Origin: Antedon mediterranea
Taxonomy: Eukaryota > Echinodermata > Crinoidea > Comatulida > Antedonidae
Length of the DNA stretch: 64,000 nt
NCBI RefSeq assembly: GCF_964355755.1
Contig: NC_092677.1
Span: 24,336,101-24,400,100, forward strand
Direction: 5' to 3'
The translations under genes were made by a program, and so were the position numbers. Position 1 is the stretch's first letter. The number at the start of each line of letters is the position of its first letter. Of this stretch, positions 1 to 64,000 are shown piece by piece. The notes under the pieces were generated by a model, which did not search any database, was not told where the DNA came from, and saw only the letters and a program-made list of their open reading frames with translations.

Positions 1-794
1 GCATAACAGTTGTTATGACAATAATATATATTTAAAAATTGAATGAATTCGTTAGAATACGCCACACACAAGTATTACCGTTTCTTTGTTAAACTTCTTA
101 AGCTGGTAAACTGCAGTCCTAGCAAACATGGTTGGTAGCAAACATGTGTTATCAGCAACAGTGCTAGCATTGTTTAGTTCTTGATACGCATATATTAGCA
201 ATGCATGAGTGACTCACAAACAGAATCATGACCACGACAACCTTCATTTTTTTAAAAGGTTGTTTCTGCTTTTATGAGCGTTAAATAATAGTTGAACAAG
301 TTTTGATAGAATCAACGATAAATGAACAGAAACTATGAAGATATCGTAATATCTACTAAAGCCTATCACATTACTGTACAATACCTACTCTAATTTGTTG
401 AATTGCGAATGAAAAAAAAACACCTAATTTTTACTCGGGAATTAAAATGTTTCTTAAAATAAAAATACCGGCAATTAAATGTACTGTACTTTTTATTTTA
501 TAAAATAAGCTGAATCAGTTTTTTTATACAATTTATACAAAGAACCGTTTACATTGGAAACGCTAGTCAACTTGACGCTAATTAATTCACTTCACGTCAA
601 ATTTCTTGCTAACATTTTACGTTAATTACACAGGCCTACAAATTCTCCGCATTTCAGGGTTTTGTACTAGAAAGGACTTGGGTTACACATCTCAAGATCA
701 ACTCCGCATTGGCCAAATAACATTACAGGGTTGGAAAAACTGAATTTATTCAATTTAATTCACATTTATTTAGTCATCACGCATACTGTAATAT
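1..794. other. Intergenic DNA, no gene seen
   Basis: AT-rich sequence with no convincing exon, repeat or RNA gene. It borders the inverted-repeat transposon that starts near 795. Confidence 0.5.
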
Positions 795-1483
795 GGGTCA
801 TTCCATCTCAGTTCACCCAAAAAAAATGGAATTTTAAACCCTACCTCTTCCAATTTTGATGAAATTTGGTATATGGGTGATTCATAGCAATTAAAGCCAA
901 AATTTCAAATTTTAACTTTATCGGACCAACGGTTTTCGAGATATCGCAATTTCTATTTTCGGTTTTTACGCAAAAAAGCGCGCGGCCGCCACGTTTCAAA
1001 GAGCTGTATCTCGGGAACTATAGGTTCGATTTTAAAAACAAAGGTATTTTTGTAAAGGGGAGACCATAAGGAACCTAAATATACTAATTGTGTGTGTTTT
1101 ATGTTAATTTTAAGTTGAATAAAACTTTGACATATATTTTGACCTTGAAATTGACCCCGTGGAACACGCCCGATTTGTTGGTGACTATCACGAAAAATGT
1201 AGCCCTACGTGTCAACTACAACATATAAAAAAATTGGAGGGGTTTTTTTCTTTGTTTCCATGAAATTACAATTTGAAGTTGACATACCTCTTCCTTTTAG
1301 TGTATTTTTGGTGTTGTTATACTTATACACAGTGTGAACACTAACTGTTAAGGTGTCTTTTGTTACGCTTTCTCATCAGGCCCACTTAAACAGTAGATAT
1401 ATTTTGATATGAGAAATACTGGGTAACTCACATACTTTTCAAATCAATTTTGACACATAGTTTAGTGTCCTTACTATGTTATT

Positions 1484-1903
1484 ATGCACATTAACATATG
1501 CATAATAATAATAAGTGATTGCAGAGAACATACAACAGTCACTGTATATGCCTTTTTAAAGGTTGTCATCCCCTATATAAAAACAAAACTACCAACCATG
1601 AAAAAAGTTCATTATTTCACAGATGGATGTGGCGGCCAATACAAAAACAAATATAACTTTATTAACCTTTGCCACCACCAGGAAGATTTTGGTTTAGACG
1701 CCGAGTGGAAATTTTTTGCTACATCACATGGCAAGAGTGCGTGTGATGGCATAGGTGGAACAGTTAAGAGGCTTGTCACTAAGAGAAGCTTACAGCGTTT
1801 GACTGAATGTCATATTATCACATCTTTCAGTATGTTCGACTACTGTGTAATTTTTTATTTTTATTTTATGTCTTTAGGCAATGTGGCCAAGGATTATCAA
1901 TAG
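1484..1903 (+). pseudogene. Transposase-like protein, catalytic-core fragment
   Basis: The recognisable part starts at about residue 14 of this frame and ends near residue 105. It contains HYFTDGCGGQYKN, then a segment with AEWKFFATSHGKSACDG and GGTVKRL. An acidic residue followed by GxxQYKN and a downstream SHGKxxCDGxGG block recurs in a family of uncharacterised RNase H/DDE-like proteins of invertebrate transposons; that assignment is from memory, not a search. The last ~30 residues are low-complexity and look non-coding. The reading frame ends just before the SINE at 1930-2203, so the protein cannot be made whole. The first 13 residues are probably also outside the original coding part. 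Confidence 0.6.
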
Positions 1904-1929
1904 TGAATTAATCACTGTCCTATCAGATA

Positions 1930-2203
1930 GGTGGTAATCCCCCTGATACAGGGGCTTTTGTGTGAACCAGTTCACCGGGGTAACCCCCTACTCTTTTTCG
2001 AATAATGAACTGGGTTCTTTAAAGTACACACATGTTATAACTGTGTACACTGGGCCTACGGTTTATAGTCCTTATCCGAGAAGACTTGTTCCACCACCAG
2101 AACGGAGCGAGTCGGCCTCGAACCCTTGCCGATGTTGTTGTTGGCTCTTTTAGGTACGGTAAACGGCGCCCCTGCCTTAACCGCTCGGCCATATGACTCG
2201 CTC
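1930..2203 (-). mobile_element. tRNA-derived SINE inserted in the transposase gene
   Basis: Read on the minus strand it begins with a tRNA-like head containing GGCCGAGCGGTTAAGG (A box) and GGGTTCGAGGCC (B box), followed by the family body TTCTCGGATAAGGACTATAAACCGTAGG and a 3' part ending near ACCCCGGTGAACTGG. The same family occurs at 8051, 31346 and 33306. It separates the two halves of the transposase frame, so it inserted after the DNA transposon. Confidence 0.8.
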
Positions 2204-2205
2204 AT

Positions 2206-2763
2206 ATGGACATTCCAGGCATCAACTTTTTTCATGTGGGAATAGATGAGGTATCTACTGTGGAAAAAGAAATAAAGCCGAGATTCAACCTCGCCCAGAC
2301 CATCAAGGGTACATTACAATATCATCGCTTTGTTCCCGTTTCTCTGGCACAGATGCAGGTCTACAAACTTAGTACCCAGATAAACTCTCCGGATGTGGTA
2401 GTGATTCAAGAATCTTTCAGTGATGAAAATGAAATTGTTGCTGATACACAACCCACCATGATTAGAATTCAGAATTTTGTGTGCTGTAGTTATGATGGTG
2501 TCCCATGGATTGGTTTGGTGGTGGATGTCTCACTCTCAGAAGAGTTTGGGGATTATCAAATTAAATTGCATCCTCATGGGCCAGCGAAAACCTTTTATTG
2601 GCCGTCCAAAGAAGACTGTTGTTGGATTCCTGAATCAAATGTACATTGTATTATAGCCTCTCCGTTTATAAAATCCTCTTCGACTAGGAATTACAGTATT
2701 TCCCAAAATGATCGCCACAACATTTCTAAATACTGTTTGAATTGTCCAGATGACAAGGAGTAA
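2206..2763 (+). pseudogene. Transposase-like protein, C-terminal fragment
   Basis: A 185-residue frame that continues the transposase-like protein after the SINE. A diagnostic stretch near residues 95-150 includes VCCSYDGVPWIGLVVDV, then KLHPHGPAKTFYWPS and CCWIPESNVHCII. A chromodomain-like or SH3-like C-terminal module with HPHGPxxxFxWP and DxCWxP is what I recall from the same transposon-associated protein family. About 30 residues that should join this part to the upstream fragment are missing or scrambled at the SINE. The stop at 2761-2763 lies about 85 bp before the right inverted repeat. Confidence 0.6.
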
Positions 2764-3355
2764 AGGCCAGACATAGACAATTGTAACATTATAATAATTA
2801 ATTTTGGAATACATCAAATTGACATTGAAGTAATGCATGGACAGACACCAAAAATACACTAAAAGGAAGAGGTATGTCAACTTCAAATTGTAATTTCATG
2901 GAAACAAAGAAAAAAACCCCTCCAATTTTTTTATATGTTGTAGTTGACACGTAGGGCTACATTTTTCATGATAGTCACCAACAAAACGGGCGTGTTCCAC
3001 GGGGTCAATTTCAAGGTCAAAATATATGTCAAAGTTTTATTCAACTTAAAATTAACATAAAACACACACAATTAGTATATTTAGATTCCTTATGGTCTCC
3101 CCTTTACAAAAATACCTTTGCTTTTAAAATCGAACCTATAGTTCCCGAGATACAGCTCTTTGAAATGTGGCGGACGCGCCCTTTTTTGCGTAAAAACCGA
3201 AAATTGAAATTGCGATATCTTGAAAACCGTTGGTCCGATAAAGTTAAAATTTGAAATTTTGGCTTTAATTGCTATGAATCACCCATATACCAAATTTCAT
3301 CAAAATTGGAAGAGGTAGGGTTTAACTCATTGGGTGATCTGAGATGGAATGACCC

Positions 3356-3869
3356 TTATGTGATTAAAGGATCTTTATCTTTAATTATTTAAAAAAAAAC
3401 AAACAAATATTACATAATACAGTAAGTAAACCGTACATATACAATTCAGAGTTCATCAACGTGGCGATTATTTTTTGTGTCCATTTGTATATTTGTTTAT
3501 ATAAAACATTGTTTATTACTGTACCAGTCCAAACTGTACTAACTTACTGTACTGTAGGTACAATACAGCTGTATATTCAATTAAATAAACCCTTAATACT
3601 GTAGTTAGCTAATTGGGTATTAAATTGTTATAATAGAATCATTAACGTATAAGTAGATACAGGATCAAACTGATGAGGTTTAGGCAATTCAATAAATAAA
3701 AGAACACAGTTGGTACTGTACAGTGTGTACCACTTGAAACTTTCTTCTGATACAGTATGCATGCGTACTGAACAAATGGTAAAACCATGAAGCATGATTT
3801 AAAAATTCTCTTCAGGTTTTCGATCTGATTAAATGTTTTTTTTTGTAAAAATAAATCAACGGGCCTATA
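3356..3869. other. Intergenic DNA, nothing recognised
   Basis: AT-rich and without recognisable exon or repeat structure, apart from short TACTGTAC-type motifs that are common throughout the window. Confidence 0.4.
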
Positions 3870-4045
3870 TGAGCAACTTCGATAACTCAAGAGGGCGCTA
3901 TATTTCAAAGGTAAAAAATTTCCATCTAAGCTAGTGTGATAATAATGTAAATTTACAACATTGCGCTAGCCTTGCGCCTAGATGAAACTTTTATCCAGAT
4001 TGACCTTTTAAATATGGCGCCCTCTGGAGTTATCAAAGTCGCTTA
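3870..4045. mobile_element. Short MITE (~175 bp)
   Basis: The left arm from about 3870 (GCAACTTCGATAACTC then AGAGGGCGC) is matched in inverse orientation by 4005-4045 (GGCGCCCTCTGGAGTTATC). The arms are about 40 bp, diverged by a few substitutions, and the short core has no coding capacity. Confidence 0.7.
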
Positions 4046-4310
4046 TTGCGATAATTGGTTTTTTAAAAATAAAAAATAAGTTGATTTTAATAATTGAAGT
4101 GCCCCGTTATAAATACATGGTGTATTACGCACGGATTGATATAGAAAATAACGAAAGAACCGCAATTTTCCAGTGAGAATACCGGGTATTTCATGATTTA
4201 TTGAATTCTGCTAACAAAAGACAATTAAACGAAAAAACGCGAGACTTATTCAGATTTAAATACTGTTGTTGACTGATCACATTCGGAAATCAACTTCTAT
4301 AAGTTACATC

Positions 4311-4346
4311 TATAACTGTTCTACTCCTTGTTCAAAGTTGGAGCAC
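4311..4346 (+). repeat. Short dispersed repeat, copy 1 of 3
   Basis: A motif of the form CTGTTCTACTCC, ~8 bp, AAAGTTGGAGCAC. It recurs at 8511-8545 and, inverted, at 21381-21412. Each is partly self-complementary (CTACTCC / GGAG). The parent element is unknown. Confidence 0.5.
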
Positions 4347-4645
4347 TTCCCAAGTTTAAAGAACTTGGGAGAATTGAAGAGTTAAAACAAAAGTTTCATG
4401 TCATGTCATTTTTGGAGCCACATTACTTTTTTTTTAACTATTCCTGTAGCAATTTATTTAAAATATAATGGTGTTTTTTTAAACAACAATTACTATTCAT
4501 ACAAATTTTGTTAGATTTTCTTTGTGTTTTTTTAAATACTTTCTGCTGGTACACTTCTATAAACAGACTGTGGAATATTAATAAGCTTCGTTTATTATGA
4601 TGAGTAATACTCGTGTTTAAATACAACTAACGACAACAAGAGTAC

Positions 4646-5112
4646 TAACATGGACGTTATTTAGGCCTAGCTAGGCTTAGTTTTGTAGGTCTAGCTGGTA
4701 AACATCGGTAGTAACGTTAGGCTTAGTTTTGTAGGTCTAGCTGGTAAACATCGTTAACATACGAAGACCGTACGCTAGCTATAGGCCTAGTCTGAAGTTG
4801 TATAGTTGCTGCATTAATTTCTGTTTTTGCCAGACTCCGTTGATACAAATTGGAGGAAACCTGGTACTGTATTTTCGCTGAAATGTTAGGAGTCTTCCAT
4901 TTGTTTTGGCTTTGCGAACGATCGAAAAGTGGGTGAATTACAGAAGAAAAACAAAAATATCAATCCGTGAGCATTGCATGTTGGGATTTATAGCGGGCCG
5001 CTAAAATGATTAGAATCGACTTATTTAAAAAAAAGTTATCTCAATAGGACCATACGGTATTTATTTTTACATTATGTGTAGTTTGTGACCTTAAATTAGA
5101 TCTAAAATACAA
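4646..5112 (+). repeat. Non-autonomous TTAA-type element, copy 1 (left end missing)
   Basis: Closely similar to 11330-11765 and, inverted, to 21810-22165. Shared landmarks are TTTTGCCAGACTCCGTTGATACAAATTGG-like sequence, GGAGTCTTCCATTTGTTTTGGC and TATAGCGGGCCGCTA. It starts with two tandem copies of a GGCTTAGTTTTGTAGGTCTAG unit. The terminal inverted repeat seen at 11149 is absent at its left side, so this copy is truncated. It lies outside any gene I can recognise. Confidence 0.7.
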
Positions 5113-8050
5113 ACATTGCATTCAGTTTTATAAAACACATAGTGTTTCTAGTATTTATTTTTTTACTATAAGGGGGAGGAATAATTGTATTATTGAGTAA
5201 TTCGATCAAGAGCTGTAATTGGTAGAGTTGATAGTGTTATACCAAGGCCAATTTGTAGGCTAAATTGTGTAGCAGTATTTATGGTATGTTGGCGAGAATA
5301 TGCCATTGTTAATTATATTTAACTTAAGAGATAATTCTGTTTTTATGTAGTTTAATAATGTAGCTAATGTAGTTAGGTGATCCATGTCTGAGGTCCAGGC
5401 CAAATGTCAATGGTTAAACTTGTATAAATGCTGCTGCACTGGGCTTTTTAATGACCACCAATAATTGTAAAAGGCACTGCAAAGTCAAGGTATATTCAAT
5501 ATGGCTTCTTTCCTGTAGCGCTAAAACCTTCATGAAGACGGAATTTTTCAGTAAAATAAATTCTTCGACCAAGTATGAATTTATTCGTGCAAGCATATTT
5601 ATAGTTTCAAAGCAGTAAACTTGCTTATTATTTGTATGTGCTTAAAAATGCTTACTAAACAATTGTTAATTTAAGGTTTATTTTACATTAAACAAACTGA
5701 AGGACGGTCCATTATGTGCGCACAATGGATTAAACCAATTTCTAATTTTCTGTACTTTAAGTGAATAAGGTAAGCATATTACGACATTTAATATTTAGCA
5801 TACAGTAACAATTTAAACACATAGCTAACTACGGATAATTTAATTTTTTCGTTTGCGTCTATAATGCGTTAAAAGGTACGCAATTCAACCAATGTGTGTA
5901 ATTAAATTAATAATCTGACTGAAAAATATGATCATCTTAAACAAAAAATAGACATAACTGGTCTTGTCGCGCAAAAATAATCATAATGCGTTATTATTAT
6001 ACCTATACATACCTCAGTTACACTCATCTATATTCTATCATTACAATTCATCTCGAAGAAGGAGCTCTCGGGAAAAAAGTAAGATTGTTCAAAAACTTTA
6101 AAATATTAAAACTTAAAAGTGCGCATCGCATCAACTTTCTGTAAGAACAACACACAGAAAAATGGTGAAGTAAACAAACTGAAATTTCTTTTGAAATAAA
6201 AGATGGCTAGCCCAAGATTGATACTAAGATGTATCAATACTATGGGTACAGCCTTTTAGCACCAAGCATATAACGCGGAAACTGGCAACTGTAATGGGCG
6301 AATTGATGAAAACTAAACCCAACTCACTAACCAAGGTCAAGCCTTACTGCTGGATTGGTATGAGAAACTAGTTTTGTACCCACGATGAATTCCGTGATTT
6401 CTTAACTTCAGTTTTAACCTGTTGCGTCAAACCTAATCGTACACCTCAACAGGTCATGTTGTAAAAGATGTGATAATACATATTGTTAGAATTCTTACCA
6501 TTTAAAAGCAGCAAGCCCAGGAAACGTATCTTCTAATTATTTTGTCGTCTACGATCGCTCGTCATCCGTCTCGTCGCAGAAAAGCTTACCACAGGCCGCG
6601 CGTACCGTACTCAAGTTGCATGACGTCACTAGCTTAAGAATTTGCGCCCTCAATAAAGTTTATCCAATTATTGTTAATTAAAAAATAAAGTTTATTAACG
6701 CCATCGATATGACATATACTTCCGGTAATTGGTCAATTACACAATTAAAATTATGCCCACTGTCTATAAATAATTGATTAGAGAAATAATTAAGTTGATT
6801 TATTCTTTGATTTTGATAACTGGACCAGCATTTTGAGAATGAGTGTACCGGTATTCAAAACTTAGATGCATTAGTTCCTAATTTTTTCAGAATAGCAAAT
6901 GTAGACAAACATATGGCAAGTGAATTTATTAAGGCTGTTCGAAATAATGCAACCGAACAAAATGCGTTTTGATAATCAGATGTACGTAACATTCATTCAA
7001 GTTTTGTACGATTCATGATCCAGGCGCGTGAAAATAAATTGAATCTTGCAAGTTATATTTTCAAAATTACTATTTTTTGTTAAGCGTGTCATTTTCATGA
7101 CAGTTTGCGGCGAAAAAGCTAATAGCTCACTAAAAAATTCCACTGCGCATGTACGTTCTAATTTATTATAAGTCAGCACGCGCCATATAGTTTAGTAAGT
7201 AATTATCCAATCAGATTGCTTGAAAGCACTAGCGTACTGAAGGCGCTTTCAGTATGCGTCCAATAGAACGCGATTACAGTTTGTGGCAATTTGTTTAGTA
7301 AGTGTTATTCGTACTAGTTGGCTCAGCCGATAGCTACAGTGTGCGCCGGATGGTTGGTTTTTTAAATACTAATTAGGCAATATCTCTTTTTTTCTGTTAT
7401 ATCTTTTAATTCTATGTCTCACAAACAGCATTGAACCAATCATTTCAAACAAAGATGTATTGTACTTCCTAATCCCGTTGCTAATCCAATTCTATTATAA
7501 AAACATGAGTCACTTCAGCAATGCTTTCAATATGGCTTCAGAAAATTGACCAATCAAAACTGCCAATTTAAAGCCGTGCCCCTTTAGCCAATCACCACAT
7601 GTTGCCCAGCCAACCACACCCAGCATACCTCACTGTATATGAACATATAGTGTATATATTACAATTCTTGTGTGAAAATGTAGAAATCATCGTTTCGGTA
7701 AATTATTTTGAATAGAAATGGCAGCAATGTTGGTAAACAATGTTAGATGTTTCGTAATTCAATATCTACTGTAGCACTCTTTAACAGATTTTTTTTTTTC
7801 TCATTCTAACATAACATTGTCTCATTAAAACAATATAATACACTGAAAGATTACTAAATAAAATTTATATTTACATGTAATTGATAAACTGTAATAAATA
7901 TTTTACTTTGATGTTTTTAGGTTCATAAACAACGTTGAACAATATATCGCTTTAACGCATTATTGCCCCTTGTACAAAGTGACTGTCCACTTAATAAATA
8001 CATATTTTCCGTAAATAGGGTTATCTCAAAGGTGGGGTTCAACTCTAGTT
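5113..8050. other. Long gene-free stretch
   Basis: About 2.9 kb with no convincing exon, RNA gene or complete repeat. Short open frames here have no recognisable protein similarity. Around 7180-7300 the phrase TTTAGTAAGT occurs twice about 95 bp apart, which may be old repeat debris. Confidence 0.4.
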
Positions 8051-8397
8051 GTGAGCGAGTGGCCGAGCTGTTAAGACAGTGGAATGGTAATCCATAGCCA
8101 TAACATCGACAAGGGTTCGAGGCTCACTCGCTCGATGGTTCTGGTGGTAGAACAAGTCTTCTCGGATAAGCATATTGCTTGTGTGCACTTTAAAGAACCT
8201 AGTACATCTTTTGAGACGAGTAGGGGGCTACCCCGGTGTACTAGTTCATACACACACTGTCGTGGACAGACGTAGTGGTGCCGTAGTTGCCTGCCGATGA
8301 CACAATGTGACCCTTAGGGGAGAAGAATGTTGTTGAAAAGGTGAAAAATCATCTGATCTTCATGAAATAGCGCTATATAAATGTTACATTACATGCA
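8051..8397 (+). mobile_element. tRNA-derived SINE, full length
   Basis: The head GAGCGAGTGGCCGAGCTG plus TTAAGACAG is tRNA Leu/Ser-like, with an A box (GTGGCCGAGC) and a B box (GGGTTCGAGGC) that form an internal pol III promoter. The body carries TTCTCGGATAAG, TTTAAAGAACCTAGTACATC and GGGGGCTACCCCGGTG. The tail ends with AATAGCGCTATATAAATG and ATTACAT repeats. Confidence 0.85.
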
Positions 8398-8510
8398 ACA
8401 CACCTGATTGTATTCTTGCAATTTGATTGGTTAAATTACGCATCATTTGTCATTTGCCCTACCGAAAAGTGATATCTAATGGAAATCAACTTGTTTTGTT
8501 CGCGCCACCT

Positions 8511-8545
8511 ATAACTGTTCTACTCCGTATCTAAAGTTGGAGCAC
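8511..8545 (+). repeat. Short dispersed repeat, copy 2 of 3
   Basis: CTGTTCTACTCC and AAAGTTGGAGCAC as at 4311-4346. Confidence 0.5.
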
Positions 8546-8668
8546 TGTATATAGCCTAGCTTCCCGGCCTAGATTCGTCAATGATTTACCATGGATTAAA
8601 TTAGAGCAGTCAATTTTTTAACTATCCAACTTACAAACATTTATTATTGTATATAAATATTTATCCTA

Positions 8669-9203
8669 AGCCTGTTTTCCAGTCAACATTGAGTTGCGGC
8701 GAGTTGCGTTGAATTCCCTTGAATTGACCGGATTCAACGATTTTACAGGAAAAGGCGTTAAAAAAAATAAAAAATAATCAAAATCTGCAATCGTTGAAGT
8801 TGAATCGAGTTCAACTTCATTGTTAAAACTGACCAATCAAATGATTAACAAATCATGTCATTGCAGTTTGTGAAAAAATAGGTACGCGCTGGTATGCGCT
8901 AACAATTTTTGAATTGGTGTCTTTAGTGCAAGTCTAGATTAAGAAATCAGCATATACGTAAAGAACAGAGGACTTTTTCAATATTAACACGGGCCCGGAT
9001 GCGTGTAGTGGACCTTCGGTTTGCAACACTTCATGTGAGCAGCAACACTTGATAGAACAAAAAAAACCATGAACGATAGCGTAAAAATGTGTAAATATTA
9101 GCGATCTGACTTGATCATCGTTATCGTTATTTATTTTTCAACTTTAACGATTTGAAAATTCAATGCAACTTGCCGCAACTCAACGTTGACTGGAAAACCG
9201 GCT
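8669..9203. mobile_element. MITE (~535 bp) with CCTGTTTTCCAGTCAAC termini
   Basis: The left end AAGCCTGTTTTCCAGTCAAC followed by GAGTTGCGGCGAGTTGCG is matched by the right end, which reads CCGCAACTCAACGTTGACTG then GAAAACCGGCT. Next to each end is a subterminal CAACGATTT motif. No coding capacity is seen. Related partial copies are at 13003-13065, 49757-49870 and 63592-63705. Confidence 0.75.
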
Positions 9204-9330
9204 GTAATATCCTAATTTATTATTTATTTATGAAAATATCAACAAACAAAAATTTTATGCGAATTAGTTAAATTAAGGTTACCTTGATATAGTTTTATGT
9301 ATTTGGTTTCTTACAACATTTGCATAAATT

Positions 9331-9480
9331 TAAGTTTTAGCTCAAACTATGACTGTGATCGGTTTTAAGTGCAAATCTCTCAGAATATTAACCTCACCAT
9401 CTTGTAGCACTGTAATATCATGATTATTTGCATGCACAAGTTTTGCATAGAAATGAATATTTCCAGTTGATTGTTAATTA
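9331..9480 (-). pseudogene. Degenerate duplicate of the TCAIM last exon
   Basis: On the minus strand this segment is visibly homologous to the functional terminal exon just upstream (9550-9771): shared runs include TTTCTATGCAA, TGCTAC(A/G)AGATGGTGA and TTAATATTC, and the sequence past the stop (AGCTCAAACTA) matches too. A 2-bp deletion breaks the frame after ~20 codons and a stop follows. It lies about 200 bp downstream of the real exon in gene order, so it is a relic tandem exon duplication. Confidence 0.7.
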
Positions 9481-9549
9481 TTATACGGTAAAAGAATTAC
9501 GTATTTTTAAGTTTTAGCTCAAACTACGACGAAAATGGTTTAAGTAAGT

Positions 9550-12500
9550 TTAAGTAATGTGCAAATCCCATGGAATATAAACTTCACCATCTCGTAGCAC
9601 CGTATAGTAGCGTGATATTCGTATACGCAAGTCTTGCATAGAAACAGATAGTGGCAGTTTATTGTCAATTAATCTGTTTAATCCCTTATTAACTTGATCT
9701 TCTGTTAGAGATACATCAACTTCTAAACTCCTCAAGTTGTAGTTCTTAATGCATTGGGCAAACAACCTCTTCTTATTTGCTTGAAGCCTATAATTAAAAA
9801 AACATTATTGTTTATCCAACAGAACAACTGGCATACATGTGACCACAAACTGTGGATTTACATTACTGCAGTGTACTAAAACACTGGCATATGCTGAACT
9901 TTTTATGGGCCGTTAACATTTTGACACTTAGCTAGCGTATCAAAATACTCTTGATATGTTACGGGTAAGTTTAGAACACGTTGAAACATGCTGTCGACGT
10001 AAGATCAAGAATGTTTCGTACGATTCTTACATCAATGACGTTTGTCAAGTTCGTGTCGGGCCACACGAAAACTGCTGTAGATAATGCCGCTCCCGAAAGT
10101 GAACATTTTGAGTTTGAAATTCACGACTCAAGTTTACAACAATTTTAGTGTTGTTACGAAAGTTGAAATTTCACAAAATACATTCAACTACGTCGGTCAG
10201 ATTTATGACGATTGGAAGCATCACTTCTGATTGGTGTTTGAGCGTGTTTTCTTAAGTTTTGCGCGAATTTTTATTTCAATAGTACACAATAGGTATAACA
10301 GGTAGACCAACCTATTATGTGTATCCCCCTACACAAGACTATACTAAAGATGCGATGAATGCGATATCATTTTGTAACAAATACTAAAAAAATAATTCAG
10401 TTTAGGGCGAAGGGTATACCTGCAAATGGCGTTGTGTGTCGTTAGAATTTTCTTATGTTGCGTCGATTTCACAAATATTTGATCGGAATCCTGTCGAAAC
10501 TAATGATAAATTGATGTAAAATCGTATCAAAACTGGAATTGTTACGTCGACAGGAAACCAGCCTTAATACGTCAAGCAGGCCTACTGTACATACGTTGTC
10601 GGTACGATTGATTAAACTGCTCATAGATTTACAAATGACAAAGGAACCGAACAAAGAACCCATGGATTTGTATTTTTTTCATGTCCCCAACTACTGTAAT
10701 GGGCAATGCTGAGACTGCATGGCTGGATCTGCTCATGGTATAAAATAGCACTATATGAATGTTACATTATAAATGTACCTTGGATAATTGTTTACTTTCT
10801 GTAAACATTTTTCTTTATTTTGCACTAAGAAATTAATGACATTCTGAGGTTTTGTTGAAGCTGGAACTACTAATTGTCCTGATGCGGTTACAGCTAAATG
10901 TCCAATAATCCTACAATAAAAATAAAAAAGGATTACCATATTACTCTGGATGTTATACTTGCCAACTTTTTCCGTGGCTAATGCGAAAGAAATTAAATTA
11001 AAATTGTATATAGCACCCTCTATGTTATAATAAATCAAAATAATCGCAAAATACACCCTCTATGTTTAATTTAATTGAGTTAGACTTCCTGTACTACATC
11101 ACCCATAAAATAAAAAATAAACATATTCCTAGGCTAATTATACTCAAATTAAAGACCCCTTCCCTGCAATTTTGGACGTTTTTTGGAAAATAATACATAT
11201 ATATCACTTTAAAAACATTAAACCATGTCATTCCTTGTCTTAAATGTACGTTTTATGGTAAATTATGATAAAAAGTGAGAAACAATGCACTACCTAAGTA
11301 GCTCGCGGCGATCGACCTCTCGTGGACGGTCTCAGGCCTAGCCTAGCTAGGCTTAGTTTTGTAGGCCTAGCTGGTAAACATCGGTAACGTACGAACATCG
11401 TACGCTAGCTATATACCTAGCCTGACGTTGTATAGTTGCTGCATTAATTGTCTTTCTATTTTTGCCAGACTCCGTTGATACAAATTGGGGAAAACCCGGT
11501 ATTTTCGCTGAAAAGTTAGGAGTCTTCCATTTGTTTTGGCTTCACGATCGATCGAAAAGTGGGCGAATTACAGGTGAAAAACAACAATATCAATCCGCGC
11601 GCAATGCATTTTGGGATTTATAGCGGGCCGCTATAATTATTAAAATCGATTTATTTTTCACATTTTTAACCGTTTAAAGACGAAAAAAGTTATCGCAATA
11701 GGACCATATAGTATTATTTTTACATTAAATATAGTTTGTGATCTTAAATTAGATCTAAAAAACGTAGGGAATGGGGCTTTAATTAAATAGAAATGGCCAC
11801 GTTTGCGCGAGGTATAAATCAGCCCTCATGCGAAACTTACGTATTATGTGTGAGAGTTGGCAGGTATATTACATACAGTTATGCAAATGTGGAGTCAAAA
11901 TGTGCATAGATAGGTAGTGTTTAAAATAAGCCTCATTCAACATTTTGAGAATTTTTATTTTAGATGATTTTGTGTTAATAACTTATTGTTGCTGAAAAAC
12001 TACTACAGTACTGGGCAAAAAAATAGAGGGCGCTATATTAGGAAAATTTGTTAGCCGAGAACAAGTTGAAAATTAAGGTAGATTTAGCAATTACAAATGC
12101 TGTACATTACATTGTTGATTTTGTTTTAAAAAAAGGACCTTTGGGCTTGAGGCAACATAACAATCTACTACGCCTAATTGAAATCAAATAACTTTACCCT
12201 TCAACAATGATTTTCAAATCTGTCATTGAGTTGGGTAGGATCACTCTGCCTTCCTTCCAACGACGTCTTGACGAATGATAAACTTTAAAATTGCTTAATA
12301 TTTTCTGTAGTAAAATTGCATAGTCTTCTATTGTTATTCGATGGAAATATTTTTCACGTGAGATAACAGCGTTTCCGAGGTAACCAGAGAGTTCTCCCTC
12401 CATTGCCAATAGGAGGTTCATTTGTGATACTGCGTTCGGCAGGTGCTCAAGAACCTAGACATTAGAATGATGAAATCATTTTAGTGAAAATACATACTGT

Positions 12501-15500
12501 ATATGCCATTATTTTCGCGTACAGAATTTTCGTGACTTAGCACTCACTTGACATTTTCGCATGTTCATATTTCCGTGGACGACATTTTAGTTAAAATTTA
12601 ATTCTAGCTGAACGTACCTTCAATTACGATCGCTTTGTATTACAAAGGTCAAATAGATGGCCGTTTTCTTGGCAATTCTAGGCCTAGACAAGGTGCCGTA
12701 TACTGACACTGTACTGTAGTTTACATCTACAGTACAAAGTCTATTTAGGCGTTCACTGCAGTTTTATTTACTTTTTTTGTATTACATCTTAAACTGCAAA
12801 ACTGGCACAACAAAAGCATCACCGATTGCGATGACACTGACTGAAGATGATATGTTATAAGCGTGTGTAAATTCTCTTTCATGTTTCGCGGTAAGGTTCC
12901 CAATCACGAAAATTAAACCACCATGAAATATTTCATAGTATGCTCAAGTTCAGTTTGTACAGTTTTTTTCAATCAGTGATTTTTACCCCCCTTTCCTAAG
13001 ATTGTTGAATCCAGTCAATTCAACGCAACTAGTCGCAACTCAACGTCGACTGGAAAACAGGCTTTATCAGATGTACTGGAAAATGCCCACCAAACTCTCT
13101 CGATAATCTCCCAAATATTTCAAGTCTTCCTATTCCCACTAAGGGTAAAATTTCACCGGATTCTTCTGGTTATAGAAAGAAAACATGCCTATAAGTTCTC
13201 GCTATGTCACCATACTGCTTTGTGGAAAGGTATGTGCAGCACTCAACACTATTTGTAGTTTACTAAAGGCGAAAAATGTTTCATTATTACGATGCCGGAC
13301 TGATTACTTAAATAGCACCCTTTATGGTTTTGCTTACTTACTCGAGACCAATATTGCGGTACAGACTCATTTGACAGTAAAATAAAACCCTCTTTACAAA
13401 TTCCTGTAATAGAACCAAAAATGAGTTCTTTATCTGAAAAAAAACAACAATTATAATAGTTGGAACAAAGCAGAGAAATCATAAATCCAATTTAAATACT
13501 TGCATAGGCCGAATTTCTATTTCTAAAATGTTTAAAACTTGCCGTTATATTAAACTTAGACACAGCATTGACAAAAGTAACCTTAAGTTGTTTTCCCCCC
13601 AAGATTAATGTACAATTTATTTGGGAATACACAATTGTGGTATGCTGTACCCTAACCACTAAGCTGCAATGAGTCCACCGTTCAGCCTAAAGCTTGGTTC
13701 CCACTAGCGACGCAACGTAAACAAATTCCCTTCCAATAAATGTGTTTGCCTCCGCCTGCATGAAATCAAACCTGCGATGTTGCATCGTTGGTTCCCACTT
13801 TTGATTATGCAATACAGCACTTTGTGTCATTAGTCTCTGTGTAACATTGCGTTGCGTTCTAGTGTGAACCACGATTTAGTTATTTACACGGGTATGTTGA
13901 CTTTATGGACAATTTATTGCTAACTTTGTGGGTAGATCACCAACATCTAAACTGACTGACTTAAAACTGACCTCTAATGTACGATGCATAAGACGGATTT
14001 TCCTCAATGATCTTCCTGATTGAGCTAAGTGACATTCGGAATGCACCGATATTCCAATCACTTTCCCATCTAATATCTCTCAAATGGTACCGGTTACAAA
14101 GCTCAGATCGTAAATTTTCTGCATCATCTCGTATCAACTGACTCTTTTCCAGTCTCCTAAGAGCTCTCTGCCTGTTCTTTGTCAGCCACGATCTAAATAA
14201 AAATAGGAGATTCATCGTAAAATGTGATTAGTGAATTGTTTTGCACCTTTTTTGAAATGGGAGAAAAGCGGTTTAGAAAGTCTACTGCCTACAATAAAAT
14301 CTAGAATTTTTTGGGGGAGTAAAAGGTAGCCTGTTAAAATAAACAGTCCCAGTTACTGGATAGCATCTACTTGGACTTAACGTGACTGGTTGTTATTGAA
14401 AAGTGGAAGATCTTGTCGACATAGCACATAATCAATTTTGTTATAAACAAATTAAGTCAAAGTCAAATTCTTTATTCATCCAACTTGGGGCAATTTAAAA
14501 AACAGGACTGAAGTAATATAAAAAAAAACATACCATAGTAATAATCATTAAAAATCATCTTATATCTATAAGATATTCCATTTATATAATTCCATATTCA
14601 TCCTTTGTCATATTAATAATACTATGGCCCATAAACAAATCATGAAAAAGGACATTTTCAGTGTTTTTAACTAAAATTTGTTTGTCAGAAAAAGATAAAC
14701 TATTTCACTATGAGTATCCGGTAATTTTAGGACATACATTACTTTACGTTTAAGTTGTAGAACCAACATATAAAAGAAAAGGTTGAAAAGCTTTCAACAA
14801 ATGAGTTAAAAAACATTTTTAAAATACATTTAAAATTTATTTATTTCAAAAAATAAAAGGTTATGCAACATGTAAAAAAATAACAAAAATAAACATAATT
14901 ATAATAAACTGTTATCCTCTCATTCTTATGGTTTATTGTCAAATACAATAAATTCAAAATTAATAAAGCACTCACTCTAAAGTTTGTTTTGATCTTGCAG
15001 GGGGTGTGGCATCGCCAGGTTTTTGTTTGTTTGCATATGCATAGTAAGTATGGTCCCATTTGATTGGACGTGAATATACTTGGGATCGATGTGCGCCTTT
15101 TTTCACCAAGCTTTTTAGGTGGTCAGTTTTCAGGTGGCATGTACGAAGAATTTGGGAAACTGTCGACTGAACATCTTGCGAGAACAGTTTGATTGTAACT
15201 GCTTGTGTGTAGACAGTAACATGATTTTCTATAAATACAAATACAAAAGTAGTTGTTGAGAAGGGAGTACAGTAAACCATTTGCTGTTTCTGCTGCGAAA
15301 AAATATTATTATGCTGCGAAAATGTGAATTAATTATTAAACTCCAATTTCTTTGCATCAAAAACAGGACATATTTTCAGTAAGCGGTTAAATGGCAGCCT
15401 GAAAATAACTGTAAAAAACACACAATCGATTGAATGTTAAAACACCATTTAACTGGTTATTGCAGTGCAACTTTTAGTTGCAACGCAAAATAACGGTTAT

Positions 15501-16514
15501 TTGATTGACAGCCGCTGACCTTGAGTCAACTACACTGTAGTAACGTTTGAATTGACCGCCAGAGCCCATTACATTTTGGGTACTGCTAACCTACTGATTT
15601 AAATAGTATTTTAGGCGCAATAACTGAGCAGAAATGCAGTCAATATAAAAATTATATTTTAGATCTTTTTTTTAGTTTATTTGTTTACAAAGATCCTAAT
15701 TTGCCAAAATTTGTAACTTATGGATTTCTGAAAAAAAAAACCAAGAAAGATTATAACTTCAGATTGAATAGCATTACCTGTATTTTGCGCAGTATTTTTA
15801 GAATTTGATCCCTGCCCTCTGAGGTAGAATTTGACTGTGGTTGGGCTAGCAACTCCTGTACCATATAAATTCTCTAAGTAATTGCTCAACCGTTGTAATG
15901 ATTCCTCATTTATTGCCTTTAAAAAGAAATGTTATTATTCAGAAATTCTACTAAATGTGATACAAATTAATTATATTGACTTTCTGTTTTGAGATTTCGA
16001 AACAAAATACAATTGTATTGAATTTTCTGTAGACTTTAGGAGCGTAGTGTATGAGTTTAAGGTTAGGTAAAATCACGAGACTCAAGCCATGAGGCTTGAC
16101 ATACATGCATCACATGCTCAAAATTGGAAAAATCATGGGATTTTATAAAACCCTTCAAATGGTATGAAACCTGATCAAAACAATAATTAATATAAACTGT
16201 ATCGCATGACCTGAAGTTTATAAGCACTAAAAATGATCTGGTTGTATTTATGGCCAGTTGCGAAGTGATTAACCGAAGACGTGATTTTCGAAAACCGCAC
16301 ATAGATCACGTAACTTTTTATTAATTGTGTACAACATTCAAAATGTAATGACATTTTCTGTGGTTTTACCTTTACTTTAAAAACTTAGCTCACCCTTTCC
16401 TTCGGATGTTGGCCAAAGAAGTCGGGATGAACAGCAAAATAGAAAGGTCGAAGGGCCTCAGAGGCCTGTGAAGCAGTCAGGTAACGCACAAATGTCGTCA
16501 AACTGCCAAGTTTC
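9550..16514 (-). CDS. TCAIM: TCAIM orthologue (T-cell activation inhibitor, mitochondrial), 5' exon missing
   Basis: Exons, in gene order: 16514-16394, 15916-15778, 15228-14976, 14192-13972, 13433-13342, 12454-12198, 10910-10796, 9771-9550. All have GT donors and AG acceptors. Phases match through the first seven; the last joins in phase only with the weak acceptor before 9771 (the stronger-looking site before 9787 is out of phase). They give about 472 residues, near the ~496 I recall for human TCAIM. The first exon encodes ALRPFYFAVHPDFFGQHP, the J-domain-like N-terminal block of this family; RPIKWDHTYYAY, LRDIRWESDW and DGEVYIPWD also align with human TCAIM from memory. Human TCAIM is mitochondrial and affects T-cell activation; the role in an invertebrate is unknown. 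The presequence exon should lie upstream and end in phase 2; I could not identify it. Confidence 0.88.
10700..10775 (+). repeat. SINE 3' tail fragment in a TCAIM intron
   Basis: ATAGCACTATATGAATGTTACATTA matches the tail of the SINE at 8051-8397. Only the tail is present. Confidence 0.5.
11149..11782. mobile_element. Non-autonomous DNA element with TTAA flanks, TCAIM intron
   Basis: The left end reads TTAAAGACCCCTTCCCTGC and the right end, inverted, reads TTAAAGCCCCATTCCCTACG. With TTAA as a possible target-site duplication, the termini would be AG(A/C)CCC.TTCCCT. TTAA targets are known for piggyBac and Kolobok elements; the assignment is inference. The interior carries the same GGCTTAG...GCGGGCCGCTA body as 4646-5112. 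No transposase is encoded. Confidence 0.65.
13003..13065 (-). repeat. Solo terminus of the CCTGTTTTCCAGTC MITE family
   Basis: AGTCGCAACTCAACGTCGAC followed by TGGAAAACAGGCTT is the right end of the MITE found at 8669-9203. No partner end is nearby. It lies in a TCAIM intron. Confidence 0.6.
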
Positions 16515-18839
16515 CTACATAATCTAAACAAAATAAAAATAGATTTCAAAACCTCATTAGACAGATGAAATTGGTTACGTTTGATTTTGATTGCAATAAT
16601 AAAATCAATTTTTAGTATTTTTTTTGCAACTGCTACTTTTGACCAATTGTCTTATTGGGTATAGTAAATTCTACATAAGCATCATTTCAGGAATCATTTC
16701 AAAGACACGGTACAGAATTCACACCTCATCATTCCGGCGTACACGTTCTAGAAACTCTACTGAACTCAGAAAACATATTTAGACACTCAAAGACAACAAC
16801 ACAGATTATTCAATCTCATGGCGCATCTTGTCATCAGGGGCGGACCTAGGGGTGTTGCCCTAGTGGCCTGGGCAACACCCTTAAGTTCATACTAAATTTT
16901 TCTGCCACTAAATTAAAATTTAAGTCCCATGTTATCATATACAATATCCGTATATATTTACAGTACATGTTATAGAAGTTCAGTCTGGAAGAGAATATTT
17001 GTAAATTGGCAGTATGCATAGCAGTCACCAATAGAATACTGGGCACAGGTAAGTGTAGATAAGTTTCTGAGAATGAATTTCTGATTAACTAGCTGTTTGT
17101 GGTGTGCGCGTCGTGAGAGCAGGGAGATGTAACTCTCTCCTGATGAGAGTAATTGATTGTAATCTATAAGTATTGGTACTTAAAATAACTATTTAACCAT
17201 TGATAATTCATTGTATATTATGAAGTTTGCAGTATTTATACAATGGAAAGAAGGCCAACACACACTGTATTCGGGAAAAACCTGTCATAGGCGTCGTCAA
17301 TTTGAATAATTATTGAGTGTTTTCCGTAATTTTCCCCACAAACCATAATTTTGTGTATAGTTTTGTATTTTGGTGTAGTAGTACCCTATTTATCTTCATT
17401 TCCGTATACGTCCGTAATATTACGCCGGCAGCAGAGCAAATTTTGCTTCTTTCTGCAAATTTGCTATCATTATTTTCTTTGTTTTATATTTATTATTTAT
17501 TGTACAGTTTATAGTGGATAAATGAAAATGAATTTTGGAAATTGTGGTTTTAATTAACTGCTGACTTGTTTAGCATTTATTTCAAAATACAATTTAACGT
17601 TTTCGTCAATATTTATAGCAGCAGCTTCATATTATCATTATTTGATGATAATTAATTTACAATAATTAATAGTTATTAGAATTTATTACCGTACCAGAAG
17701 TACCTTCATCATTCGCATTAAATGCAAAAAATGTTATCGTATTTTTAGTCGCGTGTATTTAAAAATTTAGTGAGGGGGGTCCGGACCCGGATCTTGATAG
17801 GCTTAGTCATAAAGTAGTTACAGAGTTGCAGGGCATTTTATCATTGTTAAATATTTTGTTGCTAGCTTTGTTAAAATTAGTAAAAGAGGTAATGCTGGCG
17901 CCAATGAATTTAACGACCTTCACAACCAAAATATTTCTTTGTAAAAAAAATAATTTTAAATGGAACGCTACAAAAATAATCCCCCGCTTCATCACTGCAT
18001 GGATACCTAATAATCAGACTACAACATATGTTAAGTTACTATCAATACATTTTCATGCATTTTTCATTATAGTATAATAATATAATTGTAATTGAATAGT
18101 GAGGGATTAGTTACAGTGTTGAATCCGAATAAACCATTGGTAAGCCTAACTTTTTTCAATTTAATAAAAATCCAAAATGAACTTGCTGTTATAATACAAA
18201 CAAAATAATTCAAAGAAACGCTCTACTACACATTAGAAATAGATGTCTGTCAATAAACTTCTGACTACGACTAAAACAACGACAATCAGCTATACTAAAT
18301 GTATTCATGATTTTATTTCATCTCTGACTTGATACACACTTCCTATCTGGGGTCGTGTATGTAGCCTACTACATCAAATTACCCACTCCTAGCAGTGTTC
18401 ATACTAGCGCTATCACAGATTACCTCTAATAGATCTAACATCCATTCACACATGAAATAAAAATTCATCGACAAACGAAATATAATAGCCTAGGCCTATT
18501 CATTCCTTTTATTAGGCATATTGCCGAAGTTGAGTGAGGCTGTGTGTGTTGTAGTAGTAGGCCTAGGCCTAGTATCTATGTATTAATTAGACCTAGCCTA
18601 TATTACTATAGTATTAGGGCAGGCTGGCCTAGGCTAGGCCTAGACTAGACAAGCTAGAGAGTAAGCCAGGCAGGCCTAGCTAGGCCTACCTAGGCCTAGC
18701 CTAAACTAGTTTAGGGCCTCTTGGTTGGCTAGTGATTCCCCTAGGGCTAGGCCCAGAATACATCACTTATAAAAACAACATACCTACCTATATGTAGGCG
18801 TAACTATTTTCATTCTATAATTAATATTACAAAATACAT
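16515..18839. other. 5' region of TCAIM; first coding exon not located
   Basis: The N-terminal (presequence) exon of TCAIM should lie here or slightly upstream, but no open frame ends with a phase-2 donor convincingly. A CAGGGGCGGACCTAGG motif at about 16837 resembles the ends of hAT-type MITEs, but no matching partner terminus was found; GGTCCGGACCCGGATCTTG near 17780 may be debris of the same family. Confidence 0.4.
18480..18760. repeat. TAGGCC-rich low-complexity tract
   Basis: Irregular repetition of TAGGCCTAGGCC, CTAGCTAGGCC and similar units, rich in the palindromes AGGCCT and CTAG. A similar tract lies at 35283-35440, also upstream of a minus-strand gene. It sits between the TCAIM coding exons and the putative divergent promoter. 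Confidence 0.7.
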
Positions 18840-19466
18840 TTTATTATCTCTCCGCGCGGCGGCCATCCCACTACTATACTACGTGTACTCAAACGGAACC
18901 GCCCAGGAAAAACCCTAATTGTTGACAACAACAGATCGAGAGAGGGGGAGGGGGAGGGGGAGAGCAGCCACAAATAAATTGAATGTCTAGGGCGCCACCA
19001 TGCGGGTACGATGGATGAGTTTAAAAAAATGAAGACGCAACGTGTACGTCACGGCCAAGCCCACCACACGCCCACAAAAAACAAAAGCGCGAAATATTTA
19101 GCGCCCTCTATTAATATGTTTATTATTAGAATACACATGAATGAGTAGGCATGTTTGATGTGATAAAAACTGATGTTGAGGTTGTACGTTGCGTATTATT
19201 TAACAATCACAAGGAAGTAAAAACAATAAAATAAGGTAACCAAAACAGTACTGAAAAATTGGACAGTAAGTTAACTAATAATAGAGCCTAGCAAGGCCTA
19301 ATAATAATAGGCTGGTAGGTATAGATAGTAGCTTTGGCCAGGCCTGGTGTGTACAGTGTTACTGTTATAGGCAGTGTACTGTTAGTAAAACTAAAAGTGG
19401 TTCAGAAATTGTTAAAATTGGCCTACGCCTAGCTCTAACTCAAGAGGCCAAAACAATGTACAGGAA
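18840..19466. promoter_or_regulatory. Putative divergent promoter and 5' leader (TCAIM / cytochrome b5)
   Basis: TCAIM runs leftward and the cytochrome b5 gene rightward from this interval. It has the most GC-rich short block of the neighbourhood (TCCGCGCGGCGGCCATCCC, 18851-18869; on the minus strand it contains GGATGGCCGCC, a YY1-like sequence). The position of a 5' non-coding exon of the cytochrome b5 gene ending at 19466 (GGAA then GTAAGT) fits. No TATA box is obvious. The transcription starts are inferred. Confidence 0.4.
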
Positions 19467-19562
19467 GTAAGTATTCTCCACCCACACCAATCAATTTAAA
19501 CATAACATATACAGTAAATATATCATGCTTTTTTCAGGTTTAATATTGTATAAACAAATTTA

Positions 19563-22500
19563 ATGGCAACAGCACCTGTATTGATACTTGGTAAACACGA
19601 AAACACCACAACAAATGTGTTTACCTTAGCAGAAGTTGCTAACCACAGTGACTCCACATCCTGTTGGTTGGTTATTGATAATTATGTCCTTGATGTAACA
19701 CAATTTTTGTCAGAAGTAAGTATAATATTTATTTGTTGAGACTTTTTCTGATAAATGTTTGTTGCTACGGTCTATGGAATTCAATTTGGCAATGGGTATG
19801 GAAGGCAATCACTGCCAAAAATACAATGAAAAACCTACAAACAATACAATGTATTTGCGAAAATATACAATTTACTTTTTCTGCACATTCGTTTTTGCGA
19901 CTACGCTGTCCATTTTTGTGTTTCTTTCGGAATACTGTATGTTGTACGTTTTTGTGCATGTCGTTTTGTTTTCCTTTTCTGCGAATACATTGTATGGGTC
20001 TGCGAGACGTACGTTGTACTGTACAACGCACATCTTGCAGAAACATACAACTTGTACATTTCTGCAAATACATTGTACGTTTCTGCAAGTATATTTTTCC
20101 GCGAATACGTTGTATATTTGCATAAATACATTGTATGTTTGTAATTGTATTTTTGGCAGTGATTGCTTTCCATAGATAAATAAATCACTTTTTTAAGTTT
20201 TACAGCTTAAATTTCATTTATTTTTTGACAGCATCCGGGTGGGAAGGAGATTATATTGGAACATGCTGGTAAGTTATTTGCAGTCTAGCTTTTAATTTTT
20301 ATTGAACAGATATTATAATAATTTATATAAAAAAGTACTTGTACAATAAATGAACTTTGACCTTTGGAAAAAGCAAGAATCATGTATATTATATATAATA
20401 TAAATAATTTTTGTGAATTTTAAATCTGTAATCTAAAACTCTATTTTGTGTAATACAGTAGTATGGTTTTTATATTGTTTGAAGGTTTGCATGGCGAAAT
20501 AAATTTTGCGGTACACCACATATACTGTATTTGTGTCCTAAAAAGAACTGTTGAGTTTCTTGACGTTTCGATCAAGATGCTTTGATCGTCCTCAGGAGTT
20601 GATTTGATTCTCACTCCTGAGGACGATCAAAGCATATTGATCGAAACGTCAAAAAACTCAACAGTTCTTTTCAAAACTAATATTTGTGGTGTACCGCAAC
20701 CTTTATATCAACGTGTATGGTTTTTATTTGCAAGGTCTGGACGCAACAGGACCCTTCAAAACAAAAGGACATTCCTTAGAAGCAACCAAACTACTCGGAA
20801 AATATATAATTGGACAAGTAGTACCAGTAGGTATTTCAGAGCCTTCTTCCATGTAAATGACCACAAACATGATGGATAAAAATTTTTACAATTGTAGGTG
20901 TGCTACAGACTGCACTCCTCAATACATAGGTGTGCCATTTGTATTTTGGTGTGTAGAGGTTTACCAAATATAAGTGTGTTGTAAATCACAATAATCAAGG
21001 GCTGTTTAGGAGTGTGTTAGGTGAGTGATCGCATTCACTCACCATGAAGGAATTTTTTACCAAAAAGGTTTTTCTAATAAAATTTTAATTAATTCAATAT
21101 TTTTTTAAATCACTGTCCAAAAATGAAATGTAGGTATAATGAAAATAAATATTTTTTTTTTTTTTTATTATTGGAAATAAAGATATTCTTTTAAAGGGCA
21201 AGTTTGGTATGTAACAAATTTATATAATATTGAATAAACATACAGATTTGTTTTAAAAGGAAAAACAAAAAAAATTGATGTATATTGTGACAAGATAGAA
21301 CACCTTGAAGAAAAAAACCAATTAAATATTTTTAACTTGGAAATAAAAAAGGCCGAGAAGCTAGGCCATTCAAAAAGGCAGTGCTCCAACTTTGGATGTG
21401 GAGTAGAACATTTAGAGACTTCAGGCACAGCAATTTCCAAATGCGTCGCATGGCAAAAATTATCAACAGATAATTTAATGGAATGGTCCTTGACCACATA
21501 TCTATCTGTACATTTTGGTAAAGATCTTGTAATTACTTTTTGAGTAATCCTGCTAACTAACAAACAGACAAATAAACGCGCGATCGATTACATATACCTC
21601 CTTGGCGGAGGTAAGACACAGAATCAAATGGCAGGGACACATAAAGGTGTATTACAAACAATAATGTTGTATGCTATACAAATAAAAAGCATTCCTGTAT
21701 TATTATACTTTTATTACACTTGATATTGAGACTTATAAAGCCGTAGCTTGTGTATCCCTCGACATGTTTCTATATATTATCTTGTCTTGTATATTTTAAA
21801 TCCCATTCCCTACGTTTTTTAGATCTAATTTAAGTTCACATGTAAAAGTAAACACTATACCATAACTTTTTTTGTTTTTAAATGGTTAAAATGTGAAAAA
21901 TTAGTAGATACTAATAATTTAAAGCGGCCCGCTATAAATCCCAACATGCATTGCATGTGGAATGATATCTTAATTTTTCTTCTGTATTTTAACTACTTTC
22001 GATCGATCGTAAGGCCAAAACAAATAGAAGAATCGTAAGTTTTCCCCAATTTATATTACTGGAGTTTGGCAAAAACAGAAAAGAAAATGAATGCAGAGAC
22101 TAGTCAACTAGGCCTATAGCTAGCGTACAATGTTCGTATGTTACTGCTGTTTACCAGCTACAATGGGACTTTAACTGCAATAAAAAAAAGCTGGATTTTC
22201 TTACCTTCATATCATTGTAATTAACTTATTATTATATAATAATGAAAACTACTGGTTGGGATTTTTATTATGAATGCACTCTGTAGAAAGGCTGTACCAG
22301 ATGGTAATCACATTTAATATTCAGCTTCTAGAGTGGTAAAACTGGTTTAAAGAACCAGCAAAAAATGGAGAAAATAAATATTTCATTGAAAACATGATTT
22401 AAAGGGTAGAATTGGTTGATAATAAACCCAACCATCTTTTTTTATTTATTTACTTTTATTTTAAAAGCATCCAACAGCGAGTAACTCACCAATTACAGGA

Positions 22501-22945
22501 TGTATAAACTATTTTATCATTTATCGTGCTTATAAACCAAGTCTCATTTGAGGCTTAGGGAGTGGAATTGAAAGCATTGTGAGTTACAACCCTGGCACAT
22601 AGATCAGGACTGGAATTGGGATTGGAAGGCAAACACGTTGACCACCAAGCTACAGCTCCCTCCACTACATTTTTAACATCAGTGAAGCACAATGGCCGTC
22701 ATGCAATATATATTTATATTTTATATATTTATTTAATAAAAGCAAATGTATGAACTTATGACGAATTACATTTTACTAAATGACAATTGTATCATCTTAA
22801 AAATTGAGAGCATTAATTGTACGCCAATGTTCGGTTGTGTAAATAGTTATATGTCACTGAAATGTGAGAAACTGTTTTTAATTTTCTTTTCAGTAACGTT
22901 GTGATTTGCTTTAATTTTTAGGAAGAACGAATTTACATTCCGTAA
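19563..22945 (+). CDS. Cytochrome b5, soluble-type (101 aa)
   Basis: Coding exons 19563-19715, 20232-20268, 20735-20826 and 22922-22945 join in phase with GT-AG borders to give 101 residues; a 5' non-coding exon probably ends at 19466. The product is a haem-binding electron carrier: HPGGKEIILEHAG carries axial ligand His52 and the GHS motif carries His76, a spacing of 24 as in canonical cytochrome b5 (His39/His63). WLVIDNYVLDVTQFLSEHPG is the usual core. There is no C-terminal membrane anchor: the protein ends seven residues after the fold (EERIYIP). An alternative donor 4 bp downstream (after 20830) would give a different tail of about 16 residues ending in TSSH. The start ATG is the first in its exon. 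Confidence 0.88.
19797..20174. mobile_element. MITE with internal repeat array, cytochrome b5 intron
   Basis: Termini TGGAAGGCAATCACTGCC and its near-perfect complement near 20174, flanked on both sides by TA, as in Tc1/mariner-type insertions. The interior is built from diverged copies of a motif like TTTCTGCAAATACATTGTA in both orientations. Overlapping frames on both strands in it are products of this repetition, not genes. Confidence 0.75.
20506..20702. mobile_element. Foldback (hairpin) element, cytochrome b5 intron
   Basis: Outer repeats GCGGTACACCACA and TGTGGTGTACCGC enclose an almost perfect inverted repeat: AGAACTGTTGAGTTTCTTGAC through CCTCAGGAGT on the left is mirrored on the right, around a ~12-nt centre. 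The arms are about 60 bp. It ends 33 bp before the third coding exon of the cytochrome b5 gene. Confidence 0.8.
21381..21412 (-). repeat. Short dispersed repeat, copy 3 of 3
   Basis: Inverse of the motif at 4311-4346 (GTGCTCCAACTTTGG, GGAGTAGAACA). Confidence 0.45.
21799..22170 (-). repeat. TTAA-type element, copy 3 (one end only), cytochrome b5 intron
   Basis: The right terminus appears as TTAAATCCCATTCCCTACG followed by TTTTTTAGATC, and the GCGGCCCGCTATAAATCCC body matches the elements at 4646 and 11149. The distal terminus is absent. The sequence has diverged more than in the other copies. Confidence 0.65.
22430..22680 (+). repeat. Unclassified interspersed repeat
   Basis: A TTTATTTATTTACTTTTATTTT tract followed by CCAACAGCGAGTAACTC and TTACAGGATG resembles the insertion at 51060-51215 (CCAACAGCGATGAAACCGCC, CTAACAGG). 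The two share order and spacing, which suggests a common retroelement or SINE-like family. No coding content. Confidence 0.45.
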
Positions 22946-23212
22946 ACAAACAAACCTCCAGCCATTGAGAAGAAGTTTGTAAAGATATATAAGTTGTAAA
23001 ATAATAGGGACTGTGCATTATTTAATATTTTTTAGTGTATTACTATTAGAATAATGTGGATTCACCTTACTATACTGTATAAACTTTGTAGGAAAATTAT
23101 TTTTAGCATCATAGTGTAATGTTTCTAAACAATTTTTTGCCCAAAAGGCTTTCATACTGTATTGAAATTGATACAAATTAGTGTCAATTTTGTTTGCAGT
23201 TCCCAATTGTAC
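22946..23212. other. 3' flank of cytochrome b5
   Basis: AT-rich, probably 3' UTR. No strong AATAAA close to the stop; AATAAA occurrences cluster after about 23940. Confidence 0.3.
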
Positions 23213-23565
23213 TAATCATGGCATGCGGTGTGATCATTGACACTATCATTACTTGCGATGTGATCATTGACAATCATCGCATGCGATGTGATAATTGATA
23301 CTCTATCATTGCTTGCGATGTGATCATTGACATTCATCGTATTCGGGTGATCATTTACTATTATCACATTTAGGTGGTCATTTACAATCGTCGCGAACGG
23401 TGTGATCATTAACATTATCGTTGCATGTGGTGTGATCAATGGACACTCTATCATCGCTTGCGATGTGGTCATTGACAATCATTGCATGTTGTGTGAACAT
23501 TTACAATCATTGCATGTTGTGTGATCATTGTAAATTGTTGCATGTGGCATGATCATTGACTAATC
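23213..23565 (+). repeat. Degenerate minisatellite
   Basis: About 11 imperfect units of ~30 bp with consensus near GTGTGATCATTGACAATCAT plus TGCATGTG. TGATCA is retained in most units. A short open frame through it on the minus strand is repetition, not a gene. Confidence 0.8.
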
Positions 23566-25104
23566 ACTATCATCAGATACGGGATAGGGACAAACATAAT
23601 GAAATTTATAAACAAAAATTATATTCCAATCAAATTTAATTCCAGGGTGTATATATAATGCAATTAGTGTTTTACATTGAAAATGTATTTATTTTGTTTT
23701 GTTTGCAAATGCAATGCAAAAAAAATAATGGTTTAAAAAAACCAAAGCCATTTCTAAAATATAATGGGTTTATTGTTGTACATGTATACAGTATAGGAGT
23801 TTAGTTTTAAAGTATTGTTTATATGTTGTGATAAATCATTTTTATTATTTCTGACATAAAATATGTTTATATTAATTTTTATATTAAGAAATAACTATTT
23901 ATTTTTAGATGACATGTGTTAATGTATAACAAAATAATTGTATAATAAAATAATTGTATAATAAATACCACAATAAAAGAATTAAAATCAGTTAATATGA
24001 CATGAATACTAAATAAATTTTGATATGATAAAATAATGTATTAAATATTCAATAATATAATGTTTTTTCAGAACACTGATATAATCAGGTAATTTTTTGT
24101 TGTAAATTTATAAAATATAAATAATATAATTTTTTCTAGTGCAGTATCAAAACTACAAGATATTGTTTTAAAAAGGCGCATTTGCACTGGATTTGTTTTT
24201 TTTACCAATCTGACCTGCTGCTCGGAAAAAGTTCAGTGCAACTGCTTTAATGGGTCTTTCACACCTGTGCCGGCATGGTTCTGGTTTGGTTCGCTCCACA
24301 CAGCCATGCGCTAATTGATATGCAAATAGCCGTGTGGAAACCATACATTGGAATAAAATTCAAGAGTTAATGTTTTTTTTTTAACAAACTGTTTTTTGAA
24401 TGTTACAGTACTAAATGTGGTACTAAATGATATGCCAATGATTGCCTTAATATTCACTTACCATATTTAATGAAAAATCAAAATGTAAATTGTAGATATT
24501 TAGGGGGCTTTATTTAAATAAATACGGCATATCAATGTAAATGTAATATAATTATAATATCCTGGATTTATATGGCGCCTTATGTTGTGAAACCTCTAAG
24601 TGCTGAACATTATTACCCCAGTCAAACACGTATGGAAATATACTCCCATAATGCAGCTAGTAATCAGCGCAAAGCCTTGATCTAAACATGGTTCCCATTT
24701 ATAACATAATACAGACATTGTAACCGTTGGAATTAGTTTTAATAAAGTATTTATACGTTTGTATTGAATTTGTTTGTATGTACTGTATTATGTATTTTAT
24801 ACTTTACCTGTAAATGTTACTGTTAATGAAAATAATTAAACTTAATTTAAACTTACATATATTGTTAATTGAATATCTTATAAAATAACTAGTAAACTGT
24901 TAATGCGGGATGTACAGTACATTTTGGAAAGACACTGTTATAAGAACTATAGTGTATTCAACATTAAAAGTGGATGTTATAAAAACTGGTAAACTTGGGG
25001 GGGAAGTACATTAGTTTCATTCATGTTTCATTATATTATGTACTACACGCTGTACTATTTTTATTTATTACCTTAAAAAAAATTTAATTTAACAGACTGA
25101 AACC
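23566..25104. other. Gene-free AT-rich stretch
   Basis: No exon recognised. It contains an AATAAT/TATAATAAATA-rich section (23880-24140), which may hold the poly(A) signals of the cytochrome b5 transcript, and a partial interspersed repeat (24540-24720). Confidence 0.4.
24540..24720 (+). repeat. Partial copy of the repeat at 32385-32700
   Basis: ATGGAAATATACTCCCATAATGC, CTAGTAATCAGCGCAAAG and ACCCATTTATA-like sequence correspond in order to 32470-32560. The 3' half is missing. Confidence 0.55.
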
Positions 25105-25256
25105 TAAAGCTTTGTCCACACTATCAAACTTTATGTGACAAAAAAATATATGGACATGATGTCATATCACTACTATATTTGGGTATATCACTACCATATT
25201 TGGGCACATTACACTTTTTTTCCAAACTAGATTGATAGTGTAGACAGAGCTTAAGA
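25105..25256. mobile_element. MITE of the GCTCTGTCTACAC family, complete
   Basis: Ends AAGCTTTGTCCACACTATC and GATAGTGTAGACAGAGCTT are inverted repeats. The ~150-bp interior repeats a TATCACTACCATATTTGGG unit. Further copies are at 30790-30866 (fragment) and 31245-31763 (with a SINE inside). Confidence 0.8.
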
Positions 25257-25336
25257 TAAAATAGTTTTATTTATACTGGAAAATATTTGTTTTACTATTT
25301 ATGGCACTTCAATTCAAAAAGTAATTAATAGTAATA

Positions 25337-25389
25337 CGGATTGCATACAGTAATACACTATTTAATAGTGTATTACTGTATGCAATCCG
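25337..25389. repeat. Perfect palindrome, 26-bp arms
   Basis: Arm 25337-25362 (CGGATTGCATACAGTAATAC, then ACTATT) is exactly complementary to 25364-25389 around a single central T. It lies in non-coding DNA about 340 bp from the pogo-like MITE. It could be a young foldback element or a recombination product. Confidence 0.85.
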
Positions 25390-25693
25390 AGTTCATTATG
25401 CAGTAATTTATTTTCAGATTACCAATGTGATTGACTTAATAATAGTGAAAATTAGTGCAACGCAAATAAATTTCGCTGGTTTTTATTTACGTCATAGCGT
25501 AAATGCGAACATTTCCGAGTTTCTTCGCAAGTTGACAATAGCTATCTTTCATTTTCATGACGCTTCATTAAACTACCTAACGAGTCAAAAACCAGAATGG
25601 CTCGAAAACTGTGTATTGTGAAAACTAAAGATAAAAAGTGTAATGTAATTAATTGAATCACAAACTCAAAAACGAAAAAATAAATAAAATATG

Positions 25694-25699
25694 TTTATT
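25694..25699 (-). terminator. Candidate poly(A) signal of MPPE1
   Basis: AATAAA on the minus strand (TTTATT on plus), about 575 nt after the MPPE1 stop codon and just beyond the MITE at 25733-26269. If used, the entire MITE is 3' UTR. Confidence 0.35.
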
Positions 25700-25732
25700 A
25701 TCATATTTACAAGATTTATAACTGAAAATACT

Positions 25733-26269
25733 ACAGTCAACTCTCCTAATACCAGACACCCTTGGGCTGGTCGCATTATTTTTTTTCCTATCCAATTAAG
25801 GCAGAAATCATGAATAATTCATTACGATAATTATGACATAATGTGGTACATTATAGAGGGCGCTATATAAGTATGCAGAGAGATTAAATAATTTGTGTAA
25901 ACAGCGTTTGCCAACCGAAATGTTTGGCTTTACCCTATTACACTGGAGCCCTCGGTTCGAGGTCTTTCAAGAACATGTTTTTTTTTAATAGCTGAGAGAG
26001 ATTATTTAGAGGGTTTGTATAGTATAATTATTTAGGAAGTAGATCAGCTATCTTGCAATTCTTTATAATAGAAAATAATGAAGGTAATGAATTATTCATG
26101 ATATCTGCCTTAATTGGATAGGAAAAATAATAATACGGGTTGGTCTAATATATCTCATTTTCCTGGAAAGTCTGGTATTCAGAATGTGTTACTAATGTTT
26201 AGAATTTGGAACATTTTGAGAGAAAAATTTTTTTTTTTTTTTTTTCTGGTATTGGGAGAGTTGACTGTA
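25733..26269. mobile_element. pogo/Tigger-like MITE in the MPPE1 3' UTR
   Basis: Termini CAGTCAACTCTCCTAATACC and GGTATTGGGAGAGTTGACTG are near-perfect inverses, flanked by TA on both sides. CAGTCxACTCTC-type termini with TA targets are known for pogo-like Tc1/mariner elements. A second, internal inverted repeat (CCTATCCAATTAAGGCAGA ... GCCTTAATTGGATAGG) makes the whole element foldback-like. There is no transposase. Confidence 0.8.
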
Positions 26270-26273
26270 GTTA

Positions 26274-29200
26274 TCATTTTTTATATTTTCTGAAACTTCT
26301 TGTAAAAAAATTATTTCTAGTATAAGCTATCCACAAAATAATACAAATACCACCAATGAAATACATTTGAATAACACTCGACTCCTCTGGTAAAAAACAC
26401 TTGGAGAATACATACTCGGAGCTGGTTATTGTCATCTGTTGGCAAAAAGAAAATTATCCAATCATAAAATGCACAATTCTGAAAGATTTCTGTCCAAAAG
26501 GTCTTGCTATCCTACAATGGATTTGATAACCGATTGGTAAGTTAACACAATTGCTTTGATTTTTTTTTTTAAATAAAAATTTACAAATTATGTCTCTATT
26601 ACACTATAGTCTTAGTTAGATGCGACGGCTTTTCTCATTCTCCCAGATTTCCTCATCTCAATTCTCTATAAATTAAGTATTTTCCAGTATAATTCCAAAA
26701 AAATCTATAAATAACACCAGTGAAACTACAAGTTATCCACAATAACTGATTATGATTACCGTATATCCTCTGGTATAATCCCACATCTCTAGAACACGAA
26801 GTTGGGCCAACTTTAAGGGGTGGGACTATACCCGGGGAATTCCTGGTTCAGGGAAAAAAACTATTTAAGTAGCATTTCTTGTAACAAGGCCATATACTGT
26901 ACATGGCTGCAGTCGTGTTTACCAACCGACTAAACACTCATATGAATTGGCTAGAGAGAGGCCACATCCAGGTCAATACTGGGACTACACCCGGGGATGT
27001 GCCTGTTTTCATGAAGTAGGAGGTGGGATTAGACCTGAAGTGGGATATACGTTTATTAACAAATCATCATTTTTGTACTGCCACCTACAAAATACACAAA
27101 AACAATCCCAAGTTACCTTACCATAATAAAGCTTGGGTTGTTACGATTGCGCCAAGAGAACGATGGAATGGAAATTTCTGCCGTTTTTTCATTGTGCACC
27201 ACATAGCAGCCATGATGGATGTGACCACTGAGAACAAGGCGAGGTTGAATATATGATAAAAGCTATCAAGTTAAAAAAAGCTATAATTGAGAAACATGAA
27301 ATAGAAAAACTAAATCGGAGAAGAGAAATCCCCAGCTTTTCTCAACATCCTGTATCTGCACTTACACAGTGCAATTGAAATTAAAGAATCGATCGATAGC
27401 AACTGTTGTTGAATATGGCATTAGTACTGAAAAGCCCAAAATGTTTGCACATCTTTTATTTTTGCGACTTTCACGATGGAAGAATGATCGCGAAAATAAA
27501 GGGCCAACGATGTTGTTTACAGTCGATCAGAAAGTAAAAATTTATGCCCGCAAACATTTTGGGCTTTACACTTAGTATTTAATAAATTACCATATAGTTG
27601 GTTATAGTTATACTGTAGTGCATTCAAATCACAAGCACCAACTATAATTCTTTTAAAAATAGTACTGTATCTAAAAATCTTTTTTTTTCTAGGTCAAAAA
27701 TTATGCGCCAACAGCACGCAACAAAAACTGACGAAACATACGCAATTTCTCTAAACAAATTACAGGTAATAATGTTGGAACATATGGGTTTTCTCAAGCA
27801 GGTTGTATAGCATACGCGGCATCCTATAACTCTAGTTTGTACGTACACCATATACTATAAGGAGCGTTTTGTAGGTATCCATTTTGCAATTGTGATGTAT
27901 CGCGAAGTATGCCTACCCGTAGCGAGTCTCTTGAGTAGGCCTAGTATTTTTTTTCGAGGTTCGCATAACTTTTTATGCCACAGAGTTGAGAGTGAGGAAA
28001 ATTTAAAAAAAAGAGGAAAATACCAACCACATCACATAGGCTGGGGAAGGGGTCCCCATCGGTGCTATTGTAGTAGATTGCGATTTGAATTTTTAAATAT
28101 AAGTGAGAATTTTTTTTATAGCAAACTATTGCCTTTGTTGGTGGCGCTATTTACTGTCTGTTTAATACACCCACCCCCCTCCCTTTTGAAATAATACCAA
28201 GAGATTAAACATGTTTAAAACGCGGAGATTTCTCATCCTTGATGTTAGATCAAAATACTAGTGGCTGAATTATTTTTAATACTATGTTTACCTTATTTGA
28301 AGATTCCTTCGAAACTGTATCCCAATTCGGTTTGAATTCTTTGTATTTTTCTTCTGGTGGAGCAGAGTCTACTCCAGTACAATCTGCATCATTTTTACGA
28401 AACAATGGATAATGCTGCAAGAACAATTTTTTTATTTCGTTATAATTTTTTATATCAACAGAATCAACAGCAAGCATATGTCTTATCAATTACTGGATGG
28501 AACTAAGCACGTGCTTTCTAAACTAAATCTTGGAATCTAAGGAGTTCTGGTTATATTTACAGTGCAAAAACATTGTCTTGTTCAGTGGTTAGCAGCTATG
28601 AATGCTAACTGGCAAAACCAAGAGCATGCACAGGGCCCCTTAGGAGTGATAAACCAGGGCCCTTACAAATAATGAATGTTTATTAATTGAATGGGTAAAA
28701 TATTTGCATGGACTGTTAACTCGTACAAGTTTTTTAAATAATATGAAAATCCCATTCAAACGCATGCTTGTTTATAATGTGGCTCCCGTTAGTTTAAAGA
28801 TGTATTGTCCCTTTGACTAATTAAAATTTTGAAAAAATATTTTATAAAAAAAGTGGGTCATTTTGAAGTATCCTAATAGTTATTAACTTTCACCAAAAAT
28901 TTGTCGGAAAAAAAATCATTTAACTGAAATACAGACGTTTTTTTGTTCAAAAAATAACTTTGACTTCCAGTCAAAGTTTTCGATCAAAACATATCTCATA
29001 ATGCAACGCGCTTGTTTGGCTACTCTGTATGCATAATCATAAAACTTCCTTGCGATCTGTGCGAGAAGACCTTCTCAACCGTGTTGAATTGTAAACAATC
29101 CTAATTAGCATCATGCATAATGCATACTCGTGGTTTGAAATCTTTCGCTCAACGATTTTCCAGACGAAATGTAATCAAAATAATTTACCTGTTAATTACA

Positions 29201-32200
29201 TAAACTTGTTGTTTTTGGCTCAAATGTCAACTTAAAGTGAATAACTTTAATATTACAGTTTAAATTTAGAATATTTTGACCTTCAATTTTTGTGTTTCAA
29301 GGGAAACACAACAAACAAATCCATCAATCATTGTAATTAACATACGTGATATCATGTAAGTATTACAATTTTACATTCCTTTGCGTGGGATTTTTAGACA
29401 TGTTGTTTAAAAACTTGTATGAGAAACATTTCCAGTTTATACATAAAAGCATTGAATAGAACAGTCCATGAAAATGAAAATGAAAATTTGTTAATTCAAC
29501 AAATCCATCAATCATTAAATTTATTAATTTAATAACAAGAAATGAAATCAATTTATGTAAAAATTCTCACTTGCAAAAGTATAGGTTGCACATTTGGTAA
29601 CTTTTCATAATTGTTGCATAGTTTTTCTCCGCCTTTCTTTCCAGTAGCTGTTCCGAATCGGGTACAGTTAAGTTGCTTGGACACTTCAGTGAGTCTATAT
29701 GCCGCTTCCGAGCATACAGGGCAATGATCATTCTCCATTGCAACACTGTTTACTGTAACAAATCTGTTGAAAGTTTAAAGAGCAAAAGCCTGCAATAATT
29801 GATTTACTCTGCAGAGAGCGATAACCATAAACTTAGCCTAGGTCGTCTTAGGCCAATGTGTTGTAGACAAACAATGAACTTTCAGATCCGACAAGCAGTG
29901 AAGCGGGACAGGAGGGGAAATTGCTGTACAGAATATGAATAGCTGCGACGCAGCAACAAACAAGACTTAGCTAGTACTAGTAGTACAGTACTGTAGGCTA
30001 GGTCTAGCTAATACAAACATTACACAATGACCAATAGGAGATTTTTTATTTTGTACCATTATATTTGACAGTTTTTGTATTACAATACGTAACTCTACAG
30101 TCACTTAGGATTTGGTAAAATATTTCGCTTTATTGTCCGGAATTGATTTCGAAATAGAGAGAATATTCCATATTGTATATTATAAATTATTCATAATTGT
30201 TTTAATAATTGAGTTATCTTGTATAAAAAGCTACGATCGCTCACTGGCTAAACCCAGGGGCTCCAGAGCGTGAGCAGGAGCTGCCCAGCATGTTGGAGGG
30301 CCCTTTGCTCTCTGCGTTACACCACTGTTGCCAAACAGTAGATATGAAGTGTATAGTTGATGTTGTACAATACAAACTGATACAGTTTACAAATAAAGAT
30401 AGTTAATTGAATGGTTAGAATATTTTCATGGACTGTTCTATTCAATGCTTTTATGTATAAACTGGAAATGTTTCTCATACAAGTTTTTAAACAACATGTC
30501 TAAAAATCCCACGCAAAGGAATGTAAAATTGTAATACTTACATGATATCACGTATGTTAATTACATTGACGGCTGAAACATCAAAATTTCTCTCAAAGCG
30601 ATCAATTAAATGCTGATTGGTCCTACAACATAACAAAATAAGAGATTGAATGTAAGAAATTAAATTTCGCTGCACTGCCATTATGTAGAAACAACATTTT
30701 CAATACTACTATTAATTTACTTTGAAGATCTGTAGCTTGGTGGAGATGAGCATACAGTACATTAAATAATGTGTACTACTGGGCTTGTAAATGTCATATC
30801 ACTACCATATATGGGCATATCACTGCCATATTTGGCCACATCACTACCATATTTGGTACAGTTGCCCTTAATCTTGGGGCAACCCAAAAAAATACTTAGG
30901 GCAACTAGAAAATAAAAGGGTTGGTCCTGAAAGCCAAGTGAAATCATGAATACAACAGTACAGATGATCATTTTTGACATCATTGAGAGGGCAACCAAGT
31001 CTCGGACACTGATTGCCTCAGAGTAACAACAAAAAAAACCCTTCATGTTTTTTTAGGCTTAGTCTCTTAACAAAACATGTACAGTACCGGTAGGCTGAAT
31101 ATAAAAAATGCTAGAAACTTAATATAGATCTGGTTTATAATTTTCTGGTTCAGAAAATGTGTAACAAGTCAAAGGTCAGTTTAAAATACTGTATATTAAA
31201 AAAACATACCAGGAAGTTATACTTTCTCTGCAGAGTGACATGCCTTAAGCTCTGTCTACACTTATCAAACTGGTTTGACAAAAAAGTGTGATGTGCCCAA
31301 ATATGGTATTGATATGACATCATCATGTCCATATATGGGCACATCATGCAATGCGACATTTATATAGCGCTATTTCATAAAGATCAGAGTGCTGTGGACT
31401 TAGATGTTACACCTTTTCAACAACATTCTTCTCCCCTAAGAGTCACATCGTGTCATCGGCAGTCAACTACGGCGCCATTACGTCTGTCCATGACAGTGTG
31501 TGTGTGAACTAGTACATAGAAGTAACCTCCTACTCGTCTCAAAAGATGTACTAGGTTCTTTAAAGTGCACACGAGCAATGTGCATACACTGGACCTACGG
31601 TTTATAGTCCTTATCCGAGAAGATTAACACCAGAATCATGGAGCGAGTGAGCCTCGAACCCTTGCTGATGTTATAGCTATGGATTACGGTTCCACTGTCT
31701 TAACCGGTCGGCCACTTACTCACTTCACATTGATAAAGTTTGATAGTGTAGACAGAGCTTAAGAATTTGCTAATGAACAAAACAAATCTTATACCTGCAC
31801 ACCCACTTCTAAAGCCTTGATCACATTGTACTTAATTTGGTCAAAACCAAACCACATAAATTGACCAAGAAAAGTCCAATCCGAATACTGGCTACAATTC
31901 CCTTAGGGTTAAATTAACCAACTCCAATGGTTACTTTTACTGACCACTGCCTGCCCAGTAGAACTTACCATGGCCTTTGTAAACCTAATCATCAAATTTT
32001 GGTAAAAACATGTTAAAACTGAGTGAAATTATCCAAGTGCGAACAAATATCAAATTTCTGATGACATTGGGTAAAGTTTCCTTGGTTAATTTTACTATTT
32101 TTCAAGTCCAGTGCGAACAAGGTCTAAGTAGTTTTAAATTATAAACATTATCATACCTGTAGTGAAAGCCAATGTCATGATTTCCCATGATAACATGTGT

Positions 32201-34766
32201 CTGTCCGGTTCTGCCTTGGTGAAAGATTTTTTGAAAGCGAGAAACAGTTGCAGAGAACTCCTACAATGTATACATATTTATACATTTTTAATAATATCTA
32301 TGAGAATGTAGTTATGACTGTGGATGCAAAAACTACATATCAAGAAATTCAACGTCCTTCAGATAATCCCACATATATCATGTCCGGATAAACTACTTCA
32401 ATCTTATAGCGCTAATTGCACAATGCTTCTAAGCGCATAAAATTATTAACCCGGTTATTTTTTTGGATCACACACACATATGGAAACATACTCCCATGTA
32501 ATGCATCTAGTAATCTACGCAAAGTTGTGTCTAACCGGTACCCATTTATATGCATTTGGGTGGAGAGAGGCAAACGTAAGTAAAGTATCTTGCCTAAAGA
32601 TACAAGCAATGTGGTGAGAGTTGGATTAGGACTCGCATCAGTAATCCAACGTCCAACACACTGTCCCACACTCCCTAACGTGGGTACGACACGAGTTGCT
32701 TGTAAATAGCAGCATAGGTTAACTCAAATGCTGCCCTCACACCTACTATAACTTGTTTTAATGACAATAAAAAATCTTTATGGGCCCGATCGTCTTAATT
32801 GTTGATCGTACGCGAGATCCAGTGACTGTGCATCCTGTGTAGCTTGCAACAGTTGTGGTTGATATGCTTTTGTTTTATTTTTGTGCTCTTTTTTGCTACC
32901 AAAAATATACAGTTTAGCAGAAACAGTTTTATCCGCTCAACAACGTGCACGTACGTTAGAAAATACGCACAGAAAAGGATTAATCATTTTAATGTTGATA
33001 ACACTATTAAAATATTTTATAATTCTTTTACATAGTTCACTACATTTGTATCACAAACTCGTGGAAAGACACATTGAATTTATTTTATGGTGGACAATTA
33101 TAAATCCAATTCATTTTCGTGGACCGATCATTTAATCCAGAAAAAATTACATACAGTACAAACAATATATATATATATATATATATATAAATCGTGGTAA
33201 ATTTAACGCAGATCATGAAAGCGAAAGTGCTCGATACAAAATGTAGAGCCAAATATAAATAAATGAAAGACGCCTGTAGTGCCTGTAGTACAATAAAATG
33301 CAATAAAATGTGAGTGAGTGGCCGAGCGGTTAAGACAGTGGAACCGTAATTACGTAGCCATAACAACGGCAGGGGTTCGAGGCTCACTCATTCCATGGTT
33401 CTGGTGGTAGAACGAGTCTTCTCGGATAAGGACTATAAACCGTAGGTTCAGTGTACACATCTAGCTCGTGTGAACTTTAAAGAACCTAGTACATCTTTCG
33501 AGACGAGTAGGGGGTTACCCCGGTGTATTAGTACATCACAGCCACTGATCACCAACTGGGCCCTCTGGGAGACCAGTCATTGACTGAAGAGGTTACCCAG
33601 TATAAATATATATATTTCAATTTCAATGTTCAGTTGGTAATTTACTAGCGTCTTTCATTTATTTATATATTATATATATACACCTTTACTTCTGCTGCCT
33701 CTCGCTTATGGAATGACCTACCCGCCTCTATTAGATCATGTTCTTTTTCTTAAATCTGCTCTCTCATACACCGCGCCTTTGATCACTTACTGCTGGAATT
33801 GGCGCATTACAAATTCGTATTACTATTATTATTAGCATCACTTATTCAAATGTTTATTTTTACGTGTACCTCGTCAGAAGACCATTTTCCTTCATCCATT
33901 AAATCACCTAAAACAAAAACAGCTTCTGGGGCAAACAGGGTCACAGCACTCTGGAAGCTCCGCTCCATCTGCCACTCCCTACAAAAACACAAACAAATTT
34001 AATTAAAAAAATATATAGCAAAAGAGATTATGAAATGTTATTCTACCAATTTTGAGAAATAACCAGTGTTTCAGGATAATTAATGAGATAAACATATATT
34101 TAAACAATATTAATATAGAGAAAATTATTAATTAAGAGAGAAAAGCTGATGTAACATCTAAAAATGATCATGCTAGAGTTCAGATATATCATCGACAGCA
34201 ACAAGGTAATAATTGGCTTGTTTTTTTTTCCTTCAAATCATGGGTATATCCAGGTGTGTGGGAGTATTGTGGCTTACTCCTTTTTTTCCATCTTTCAAAA
34301 ATGGGGAATATGGGAGGGTGGAGTTGGACCTCTAATATCCGTATTTCACCTATTTAAATTTAATACTCAATTAGAGTTTATTAATATTAGATACTTCAAC
34401 AATATTAAAATCCGAGTACAAGTTCAAAGAAACTTTTGACAAAATATTAGGCCCTCCTATTTATAGCCCATGGGATGAGTACATCTGTGGATTTAAATGC
34501 TGTACTGTAGTGTAGAAGTATAGATTTAGTTACCTCCTAAGCTTATCAAACCAGTGACCATTTCGTGACCCCAACAAATGCGGATCAGCCAGAAATATGG
34601 CGTGCAGTGGTGTTTCATCCAATACCGCATCCCTCGTTAACTTAGGCCATGAACAATGTGTAATGACAACATAGTAGATTATGTACTCGCACGTCACAAA
34701 CAGTAAAAGTATCAGGCCTGAAAGTGTCAAAAAGTGTTTCCAGTTTGGCGTCATGCCAACATACAT
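26274..34766 (-). CDS. MPPE1: Metallophosphoesterase 1 (PGAP5), 381 aa
   Basis: Eight coding exons in gene order: 34766-34534, 33978-33870, 32260-32157, 30622-30542, 29763-29571, 28414-28292, 27262-27122, 26435-26274. Phases match at every join; total 1146 nt. Human MPPE1 is ~396 residues. In vertebrates it removes an ethanolamine-phosphate side chain from GPI glycans in the early secretory pathway, for ER exit of GPI-anchored proteins. A membrane segment lies at ~16-36. Metal-site motifs are all present: FLADPHLLG (Asp61, His63), [10 protein letters not shown] (Asp103), GNHDIGFHY (Asn141, His142), LLQHYPLFR (His241) and SGHIHHG (His295, His297). [12 protein letters not shown] is a family hallmark. 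A second hydrophobic segment (~352-367) precedes a basic tail. The start is the ATG in the first exon found; an upstream 5' exon must exist, because this exon begins with an acceptor at 34793. Confidence 0.93.
26640..26815 (-). pseudogene. Probable decayed duplicate of the MPPE1 last exon
   Basis: On the minus strand, an AACTTCG...TACCAGAGGA segment aligns with the real last exon's AGCTCCGAG...TACCAGAGGA. It is followed, after a frameshift, by VIIISYCG and a hydrophobic run, similar to the membrane segment after PREDV in vertebrate MPPE1 (recalled). Stops and shifts make it non-functional. It lies in the final intron, 200 bp upstream of the functional exon. Confidence 0.4.
27430..27568. mobile_element. 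Short MITE (~140 bp)
   Basis: AAAGCCCAAAATGTTTGC at the left and GCAAACATTTTGGGCTTT at the right are perfect inverted repeats; the interior also shows inner complementarity (TTTATTTTTGCGA / TCGCGAAAATAAA). It lies in an MPPE1 intron. Confidence 0.8.
29331..29477 (+). repeat. Inverted copy of an MPPE1 exon-intron border
   Basis: This is the reverse complement, almost without change, of 30424-30567. It includes the last ~25 nt of the fourth coding exon and its GTAAGT donor (ATACGTGATATCAT|GTAAGT), here on the opposite strand. With its partner it flanks the fifth coding exon. Confidence 0.85.
30424..30567 (-). repeat. MPPE1 exon 4 end and intron, partner of an inverted repeat
   Basis: Contains the 3' end of coding exon 30622-30542 and ~120 nt of the following intron. 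The matching inverted copy is at 29331-29477. A third, diverged copy in the same orientation as this partner lies at about 28680-28770 (TTGAATGG.TAAAATATTTGCATGGACTG). Confidence 0.8.
30790..30866 (+). repeat. Fragment of the GCTCTGTCTACAC MITE family
   Basis: Three copies of the internal unit TATCACTACCATAT.TGG(G/C)CA, without termini. In an MPPE1 intron. Confidence 0.55.
31245..31763. mobile_element. MITE interrupted by a SINE
   Basis: Termini CTTAAGCTCTGTCTACACTT and GTGTAGACAGAGCTTAAG are inverted repeats of the family seen complete at 25105-25256. A ~380-bp minus-strand SINE (31346-31726) lies within. It is in an MPPE1 intron. Confidence 0.8.
31346..31726 (-). mobile_element. tRNA-derived SINE, nested in a MITE
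   Basis: On the minus strand: GTGGCCGACCGGTTAAGACA, B box GGGTTCGAGGCTCAC, family body TTCTCGGATAAGGACTATAA and a tail AATAGCGCTATATAAATGTC. It is full length relative to the copy at 8051. Confidence 0.85.
32385..32700 (+). repeat. Unclassified interspersed repeat
   Basis: Contains AAGTATCTTGCCTAAAGATAC, GGATTAGGACTCGCATC and GTCCAACACACTGTCCCACA, an arrangement resembling the widespread CTTGCCCAAGGACAC ... GGATTCGAACTC module of animal SINE-like repeats (from memory). A partial relative is at 24540-24720. In an MPPE1 intron. Confidence 0.5.
33165..33189. repeat. (AT)n microsatellite
   Basis: Twelve uninterrupted AT dinucleotides in an MPPE1 intron. Confidence 0.9.
33306..33600 (+). mobile_element. 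tRNA-derived SINE
   Basis: GAGTGAGTGGCCGAGCGGTT head with A box and GGGTTCGAGGC B box; body TTCTCGGATAAGGACTATAA; then GGGGGTTACCCCGGTGTATT. The 3' part differs from the copy at 8051 (ACTGGGCCCTCTGGGAGACC), so it may be a subfamily. Confidence 0.8.
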
Positions 34767-34783
34767 TAATTCAAGTACATCAT
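34766..34783 (-). promoter_or_regulatory. Short upstream ORF overlapping the MPPE1 start (TAATG)
   Basis: In the first coding exon the sequence ATGATGTACTTGAATTAATG places a five-codon frame (two Met codons) whose TAA stop shares one base with the MPPE1 ATG at 34766. If the transcript begins upstream this could permit reinitiation. Alternatively translation starts in an unseen upstream exon in the main frame. Confidence 0.45.
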
Positions 34784-34859
34784 CTCTATGCTTCTGTAAA
34801 TAAAACATAATTATTTAAGTTATTGTTAATATATTACTTATTTACATTATATTACCTAG

Positions 34860-35996
34860 CAGTAACCCGTGCACGGTTTTATCGGCTTTAATATTATACT
34901 ATAATAATAATACTGTAACAATAAATACTTTATTTTAACAGGAAAAGCTCGTGTCAATATAAGGACTTAAGGTGTTCTTCTACAAGGCCGTGATCAACTA
35001 ACACTAACAGTAATACATTACAAATTTAAAAATAACAAATTTAAAAATAACAATAACAAATTAGAGAACAAAAATATATAAACTGAAACCTTAATTACAT
35101 TTATGCTAAGAGTACAAAATAAATAAATTACACAATTAAAGTATTTAAATTTGTGGCATTTTGCATTGGTTTTATACTATAATTCGCATGGGATGAGTGT
35201 ATAAAAGCGCACTTTCCCCTGACAAAAGTAATCTGACAACAAAAAAAACACTCTGGATATGGGACCCTGCTAGTGAGCAATATGCCAATATAGGTCTAGC
35301 CTCTAGGTAGGCCTACTAGTAGCCTGCTAGCTAGCTAGATAGGCTAGTATACTACTCTAGTAGTAGGCTAGGCCTGGCCTATAGGCCTAGGCCTAGTTAT
35401 TATAGGCTAGGGCCAGGCCTAAGGCTAGGCTAGAGGCTAGTTGTATTTTAGTAAATATTATTGTAACGTTTTGTTACGTAACCGTAGTTGGCGCGCTAAT
35501 GCAGTTTCGTACCTAGCCCCGTAGTTTACATGCATTTGTAGGGATTGCATATATTAAAAATAAACATTATTTAAAGTCGTATTAATGATTGTAAAAACTT
35601 CTCTTGTAGCCTAGCTAGGCCTAACAGCATCACATTTGTGTTACCACACGTGAAACTCCGAGTGTGACGGACTGCGCTGCGGCGGAAGAAGGAAACTGGC
35701 ATTGTCTGCTGCCCCCTATTTTCAAATTCAGATGAAAGTTGGCATTTTGTATTTAGCTAGTACAAAAAATGTCGTGCGCCGCTCATTAGGCAGATTATTA
35801 ATATTATTGTTTATTAAGCCAGACTACTTAATTGATGTTAATGATCTAAGACTAAACCTGTAGTTCTTACATTTAAGAGAATAGTATGCATCCTCACTTG
35901 TTTGCACCCTGTGTAAGATTTTGAATTATTATTTAATTCCAGACGACGGTTACCGTATATCTTGGGTTATTATTCTTTGATTGTTTTTTTAGGGGT
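34860..35996. promoter_or_regulatory. MPPE1 5' region with TAGGCC-rich tract
   Basis: An upstream non-coding MPPE1 exon is expected here. 35283-35440 is a TAGGCCTAGGCC / CTAGCTAG tract like 18480-18760. A GC-richer block follows (ACTGCGCTGCGGCGGAAG, ~35669-35686) with CACGTG at ~35646, typical of a TATA-less promoter. Exact start sites are not visible. Confidence 0.35.
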
Positions 35997-36016
35997 GGGG
36001 GGGGGGGGGGGGGGGG
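35997..36016 (+). repeat. Poly-G run (20 nt)
   Basis: Twenty G residues directly outside the left end of the inverted-repeat element at 36018. A second run of 15 G is at 37346-37360, close to the right end. Confidence 0.9.
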
Positions 36017-36017
36017 T

Positions 36018-37329
36018 GTGGAGCCGTGAAATGTGCAAAAAGTCACATTTGTGCAAACAACCACATTTGTGCAAACATTTTATCTTCAAATGTGCAAATC
36101 TGTAAAAATTCATAACCCACAAATGTGCAAACATCTCGCCGTTAAATGTAAAAACGATCAGTTTTGACGTTAGATGTGCAAAAGGTATTCTACAAATTAA
36201 TGTGCAAATCATTTCTTCAGTCAAACTTCTATTCCATTTTATATTTAGAGTATAATAAATTTAAAATTTTCAATATTATAATTATTCTTACAATAATGTT
36301 GATTATGATATAAGTCAAGAATGTTTGGTTTTTAATAATGAATTTTTAGTCTCTATCCCACCAAAGTACCGGGACACTATTTTAGACACTGAAGAATGAC
36401 CACTATGTCGTTGAAACGTTCCTTATAAAAGTCCTCTTATTGGAATGAACTGTGTCCATTAGATTTTCTACATTTCATGTAACATTTGTTTGTGTTATGC
36501 GAGGTTTGAACAATTTATGCAATTGAAAATTGGGTGGAATTCGTTGCAAAAATTGAAGCCAAATACTCGATTAAAATTTATCAGATTAAAAAATAGTGCA
36601 ATGTATTTTAGTATTTAATAAAACCAAAGTTAAGATAAACCTTTTAGTGTTAAATATAAAAATAATGCAAGTAACGCATTAAAAGAATAAAATGTTATTA
36701 AAATTGCGCAATTTAAAAATAAACAAGTTTGTTCAGATTCAAATTGCGAAATCTTTGCGCTATTTTGAATCGTGCATATATAACATTCACATTCATACTA
36801 ATATTCATCCCTATAACATGCGTACTTCGTTTTTATTATTTTTCTTCTGTTCATTAGACTGATTTTGTACCATTCATTTGCACTTTTTGCGTTTCATACT
36901 GTTAACGTGGCCTAGTTGGCATGAGGCCGAGTTGACTTTTGGCCGAATTGATGTGAGGACGAGTTGACTTGGGGTCGACTTGAATTTGGCTGAGACGGAT
37001 TAAAAGCCTTTAATCATAATAAAATACAACAGTATAATTAGTTATTATGATATTGAACATATTAGATTTATTAGAATCTTTTTCCTATTGTTATTTCTAT
37101 TCTGAAATACCACGAACCAAAAATATAAAATGTAATAGGAATTTGACTGAAGATATGATTTGCACATTTGTAGAATACCTTTTGCACATTTAACGTCAAA
37201 ACTGATCGTTTTTACATTTAACGGCGAGATGTTTGCACATTTGTGGGTTATGAATTTTTACAGATTTGCACATTTTAAGGTAAAATGTTTGCACAAATGT
37301 GACTTGTTGCACATTTCACGTCTCCACAG
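36018..37329. mobile_element. ~1.3-kb non-autonomous transposon with ~220-bp inverted repeats
   Basis: 36018-36240 and 37130-37329 are inverted copies. Each carries five or six dispersed (A)TTTGCACATTT(G) motifs, which look like subterminal transposase-binding repeats. The ends are GTGGAGCCGTGAAATGTGC and its near complement. The ~880-bp interior has no transposase; it includes GCCGAGTTGACTT-type direct repeats (36905-36990). Confidence 0.75.
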
Positions 37330-37745
37330 GAGGTTACTATTAGAAGGGGGGGGGGGGGGGTTACTATTAGAGTAGGGGGTTACTATTAGAGTATAGTTGG
37401 TTACTATTGCTAATCGTAAATTATGCACCTGAAAATAGTAACCGATCCCCAACTTTTCCGGTCAGCAACTCATAGCAAAATAATAAAACAGTACGAATAG
37501 GCCTAAACTAAATTTGGTTGAACTCTAACTTTATTTTATAAACTCATAAACACTCAATCCTCCCCCACTCCCGAGATGAACATGCATTATCTCCTTATTT
37601 TCAAAATACGGCTGCATCATAACTCTAATAGTAACCCTCATGAGTTACTATTAGAGTAGTAGGTTATTATTAATTATAGATTGACTTATAAGGTGGGTTA
37701 CTATTAGAAGGGGTTACTATTAGAGCCTGGGTTACTATTAGAAGA
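37330..37745 (+). repeat. GGTTACTATTAGA repeats
   Basis: At least eight scattered copies of GGTTACTATTAG(A), in two clusters (37332-37412 and 37640-37745), separated by unrelated sequence that includes one inverted copy (37625-37640 vicinity). They begin immediately at the edge of the 1.3-kb transposon. Confidence 0.75.
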
Positions 37746-37804
37746 TTTACGGTAATTGTATTATTAGAAAGATTGTATCTCATATCTTATAAAACAAGTT
37801 TCAT

Positions 37805-37890
37805 TGTATCTGTGTTTAAAATGTTGCCATTAGTGGAAATGCGTTACCATTAGTGCAAATGCGTTACCATTAGTGGAAATGCGTTATTAA
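37805..37890 (+). repeat. 22-bp tandem repeat, ~3.5 units
   Basis: Unit AAATGCGTTACCATTAGTGG. The TACCATTAG core resembles TACTATTAG of the adjacent array, so the two may share an origin. Confidence 0.75.
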
Positions 37891-38181
37891 TATTAAATCA
37901 TAAAACACGTTTTTGACGTCAATAACCTTTACATGAGCTGCAAACACCAAATCAATGTGTGTAACTTTGAAAGCAATACATCGTAAATTAAACATAAGCT
38001 TTTGTCGGATACCAATCTTTCATGGAGTTTAAATAAATTAATAATAATATTATCTGACTAGGCCTACATGTGTTTTTGTAATTTTGCAATTAGTGATAGT
38101 TAATCTAATGGATAATTAAAATCTTAAAAGCCACCAACGCGACCAATTTCCTATGAAATTAGAAATGTATTTATTATTATT

Positions 38182-38614
38182 ACACTGTAAAATATTTTGT
38201 ACCCACTTTTTCATGTTTAGCGTGTTTAAAACCTAAACGTGTTTAGGCCTATAGCTACATGCTGTTTTCCTCCACTCGTTTAGCAGTCAACATGTCACTA
38301 TTATGTTCAGTCAACATGTTTAGGTACGTTTTTAGCGTTGCGTGATGCGCATATCTATTTACTGTGGCGGAAAAAAGCTCCACATGAGCTCCATACATGA
38401 GCTCCACACATGGCAAATTAAACACGTTTAAAACCTAAACGTGTCTTTATATTGATCCACATGTTTAACAACAAACACCTCACTGATGTGTTGAGTTGGA
38501 TAAAGACTACATGTTTCGAATGTGTTTAGAACTATCTAAGCATGTTTAAGGCTAAATGTGTGGAAAAAGTTGGTACAAAATAGATGTTTAAGATCTAAAT
38601 ACTATTCTACAGTG
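38182..38614. mobile_element. MITE upstream of receptor A
   Basis: Ends TTACACTGTAAAATATTTTG and TATTCTACAGTGATAAT are inverted, with subterminal motifs (TTTTGTACC.ACTTTTTCA / GTTGGTACAAAATAGATG) and internal CCTAAACGTGTTTA and ACATGTTTAG repeats. The equivalent element is at 51006-51585, so it predates the gene duplication. Confidence 0.75.
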
Positions 38615-39934
38615 ATAATATGATTTTTGTTTGCTCGTCGTCTGCCAGGGATGAATATTTCTATTTGTACAAATAAGACAAAATATTTCGTTGAAACAAG
38701 AACTAACCGATTATGTTGTATTCAGTGATATTTGAGAAAGTGTTGCCTAACTCAATGGTAATCCTTAACGAATGGGTCCATCATAGAACAAGGACAGTCG
38801 CGTGTTCAGGTTAGTGTTTACCGATGAACCGACATAGTGAACTGTAGAGTCGCGTTGCACGTGACTAAAAACCAAAGCGAAAACAATTTTGACCGTATAA
38901 ATGGTTTTTTTAACCTAAAATTATATTTTAATTTATGGGTGTCCTCTTGTGCTTTTAAAACTAAATTTCTTTCCATTCATATCCAAAATTTCAACATACT
39001 CAAATGGTATTATCTAATTTATATTTAAATTGCACGTGCCATAATTAACTCACTCCTTTGTAGATTCATCCTCACCCTAAGAGTTTTGTATTTTCAAATA
39101 ACAGTGCAAAATCCACTCGCCTACAGATTCATTATATTCCCAACAGTGTCTATTCTCAATTTAATTCCTAGAACTTACATTGCCTGATGCTCAACACTGC
39201 TTTGCTTTAAGTATAAATACTGATTTTGAATTCAGTATAACAACTAGATTCATTTCAGTCACAACAAGCGGTTTTGTTCATATTTAATTCTGAGTAACAG
39301 ACGGAGCTGATGCTTCAACCTCTTTGCGTAAAAAAAAAATTTCTGCAACCAGATACAAGAAACTTTATTTGTCTTCGTAAAAACAAAGAAATGTCGGTTG
39401 TCAGCAAATCCCATTAAAAGGATACATATACATAAACGGACTAAAGAATGACAATTAGTTACTTAGACTAATACTTTTTTTGTATAGACAAATACTTTCT
39501 TTTTTATATATTAAATAACAAATATTATTTGTATTTAAAAAACGACTTTTTTTAGATCTAATTTTTTGAAAAACTATTATGTGACATTAAAATGGCATAT
39601 TAAAAAAAATATTTAAAACATTATTTTTTCAGGGGGACAATAATCTTTATATTAAAAAATTTAGTTACAGCAGTAAAATACACTCTATACATGATGACGT
39701 GTGAAGCTCCACAAATCGAAATAATGGATTATCAAAAGAAAAACAATGTTCAATAATTAAATCATATTACACCCACAAACAATAATTGAATGCGTCCGGT
39801 AATGTGATTTAAGTGAATGTCATCTTAAAAATGAATGAAGAAAATCATAAAATAATAAGACCTATGCATTATATTAGTGAGCTTTTCACAAACTAACGGT
39901 TCATTTCTATTACCGATTTGATACGTATAAGAAG

Positions 39935-42900
39935 ATGTTCATCTTTAAAGACGTAAGAATACTAGTACTAGGCCTAGTAATAGTACTATTGCCATTCTGT
40001 CTCACAAATAAAGTCAAACCTGGTATGTATTAAATGCATTTAAAATTTAGAACTAAAGTGACTGCTTAAACATGAACTATCATCACTATCTAAGTAGGCC
40101 TGTGTCTGAATAATCATGGGCAATGTCAGATATTTTAGATACTATTATCTGTGGGACCGTCTTCTCACAGTAGGTTGGTGATCATGGACATTCATCTATT
40201 TCTGCATTCTTATAATAACTATATCTTTTGTTCATACTTTATGTTGGGTCATTTTTTTTTACTAATTAATACTGTACTGTGTAAAACATAGATGTTTCGG
40301 TTTTTGCCGATTGTTCTCAGGTTTTGTGAAATTGTCAAAACTTTATACGGATAAACCGCATCTCAAGGTATTCAATCTTGTTTCAAAGTGTTTTTCTGTT
40401 AGTGTTCAAATGTCCACGATACAACAGTATTGACAACACGTAACATTTTTTTTTAGTGTTTGGTTCTGTTAGTGTTAAAGTTTCCATCATACAACAGTGT
40501 TGAAAGCGCGTAGCATTTTGTTAGTGTTTGAATACACGATCAGGTTTTTGCATCGTGTTTGATTCTGTCAGTGTCCATGTTTCCACCATACAACAGTGTT
40601 GAATACATGATCAGGTTTTTGCATCGTTATTGGTTCTGTCAGTGTCCATGTTTCCACCATACAGCAGTGTAACATTAATCTGTATCCTGTGGTATGCAGC
40701 TGCAATAACGTATCACTGTGTGCGTGTATGGCGAAGTCTATACGTTACCGGAAACAGTCGAATTCCTTTGTTTTAAAGAAAATCTTATTTTGGAACTTAT
40801 TAAATTATTATTAACAAGGCCATAATATGCATGGATGCAGTCGCGTGCTCAAGTTAGTGTTTACCAACCAACCGACATAGCGAGTGACTCAAAAGCTAAG
40901 CATTAAACTATTGGGAACTCATGATACAATACATTCCAATTAATTGTTTATGATGCTTTCTGTTTTCTTTATTTTTAATTTTAAGGTTTTAACCATATTT
41001 TATGTTGAATATAAAATTTTAAGAGGATAATTATTAATAACAGTTTTGCAAATTTGCCATCTATGATTTATTCTAAAAGTTGTATTCATGTAAATATAAT
41101 GTTTGATTTACATACCTACTGTACAAAATAATTTTGGACTGATGTTTTTTTTTTATTGGTGAACATCGACGAATAGTTCTGTATATAGACTTCACAAACA
41201 ACATTTTCAGTTTATCCACAGGGTTGCTATGACCACATATATAGGCCTACTGGTGTAGTTTGTTCGCCATGGAACATGAATACAGTTGCAGAACTCATTA
41301 AGTATAATAAACAAAGCACCATATTAATATTGTAAGTATTGCAGTGTACGTACGGTTGCTTTTAAGTAAATACAGAATATACTTTGTTTATTTCTCAATG
41401 TAAAGGGTATTGCTAAACCGAAAACCTTCAAAAACATAGCAAACCCCATCGAACCAACATAAACAAGTAGAATTAATTTCGTCACTTTGACGAATTGTAG
41501 GTGATCATTGTGATAACAAAATATATTAAAATATGAGCGCAAAGCGTTGTAGTGCTGCTGAGTTGTGTATTGTGTAGTCTAGTCATAGAATATATAAAGT
41601 ATATAATATACACGGGTCCCATAGTATGTTCTAATGGCATGATGACGTTATCCAAATCAAAGAAAAAAAATTACAGAATTGTAAATCGTCCAAAATAGAC
41701 CATGATTTATTACTGAGATTTTTTCAAAAACACGGGTGAAATGGACTGATACTGCTAAGGGAGAGAAATGCCTAATAAAGTCTACTTTAGTTATAAAATA
41801 AGAAAAAAAAGCATTGTATTTTGTAATTATCACACTCTAGGCCCTTAACGTTTATTTTCTCTTCGTTTAGCAATTATTTACCGAGAAGCACAAAATGATG
41901 TATACAAGTGTTATTTTCAGAAATCTTAATAAATGTGATAATTTATTGTAAAGCGTTTACAACCAGCCTATATTTAAATTAAATTTCAATAATCTAAAAA
42001 CGGTTCATTGTTATATTTAGCAGCATAGTAGGCCTGTGGTGTAATGAATAAAACAAGAATACACACAATATGTATACATAGATATGTGTGCTTTTTTAAT
42101 GAAATCAAATCGTTCAATCAAATAACAGGAAATATTCAGGTGTTATATAGTATGGTATAATTAATACTATACCTATACCTATGAAGTTAATCATAATGTT
42201 ATTTACTGCACAATATACACATATTTAAAAAAAAATATGTTAAAACTAGCACATAAATATAGGTCATGCTTATTGTGTCATATTCTAAATTAAATTCGTC
42301 AATATTAAACTGTATGAAAGCAAACTTGTGCCTGAAACTGAAAAGGCTTTCCGTTGCAAAATGTAAATTAAATGGTAAGTTTAGCAATTATTTGCTAAGC
42401 ACAAAATGATGTATAAAAGTGTTATTGTCAGAAATATTAATAAAGATGATAATTCATTGCAAAGCATCCACATCAGTCTATATTTTATCATTTGAATAAT
42501 TAATAAAATGTTGATTGTCTTTAAATTGTTTAATGAATTATTTAGCAGCACAATATGGTATAATTAATAAAACTTTCATATTTCACAACTTTTAAGGGAA
42601 TTGCAAAACAATCAAATTATTGCATTGACAGAGAATGCATTCGCTGGTTTGAAATCATTGGAATGGCTGTAAGTGACATTGTTTATGTTTACATATCTAT
42701 GACGTTAATCATAATGTTATTTACTGCACAATATACAAATATTTACAAAACAATATGTTAAAGTAAACTTGAGCCTGAAACTGTAAAGGCTTTCCGTTGC
42801 AAAATGTAAATTAACTAGTAAGTTTAGCAATTATTTGCTGATATGCTCACAATGATGTATAAAAATGTTATTGTCAGAAATCTTAATAAAGGTGATATAT

Positions 42901-45900
42901 TCATTGCAAAGCATCGACATCAACCTATATTTATTAATTTGAATTAAAAATAAATGTTGATTGTCTTGTAATTGTTTAATGAATAATTTAGCAGCATAAT
43001 ATGGTATAATTAATAAAACGATATCTTTTACATTTTACAACTTTGAAGGAGGTTGGAGAACAATCAAATTAGTACATTGACAGAGAATGCATTCGCTGGT
43101 TTGGAATCATTGGAATGGCTGTAAGTGACGTTGTTTATGTTTACATACCTATGACGTTAATCCTAATGTTATTTACTGCACAATATACACATATTTAAAA
43201 ACAATATTTTAAAACTAGTACATATACATATAGGTCAATGCTTATTGTGTCATATTCAAAATGAAATTCCTCAATACTGTATGAAAGAAAACTTGAGCCT
43301 GAAACTGTAAAGGCTTTACGTTGCCAAAATGGTGAGTTTAACAATTATTTGCTGATAAGCACACAATGATGTATAAAAAGTGTTATTGTCAGAAATATTA
43401 ATAAATGTGATAATTCATTGCTAAAAATCCAAATCAGTCTATATTTATTCATTTGAATAATTAAAAAAGAATGTTGATTGTCTTTTAATTGTTTAATGAA
43501 TTATTTAGCAGTATAGTATGTAGTATCATGAATACAACTTTGTTTTATATTTCACAACTTTGAAGGTACTTGAAAAACAATCAAATTAGTACATTGACAG
43601 CCAATGCATTCGCCGGTTTGAAATCATTGGAAAGCCTGTAGGTGACGTTGTTTATGTTTACCTATGACGTTAATAAAAATGTTATTTACTCCACAATATA
43701 CACATATTTTATACACAATGGAGAGTTTAGCAATTATTTTCTGTTGTGTTATTGTCAGAAATCTTAATAAAGGTGATAATTCATTGCAAAAAATCCATAT
43801 CAGTCTATATTTAATTTATATTTCAATAATCTAAAAATGGTTCATTGTTATATTTAATAAGTATTTAGCAGCATAGTAGGCCTGTGGTGTAATGAATAAA
43901 ACAACAATACATACAATATGTATACATAAATATATGATGTGTGCTTTTTTAATGAAATCAAATCATTCAATCAAATAACAGGAAATATTCAGGTGTTATT
44001 GGTATAATTAATAAAAACTATCTTTTACATTTCATAATTTTGAAGGTGGTTGTTCAACAATCAAATTAGTACATTGGCAGAGAATGCATTTGCTGGTTTG
44101 GAATCATTGGAAAGGCTGTAAGTGTTATTCTTCATCATATCCACATACGTACTTTCATATATATCATGTTTTATACACATTCAAGCTAGGGGGCATATAC
44201 ACATTCAAGCTAGGGGGCCTACACACATTGTACACACATCGTAACCTTATTAGGTGAAATACTTTTGTCGAAATGGATTATTTTCATAGTAATTCATTGT
44301 TAGAAAGAGTAAATCAAACTTAGTATTTTATTAGTTTGTTACCAAACTAGTTAACAAATGTAACATTAGAGGAATATTTAGCAGTGTATAGCATATGAAT
44401 CAAATTTAAGTAAGTAAGCTATAAGATTTAATAAGAAATTGTTAATTTTATTCGTATTTATTCATTCATTTCGACACACACTAGCCCTGGTATTTATTCT
44501 TACAAAGTTATTACAATTTAATCTCACTCTTATTTGCTGTGACGAAATAACTCTCCTCATATACACACCTATTTAAAAACAATATTTTAAAACTAGTACA
44601 TAAATATAGGCCAATTAAATTGTGTCATATTCAAAATAAAATTCCTCAACTGTATAGCAAATTTGAGCCTGAAACTGTAAAGGCTTTATGAAAATAAGTA
44701 AATAGCCTTTACATACCCTATTTTAAATTCTAAAAAGTCTGAAAAAATCTTCAAGTGCAGTCGTGATCGATTAGTGTATTTGGTAAACTGTATCAAGTGA
44801 ATTTGTGCCTGAAACTGACAAGGCTTTCCGTTGTAAAATGTAAATTAAATTGTGAGTTTAGCAATTATTTGCTGGTATTCACACAATGTATTATTGCTAT
44901 ATTGTCAGAAATATTATTAGGTAAAGTTAATTTATGGCCTATATTATTTTAATTAATCCAATAATCTAAAAATCAGTCATTGTCTTCAATTGAATATTTG
45001 GCTAAAACTATATCTTTTACATTTAACAACTTTTAAGGGGTTTGCACTACAATCAAATTAGTACATTGACAGCCAATACATTCGCTGGTTTGGAATCGTT
45101 GAAAGAACTGTAAGTGACATTGATTATGTTTACATACCTATGACGTTAATCCTAATGTTATTTACTCCACAATATACACATATTTAAAAAACAATATTTT
45201 TAAACTAGTACATAAATATATAGGCCAATGCTTATTGTGTCATATTCAAAATGAAATTCGTCAATATTAAACTGTATGAAAGCAAACTTGAGCCTGAAAC
45301 TGTAAAGGCTTTCCGTTGCAAAATGTAAATTAAATGGCGAGTTTAGCAATTATTTTCTGTTAATCACACAATGATGTATAAATGTGTTATTTTCAGAAAT
45401 CTTAATAAATGTGATAATTCATTGCAAAGCATCCACATCAGTCTATATTTATTTATTTTAATAACTAAAAAAATGTTGATTGTCTTTTAATTGTTTAATG
45501 AATTATTTAGCAGCACAATATGGTATAATTAATAAAACTGTCATATTTCACAACTTTTAAGGTGGTTACAAAGCAATCAAATTAGAACATTGACAGAGAA
45601 TACATTCGCTGGTTTGGAATCATTGGAAGGACTGTAAGTGACATTGATTATGTTTACATACCTATGACGTTAATCCTAATGTTATTTACTCCACAATATA
45701 CACATATTTAAAAAACAATATTTTTAAACTAGTACATAAATATATAGGCCAATTCTTATTGTGTCCTATTCAAAATGAAATTCCTCAATATTAAACTGTA
45801 TGAAAGCAAACTTGAGCCTGAAACTGTAAAGGCTTTCCGTTGCAAAATGTAAAATAAATGGCGAGTTTAGCAATTATTTTCTGTTAATCACACAATGATG

Positions 45901-48900
45901 TATACATGTGTTATTGTCAGAAATCTTAATAAATGTGATAATTCATTGCAAAAAATCCACATCAGTCTATATTTAATTTATATTTCAATAATCTAAAAAT
46001 GGTTCATTGTTATATTTAATAAGTATTTAGCAGCATAGTAGGCCTGTGGTGTAATGAATAAAACAACAATACATACAATATGTGATGTAAGATATATGAT
46101 GTGTGCTTTTTTAATGAAATCAAATCGTTCAATCAAATAACAGGAAATATTCAGGTGTTATATAGTATGGTATAATTAATAAAACTATCTTTTACATTTC
46201 ATAATTATGAAGGTGGTTGTACAGCAATCAAATTAGTACATTGACAGCCAATGCATTCGCTGGTTTGGAATCATTGAAATACCTGTAAGTGACGTTGTTT
46301 ATGTTTACCTATGACGTTAATTATAATGTTATTTACTGCACAATATATACATATTTAAAAACAATAGTTTAAAACTAGTACATACAAATAGGCCAATGCT
46401 TATTGTGTCATATTCAAAATGAAATTCTCCTATATTAAACTGTATGAAAGCAAACTTGAGCATGAAACTGAAAAGGCTTTCCGTTACAAAATGTAAATTA
46501 AATTGTGAGTTTAGCAATTATTTGCTGATATGCTCACAATGATTGTATAAATGTGTTATTGTCAGAAATATTAATAAAGGTGATAATTGATTGCAAAGCA
46601 TTAACATCATCCTATATTTATTTATTTGAATAATTAAAAAAAATGTTGATTGTCTTTTAATTGTTTAATGAATTATTTAGCAGTATAATATGGTATAATT
46701 AATAAAACTTTCATATTTCACAACTTTGAAGGAGGTTGCAGTACAATCAAATTAGAACATTGACAGAGAATGCATTCGCTGGTTTGAAATCATTGGATAG
46801 TCTGTAAGTGACGTTGTTTATGTTTACATACGTATGACATTAATCCTAATGTTATTTACATATAAAAAATCCACATCAGTCTATATTTAATTTATATTTC
46901 AATAATCTAAAAATGGTTCATTGTTATATTTAATAAGTATTTAGCAGCATAGTAGGCCTGTGGTGTAATGAATAAAACAACAATACACACAATATGTATA
47001 CATAGATATATGGTGTGTGCTTTTTTAATGAAGTAAAATCATTCAATCAAATAACATGAAATATTCAGGTGTTATATAGTATGGTATAATTAATAAAAAC
47101 TATCTTTTACATTTCATAATTTTGAAGGTGGTTGCAAAACAATCAAATTAGTACATTGACAGAGAATGCATTTGCTGGTTTGGAATCATTGAAAGACCTG
47201 TAAGTGTTATTCTTCATCATATCCACATACGTACCTCCATACTGTATATCATGTTATATACACATTACACACATTGTACATATACATCGTAACCTTGGTT
47301 ACTTTTGTCAACATGGATTATTTTCATAATAATTCATTATTGAGTAAATCAAAATTATAGTATTTATTAGTTTGTTACCAATATTAGGAATATTTAGCAT
47401 TGTTATAGCCTGTGAATCAAATTTAAGTTAGTTAGCTATAAGATTTAAAAAGACATTTTTAATTTTATTCGTATTTATTCATTCATTTTGACACACCAGC
47501 CCTGGTTTTTATACTTACAAAGTTATTACAATTTAATCTCACTCTTATTTGTTGTGACGAAATACCTCTCCTCAAAGAATTGACCAATACATTAACTATT
47601 AGCTTAATTAAACAGGTATTTACAGGACAACAATATAACTACTATTGATCAAGGCGCCTTCTCTGTTTTTGCCTCATCACTTGGAAAACTGTAAGTAATT
47701 TATTCTGAAATTCATATGCAGTTTCTCGAAATAATTAATCACTTCAATTAGGTACTTTTCTTATGCTATAAACATGTTATCCAAGAAAAAACGGTATCAA
47801 CAGGATAGGTTTACATACATTTTTTAAACATGGGTAAATTTTTTCATTCATTATTGTATCTGGCTCATTCCATGGAGTTGAACATGAGAAAGCATTTTAA
47901 AAGTTAATCTAACAAGTAGAACAAACAACTTTTTATATAATTAAACATATAAGTAGAAGGATTATCTTAAGTGCCGACGGTGATAAAAATATTATTTTGA
48001 GACTACATTGCATCAGTTAGACACTAAATTGATTGTGGTATACCTTCATTAATACGATATCACTAAAACGACATCGGTGCTATCCAAATGAGACATACTC
48101 GTAGATATTTAGTTACATGTGAGCTACACTCATTGGCACTGATTTGATATTTGTTTCCATATTTATTTTTTTTTACAGAGACATCAGACGCAACAATTTA
48201 CAAGTTTACAGAGAAAGTACTTTTGAAGAATTGAAATATATAACAGAATTGTAAGTATTATGTCGGATTTAGAAATTCTTTATATTCATTAAATGATATT
48301 TTTATTTTGTTTTAACACAGTTACCAATTCCACATGCATGCCGACAGTGGCCCAACAAAATTGTTTATGTAGGCCTACAGCTTTTAGGTTATTTTAAATT
48401 TCTCCTTCACTTCTATCTTTTAAATTGGTCGTACACGTCATACTTTTACTATACGAGTAGATTTGATTGGCTGTAAAGCAGTCGTTATTCCACCTGTTAT
48501 AGAACTAAAACCATTATAAACATTGTTATAGTAGGCTACTACTGTATTTAACAACTTCCATTAAATTCAATTGTTTTTTTAACATAGATATTCAGATTTG
48601 TTTCGTCTCTGTTGTGTTGTTGGAGAAATTGAAGTATGTGAGCCTACTGATGCTTTTGCGTCCTGCGCTGACTTACTAAAGAGAGAAGTTCTTAGGATAT
48701 TGATGATAGTTATTGGACTGTCATCTTTTATCGGTAACTTGATTGTCATCATATCGCGAAGGATAAACAAAGAAAATAGGTCTACAGTTGATTCTATTCT
48801 ACTCACTAATCTTGCCGCGGCTGACTTGCTGATGGCAATTTATTTGCTGATCATCGCAGGTGCAGATATACACTACAGAGGAAGGTACGCGAAGGTTGCC

Positions 48901-49572
48901 AGCGAATGGAAAAACAGCTTTCTCTGCTCTTTTTCCGGTGCTATTTCAACACTGTCTGGGCAGTGTTCCGTGTCAACCTTGATGGTTATGAGTATTAACC
49001 GTGCTATAAACATCGTCTATCCATTCAGCACCAAACGGCTCAAACGTACGAAATGCAAAATTATCATCGGTATTGCTTGGCTGGTATGGCTTTTTGTTAG
49101 TTTCCTTCCACTGGTAGCTAACAAGTCACATGTCGGCATACCATATTTTGGCGAGAACTACTACGGAAAACAAAGTGTGTGTCTCGCGTTGCCACTAACA
49201 CGACATCGATTACCAGGCTGGGAGTACGCCACGGCCATATTCATCGCATTCAATGGCTTGGGTTTTTTTGTTATCACAGCAAGTTATTTGACGATTTTCC
49301 TCTCCGTTAAGAGATCTGCAATCACGGCTAACAGAATGCAGAGACGAGAAGAGGAAATCAAAATGGCCGTGAAACTAGGGTTTATTGTTTTCACCGATTT
49401 CTGTTGCTGGTTTCCCATCATAGTAATGGGAATTTGTTCAGAGATGGAGTGGTGGAGAATTCCTGATGATATATACGTTTGGGCAGCAACATTTATAATT
49501 CCCATTAACTCATCAGTAAACCCATATCTTTACACAATTATTTATATGTGTAAAAGCGAGCGTAGGCCATAA
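39935..49572 (+). CDS. LRR-containing class A GPCR, copy A (662 aa, reconstructed)
   Basis: Exons: 39935-40022 (signal peptide, hydrophobic core LVLGLVIVLLPFCL), 41211-41331 (cap with YPQGCYDHIY and two Cys), nine 72-bp LRR exons (42597, 43049, 43566, 44046, 45038, 45562, 46213, 46732, 47128), 47616-47690 and 48179-48250 (two more LRRs), 48588-49572 (hinge and 7TM). All borders are GT-AG and phases match. LRRs span ~70-334. The hinge has RLCC...C...SCADLL as in glycoprotein/relaxin-type LGRs. TM1 has GN, TM2 LAAAD, TM6 CCWFP, TM7 NSSVNPYLY. The DRY box is replaced by INRAI before VYPF, and only ~9 residues follow TM7. No LDLa module is seen, unlike relaxin receptors. It is presumably a plasma-membrane receptor; ligand unknown. 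GRL101-like or type C LGR kinship is inferred from the hinge and VYPF. Confidence 0.85.
40390..40675 (+). repeat. Tandem repeat in receptor A intron 1
   Basis: Imperfect units of about 65-110 bp built around GTTCTGT(T/C)AGTGT, TTTCCA(T/C)CATACAACAGTG and TTGAATACA(C/T)GATCAGG. It occurs at the corresponding place in copy B (53370-53656), slightly different in sequence. Confidence 0.75.
42139..42190 (+). pseudogene. Site of a deleted LRR exon in receptor A
   Basis: The intron signature that precedes an LRR exon (GTGTTATATAGTATGGTATA, ATTAATA) joins directly to the signature that normally follows one (CCTATGAAGTTAATCATAATG). In copy B, 55132-55300 has an intact exon (55189-55260) between the same landmarks. 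The loss is ~150 bp and clean, so the flanking exons still splice in phase. Confidence 0.7.
42597..47199 (+). repeat. Tandem array of nine LRR exons, copy A
   Basis: Each unit is one 72-bp exon, a near-invariant 3' flank (GTAAGTGACGTTG), an AT-rich intron with shared landmarks (AATTCATTGCAAAGCATC, GTTTAATGAATTATTTAGCAG) and an acceptor ending (T/G)AAG. Exon-start spacings range from 396 to 992 bp. The intron 43 kb-44 kb and 44.1-45.0 kb units carry extra sequence. Repeat pattern: LxLxxNQI(S/R)TLT, (A/E)N(A/T)FAGL(E/K)SLxx. Confidence 0.9.
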
Positions 49573-49756
49573 AGCTGACATTCCTCGTGCATTCTCAGTT
49601 TATTTATTTACTACATTTATTTATTCAATTTTGATTCACAAGGGTAGCTCTAACAGGTGTACGAGTACAGCTGTCTTGAATAGGCCCTTTTAAAAACATT
49701 ATACAATTATACAAAAAGACATTCAAACATCAAATTACAAGTAGATCCATAAAGCC

Positions 49757-49870
49757 TGTTCCTGTCGATCGTTAAGTTGCGTTGAGTTGCGCTAAGTTGC
49801 GTTGACATATTCAACGATTTGACAGGAAAAGGGGGTAAAAAATCAACGTTACAAATCGTTAAAGTCTGAA
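49757..49870 (+). repeat. MITE terminus (CCTGT..CAACG family) 3' of receptor A
   Basis: AAGCCTGTTCCTGTCGATCG, GTTGCGTTGAGTTGCGC and TTCAACGATTTGACAGG correspond to the left end of the element at 8669. The identical segment occurs at 63592-63705 behind copy B. Confidence 0.6.
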
Positions 49871-50194
49871 ATCATAAAATTACAAGTAGATTCATAAAGT
49901 TAAAATTCAGGTTTTTAAGAAGTTAAAACATTACAAGTTAAAATATTAAAATTTACGGAGTAATTTATTTTTGCAAACTACTCCATCAAGAAACTAAAAG
50001 AAAATTAATACATTTGAGTTTTGAACTCTGCACTTTTATTTTTTACTTGTTATTCTTGATTCTAGTGTTTTTATCAGATATTATTTGGAGTTTGTATTGG
50101 GTACACTGTGACGGGTACAAGTAGTACCATTAGGGTGTGTTCCATGTATATATAGGAATTATAGGTGTAAAGGAATTATAGATATATTTATTTC

Positions 50195-50200
50195 AATAAA
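50195..50200 (+). terminator. Candidate poly(A) signal of receptor A
   Basis: First AATAAA after the stop codon, about 620 nt downstream. The equivalent in copy B would lie just beyond the window. Confidence 0.35.
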
Positions 50201-51005
50201 CACCATTGCAACAACAAAAAAACAAAAACAAAAAACATTATGTTTAAATTTTGTTTTTTGAGCTACATTGTTTGTCTGTTGATAAGTGTGTAGTTTAGAA
50301 AGATTAGGTTGGTTGATTGTAAAGTATAGTAAATTATCAAATTGATTTATTACAAAATAAATATTATATTTGTTATCTTTGTGAATATTTTGTATATAAA
50401 GATACATTTGAATAATTAGTTTCATTATTTATTTAATTTGTTAAGATATTGAGTGTATCTGACAAAGGACAAACAAAAAGATTTAGTATAGATTGAGATG
50501 TGCACAAACTCGGCTAGTAAGATTTACTATCAGTCTTGTGTTTTGTCTTTTAACTTTGTAACTGTGTGTTTGTCTGTATTCAATTCATCCTATGTACGTT
50601 TAATTATTCACGTTTTTATTCAAACTTTGCATTTAGATCAACAAAATACTTTCTTTATTATCTGTAATAAACAGCTATATACTCAGTCGGAATACTAATA
50701 AATATTAGATGGAAAAGAATTATTGTATCTTTATAATTATTTGGTTCCTACATTGGTTTAAACTTAATGAGATACAACTGAATATTGGAAGCAATATATC
50801 GTCAATTAATAGATGATCCTATAACATATGTTTTTTGTAATTTGTCGGATACCACTTTTTCATGGAGTTTACATAAATAATAATATTATCTGACTACATG
50901 TGTTTTTGTAATTTTGCAATTAGTGATAGTTAAATCCAATGAATAATTAAAATCACCAACGCGACCAATTTCCTAAGAAATTAGAAATGTATTTATTATT
51001 CTTAT

Positions 51006-51585
51006 TACACTGAAAAATATTGTTTAGATCTTAAACATCTATTTTGTACCAACTTTTTCATCTTTATTTTATTATTTATTTTATTTATTTTTATTTTATT
51101 CAGTTCACAACCAACAGCGATGAAACCGCCACTAACAGGTTGGATATAAACATAATAAACTATAATAATAAATTCAAAGAAGCAACAAAAACATAAACAA
51201 AGATTGGAACATTATAGCGTGTTTAAAACCTAAACGTGTTTATAGCTACATTTTGTTTTCCTCCACTCGTTTAGCAGTCAACATGTAACTATTATGTTCA
51301 GTCAACATGTTTAGGTACGTGTTTAGCGTTGCGTGCAGCGCATATGATTTTACTGTGGCGGAAAAAAAGCTCCACACATGAGCTCCACACGTGGCAAATT
51401 AATATTGCTTTATATTGCTCCACATGTTTAACAATAAGCACGTCACTGATGTGTTGAGTTGGATACAGACTGCATGTTTAGAACCTAAACATGTTCATAT
51501 CTAAACATGTTTAAGGCTAAATGTGTGGAAAACGTTGGTACAAATAGATGTTTAAGATCTAAACACTATTTTTACAGTGATAATA
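51006..51585. mobile_element. MITE upstream of receptor B, with insertion
   Basis: Same element as 38182-38614. Its better-preserved termini read TGTTTAGATCTTAAACATC at the left and GATGTTTAAGATCTAAACA at the right, and it holds the insertion at 51060-51215. Confidence 0.75.
51060..51215 (+). repeat. Insertion specific to unit B
   Basis: Absent from unit A at 38225. It carries a TTATTTTATTTATTTTTATTTT tract, then CCAACAGCGATGAAACCGCC, and shows similarity to 22430-22680. It inserted after the duplication, or was lost from A. Confidence 0.55.
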
Positions 51586-52922
51586 TGATTTTTGTTTGCT
51601 CGTCTGATTTCGCTGATGTCATCATCTGCCAGGGAGGAATATTTCTATTTGTACAAATAAAACAAGAACAAGAGACAAGAACTAACTGATTATGTTGTAT
51701 TCAGTGATATTTGAGAAAGTGTTGCCTAACTCAATGGTAATCCTAAACGAATGTGTCCATCATAGAAGGACATACACATGGCTGCGTACAGTCGCGTGCT
51801 CAAGTTAGTGTTTACCGACCAACCGACATAGTGAGCTGTAGAGTCGCGTTGCACGTGATTAAAAACCGAAGCGAAATTTTAATTTATGGGTGTCCTCGTG
51901 TTTTAAAAACTAATTTCTTTCCATTCATATCCAAACTTTCAACATACTAAAATGGTATTATCTAATTTATATTTAAATTGCACGTGGCCATAATTAACTC
52001 ACTCCTTTGTAGATTCATCCTCACACTAAGAGTTTTGTATTTTCAAATAACAGTGCAAAATCCACTCACCTAGGCCTACAGATTCATTATATTCCCAAAA
52101 GTTTCTATTCTCAATTTAATTCCTAGAACTTACATTGCCTGATGCTCAACACTGCTTTGCTTTAAGTATAAATACTGATTTTGAATTCAGTATAAGAACT
52201 AGATTCATTTCAGCCACAACAAGCGGTTTTGTTCATATTTAATTCTGAGTAACAGACGGAGCTGATGCTTCAACCTCTTTGCGTAAAAAAAAAAAATTTC
52301 TGCAACCAGATACAAGAAACTTTATTTGTCTTCGTAAAAACAAAGGAATATCGGTTGTCAGGAAATCCCATTAAAAAGATACATATATATAAACGGACTA
52401 AAGAATCATAATTAGTTACTTAGACTAATACTTTTTTTGTATAGACAAATACTTTCTTTTTTATATATTAAATAACAAATATTATTTGTATTTAAAAAAC
52501 ATGAAAAATGAATAATAATTAAAAAAAAATACTTTTTTTAGATCTAATTTTTTGAAAAATTATTATGTGACATTAAAATGGCATATTAAAAAAAAATATT
52601 TAAAACATTATTTTTTCAGGGGGACAATAATCTTTATATTAAAAAAATTAGTTACAGCAGTAAAATACACTCTATACATGATGACGTGTGAAGCTCCACA
52701 AATCGAAATAATGGATTATCAAAAGAAAAACAATGTTCAATAATTAAATCATATTACACCCACAAACAATAATTGAATGCATCTGGTAATGTGATTTAAG
52801 TGATTGTCATCTTAAAAATGAATGAAGAAATCATAAAATAATAAGACCTATGCATTATACTAGAGAGCTTTTCACAAACTAACGGTTCATTTCTATTACC
52901 GATTTAATACGTATGTAAGAAG

Positions 52923-55900
52923 ATGTTCATCTTTAAAGACGCAAGAATACTAGTACTAGGCCTAGTACTAGAACTATTGCCATTCTGTCTCACAAATAAA
53001 GCCAGACCTGGTATGTATTAAATGCATTTAAAATTTAGAACTAAAGTGACTGCTTAAACATGAACTATCATCACTATCTAAGTAGGCCTGTGTCTGAATA
53101 ATCATGGGCAATGTCAGATATTTTAGATACTATTATCTGTTCTGGGACCGTCTTCTCACATCTATTTCTGCATTCTTATAATGTATATAATAATATTATA
53201 TAATATATATATAATGTTCATACTTTATGTTGGGTCATTTTTTTTACCAATTAATACTGTAACTGTGTAAAACATAGATGTTTCGGTTTTTGCCGATTGT
53301 TCTCAGGTTTTGTGAAATGTCAAAACTTTATACGGATAAACCGCATCTCAAGGGATTCAATCTTGTTTCAAAGTGTTTTTCTGTTAGTGTTCAAATGTCC
53401 ACGATACAACAGTATTGACAACACGTAACATTTTTTTTAGTGTTTGGTTCTGTTAGTGTTAAAGTTTCCATCATACAACAGTGTTGAAAGCGCGTAGCAT
53501 TTTGTTAGTGTTTGAATACACGATCAGGTTTTTGCATCGTGTTTGATTCTGTCAGTGTCCATGTTTCCACCATACAACAGTGTTGAATACACGATCAGGT
53601 TTTTGCATCGTGTTTGGTTCTGTCAGTGTCCATGTTTCCACCATACAGCAGTGTAACATTAATCTGTATCCTGTGGTATACAGCCGCAATAACGTATCAC
53701 TGTGTGCGTGTATGGCGAAGTCTATACGTTACCGGACACAGTCGAATTCCTTTGTTTTAAAGAAAATCTTATTTTGGAACTTATTAAATTATTATTAACA
53801 AGGCCATGTGCATGGCTGCTGTCGCTTGCTCAAGTTAGTGTTTACCAACCAACCGACCGACATAGTGAGCGCGTTGCACGCGACTCAAAAGCTAAGCATT
53901 AAACTATGGGGAACTCATGATACAATACATTCCAATTAATTGTTTATGATGCTTTCTGTTTTCTTTATTTTTAATTTTAAGGTTTTAACCATATTTTATG
54001 TTGAATATAAAATTTTAAGAGGATAATTATTAATAACAGTTTTGCAAATTTGCCATCTATGATTTATTCTAAAAGTTGTATTCATGTAAATATAATGTTT
54101 GATTTATACATACCTACTGTACAAAATAATTTTGGACTAATGTTTTTTTTTATTGGTGAACATCGACGAATAGTTCTGTATATAGACTTCACAAACAACA
54201 TTTTCAGTTTATCCACAGGGTTGCTTTGAACACATATATCCTGGTTTAGTTTGTTCGACATGGAACATGAATACAGTTGCAGAACTCATTAAGTATAATA
54301 AACAAAGCACCATATTATCATTGTAAGTATTGCAGTGTACGTACGGTTGCTTTTAAGTAAATACAGAACATACTTTGTTTATTTCTCAATGTAGAGGGTA
54401 TTGCTAAACCGAAAACCTTCACAAACATAGCAAACCCCATCGAACCAACATAAACAAGTAGAATTAATTTCGTCACTTTGACGAATTGTAGGTGATCATT
54501 GTGATAACAAAATATATTAAAATATGAGCGCAAAGCGTTGTAGTGCTGCTGAGTTGTGCCTATTGTGTAGTCTAGTCATAGAATATATAACGTATATAAT
54601 ATACACGGGTCCCATATATGTTCTAATGGCATGATGACGTTATCCAAATCAAAGAAAAAAAATTACAGAATTGTAAATCGTCCAAAATAGACCGTGATTT
54701 ATTACTGAGATTTTTTCAAAAACACGGGTGAAATGGACTGATACTGCTAAGGGAGAGAAATGCCTAATAAAGTCTACTTTAGTTATAAAATAAGAAAAAA
54801 AGCATTGTATTTTGTAATTCTCACACTCTAGGCCCTTAACGTTTATTTTCTCTTCGTTTAGCAATTATTTACCGAGAAGCACAAAATGATGTATACAAGT
54901 GTTATTTTCAGAAATCTTAATAAATGTGATAATTTATTGTAAAGCGTTTACAACCAGCCTATATTTAAATTAAATTTCAAAAATCTAAAAACGGTTCATT
55001 GTTATATTTAGCAGCATAGTAGGCCTGTGGTGTAATGAATAAAACAACAATACACACAATATGTATACATAGATATGTGTGCTTTTTTAATGAAATCAAA
55101 TCGTTCAATCAAATAACAGGAAATATTCAGGTGTTATATAGTATGGTATAATTAATAAAACTATCTTTTACATTTCATAATTATGAAGGTGGTTGTACAG
55201 CAATCAAATTAGTACATTGACAGCCAATGCATTCGCTGGTTTGGAATCATTGAAATACCTGTAAGTGACGTTGTTTATGTTTACCTATGACGTTAATTAT
55301 AATGTTATTTACTGCACAATATATACATATTTAAAAACAATAGTTTAAAACTAGTACATACAAATAGGCCAATGCTTATTGTGTCATATTCAAAATGAAA
55401 TTGTCCTATATTAAACTGTATGAAAGCAAACTTGAGCCTGAAACTGTAAAGGCTTTCCGTTGCAAAATGTAAATTAAATGGCGAGTTTAGCAATTATTTT
55501 CTGTTAATCACACAATGATGTATAAATGTGTTATTTTCAGAAATCTTAATAAAGGTGATAATTCATTGCAAAAAATCCACATCAGTCTATATTTATTCAT
55601 TTTAATAATTAAAAAAATGTTGAATGTATTTTAATTGTTTAATGAATTATTTAGCAGTATAATATGGTATAATTAATAAAACTGTCATATTTCACAACTT
55701 TTAAGGTGGTTGCAAGGCAATCAAATTAGTACATTGACAGCCAATACATTCGCTGGTTTGGAATCATTGGAAGAACTGTAAGTGACATTGATTATGTTTA
55801 CATACCTATGACGTTAACCGTAATGTTATTTACTGCACAATATACACACATTTAAAAACATTATTTTAAAACTAGTACATAAATATAGGCCAATGCTTAT

Positions 55901-58900
55901 TGTGTCATTATTCAAAATGAAATTCGTCAATATTAAACTGTATAAAAGCAAACTTGAGCCTGAAACTGTAAAGGCTTTCCGTTTCAAAATGTAAATTAAA
56001 TGGTGAGTTTAGCAATTATTTTCTGTTAATCACACAATGATGTATAAATGTGTTATTGTCAGAAATCTCAATAAATTAATTCATTGCAAAAAATCCACAT
56101 CAGTCTATATTTATTCATTTTAATAATTAAAAAAATGTTGAATGTATTTTAATTGTTTAATGAATTATTTAGCAGTATAATATGGTATAATTAATAAAAC
56201 TGTCATATTTCACAACTTTTAAGGTGGTTGCAAGGCAATCAAATTAGTACATTGACAGCCAATACATTCGCTGGTTTGGAATCATTGGAAGAACTGTAAG
56301 TGACATTGATTATGTTTACATACCTATGACGTTAACCGTAATGTTATTTACTGCACAATATACACACATTTAAAAACATTATTTTAAAACTAGTACATAA
56401 ATATAGGCCAATGCTTATTGTGTCATTATTCAAAATGAAATTCGTCAATATTAAACTGTATAAAAGCAAACTTGAGCCTGAAACTGTAAAGGCTTTCCGT
56501 TTCAAAATGTAAATTAAATGGTGAGTTTAGCAATTATTTTCTGTTAATCACACAATGATGTATAAATGTGTTATTGTCAGAAATCTCAATAAATTAATTC
56601 ATTGCAAAAAATCCACATCAGTCTATATTTAATTTATATTTCAATATTCTAAAAATGGTTCATTGTTATATTTAATAAGTATTTAGCAGCATAGTAGGCC
56701 TGTGGTGTAATGAATAAAACAACAATACATACAATATGTGATGTAAGATATATGATGTGTGCTTTTTTAATGAAATCAAATCGTTCAATCAAATAACATG
56801 AACTTTTCAGGTGTTATATAGTATGGTATAATTAATAAAAACTATCTTTTACATTTCATAATTTTGAAGGCAGTTGTACAACAATCAAATTAGTACATTG
56901 ACAGCCAATGCATTTGCTGGTTTGGAATCATTGAAAGAACTGTAAGTGTTATTCTTCATCACATCCACATACGTATTTCCATATATATCATGTTTTATAC
57001 ACATTACACATATTTAAAACTAGTACATAAATATAGGACAATGCTTATTGTGTCATATTCTAAATTAAATTCCTCAATATTAAATTGTATGAAAGCAAAC
57101 TTGAGCCTGAAACTGTAAAGGCATTCCGTTGCAAAATGTAAATTAAATGGCGAGTTTAGCAATTATTTGCTGATATGCTCATAATGATTGTATAAATGTG
57201 TTATTGTCAGAAATCTTAATAAATGTGATAATTCATTGCAAAAAATCCACATCAGTCTATATTTAATTTATATTTCAATAATCTAAAAATGGTTTATTGT
57301 TATATTAAATAAGTATTTAGCAGCATAGTAGGCCTGTGGTGTAATGAATAAAACAACAATACACACAATATGTATACATAGATATATGGTGTGTGCTTTT
57401 TTAATGAAATCAAATCGTTCAATCAAATAACATGAAATATTCAGGTGTTATATAGTATGGTATAATTAATAAAAACTATCTTTTACATTTCATAATTATG
57501 AAGGTGGTTGGAAAACAATCAAATTAGTACATTGACAGCCAATGCATTCGCTGGTTTGGAATCATTGAAATACCTGTAAGTGACGTTGTTTATGTTTACC
57601 TATGACGTTAATTATAATGTTATTTACTGCACAATATATACATATTTAAAAACAATAGTTTAAAACTAGTACATACAAATAGGCCAATGCTTATTGTGTC
57701 ATATTCAAAATGAAATTGTCCTATATTAAACTGTATGAAAGCAAACTTGAGCCTGAAACTGTAAAGGCTTTCCGTTGCAAAATGTAAATTAAATGGCGAG
57801 TTTAGCAATTATTTTCTGTTAATCACACAATGATGTATAAATGTGTTATTTTCAGAAATCTTAATAAAGGTGATAATTCATTGCAAAAAATCCACATCAG
57901 TCTATATTTATTCATTTTAATAATTAAAAAAATGTTGAATGTATTTTAATTGTTTAATGAATTATTTAGCAGTATAATATGGTATAATTAATAAAACTGT
58001 CATATTTCACAACTTTTAAGGTGGTTGCAAGGCAATCAAATTAGTACATTGACAGCCAATACATTCGCTGGTTTGGAATCATTGGAAGAACTGTAAGTGA
58101 CATTGATTATGTTTACATACCTATGACGTTAACCGTAATGTTATTTACTGCACAATATACACACATTTAAAAACATTATTTTAAAACTAGTACATAAATA
58201 TAGGCCAATGCTTATTGTGTCATTATTCAAAATGAAATTCGTCAATATTAAACTGTATAAAAGCAAACTTGAGCCTGAAACTGTAAAGGCTTTCCGTTTC
58301 AAAATGTAAATTAAATGGTGAGTTTAGCAATTATTTTCTGTTAATCACACAATGATGTATAAATGTGTTATTGTCAGAAATCTCAATAAATTAATTCATT
58401 GCAAAAAATCCACATCAGTCTATATTTATTCATTTTAATAATTAAAAAAATGTTGAATGTATTTTAATTGTTTAATGAATTATTTAGCAGTATAATATGG
58501 TATAATTAATAAAACTGTCATATTTCACAACTTTTAAGGTGGTTGCAAGGCAATCAAATTAGTACATTGACAGCCAATACATTCGCTGGTTTGGAATCAT
58601 TGGAAGAACTGTAAGTGACATTGATTATGTTTACATACCTATGACGTTAACCGTAATGTTATTTACTGCACAATATACACACATTTAAAAACATTATTTT
58701 AAAACTAGTACATAAATATAGGCCAATGCTTATTGTGTCATTATTCAAAATGAAATTCGTCAATATTAAACTGTATAAAAGCAAACTTGAGCCTGAAACT
58801 GTAAAGGCTTTCCGTTTCAAAATGTAAATTAAATGGTGAGTTTAGCAATTATTTTCTGTTAATCACACAATGATGTATAAATGTGTTATTGTCAGAAATC

Positions 58901-61900
58901 TCAATAAATTAATTCATTGCAAAAAATCCACATCAGTCTATATTTAATTTATATTTCAATATTCTAAAAATGGTTCATTGTTATATTTAATAAGTATTTA
59001 GCAGCATAGTAGGCCTGTGGTGTAATGAATAAAACAACAATACATACAATATGTGATGTAAGATATATGATGTGTGCTTTTTTAATGAAATCAAATCGTT
59101 CAATCAAATAACATGAACTTTTCAGGTGTTATATAGTATGGTATAATTAATAAAAACTATCTTTTACATTTCATAATTTTGAAGGCAGTTGTACAACAAT
59201 CAAATTAGTACATTGACAGCCAATGCATTTGCTGGTTTGGAATCATTGAAAGAACTGTAAGTGTTATTCTTCATCACATCCACATACGTATTTCCATATA
59301 TATCATGTTTTATACACATTACACATATTTAAAACTAGTACATAAATATAGGACAATGCTTATTGTGTCATATTCTAAATTAAATTCCTCAATATTAAAT
59401 TGTATGAAAGCAAACTTGAGCCTGAAACTGTAAAGGCATTCCGTTGCAAAATGTAAATTAAATGGCGAGTTTAGCAATTATTTGCTGATATGCTCATAAT
59501 GATTGTATAAATGTGTTATTGTCAGAAATCTTAATAAATGTGATAATTCATTGCAAAAAATCCACATCAGTCTATATTTAATTTATATTTCAATAATCTA
59601 AAAATGGTTTATTGTTATATTAAATAAGTATTTAGCAGCATAGTAGGCCTGTGGTGTAATGAATAAAACAACAATACACACAATATGTATACATAGATAT
59701 ATGGTGTGTGCTTTTTTAATGAAATCAAATCGTTCAATCAAATAACATGAAATATTCAGGTGTTATATAGTATGGTATAATTAATAAAAACTATCTTTTA
59801 CATTTCATAATTATGAAGGTGGTTGGAAAACAATCAAATTAGTACATTGACAGCCAATGCATTCGCTGGTTTGGAATCATTGAAATACCTGTAAGTGACG
59901 TTGTTTATGTTTACCTATGACGTTAATTATAATGTTATTTACTGCACAATATATACATATTTAAAAACAATAGTTTAAAACTAGTACATACAAATAGGCC
60001 AATGCTTATTGTGTCATATTCAAAATGAAATTCTCCTATATTAAACTGTATGAAAGCAAACTTGAGCATGAAAGTGAAAAGGCTTTCCGTTACAAAATGT
60101 AAATTAAATTGTGAGTTTAGCAATTATTTGCTGATATGCTCACAATGATTGTATAAATGTGTTATTGTCAGAAATCTTAATAAATGTGATAATTCATTGC
60201 AAAGCATCCACATCAGCCTATATTTATTCATTTTAATAATTAAAAAAATGTTGATTGTCTTTTAATTGTTTAATGAATTATTTAGCAGTATAATATGGTA
60301 TAATTAATCAAACTTTCATATTTCACAACTTTGAAGGGGGTTGTTCAACAATCAAATTAGAACATTGACAGAGAATGCATTCGCTGGTTTGGAATCATTG
60401 GAAATTCTGTAAGTGACGTTGATTATGTTTACAAACCTATAAAGTTAATCATAATGTTATTTACTCCACAATATACACAGATTAAAAAACAATATTTTTA
60501 AACTAGTACATAAATATATAGGCCAATGCTTATTGTGTCATATTCTAAATGAAATTCCTCAACATTAAACTGTATGAAAGCAAACTTGAGCCTGAAACTG
60601 TAAAGGCTTTCCGTTTCAAAATGTAAAATAAATTGTGAGTTTAGCAATTATTTTCTGTTAATCACACAATGATGTATAAATGTGTTATTTTCAGAAATCT
60701 TAATAAATGTGATAATTCATTGCAAAAAATCCACATCAGTCTATATTTAATTTATATTTCAATAATCTAAAAATGGTTCATTGTTATATTTAATAAGTAT
60801 TTAGCAGCATAGTAGGCCTGTGGTGTAATGAATAAAACAACAATACACACAAAATGTATACATAGATATATGGTGTGTGCTTTTTTAATGAAGTCAAATC
60901 ATTCAATCAAATAACATGAAATATTCAGGTGTTATATAGTATGGTATAATTATTAAAAACTATCTTTTACATTTCATAATTTTGAAGGTTGTTGCAAAAC
61001 AATCAAATTAGTACATTGACAGAGAATGCATTTGCTGGTTTGGAATCATTGAAAGACCTGTAAGTGTTATTCTTCATCATATCCACATACGTACCTCCAT
61101 ACTGTATATCATGTTATATACACATTACACACATTGTACATATACATCGTAACCTTATTTTGTTACTTTTGTCAACATGGATTATTTTCATAATAATTCA
61201 TTATTGAGTAAATCAAAATTATAGTATTTATTAGTTTGTTACCAATATTAGGAATATTTAGCCTGTGAATCAAATTTAAGTTAGTAAGCTATAAGATTTA
61301 AAAAGAAATTTTTAATTTTATTCGTATTTATTCATTCATTTTGACACACCAGCCCTGGTTTTTATTCTTACAAAGTTATTACAATTTAATCTCACTCTTA
61401 TTTGTTGTGACGAAATACCTCTCCTCATAGAATTGACCAATATACATTAACTATTAGCTTAATTAAACAGGTATTTACAGGACAACAATATAACTACTAT
61501 TGATCAAGGCGCCTTCTCTGTTTTTGCCTCATCACTTGGAAAACTGTAAGTAATTTATTCTGAAATTCATATGCAGTTTCTCGAAATAATTAATCACTTC
61601 AATTAGGTACTTTTCTTATGCTATAAACATGTTATCCAAGAAAAAGCGGTATCAACAGGATAGGTTTACATACATTTTTTAAACATGGGTAAATTTTTAC
61701 ATTCATTATTGTATCTGGCTCATTCCATGGAGTTGAACATGAGAAAACATTTTAAAAGTTAACAACTTTTTATATAATTAAACATATAAGTAGAAGGATT
61801 ATCTTAAGTGCCGACGGTGATAAAAATATTATTTTGAGACTACATTGAATCAGTTAGACACTAAATTGATTGTGGTATACCTTCATTAATACGATATCAC

Positions 61901-63409
61901 TAAAACGACATCGGTGCTATCCAAATGAGACATATTCGTAGATATTTAGTTACATGTGAGCTACACTCATTGACACTGATTTGATATTTGTTTCCATATT
62001 TTTTTTTTTTTTACAGAGACATCAGACGCAACAATTTACAAGTTTACAGAGAAAGTACTTTTGAAGAATTGAAATATATAACAGAATTGTAAGTATTATG
62101 TCGGATTTAGAAATTCTTTATATTCATTAAATGATATCTTTATTTTGTTTTAACACAGTTACCAATTCCACATGCATGCCGACAGTGGCCTAACAAATTG
62201 TTTATGTAGGCCTACAGCTTTTAGGTTATTTTAAATTTCTCCTTCACTTCTATCTTTTAAATTGGTCGTACACGTCATACTTTTACTATACGAGTAGATT
62301 TGATTGGCTGTAAAGCAGTTGTTATTCCACCTGTTATAGAACTAAAACCATTATAAACATTGTTATAGTAGGCTACTACTGTATTTAACAACTTCCATTA
62401 AATTCAATTGTTTTTTTAACATAGATATTCAGATTTGTTTCGTCTCTGTTGTGTTGTTGGAGAAATTGAAGTATGTGAGCCTACTGATGCTTTTGCGTCC
62501 TGCGCTGACTTACTAAAGAGAGAAGTTCTTAGGATATTGATGATAGTTATTGGACTGTCATCTTTTATCGGTAACTTGATTGTCATCATATCGCGAAGGA
62601 TAAACAAAGAAAATAGGTCTACAGTTGATTCTATTCTACTCACTAATCTTGCCGCGGCTGACTTGCTGATGGCAATTTATTTGCTGATCATCGCAGGTGC
62701 AGATATACACTACAGAGGAAGGTACGCGAAGGTTGCCAGCGAATGGAAAAACAGCTTTCTCTGCTCTTTTTCCGGTGCTATTTCAACACTGTCTGGGCAG
62801 TGTTCCGTGTCAACCTTGATGGTTATGAGTATTAACCGTGCTATAAACATCGTCTATCCATTCAGCACCAAACGGCTCAAAGGTACGAAATGCAAAATTA
62901 TCATCGGTATTGCTTGGCTGGTATGGCTTTTTATTAGTTTCCTTCCACTGGTAGCTAACAAGTCACAGGTCGGCATACCATATTTTGGCGAGAACTACTA
63001 CGGAAAACAAAGTGTGTGTCTCGCGTTGCCACTAACACGACATCGATTACCAGGCTGGGAGTACGCCACGGCCATATTCATCGCATTCAATGGCTTGGGT
63101 TTTTTTGTTATCGCAGCAAGTTATTTGACGATTTTCCTCTCCGTTAAGAGATCTGCAATCACGGCTAACAGAATGCAGAGACGAGAAGAGGAAATCAAAA
63201 TGGCCGTGAAACTAGGGTTTATTGTTTTCACCGATTTCTGTTGCTGGTTTCCCATCATAGTAATGGGAATTTGTTCAGAGATGGAGTGGTGGAGAATTCC
63301 TGATGATATATACGTTTGGGCAGCAACATTTATAATTCCCATTAACTCATCAGTAAACCCATATCTTTACACAATTATCTATATGTGTAAAAGCGAGCGT
63401 AGGCCATAA
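52923..63409 (+). CDS. LRR-containing class A GPCR, copy B (708 aa, reconstructed)
   Basis: Exons: 52923-53010 (signal peptide, LGLVLELLPFCL), 54208-54322 (cap, YPQGCFEHIYPG; two residues shorter than in A), eleven 72-bp LRR exons (55189, 55706, 56224, 56870, 57504, 58021, 58539, 59185, 59819, 60337, 60988), 61471-61545, 62017-62088, and 62425-63409 (hinge and 7TM). All phases match. The 7TM exon differs from copy A at four residues (R/G and V/I in the TM4 region, H/Q in extracellular loop 2, T/A in TM5). As in A the DRY box reads INRAI, CCWFP and NPYLY are intact and the C-tail is very short. The second intracellular-side Arg to Gly change follows TM3. Frames are open, so both copies look functional; expression is unknown. 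The ATG chosen opens the only hydrophobic leader upstream of the cap exon. Confidence 0.85.
53370..53656 (+). repeat. Tandem repeat in receptor B intron 1
   Basis: Counterpart of 40390-40675, with a slightly more regular pair of units around ACGATCAGGTTTTTGCATCG. Confidence 0.75.
55205..57519 (+). repeat. 2315-bp tandem duplication, copy 1 (approximate borders)
   Basis: Four LRR exons plus introns; every landmark recurs 2315 bp downstream, and I saw no difference in the parts compared by eye. The border lies near exon 55189-55260, whose start (TGTACAGC) differs from its counterpart at 57504 (GGAAAACA). Confidence 0.85.
57520..59834 (+). repeat. 2315-bp tandem duplication, copy 2 (approximate borders)
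   Basis: Second unit. Similarity to copy 1 continues past its nominal end to about 60030, where the sequence switches to the version that matches unit A (46440 region), marking the crossover zone. Confidence 0.85.
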
Positions 63410-63591
63410 AGCTGACATTCCTCGTGCATTCTCAGTTTATTTATTTACTACATTTATTTATTCAATTTTGATTCACAAGGGTAGCTCTAACAGGTGAACG
63501 AGTACAGCTGTCTTGAAGAGGCCCTTTTAAAAACATTATACAATTATACAAAAAGACATTCAAACATCACATTACAAGTAGATCCATAAAG

Positions 63592-63705
63592 CCTGTTCCT
63601 GTCGATCGTTAAGTTGCGTTGAGTTGCGCTAAGTTGCGTTGACATATTCAACGATTTGACAGGAAAAGGGGGTAAAAAATCAACGTTACAAATCGTTAAA
63701 GTCTG
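63592..63705 (+). repeat. MITE terminus 3' of receptor B
   Basis: Counterpart of 49757-49870, same sequence, duplicated together with the gene. Confidence 0.6.
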
Positions 63706-64000
63706 AAATCATAAAATTACAAGTAGATTCATAAAGTTAAAATTCAGGTTTTTAAGAAGTTAAAACATTACAAGTTAAAATATTAAAATTTACGGAGTAA
63801 TTTATTTTTGCAAACTACTCCATCAAGAAACTAAAAGAAAATTAATACATTTGAGTTTTGAACTCTGCACTTTTATTTTTTACTTGTTATTCTTGATTCT
63901 AGTGTTTTTATCAGATATTATTCGGAGTTTGTATTGGGTACACTGTGACGGGTACAAGTAGTACCATTAGGGTGTGTTCCATGTATATATAGGAATTATA

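Follow-up and report, generated by a model that had tools for sequence, protein, structure and literature searches.

The five residues per LRR module that are predicted to line the concave face vary, in an eight-gene LRR-GPCR array of the crinoid Antedon mediterranea, well beyond the level of both the framework codons and the flanking introns, and we consider it probable that the array belongs to a germline family of recognition receptors which has been shaped by diversifying selection together with module shuffling. Genes A and B, the first two of the array, are both complete at the gene-model level and are located within the window, the stretch of 64,000 nucleotides that was analysed here.

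Gene structure and array organization

Gene A, which like gene B is encoded on the forward strand, starts with an exon that carries the start codon and, by eye, a signal-peptide-like stretch (39935..40022; open frame, GT donor and in-frame join), and a counterpart of this exon was found in all eight array genes. Exon 2 (41211..41331) was named an LRRNT-like cap from its position and its two Cys residues; the Pfam search of the spliced gene A model gave no LRRNT match for it. Such an exon was detected in seven of the eight genes, was looked for and not found in gene F, and differs among the genes in the length and sequence of the stretch between the Cys residues. Nine variable LRR exons of 72 bp follow (42597..47199, starting at 42597, 43049, 43566, 44046, 45038, 45562, 46213, 46732 and 47128), all of which have AG/GT boundaries, are in phase 2 and are free of stops. 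Two capping LRR exons, which are near-invariant across the array, come next, CT1 with 75 bp (47616..47690) and CT2 with 72 bp (48179..48250), and the last exon (48588..49572) encodes the 7TM domain (7tm_1), whose nearest solved relative by sequence is relaxin receptor 1. Gene B is similarly composed of a signal-peptide-like exon 1 (by eye; 52923..53010), an LRRNT-like cap (54208..54322), eleven variable 72-bp LRR exons with the same boundaries, phase and lack of stops (55189..61059, starting at 55189, 55706, 56224, 56870, 57504, 58021, 58539, 59185, 59819, 60337 and 60988), CT1 (75 bp; 61471..61545), CT2 (72 bp; 62017..62088) and a 7TM exon (62425..63409), the protein product of which is 98.8% identical to that of gene A. 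All 20 of the 72-bp LRR exons that the initial annotation had assigned to two genes were recovered in place, and the residues it had listed for each exon agree with the exon sequences. Only 14 of the 20 are distinct at the DNA level because gene B holds recent block duplicates, a block of ~2.3 kb with several variable exons occurring repeatedly.

Over the whole array, 71 central LRR exons were found. In the assembly, the full exon series is present in five of the eight genes (A, B, E, G and H), and the other three are broken, namely C by a stop in the 7TM, D by a frameshift near its end and F by a one-base loss in CT2, so that part of the diversity resides in probably non-functional copies. 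The left and right introns flanking a single exon can fall into different classes, and, as is evident from these mosaic introns and the block duplicates, the modules have been shuffled. Genome-wide, at least 67 near-full-length 7TM matches were counted by hand (122 of the 262 candidates being scored), and matches to the family are located on contigs C1 to C11 out of 18. A search of the assembly for COX1 gave no hit.

LGR genes typically encode one LRR per exon of ~72 bp, with phase-2 introns, and the same arrangement was found here. Similarly, an LRR ectodomain and a rhodopsin-class 7TM reside in one gene according to the gene model, with the spliced gene A model matching LRR_8 (5.1e-105) and 7tm_1 (1.1e-29); an NCBIfam search gave a sub-threshold match only. 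By sequence comparison alone, the 7TM was closer to RXFP1 (7tmw; 2.2e-48) than to LHCGR (1.7e-30), and thus, as expected for type C, nearer to RXFP than to the type A glycoprotein hormone receptors. Neither the spliced gene A model nor the three forward frames between its exons 1 and 2 yielded an LDLa, and gene A is accordingly classed as LGR-like rather than as a genuine type C LGR. Relatives at another locus of this genome (L028), with ~46% 7TM identity, adjoin LDLa matches. The array genes are, hence, similar to the type C LRR-containing GPCRs (RXFP1/2, LGR3, LGR4, GRL101) in combining an LRR ectodomain with a rhodopsin-class 7TM but differ from type C LGRs in their dozens of copies, many of them in tandem, in their hypervariable concave face and, with regard to gene A, in having no detected LDLa.

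LGRs have been studied mainly as conserved hormone receptors, and the array genes might likewise be peptide-hormone receptor paralogues, each fitted to its own relaxin-like ligand and none with a role in non-self recognition. The proximity of the 7TM to relaxin receptor 1 is in line with this explanation, as is the action of starfish relaxin-like peptides through an RXFP/LGR3-type receptor, reported in PMC11863921, which also describes, for either of two starfish, a pair of type C1 genes. However, gene A yielded no LDLa, and a set of 5 to 12 interchangeable modules of recent tandem origin, in an array that is still changing, is a poor fit to one ligand per receptor; hormone-receptor paralogues are therefore an unlikely explanation.

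Variation and probable selection at the predicted concave positions

In genes A and B, the five codons with the highest entropy out of 23 are 23, 1, 3, 4 and 22. These codons (1, 3, 4, 22 and 23) also lead the ranking among all 71 array exons as well as among the 40 distinct exons of the five intact genes. If all 23 codons were equally likely to vary, these five positions would lead by chance in 1 of 33,649 cases. They coincide with the five x positions of LxxLxLxxN, the motif around which the initial annotation had located the variation. Its description of the sequence as nearly fixed elsewhere applies to a framework that is largely constant, but is slightly overstated, since codons 8, 12, 14 and 19 form a second, lower tier of variation. 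The x positions of this motif are equated with the predicted concave face in the available text of PMC3138743, and the variable residues are thus, on the basis of the LRR motif, likely to line this face, as had been proposed. An intron splits each concave strand, residues 22 and 23 being joined to residues 1, 3 and 4 of the next exon via the junction leucine. The residue triplets that had been given per exon as strand sites therefore do not correspond to the physical strand, which spans two exons, and the faces were listed anew across the junction. In raw composition, uncorrected for background, W, N, Q, Y, E and S are frequent at codons 1, 3, 4 and 23 across the 71 exons.

The main set for the intron-controlled comparison consisted of 33 disjoint pairs of modules whose introns diverge by no more than 6%. 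Here, concave pN amounted to 0.244 (106.2/435.2), framework pN to 0.028 (39.0/1381.0), framework pS to 0.047 (19.0/401.0) and the intron difference to 0.030 (492/16192). The concave excess corresponds to an odds ratio of 10.3 with a nominal Fisher p of ~1e-58, a type of p-value that assumes independent sites, which gene conversion violates. The rate of difference at concave nonsynonymous sites is ~8 times that of the flanking introns, a yardstick that is biased down by the choice of pairs with low intron distance, and concave change also exceeds framework synonymous change; the framework codons show no excess. Among 19 closer pairs, the values were 0.104 for concave sites versus 0.013 for introns (odds ratio 8.5). 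When pairs were picked on one intron and the other intron was measured, the values were 0.220 versus 0.077 (31 pairs) and 0.291 versus 0.082 (35 pairs), and the excess over the intron unused for pair choice is thus ~3-fold and still strong. In the rate comparison that the initial annotation had called for, the variable codons therefore lie above both the framework codons and the introns, three- to eightfold with respect to the latter, and its suggestion of diversifying selection or selected shuffling is supported by this excess as well as by the block duplicates and mosaic introns. Concave pN was zero in CT1 across all eight array genes and in CT2 across the seven genes other than F. A CT2 value of 0.085 over all eight genes was due to the one-base loss in gene F and was rejected, as it falls to zero without this gene.

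Three of the eight genes being broken and the evident conversion and shuffling would also be consistent with relaxed constraint or pseudogenisation, in which the exons drift and conversion alone makes the framework appear fixed. Drift, however, cannot push concave nonsynonymous sites three- to eightfold above the adjacent introns, and the 71 central exons found are all undamaged in reading frame and splice dinucleotides, none of them scoring below 58 out of 65 for the framework (search threshold 42). Furthermore, the 7TM exon has a pN/pS of 0.47 (15 pairs among A, B, E, F, G and H). Relaxed constraint is already contradicted by the intron control and is, in our opinion, highly improbable.

Path-counted pS is raised at the concave codons (0.056 in the 19 pairs, 0.163 in the 33 pairs and 0.387 in all 2485 pairs), and the plain within-codon pN/pS is therefore only ~1.1 to 1.9. 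We attribute this increase to multi-base codon changes, as 31 of the 67 changed concave codons carry two or three base differences at ~3% intron divergence. It might be argued that the variation is driven not by selection but by local mutation, or by conversion targeted to the ends of the exons: the five variable codons are confined to the first 13 nt and the last 8 nt of the exon, which is where pS is raised, short templated exchange would be expected to produce such multi-base changes, and the synonymous sites of the neighbouring codons 2, 5, 21 and 24 differ at 6.0/99, nominally ~2 times the intron rate on few sites. However, Leu 2, Asn 5 and the junction Leu are situated among the variable codons and are almost always kept, and Asn 5 and the junction codon exhibit zero synonymous differences in the 33 pairs (the third base of the junction codon being fixed in the scoring). 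Concave codons that encode the same residue show just one synonymous difference over 33.3 sites, which equals the intron rate and argues against a mutational hot spot. In addition, the single-base concave differences comprise 36 nonsynonymous and 1 synonymous change, where 4.9 synonymous changes were expected (p 0.035). An origin of the variation in exon-end mutation or conversion thus appears quite unlikely, and selection on the predicted concave face is the explanation we favour.

In addition to the array, 19 divergent loci were taken, nine of which entered the statistics (two at C7:18.1 Mb, two at C7:5.7 Mb, four on C1 and one on C4); the remaining ten, with 0 to 5 72-bp LRR exons each, were left out. 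Within the nine loci, 8 exons whose start lay past position 8200 in the orientation of the locus were taken to be the capping exon beside the 7TM and were dropped. The motif scan for these loci requires part of the framework, and some of the framework conservation seen in the C7, C1 and C4 sets is hence a product of the scan itself. At C7:18.1 Mb (17 exons) the five concave positions take the first five ranks in entropy; at C7:5.7 Mb (16 exons) the first four ranks go to concave positions, and codon 22 is nearly fixed. For introns no more than 10% apart, concave pN in these two clusters was 0.471 and 0.483 versus 0.062 and 0.050 for the introns (4 and 6 pairs, respectively). Both C7 clusters, which lie on a contig other than that of the array, show the same concave pattern on frameworks unlike that of the array genes. 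The C1:24.3 Mb cluster has no excess at intron distances of up to 0.10 (concave pN 0.015 versus intron 0.038; 5 pairs) and a weak one at up to 0.20 (8 pairs, p 0.014), and the single C4 gene displays little contrast.

Comparison with other diversified receptors and proposed role

VLRs and plant NLRs are known to have LRR binding faces that vary, and VLRs present variable concave residues on a fixed scaffold. The array genes resemble VLRs in that variable residues occupy the concave positions of LRR modules, as placed from the motif and not from a structure. In the VLRs of lamprey and hagfish, antigen is bound by the concave face of the LRR modules (available text of PMC4731796), and the germline holds only incomplete VLR genes, which are assembled somatically (PMC13428168). 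In contrast, the genes described here end in a 7TM, and five of the eight (A, B, E, G and H) have their complete exon series in the assembly. The comparison with VLRs drawn in the initial annotation thus stands for the mode in which the face varies and does not extend to somatic assembly. An APOBEC_N profile search for an AID/APOBEC-type deaminase gave no match here or in any control genome.

Large, independent GPCR expansions are described for the surreal-GPCRs of sea urchin and the olfactory-like groups of starfish (available text of PMC7042368), which share with the present genes the property of being large invertebrate GPCR expansions; no report of LRR concave-face diversification in these groups was found in the available sources. 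Crab VLR2, an LRR protein of an invertebrate, has been interpreted as a diversified molecule of recognition, but its diversity is ascribed to alternative splicing of one gene and a 7TM is not mentioned in the available text (PMC10045472). Our literature search, which covered few subscription journals, found among the papers listed no description of an LGR-type family with a variable concave face.

At the gene-model level, each receptor is a single chain with a putative signal peptide, an LRRNT-like cap, 5 to 12 LRR modules, two fixed capping LRRs and the 7TM. Each central module of 24 residues, encoded by one phase-2 72-bp exon, is exchangeable, and the block duplicates and mosaic introns show that unequal exchange and conversion have multiplied and shuffled these modules. 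In addition, judging from the intron-controlled comparison, selection has repeatedly altered the five predicted concave residues per module and held the scaffold. The outcome would be a germline repertoire of receptors with a common signalling output and differing binding specificities. As all central exons found in the array are 72 bp and of phase 2-2, alternative exon use could further enlarge the repertoire of each gene. The most likely role of such receptors would be to recognise macromolecular partners that vary or change fast, for example microbes or other non-self, or to sense external chemical cues; a conserved peptide hormone would favour a fixed face and is a less likely ligand. It is possible, if somewhat less likely than not, that the family is a GPCR-based counterpart of the VLRs, with dozens of receptors whose concave LRR faces have been diversified through module shuffling and selection for non-self or external recognition. 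If so, a VLR-like variable face would be tied directly to G-protein signalling, so that a single molecule would both recognise and signal, and this raises the clear question of whether the receptors sense microbes, other individuals or environmental cues.

Two receptor genes and their family

All 20 LRR exons attributed to genes A and B by the initial annotation are present in the window, which spans C8:24336101-24400100 of the 354-Mb, 18-contig genome. Each is an open 72-bp exon in phase 2 with AG before it and GT after it, and both genes carry a complete exon series. Gene A opens with a signal-peptide-like exon (39935-40022, assigned by eye); its second exon (41211-41331) is called LRRNT-like from its position and cysteines and has no Pfam LRRNT match. 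Nine variable LRR exons follow, then two capping LRR exons of 75 bp (CT1) and 72 bp (CT2) and a single last exon encoding the 7TM region (48588-49572); the spliced frame is open throughout its 662 residues. Gene B follows the same plan with eleven variable LRR exons. The two genes share 91% identity across 4 kb of their upstream parts and 98% across 3.3 kb of their 3' parts, and intron 1 of both holds a minisatellite of ~70 bp (40387-40670 and 53372-53654). In the LRRNT-like exon (41211-41331, 54208-54322, and array genes C to E, G and H) the stretch between the cysteines varies in length and sequence, the remainder being better conserved between array genes. Elsewhere in the window lies a foldback or transposon-like element, an inverted repeat (36017-36246 and 37121-37328) whose arms measure 148, 48 and 43 nt, match at 92 to 95% complementarity and stand ~0.9-1.2 kb apart. 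Open frames at 1466-1903 (145 aa) and 2197-2763 (188 aa) gave nothing above a Pfam cut-off and may belong to a mobile element.

Genome-wide, 95 matches to the 7TM exon score E 1e-10 or better. At least 67 of these reach a length of about 300 residues and an identity of 41%, a hand count of the listed rows which is a lower bound since 122 of 262 candidates were scored; a stop lies within three of the 67. At C9:16723979-16741302 such matches recur every ~5.1 kb, the final one being fragmented and containing a stop. Eight family members form the C8 array to which genes A and B belong, where a framework-pattern scan identified 71 central LRR exons. Each gene has between 5 and 12 of them, and every one keeps its frame and splice dinucleotides; the lowest-scoring one retains 58 of 65 framework bases at a threshold of 42. 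Five genes (A, B, E, G and H) are intact. Gene C has a stop inside the 7TM exon, gene D a frameshift near its end, and gene F a one-base deletion in one of its capping exons; an LRRNT-like exon was looked for in gene F and not found.

Diversification of the predicted concave face

As had been claimed, variation is concentrated around LxxLxLxxN: among 51 distinct exons, residue entropy is highest at codons 23, 1, 3, 4 and 22, the five x of the motif when it is read across the exon junction (L21-x22-x23-L24-x1-L2-x3-x4-N5, with leucine 24 at the junction). PMC3138743 assigns these x positions to the predicted concave face. Given equal chances, these five codons would lead once in 33,649 cases. 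The gene G ectodomain aligns gap-free to the solved LRR protein 7wrq over 295 residues, in agreement with the 24-residue register. In raw composition, Trp, Asn, Gln, Tyr, Glu and Ser are common at codons 1, 3, 4 and 23.

The introns flanking each exon, 250 bases a side, served as yardstick. In 33 disjoint module pairs with introns at most 6% apart, introns differ at 492 of 16192 positions (0.030) and framework codons show a pN of 0.028 and a pS of 0.047, while pN at the concave codons reaches 0.244 (odds ratio 10.3, nominal Fisher p 1e-58); in 19 pairs with introns at most 3% apart, introns stand at 0.013 and concave pN at 0.104. Picking pairs by low intron distance sets the yardstick too low, so pairs were also selected on one intron and measured against the other, giving concave pN of 0.220 and 0.291 versus 0.077 and 0.082 (nominal p 2e-18 and 6e-36; unused-intron medians 0.044 and 0.043). 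Concave pN likewise exceeds framework pS (nominal p 2e-16), all p-values being nominal because conversion histories are common to sites and pairs. Concave pN thus lies above the introns and framework pN does not, which supports the diversifying selection proposed earlier. CT1 and CT2 carry the corresponding concave positions, and there pN is zero in all eight genes for CT1 and in the seven genes without F for CT2 (0.085 with F included, owing to its frameshift); for the 7TM exon, pN/pS is 0.47 (A, B, E, F, G and H).

A mutational hot spot at the concave codons would suit the raised path-counted concave pS (0.163 in the 33 pairs, 0.387 in all 2485), which holds the within-codon pN/pS at only ~1.1 to 1.9; however, concave codons encoding the same residue show a single synonymous difference over 33.3 sites, the intron rate. 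Among changed concave codons, 31 of 67 differ at two or three bases, which implies a part for repeated substitution or for short templated exchange.

Exon exchange and other clusters

Every strand is interrupted by an intron, so that exchange of exons creates new strand faces; the central exons of the array form 63 faces with one another, and 48 of these are distinct. A block of ~2.3 kb is repeated within gene B, and in 62 of the 2485 module pairs the left introns are within 3% and the right ones at least 15% apart (17 pairs show close right and distant left introns), such mismatch marking the modules as mosaics. The suggested shuffling is borne out by both observations.

Nineteen divergent loci were fetched and nine tested; since the motif scan requires part of the framework, the bias-free comparison is that of concave codons with introns alone. 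Two C7 clusters have different frameworks, NQISNLPADIFHGLNNL and NQISTLPANVFDRLTALT, and largely share the variable positions of the array, codon 22 being almost fixed in the second. Their concave pN is 0.471 and 0.483 versus 0.062 and 0.050 in introns (4 and 6 disjoint pairs). A C1 cluster showed no concave excess among its 5 close pairs (p 0.52) and a weak one among 8 wider pairs (p 0.014), and a lone C4 gene shows little contrast between positions. On C3, LRR open frames stand in tandem at 5547639-5659532, and one locus within this run (5624501-5634500) holds, by eye, LRR-transmembrane frames of 368 and 379 aa together with a separate 203-aa TIR-like frame, which suggests a Toll-like receptor cluster.

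Affinity and possible role of the receptors

The best solved-structure match of the 7TM region is relaxin receptor 1 (2.2e-48). According to PMC11863921, the LDLa module is among the features that set type C LRR-GPCRs apart; it was looked for in gene A and not found, and LDLa matches adjoin distant family members on C3. Judged by these features of sequence, the receptors are LGR-like, probably derived from type C but not proper members of it. The comparison with the VLRs holds for the manner in which the binding face varies but not for the construction of the genes, five of which are complete in the assembly. That such diversification had not been described for LGRs agrees with the literature matches listed, among which there is no report of it in a search covering few subscription journals. 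With the signalling part held and the binding face diversified, we infer that these receptors may serve the recognition of varied partners, with which an immune role and an external chemosensory role would each be compatible, neither being favoured.
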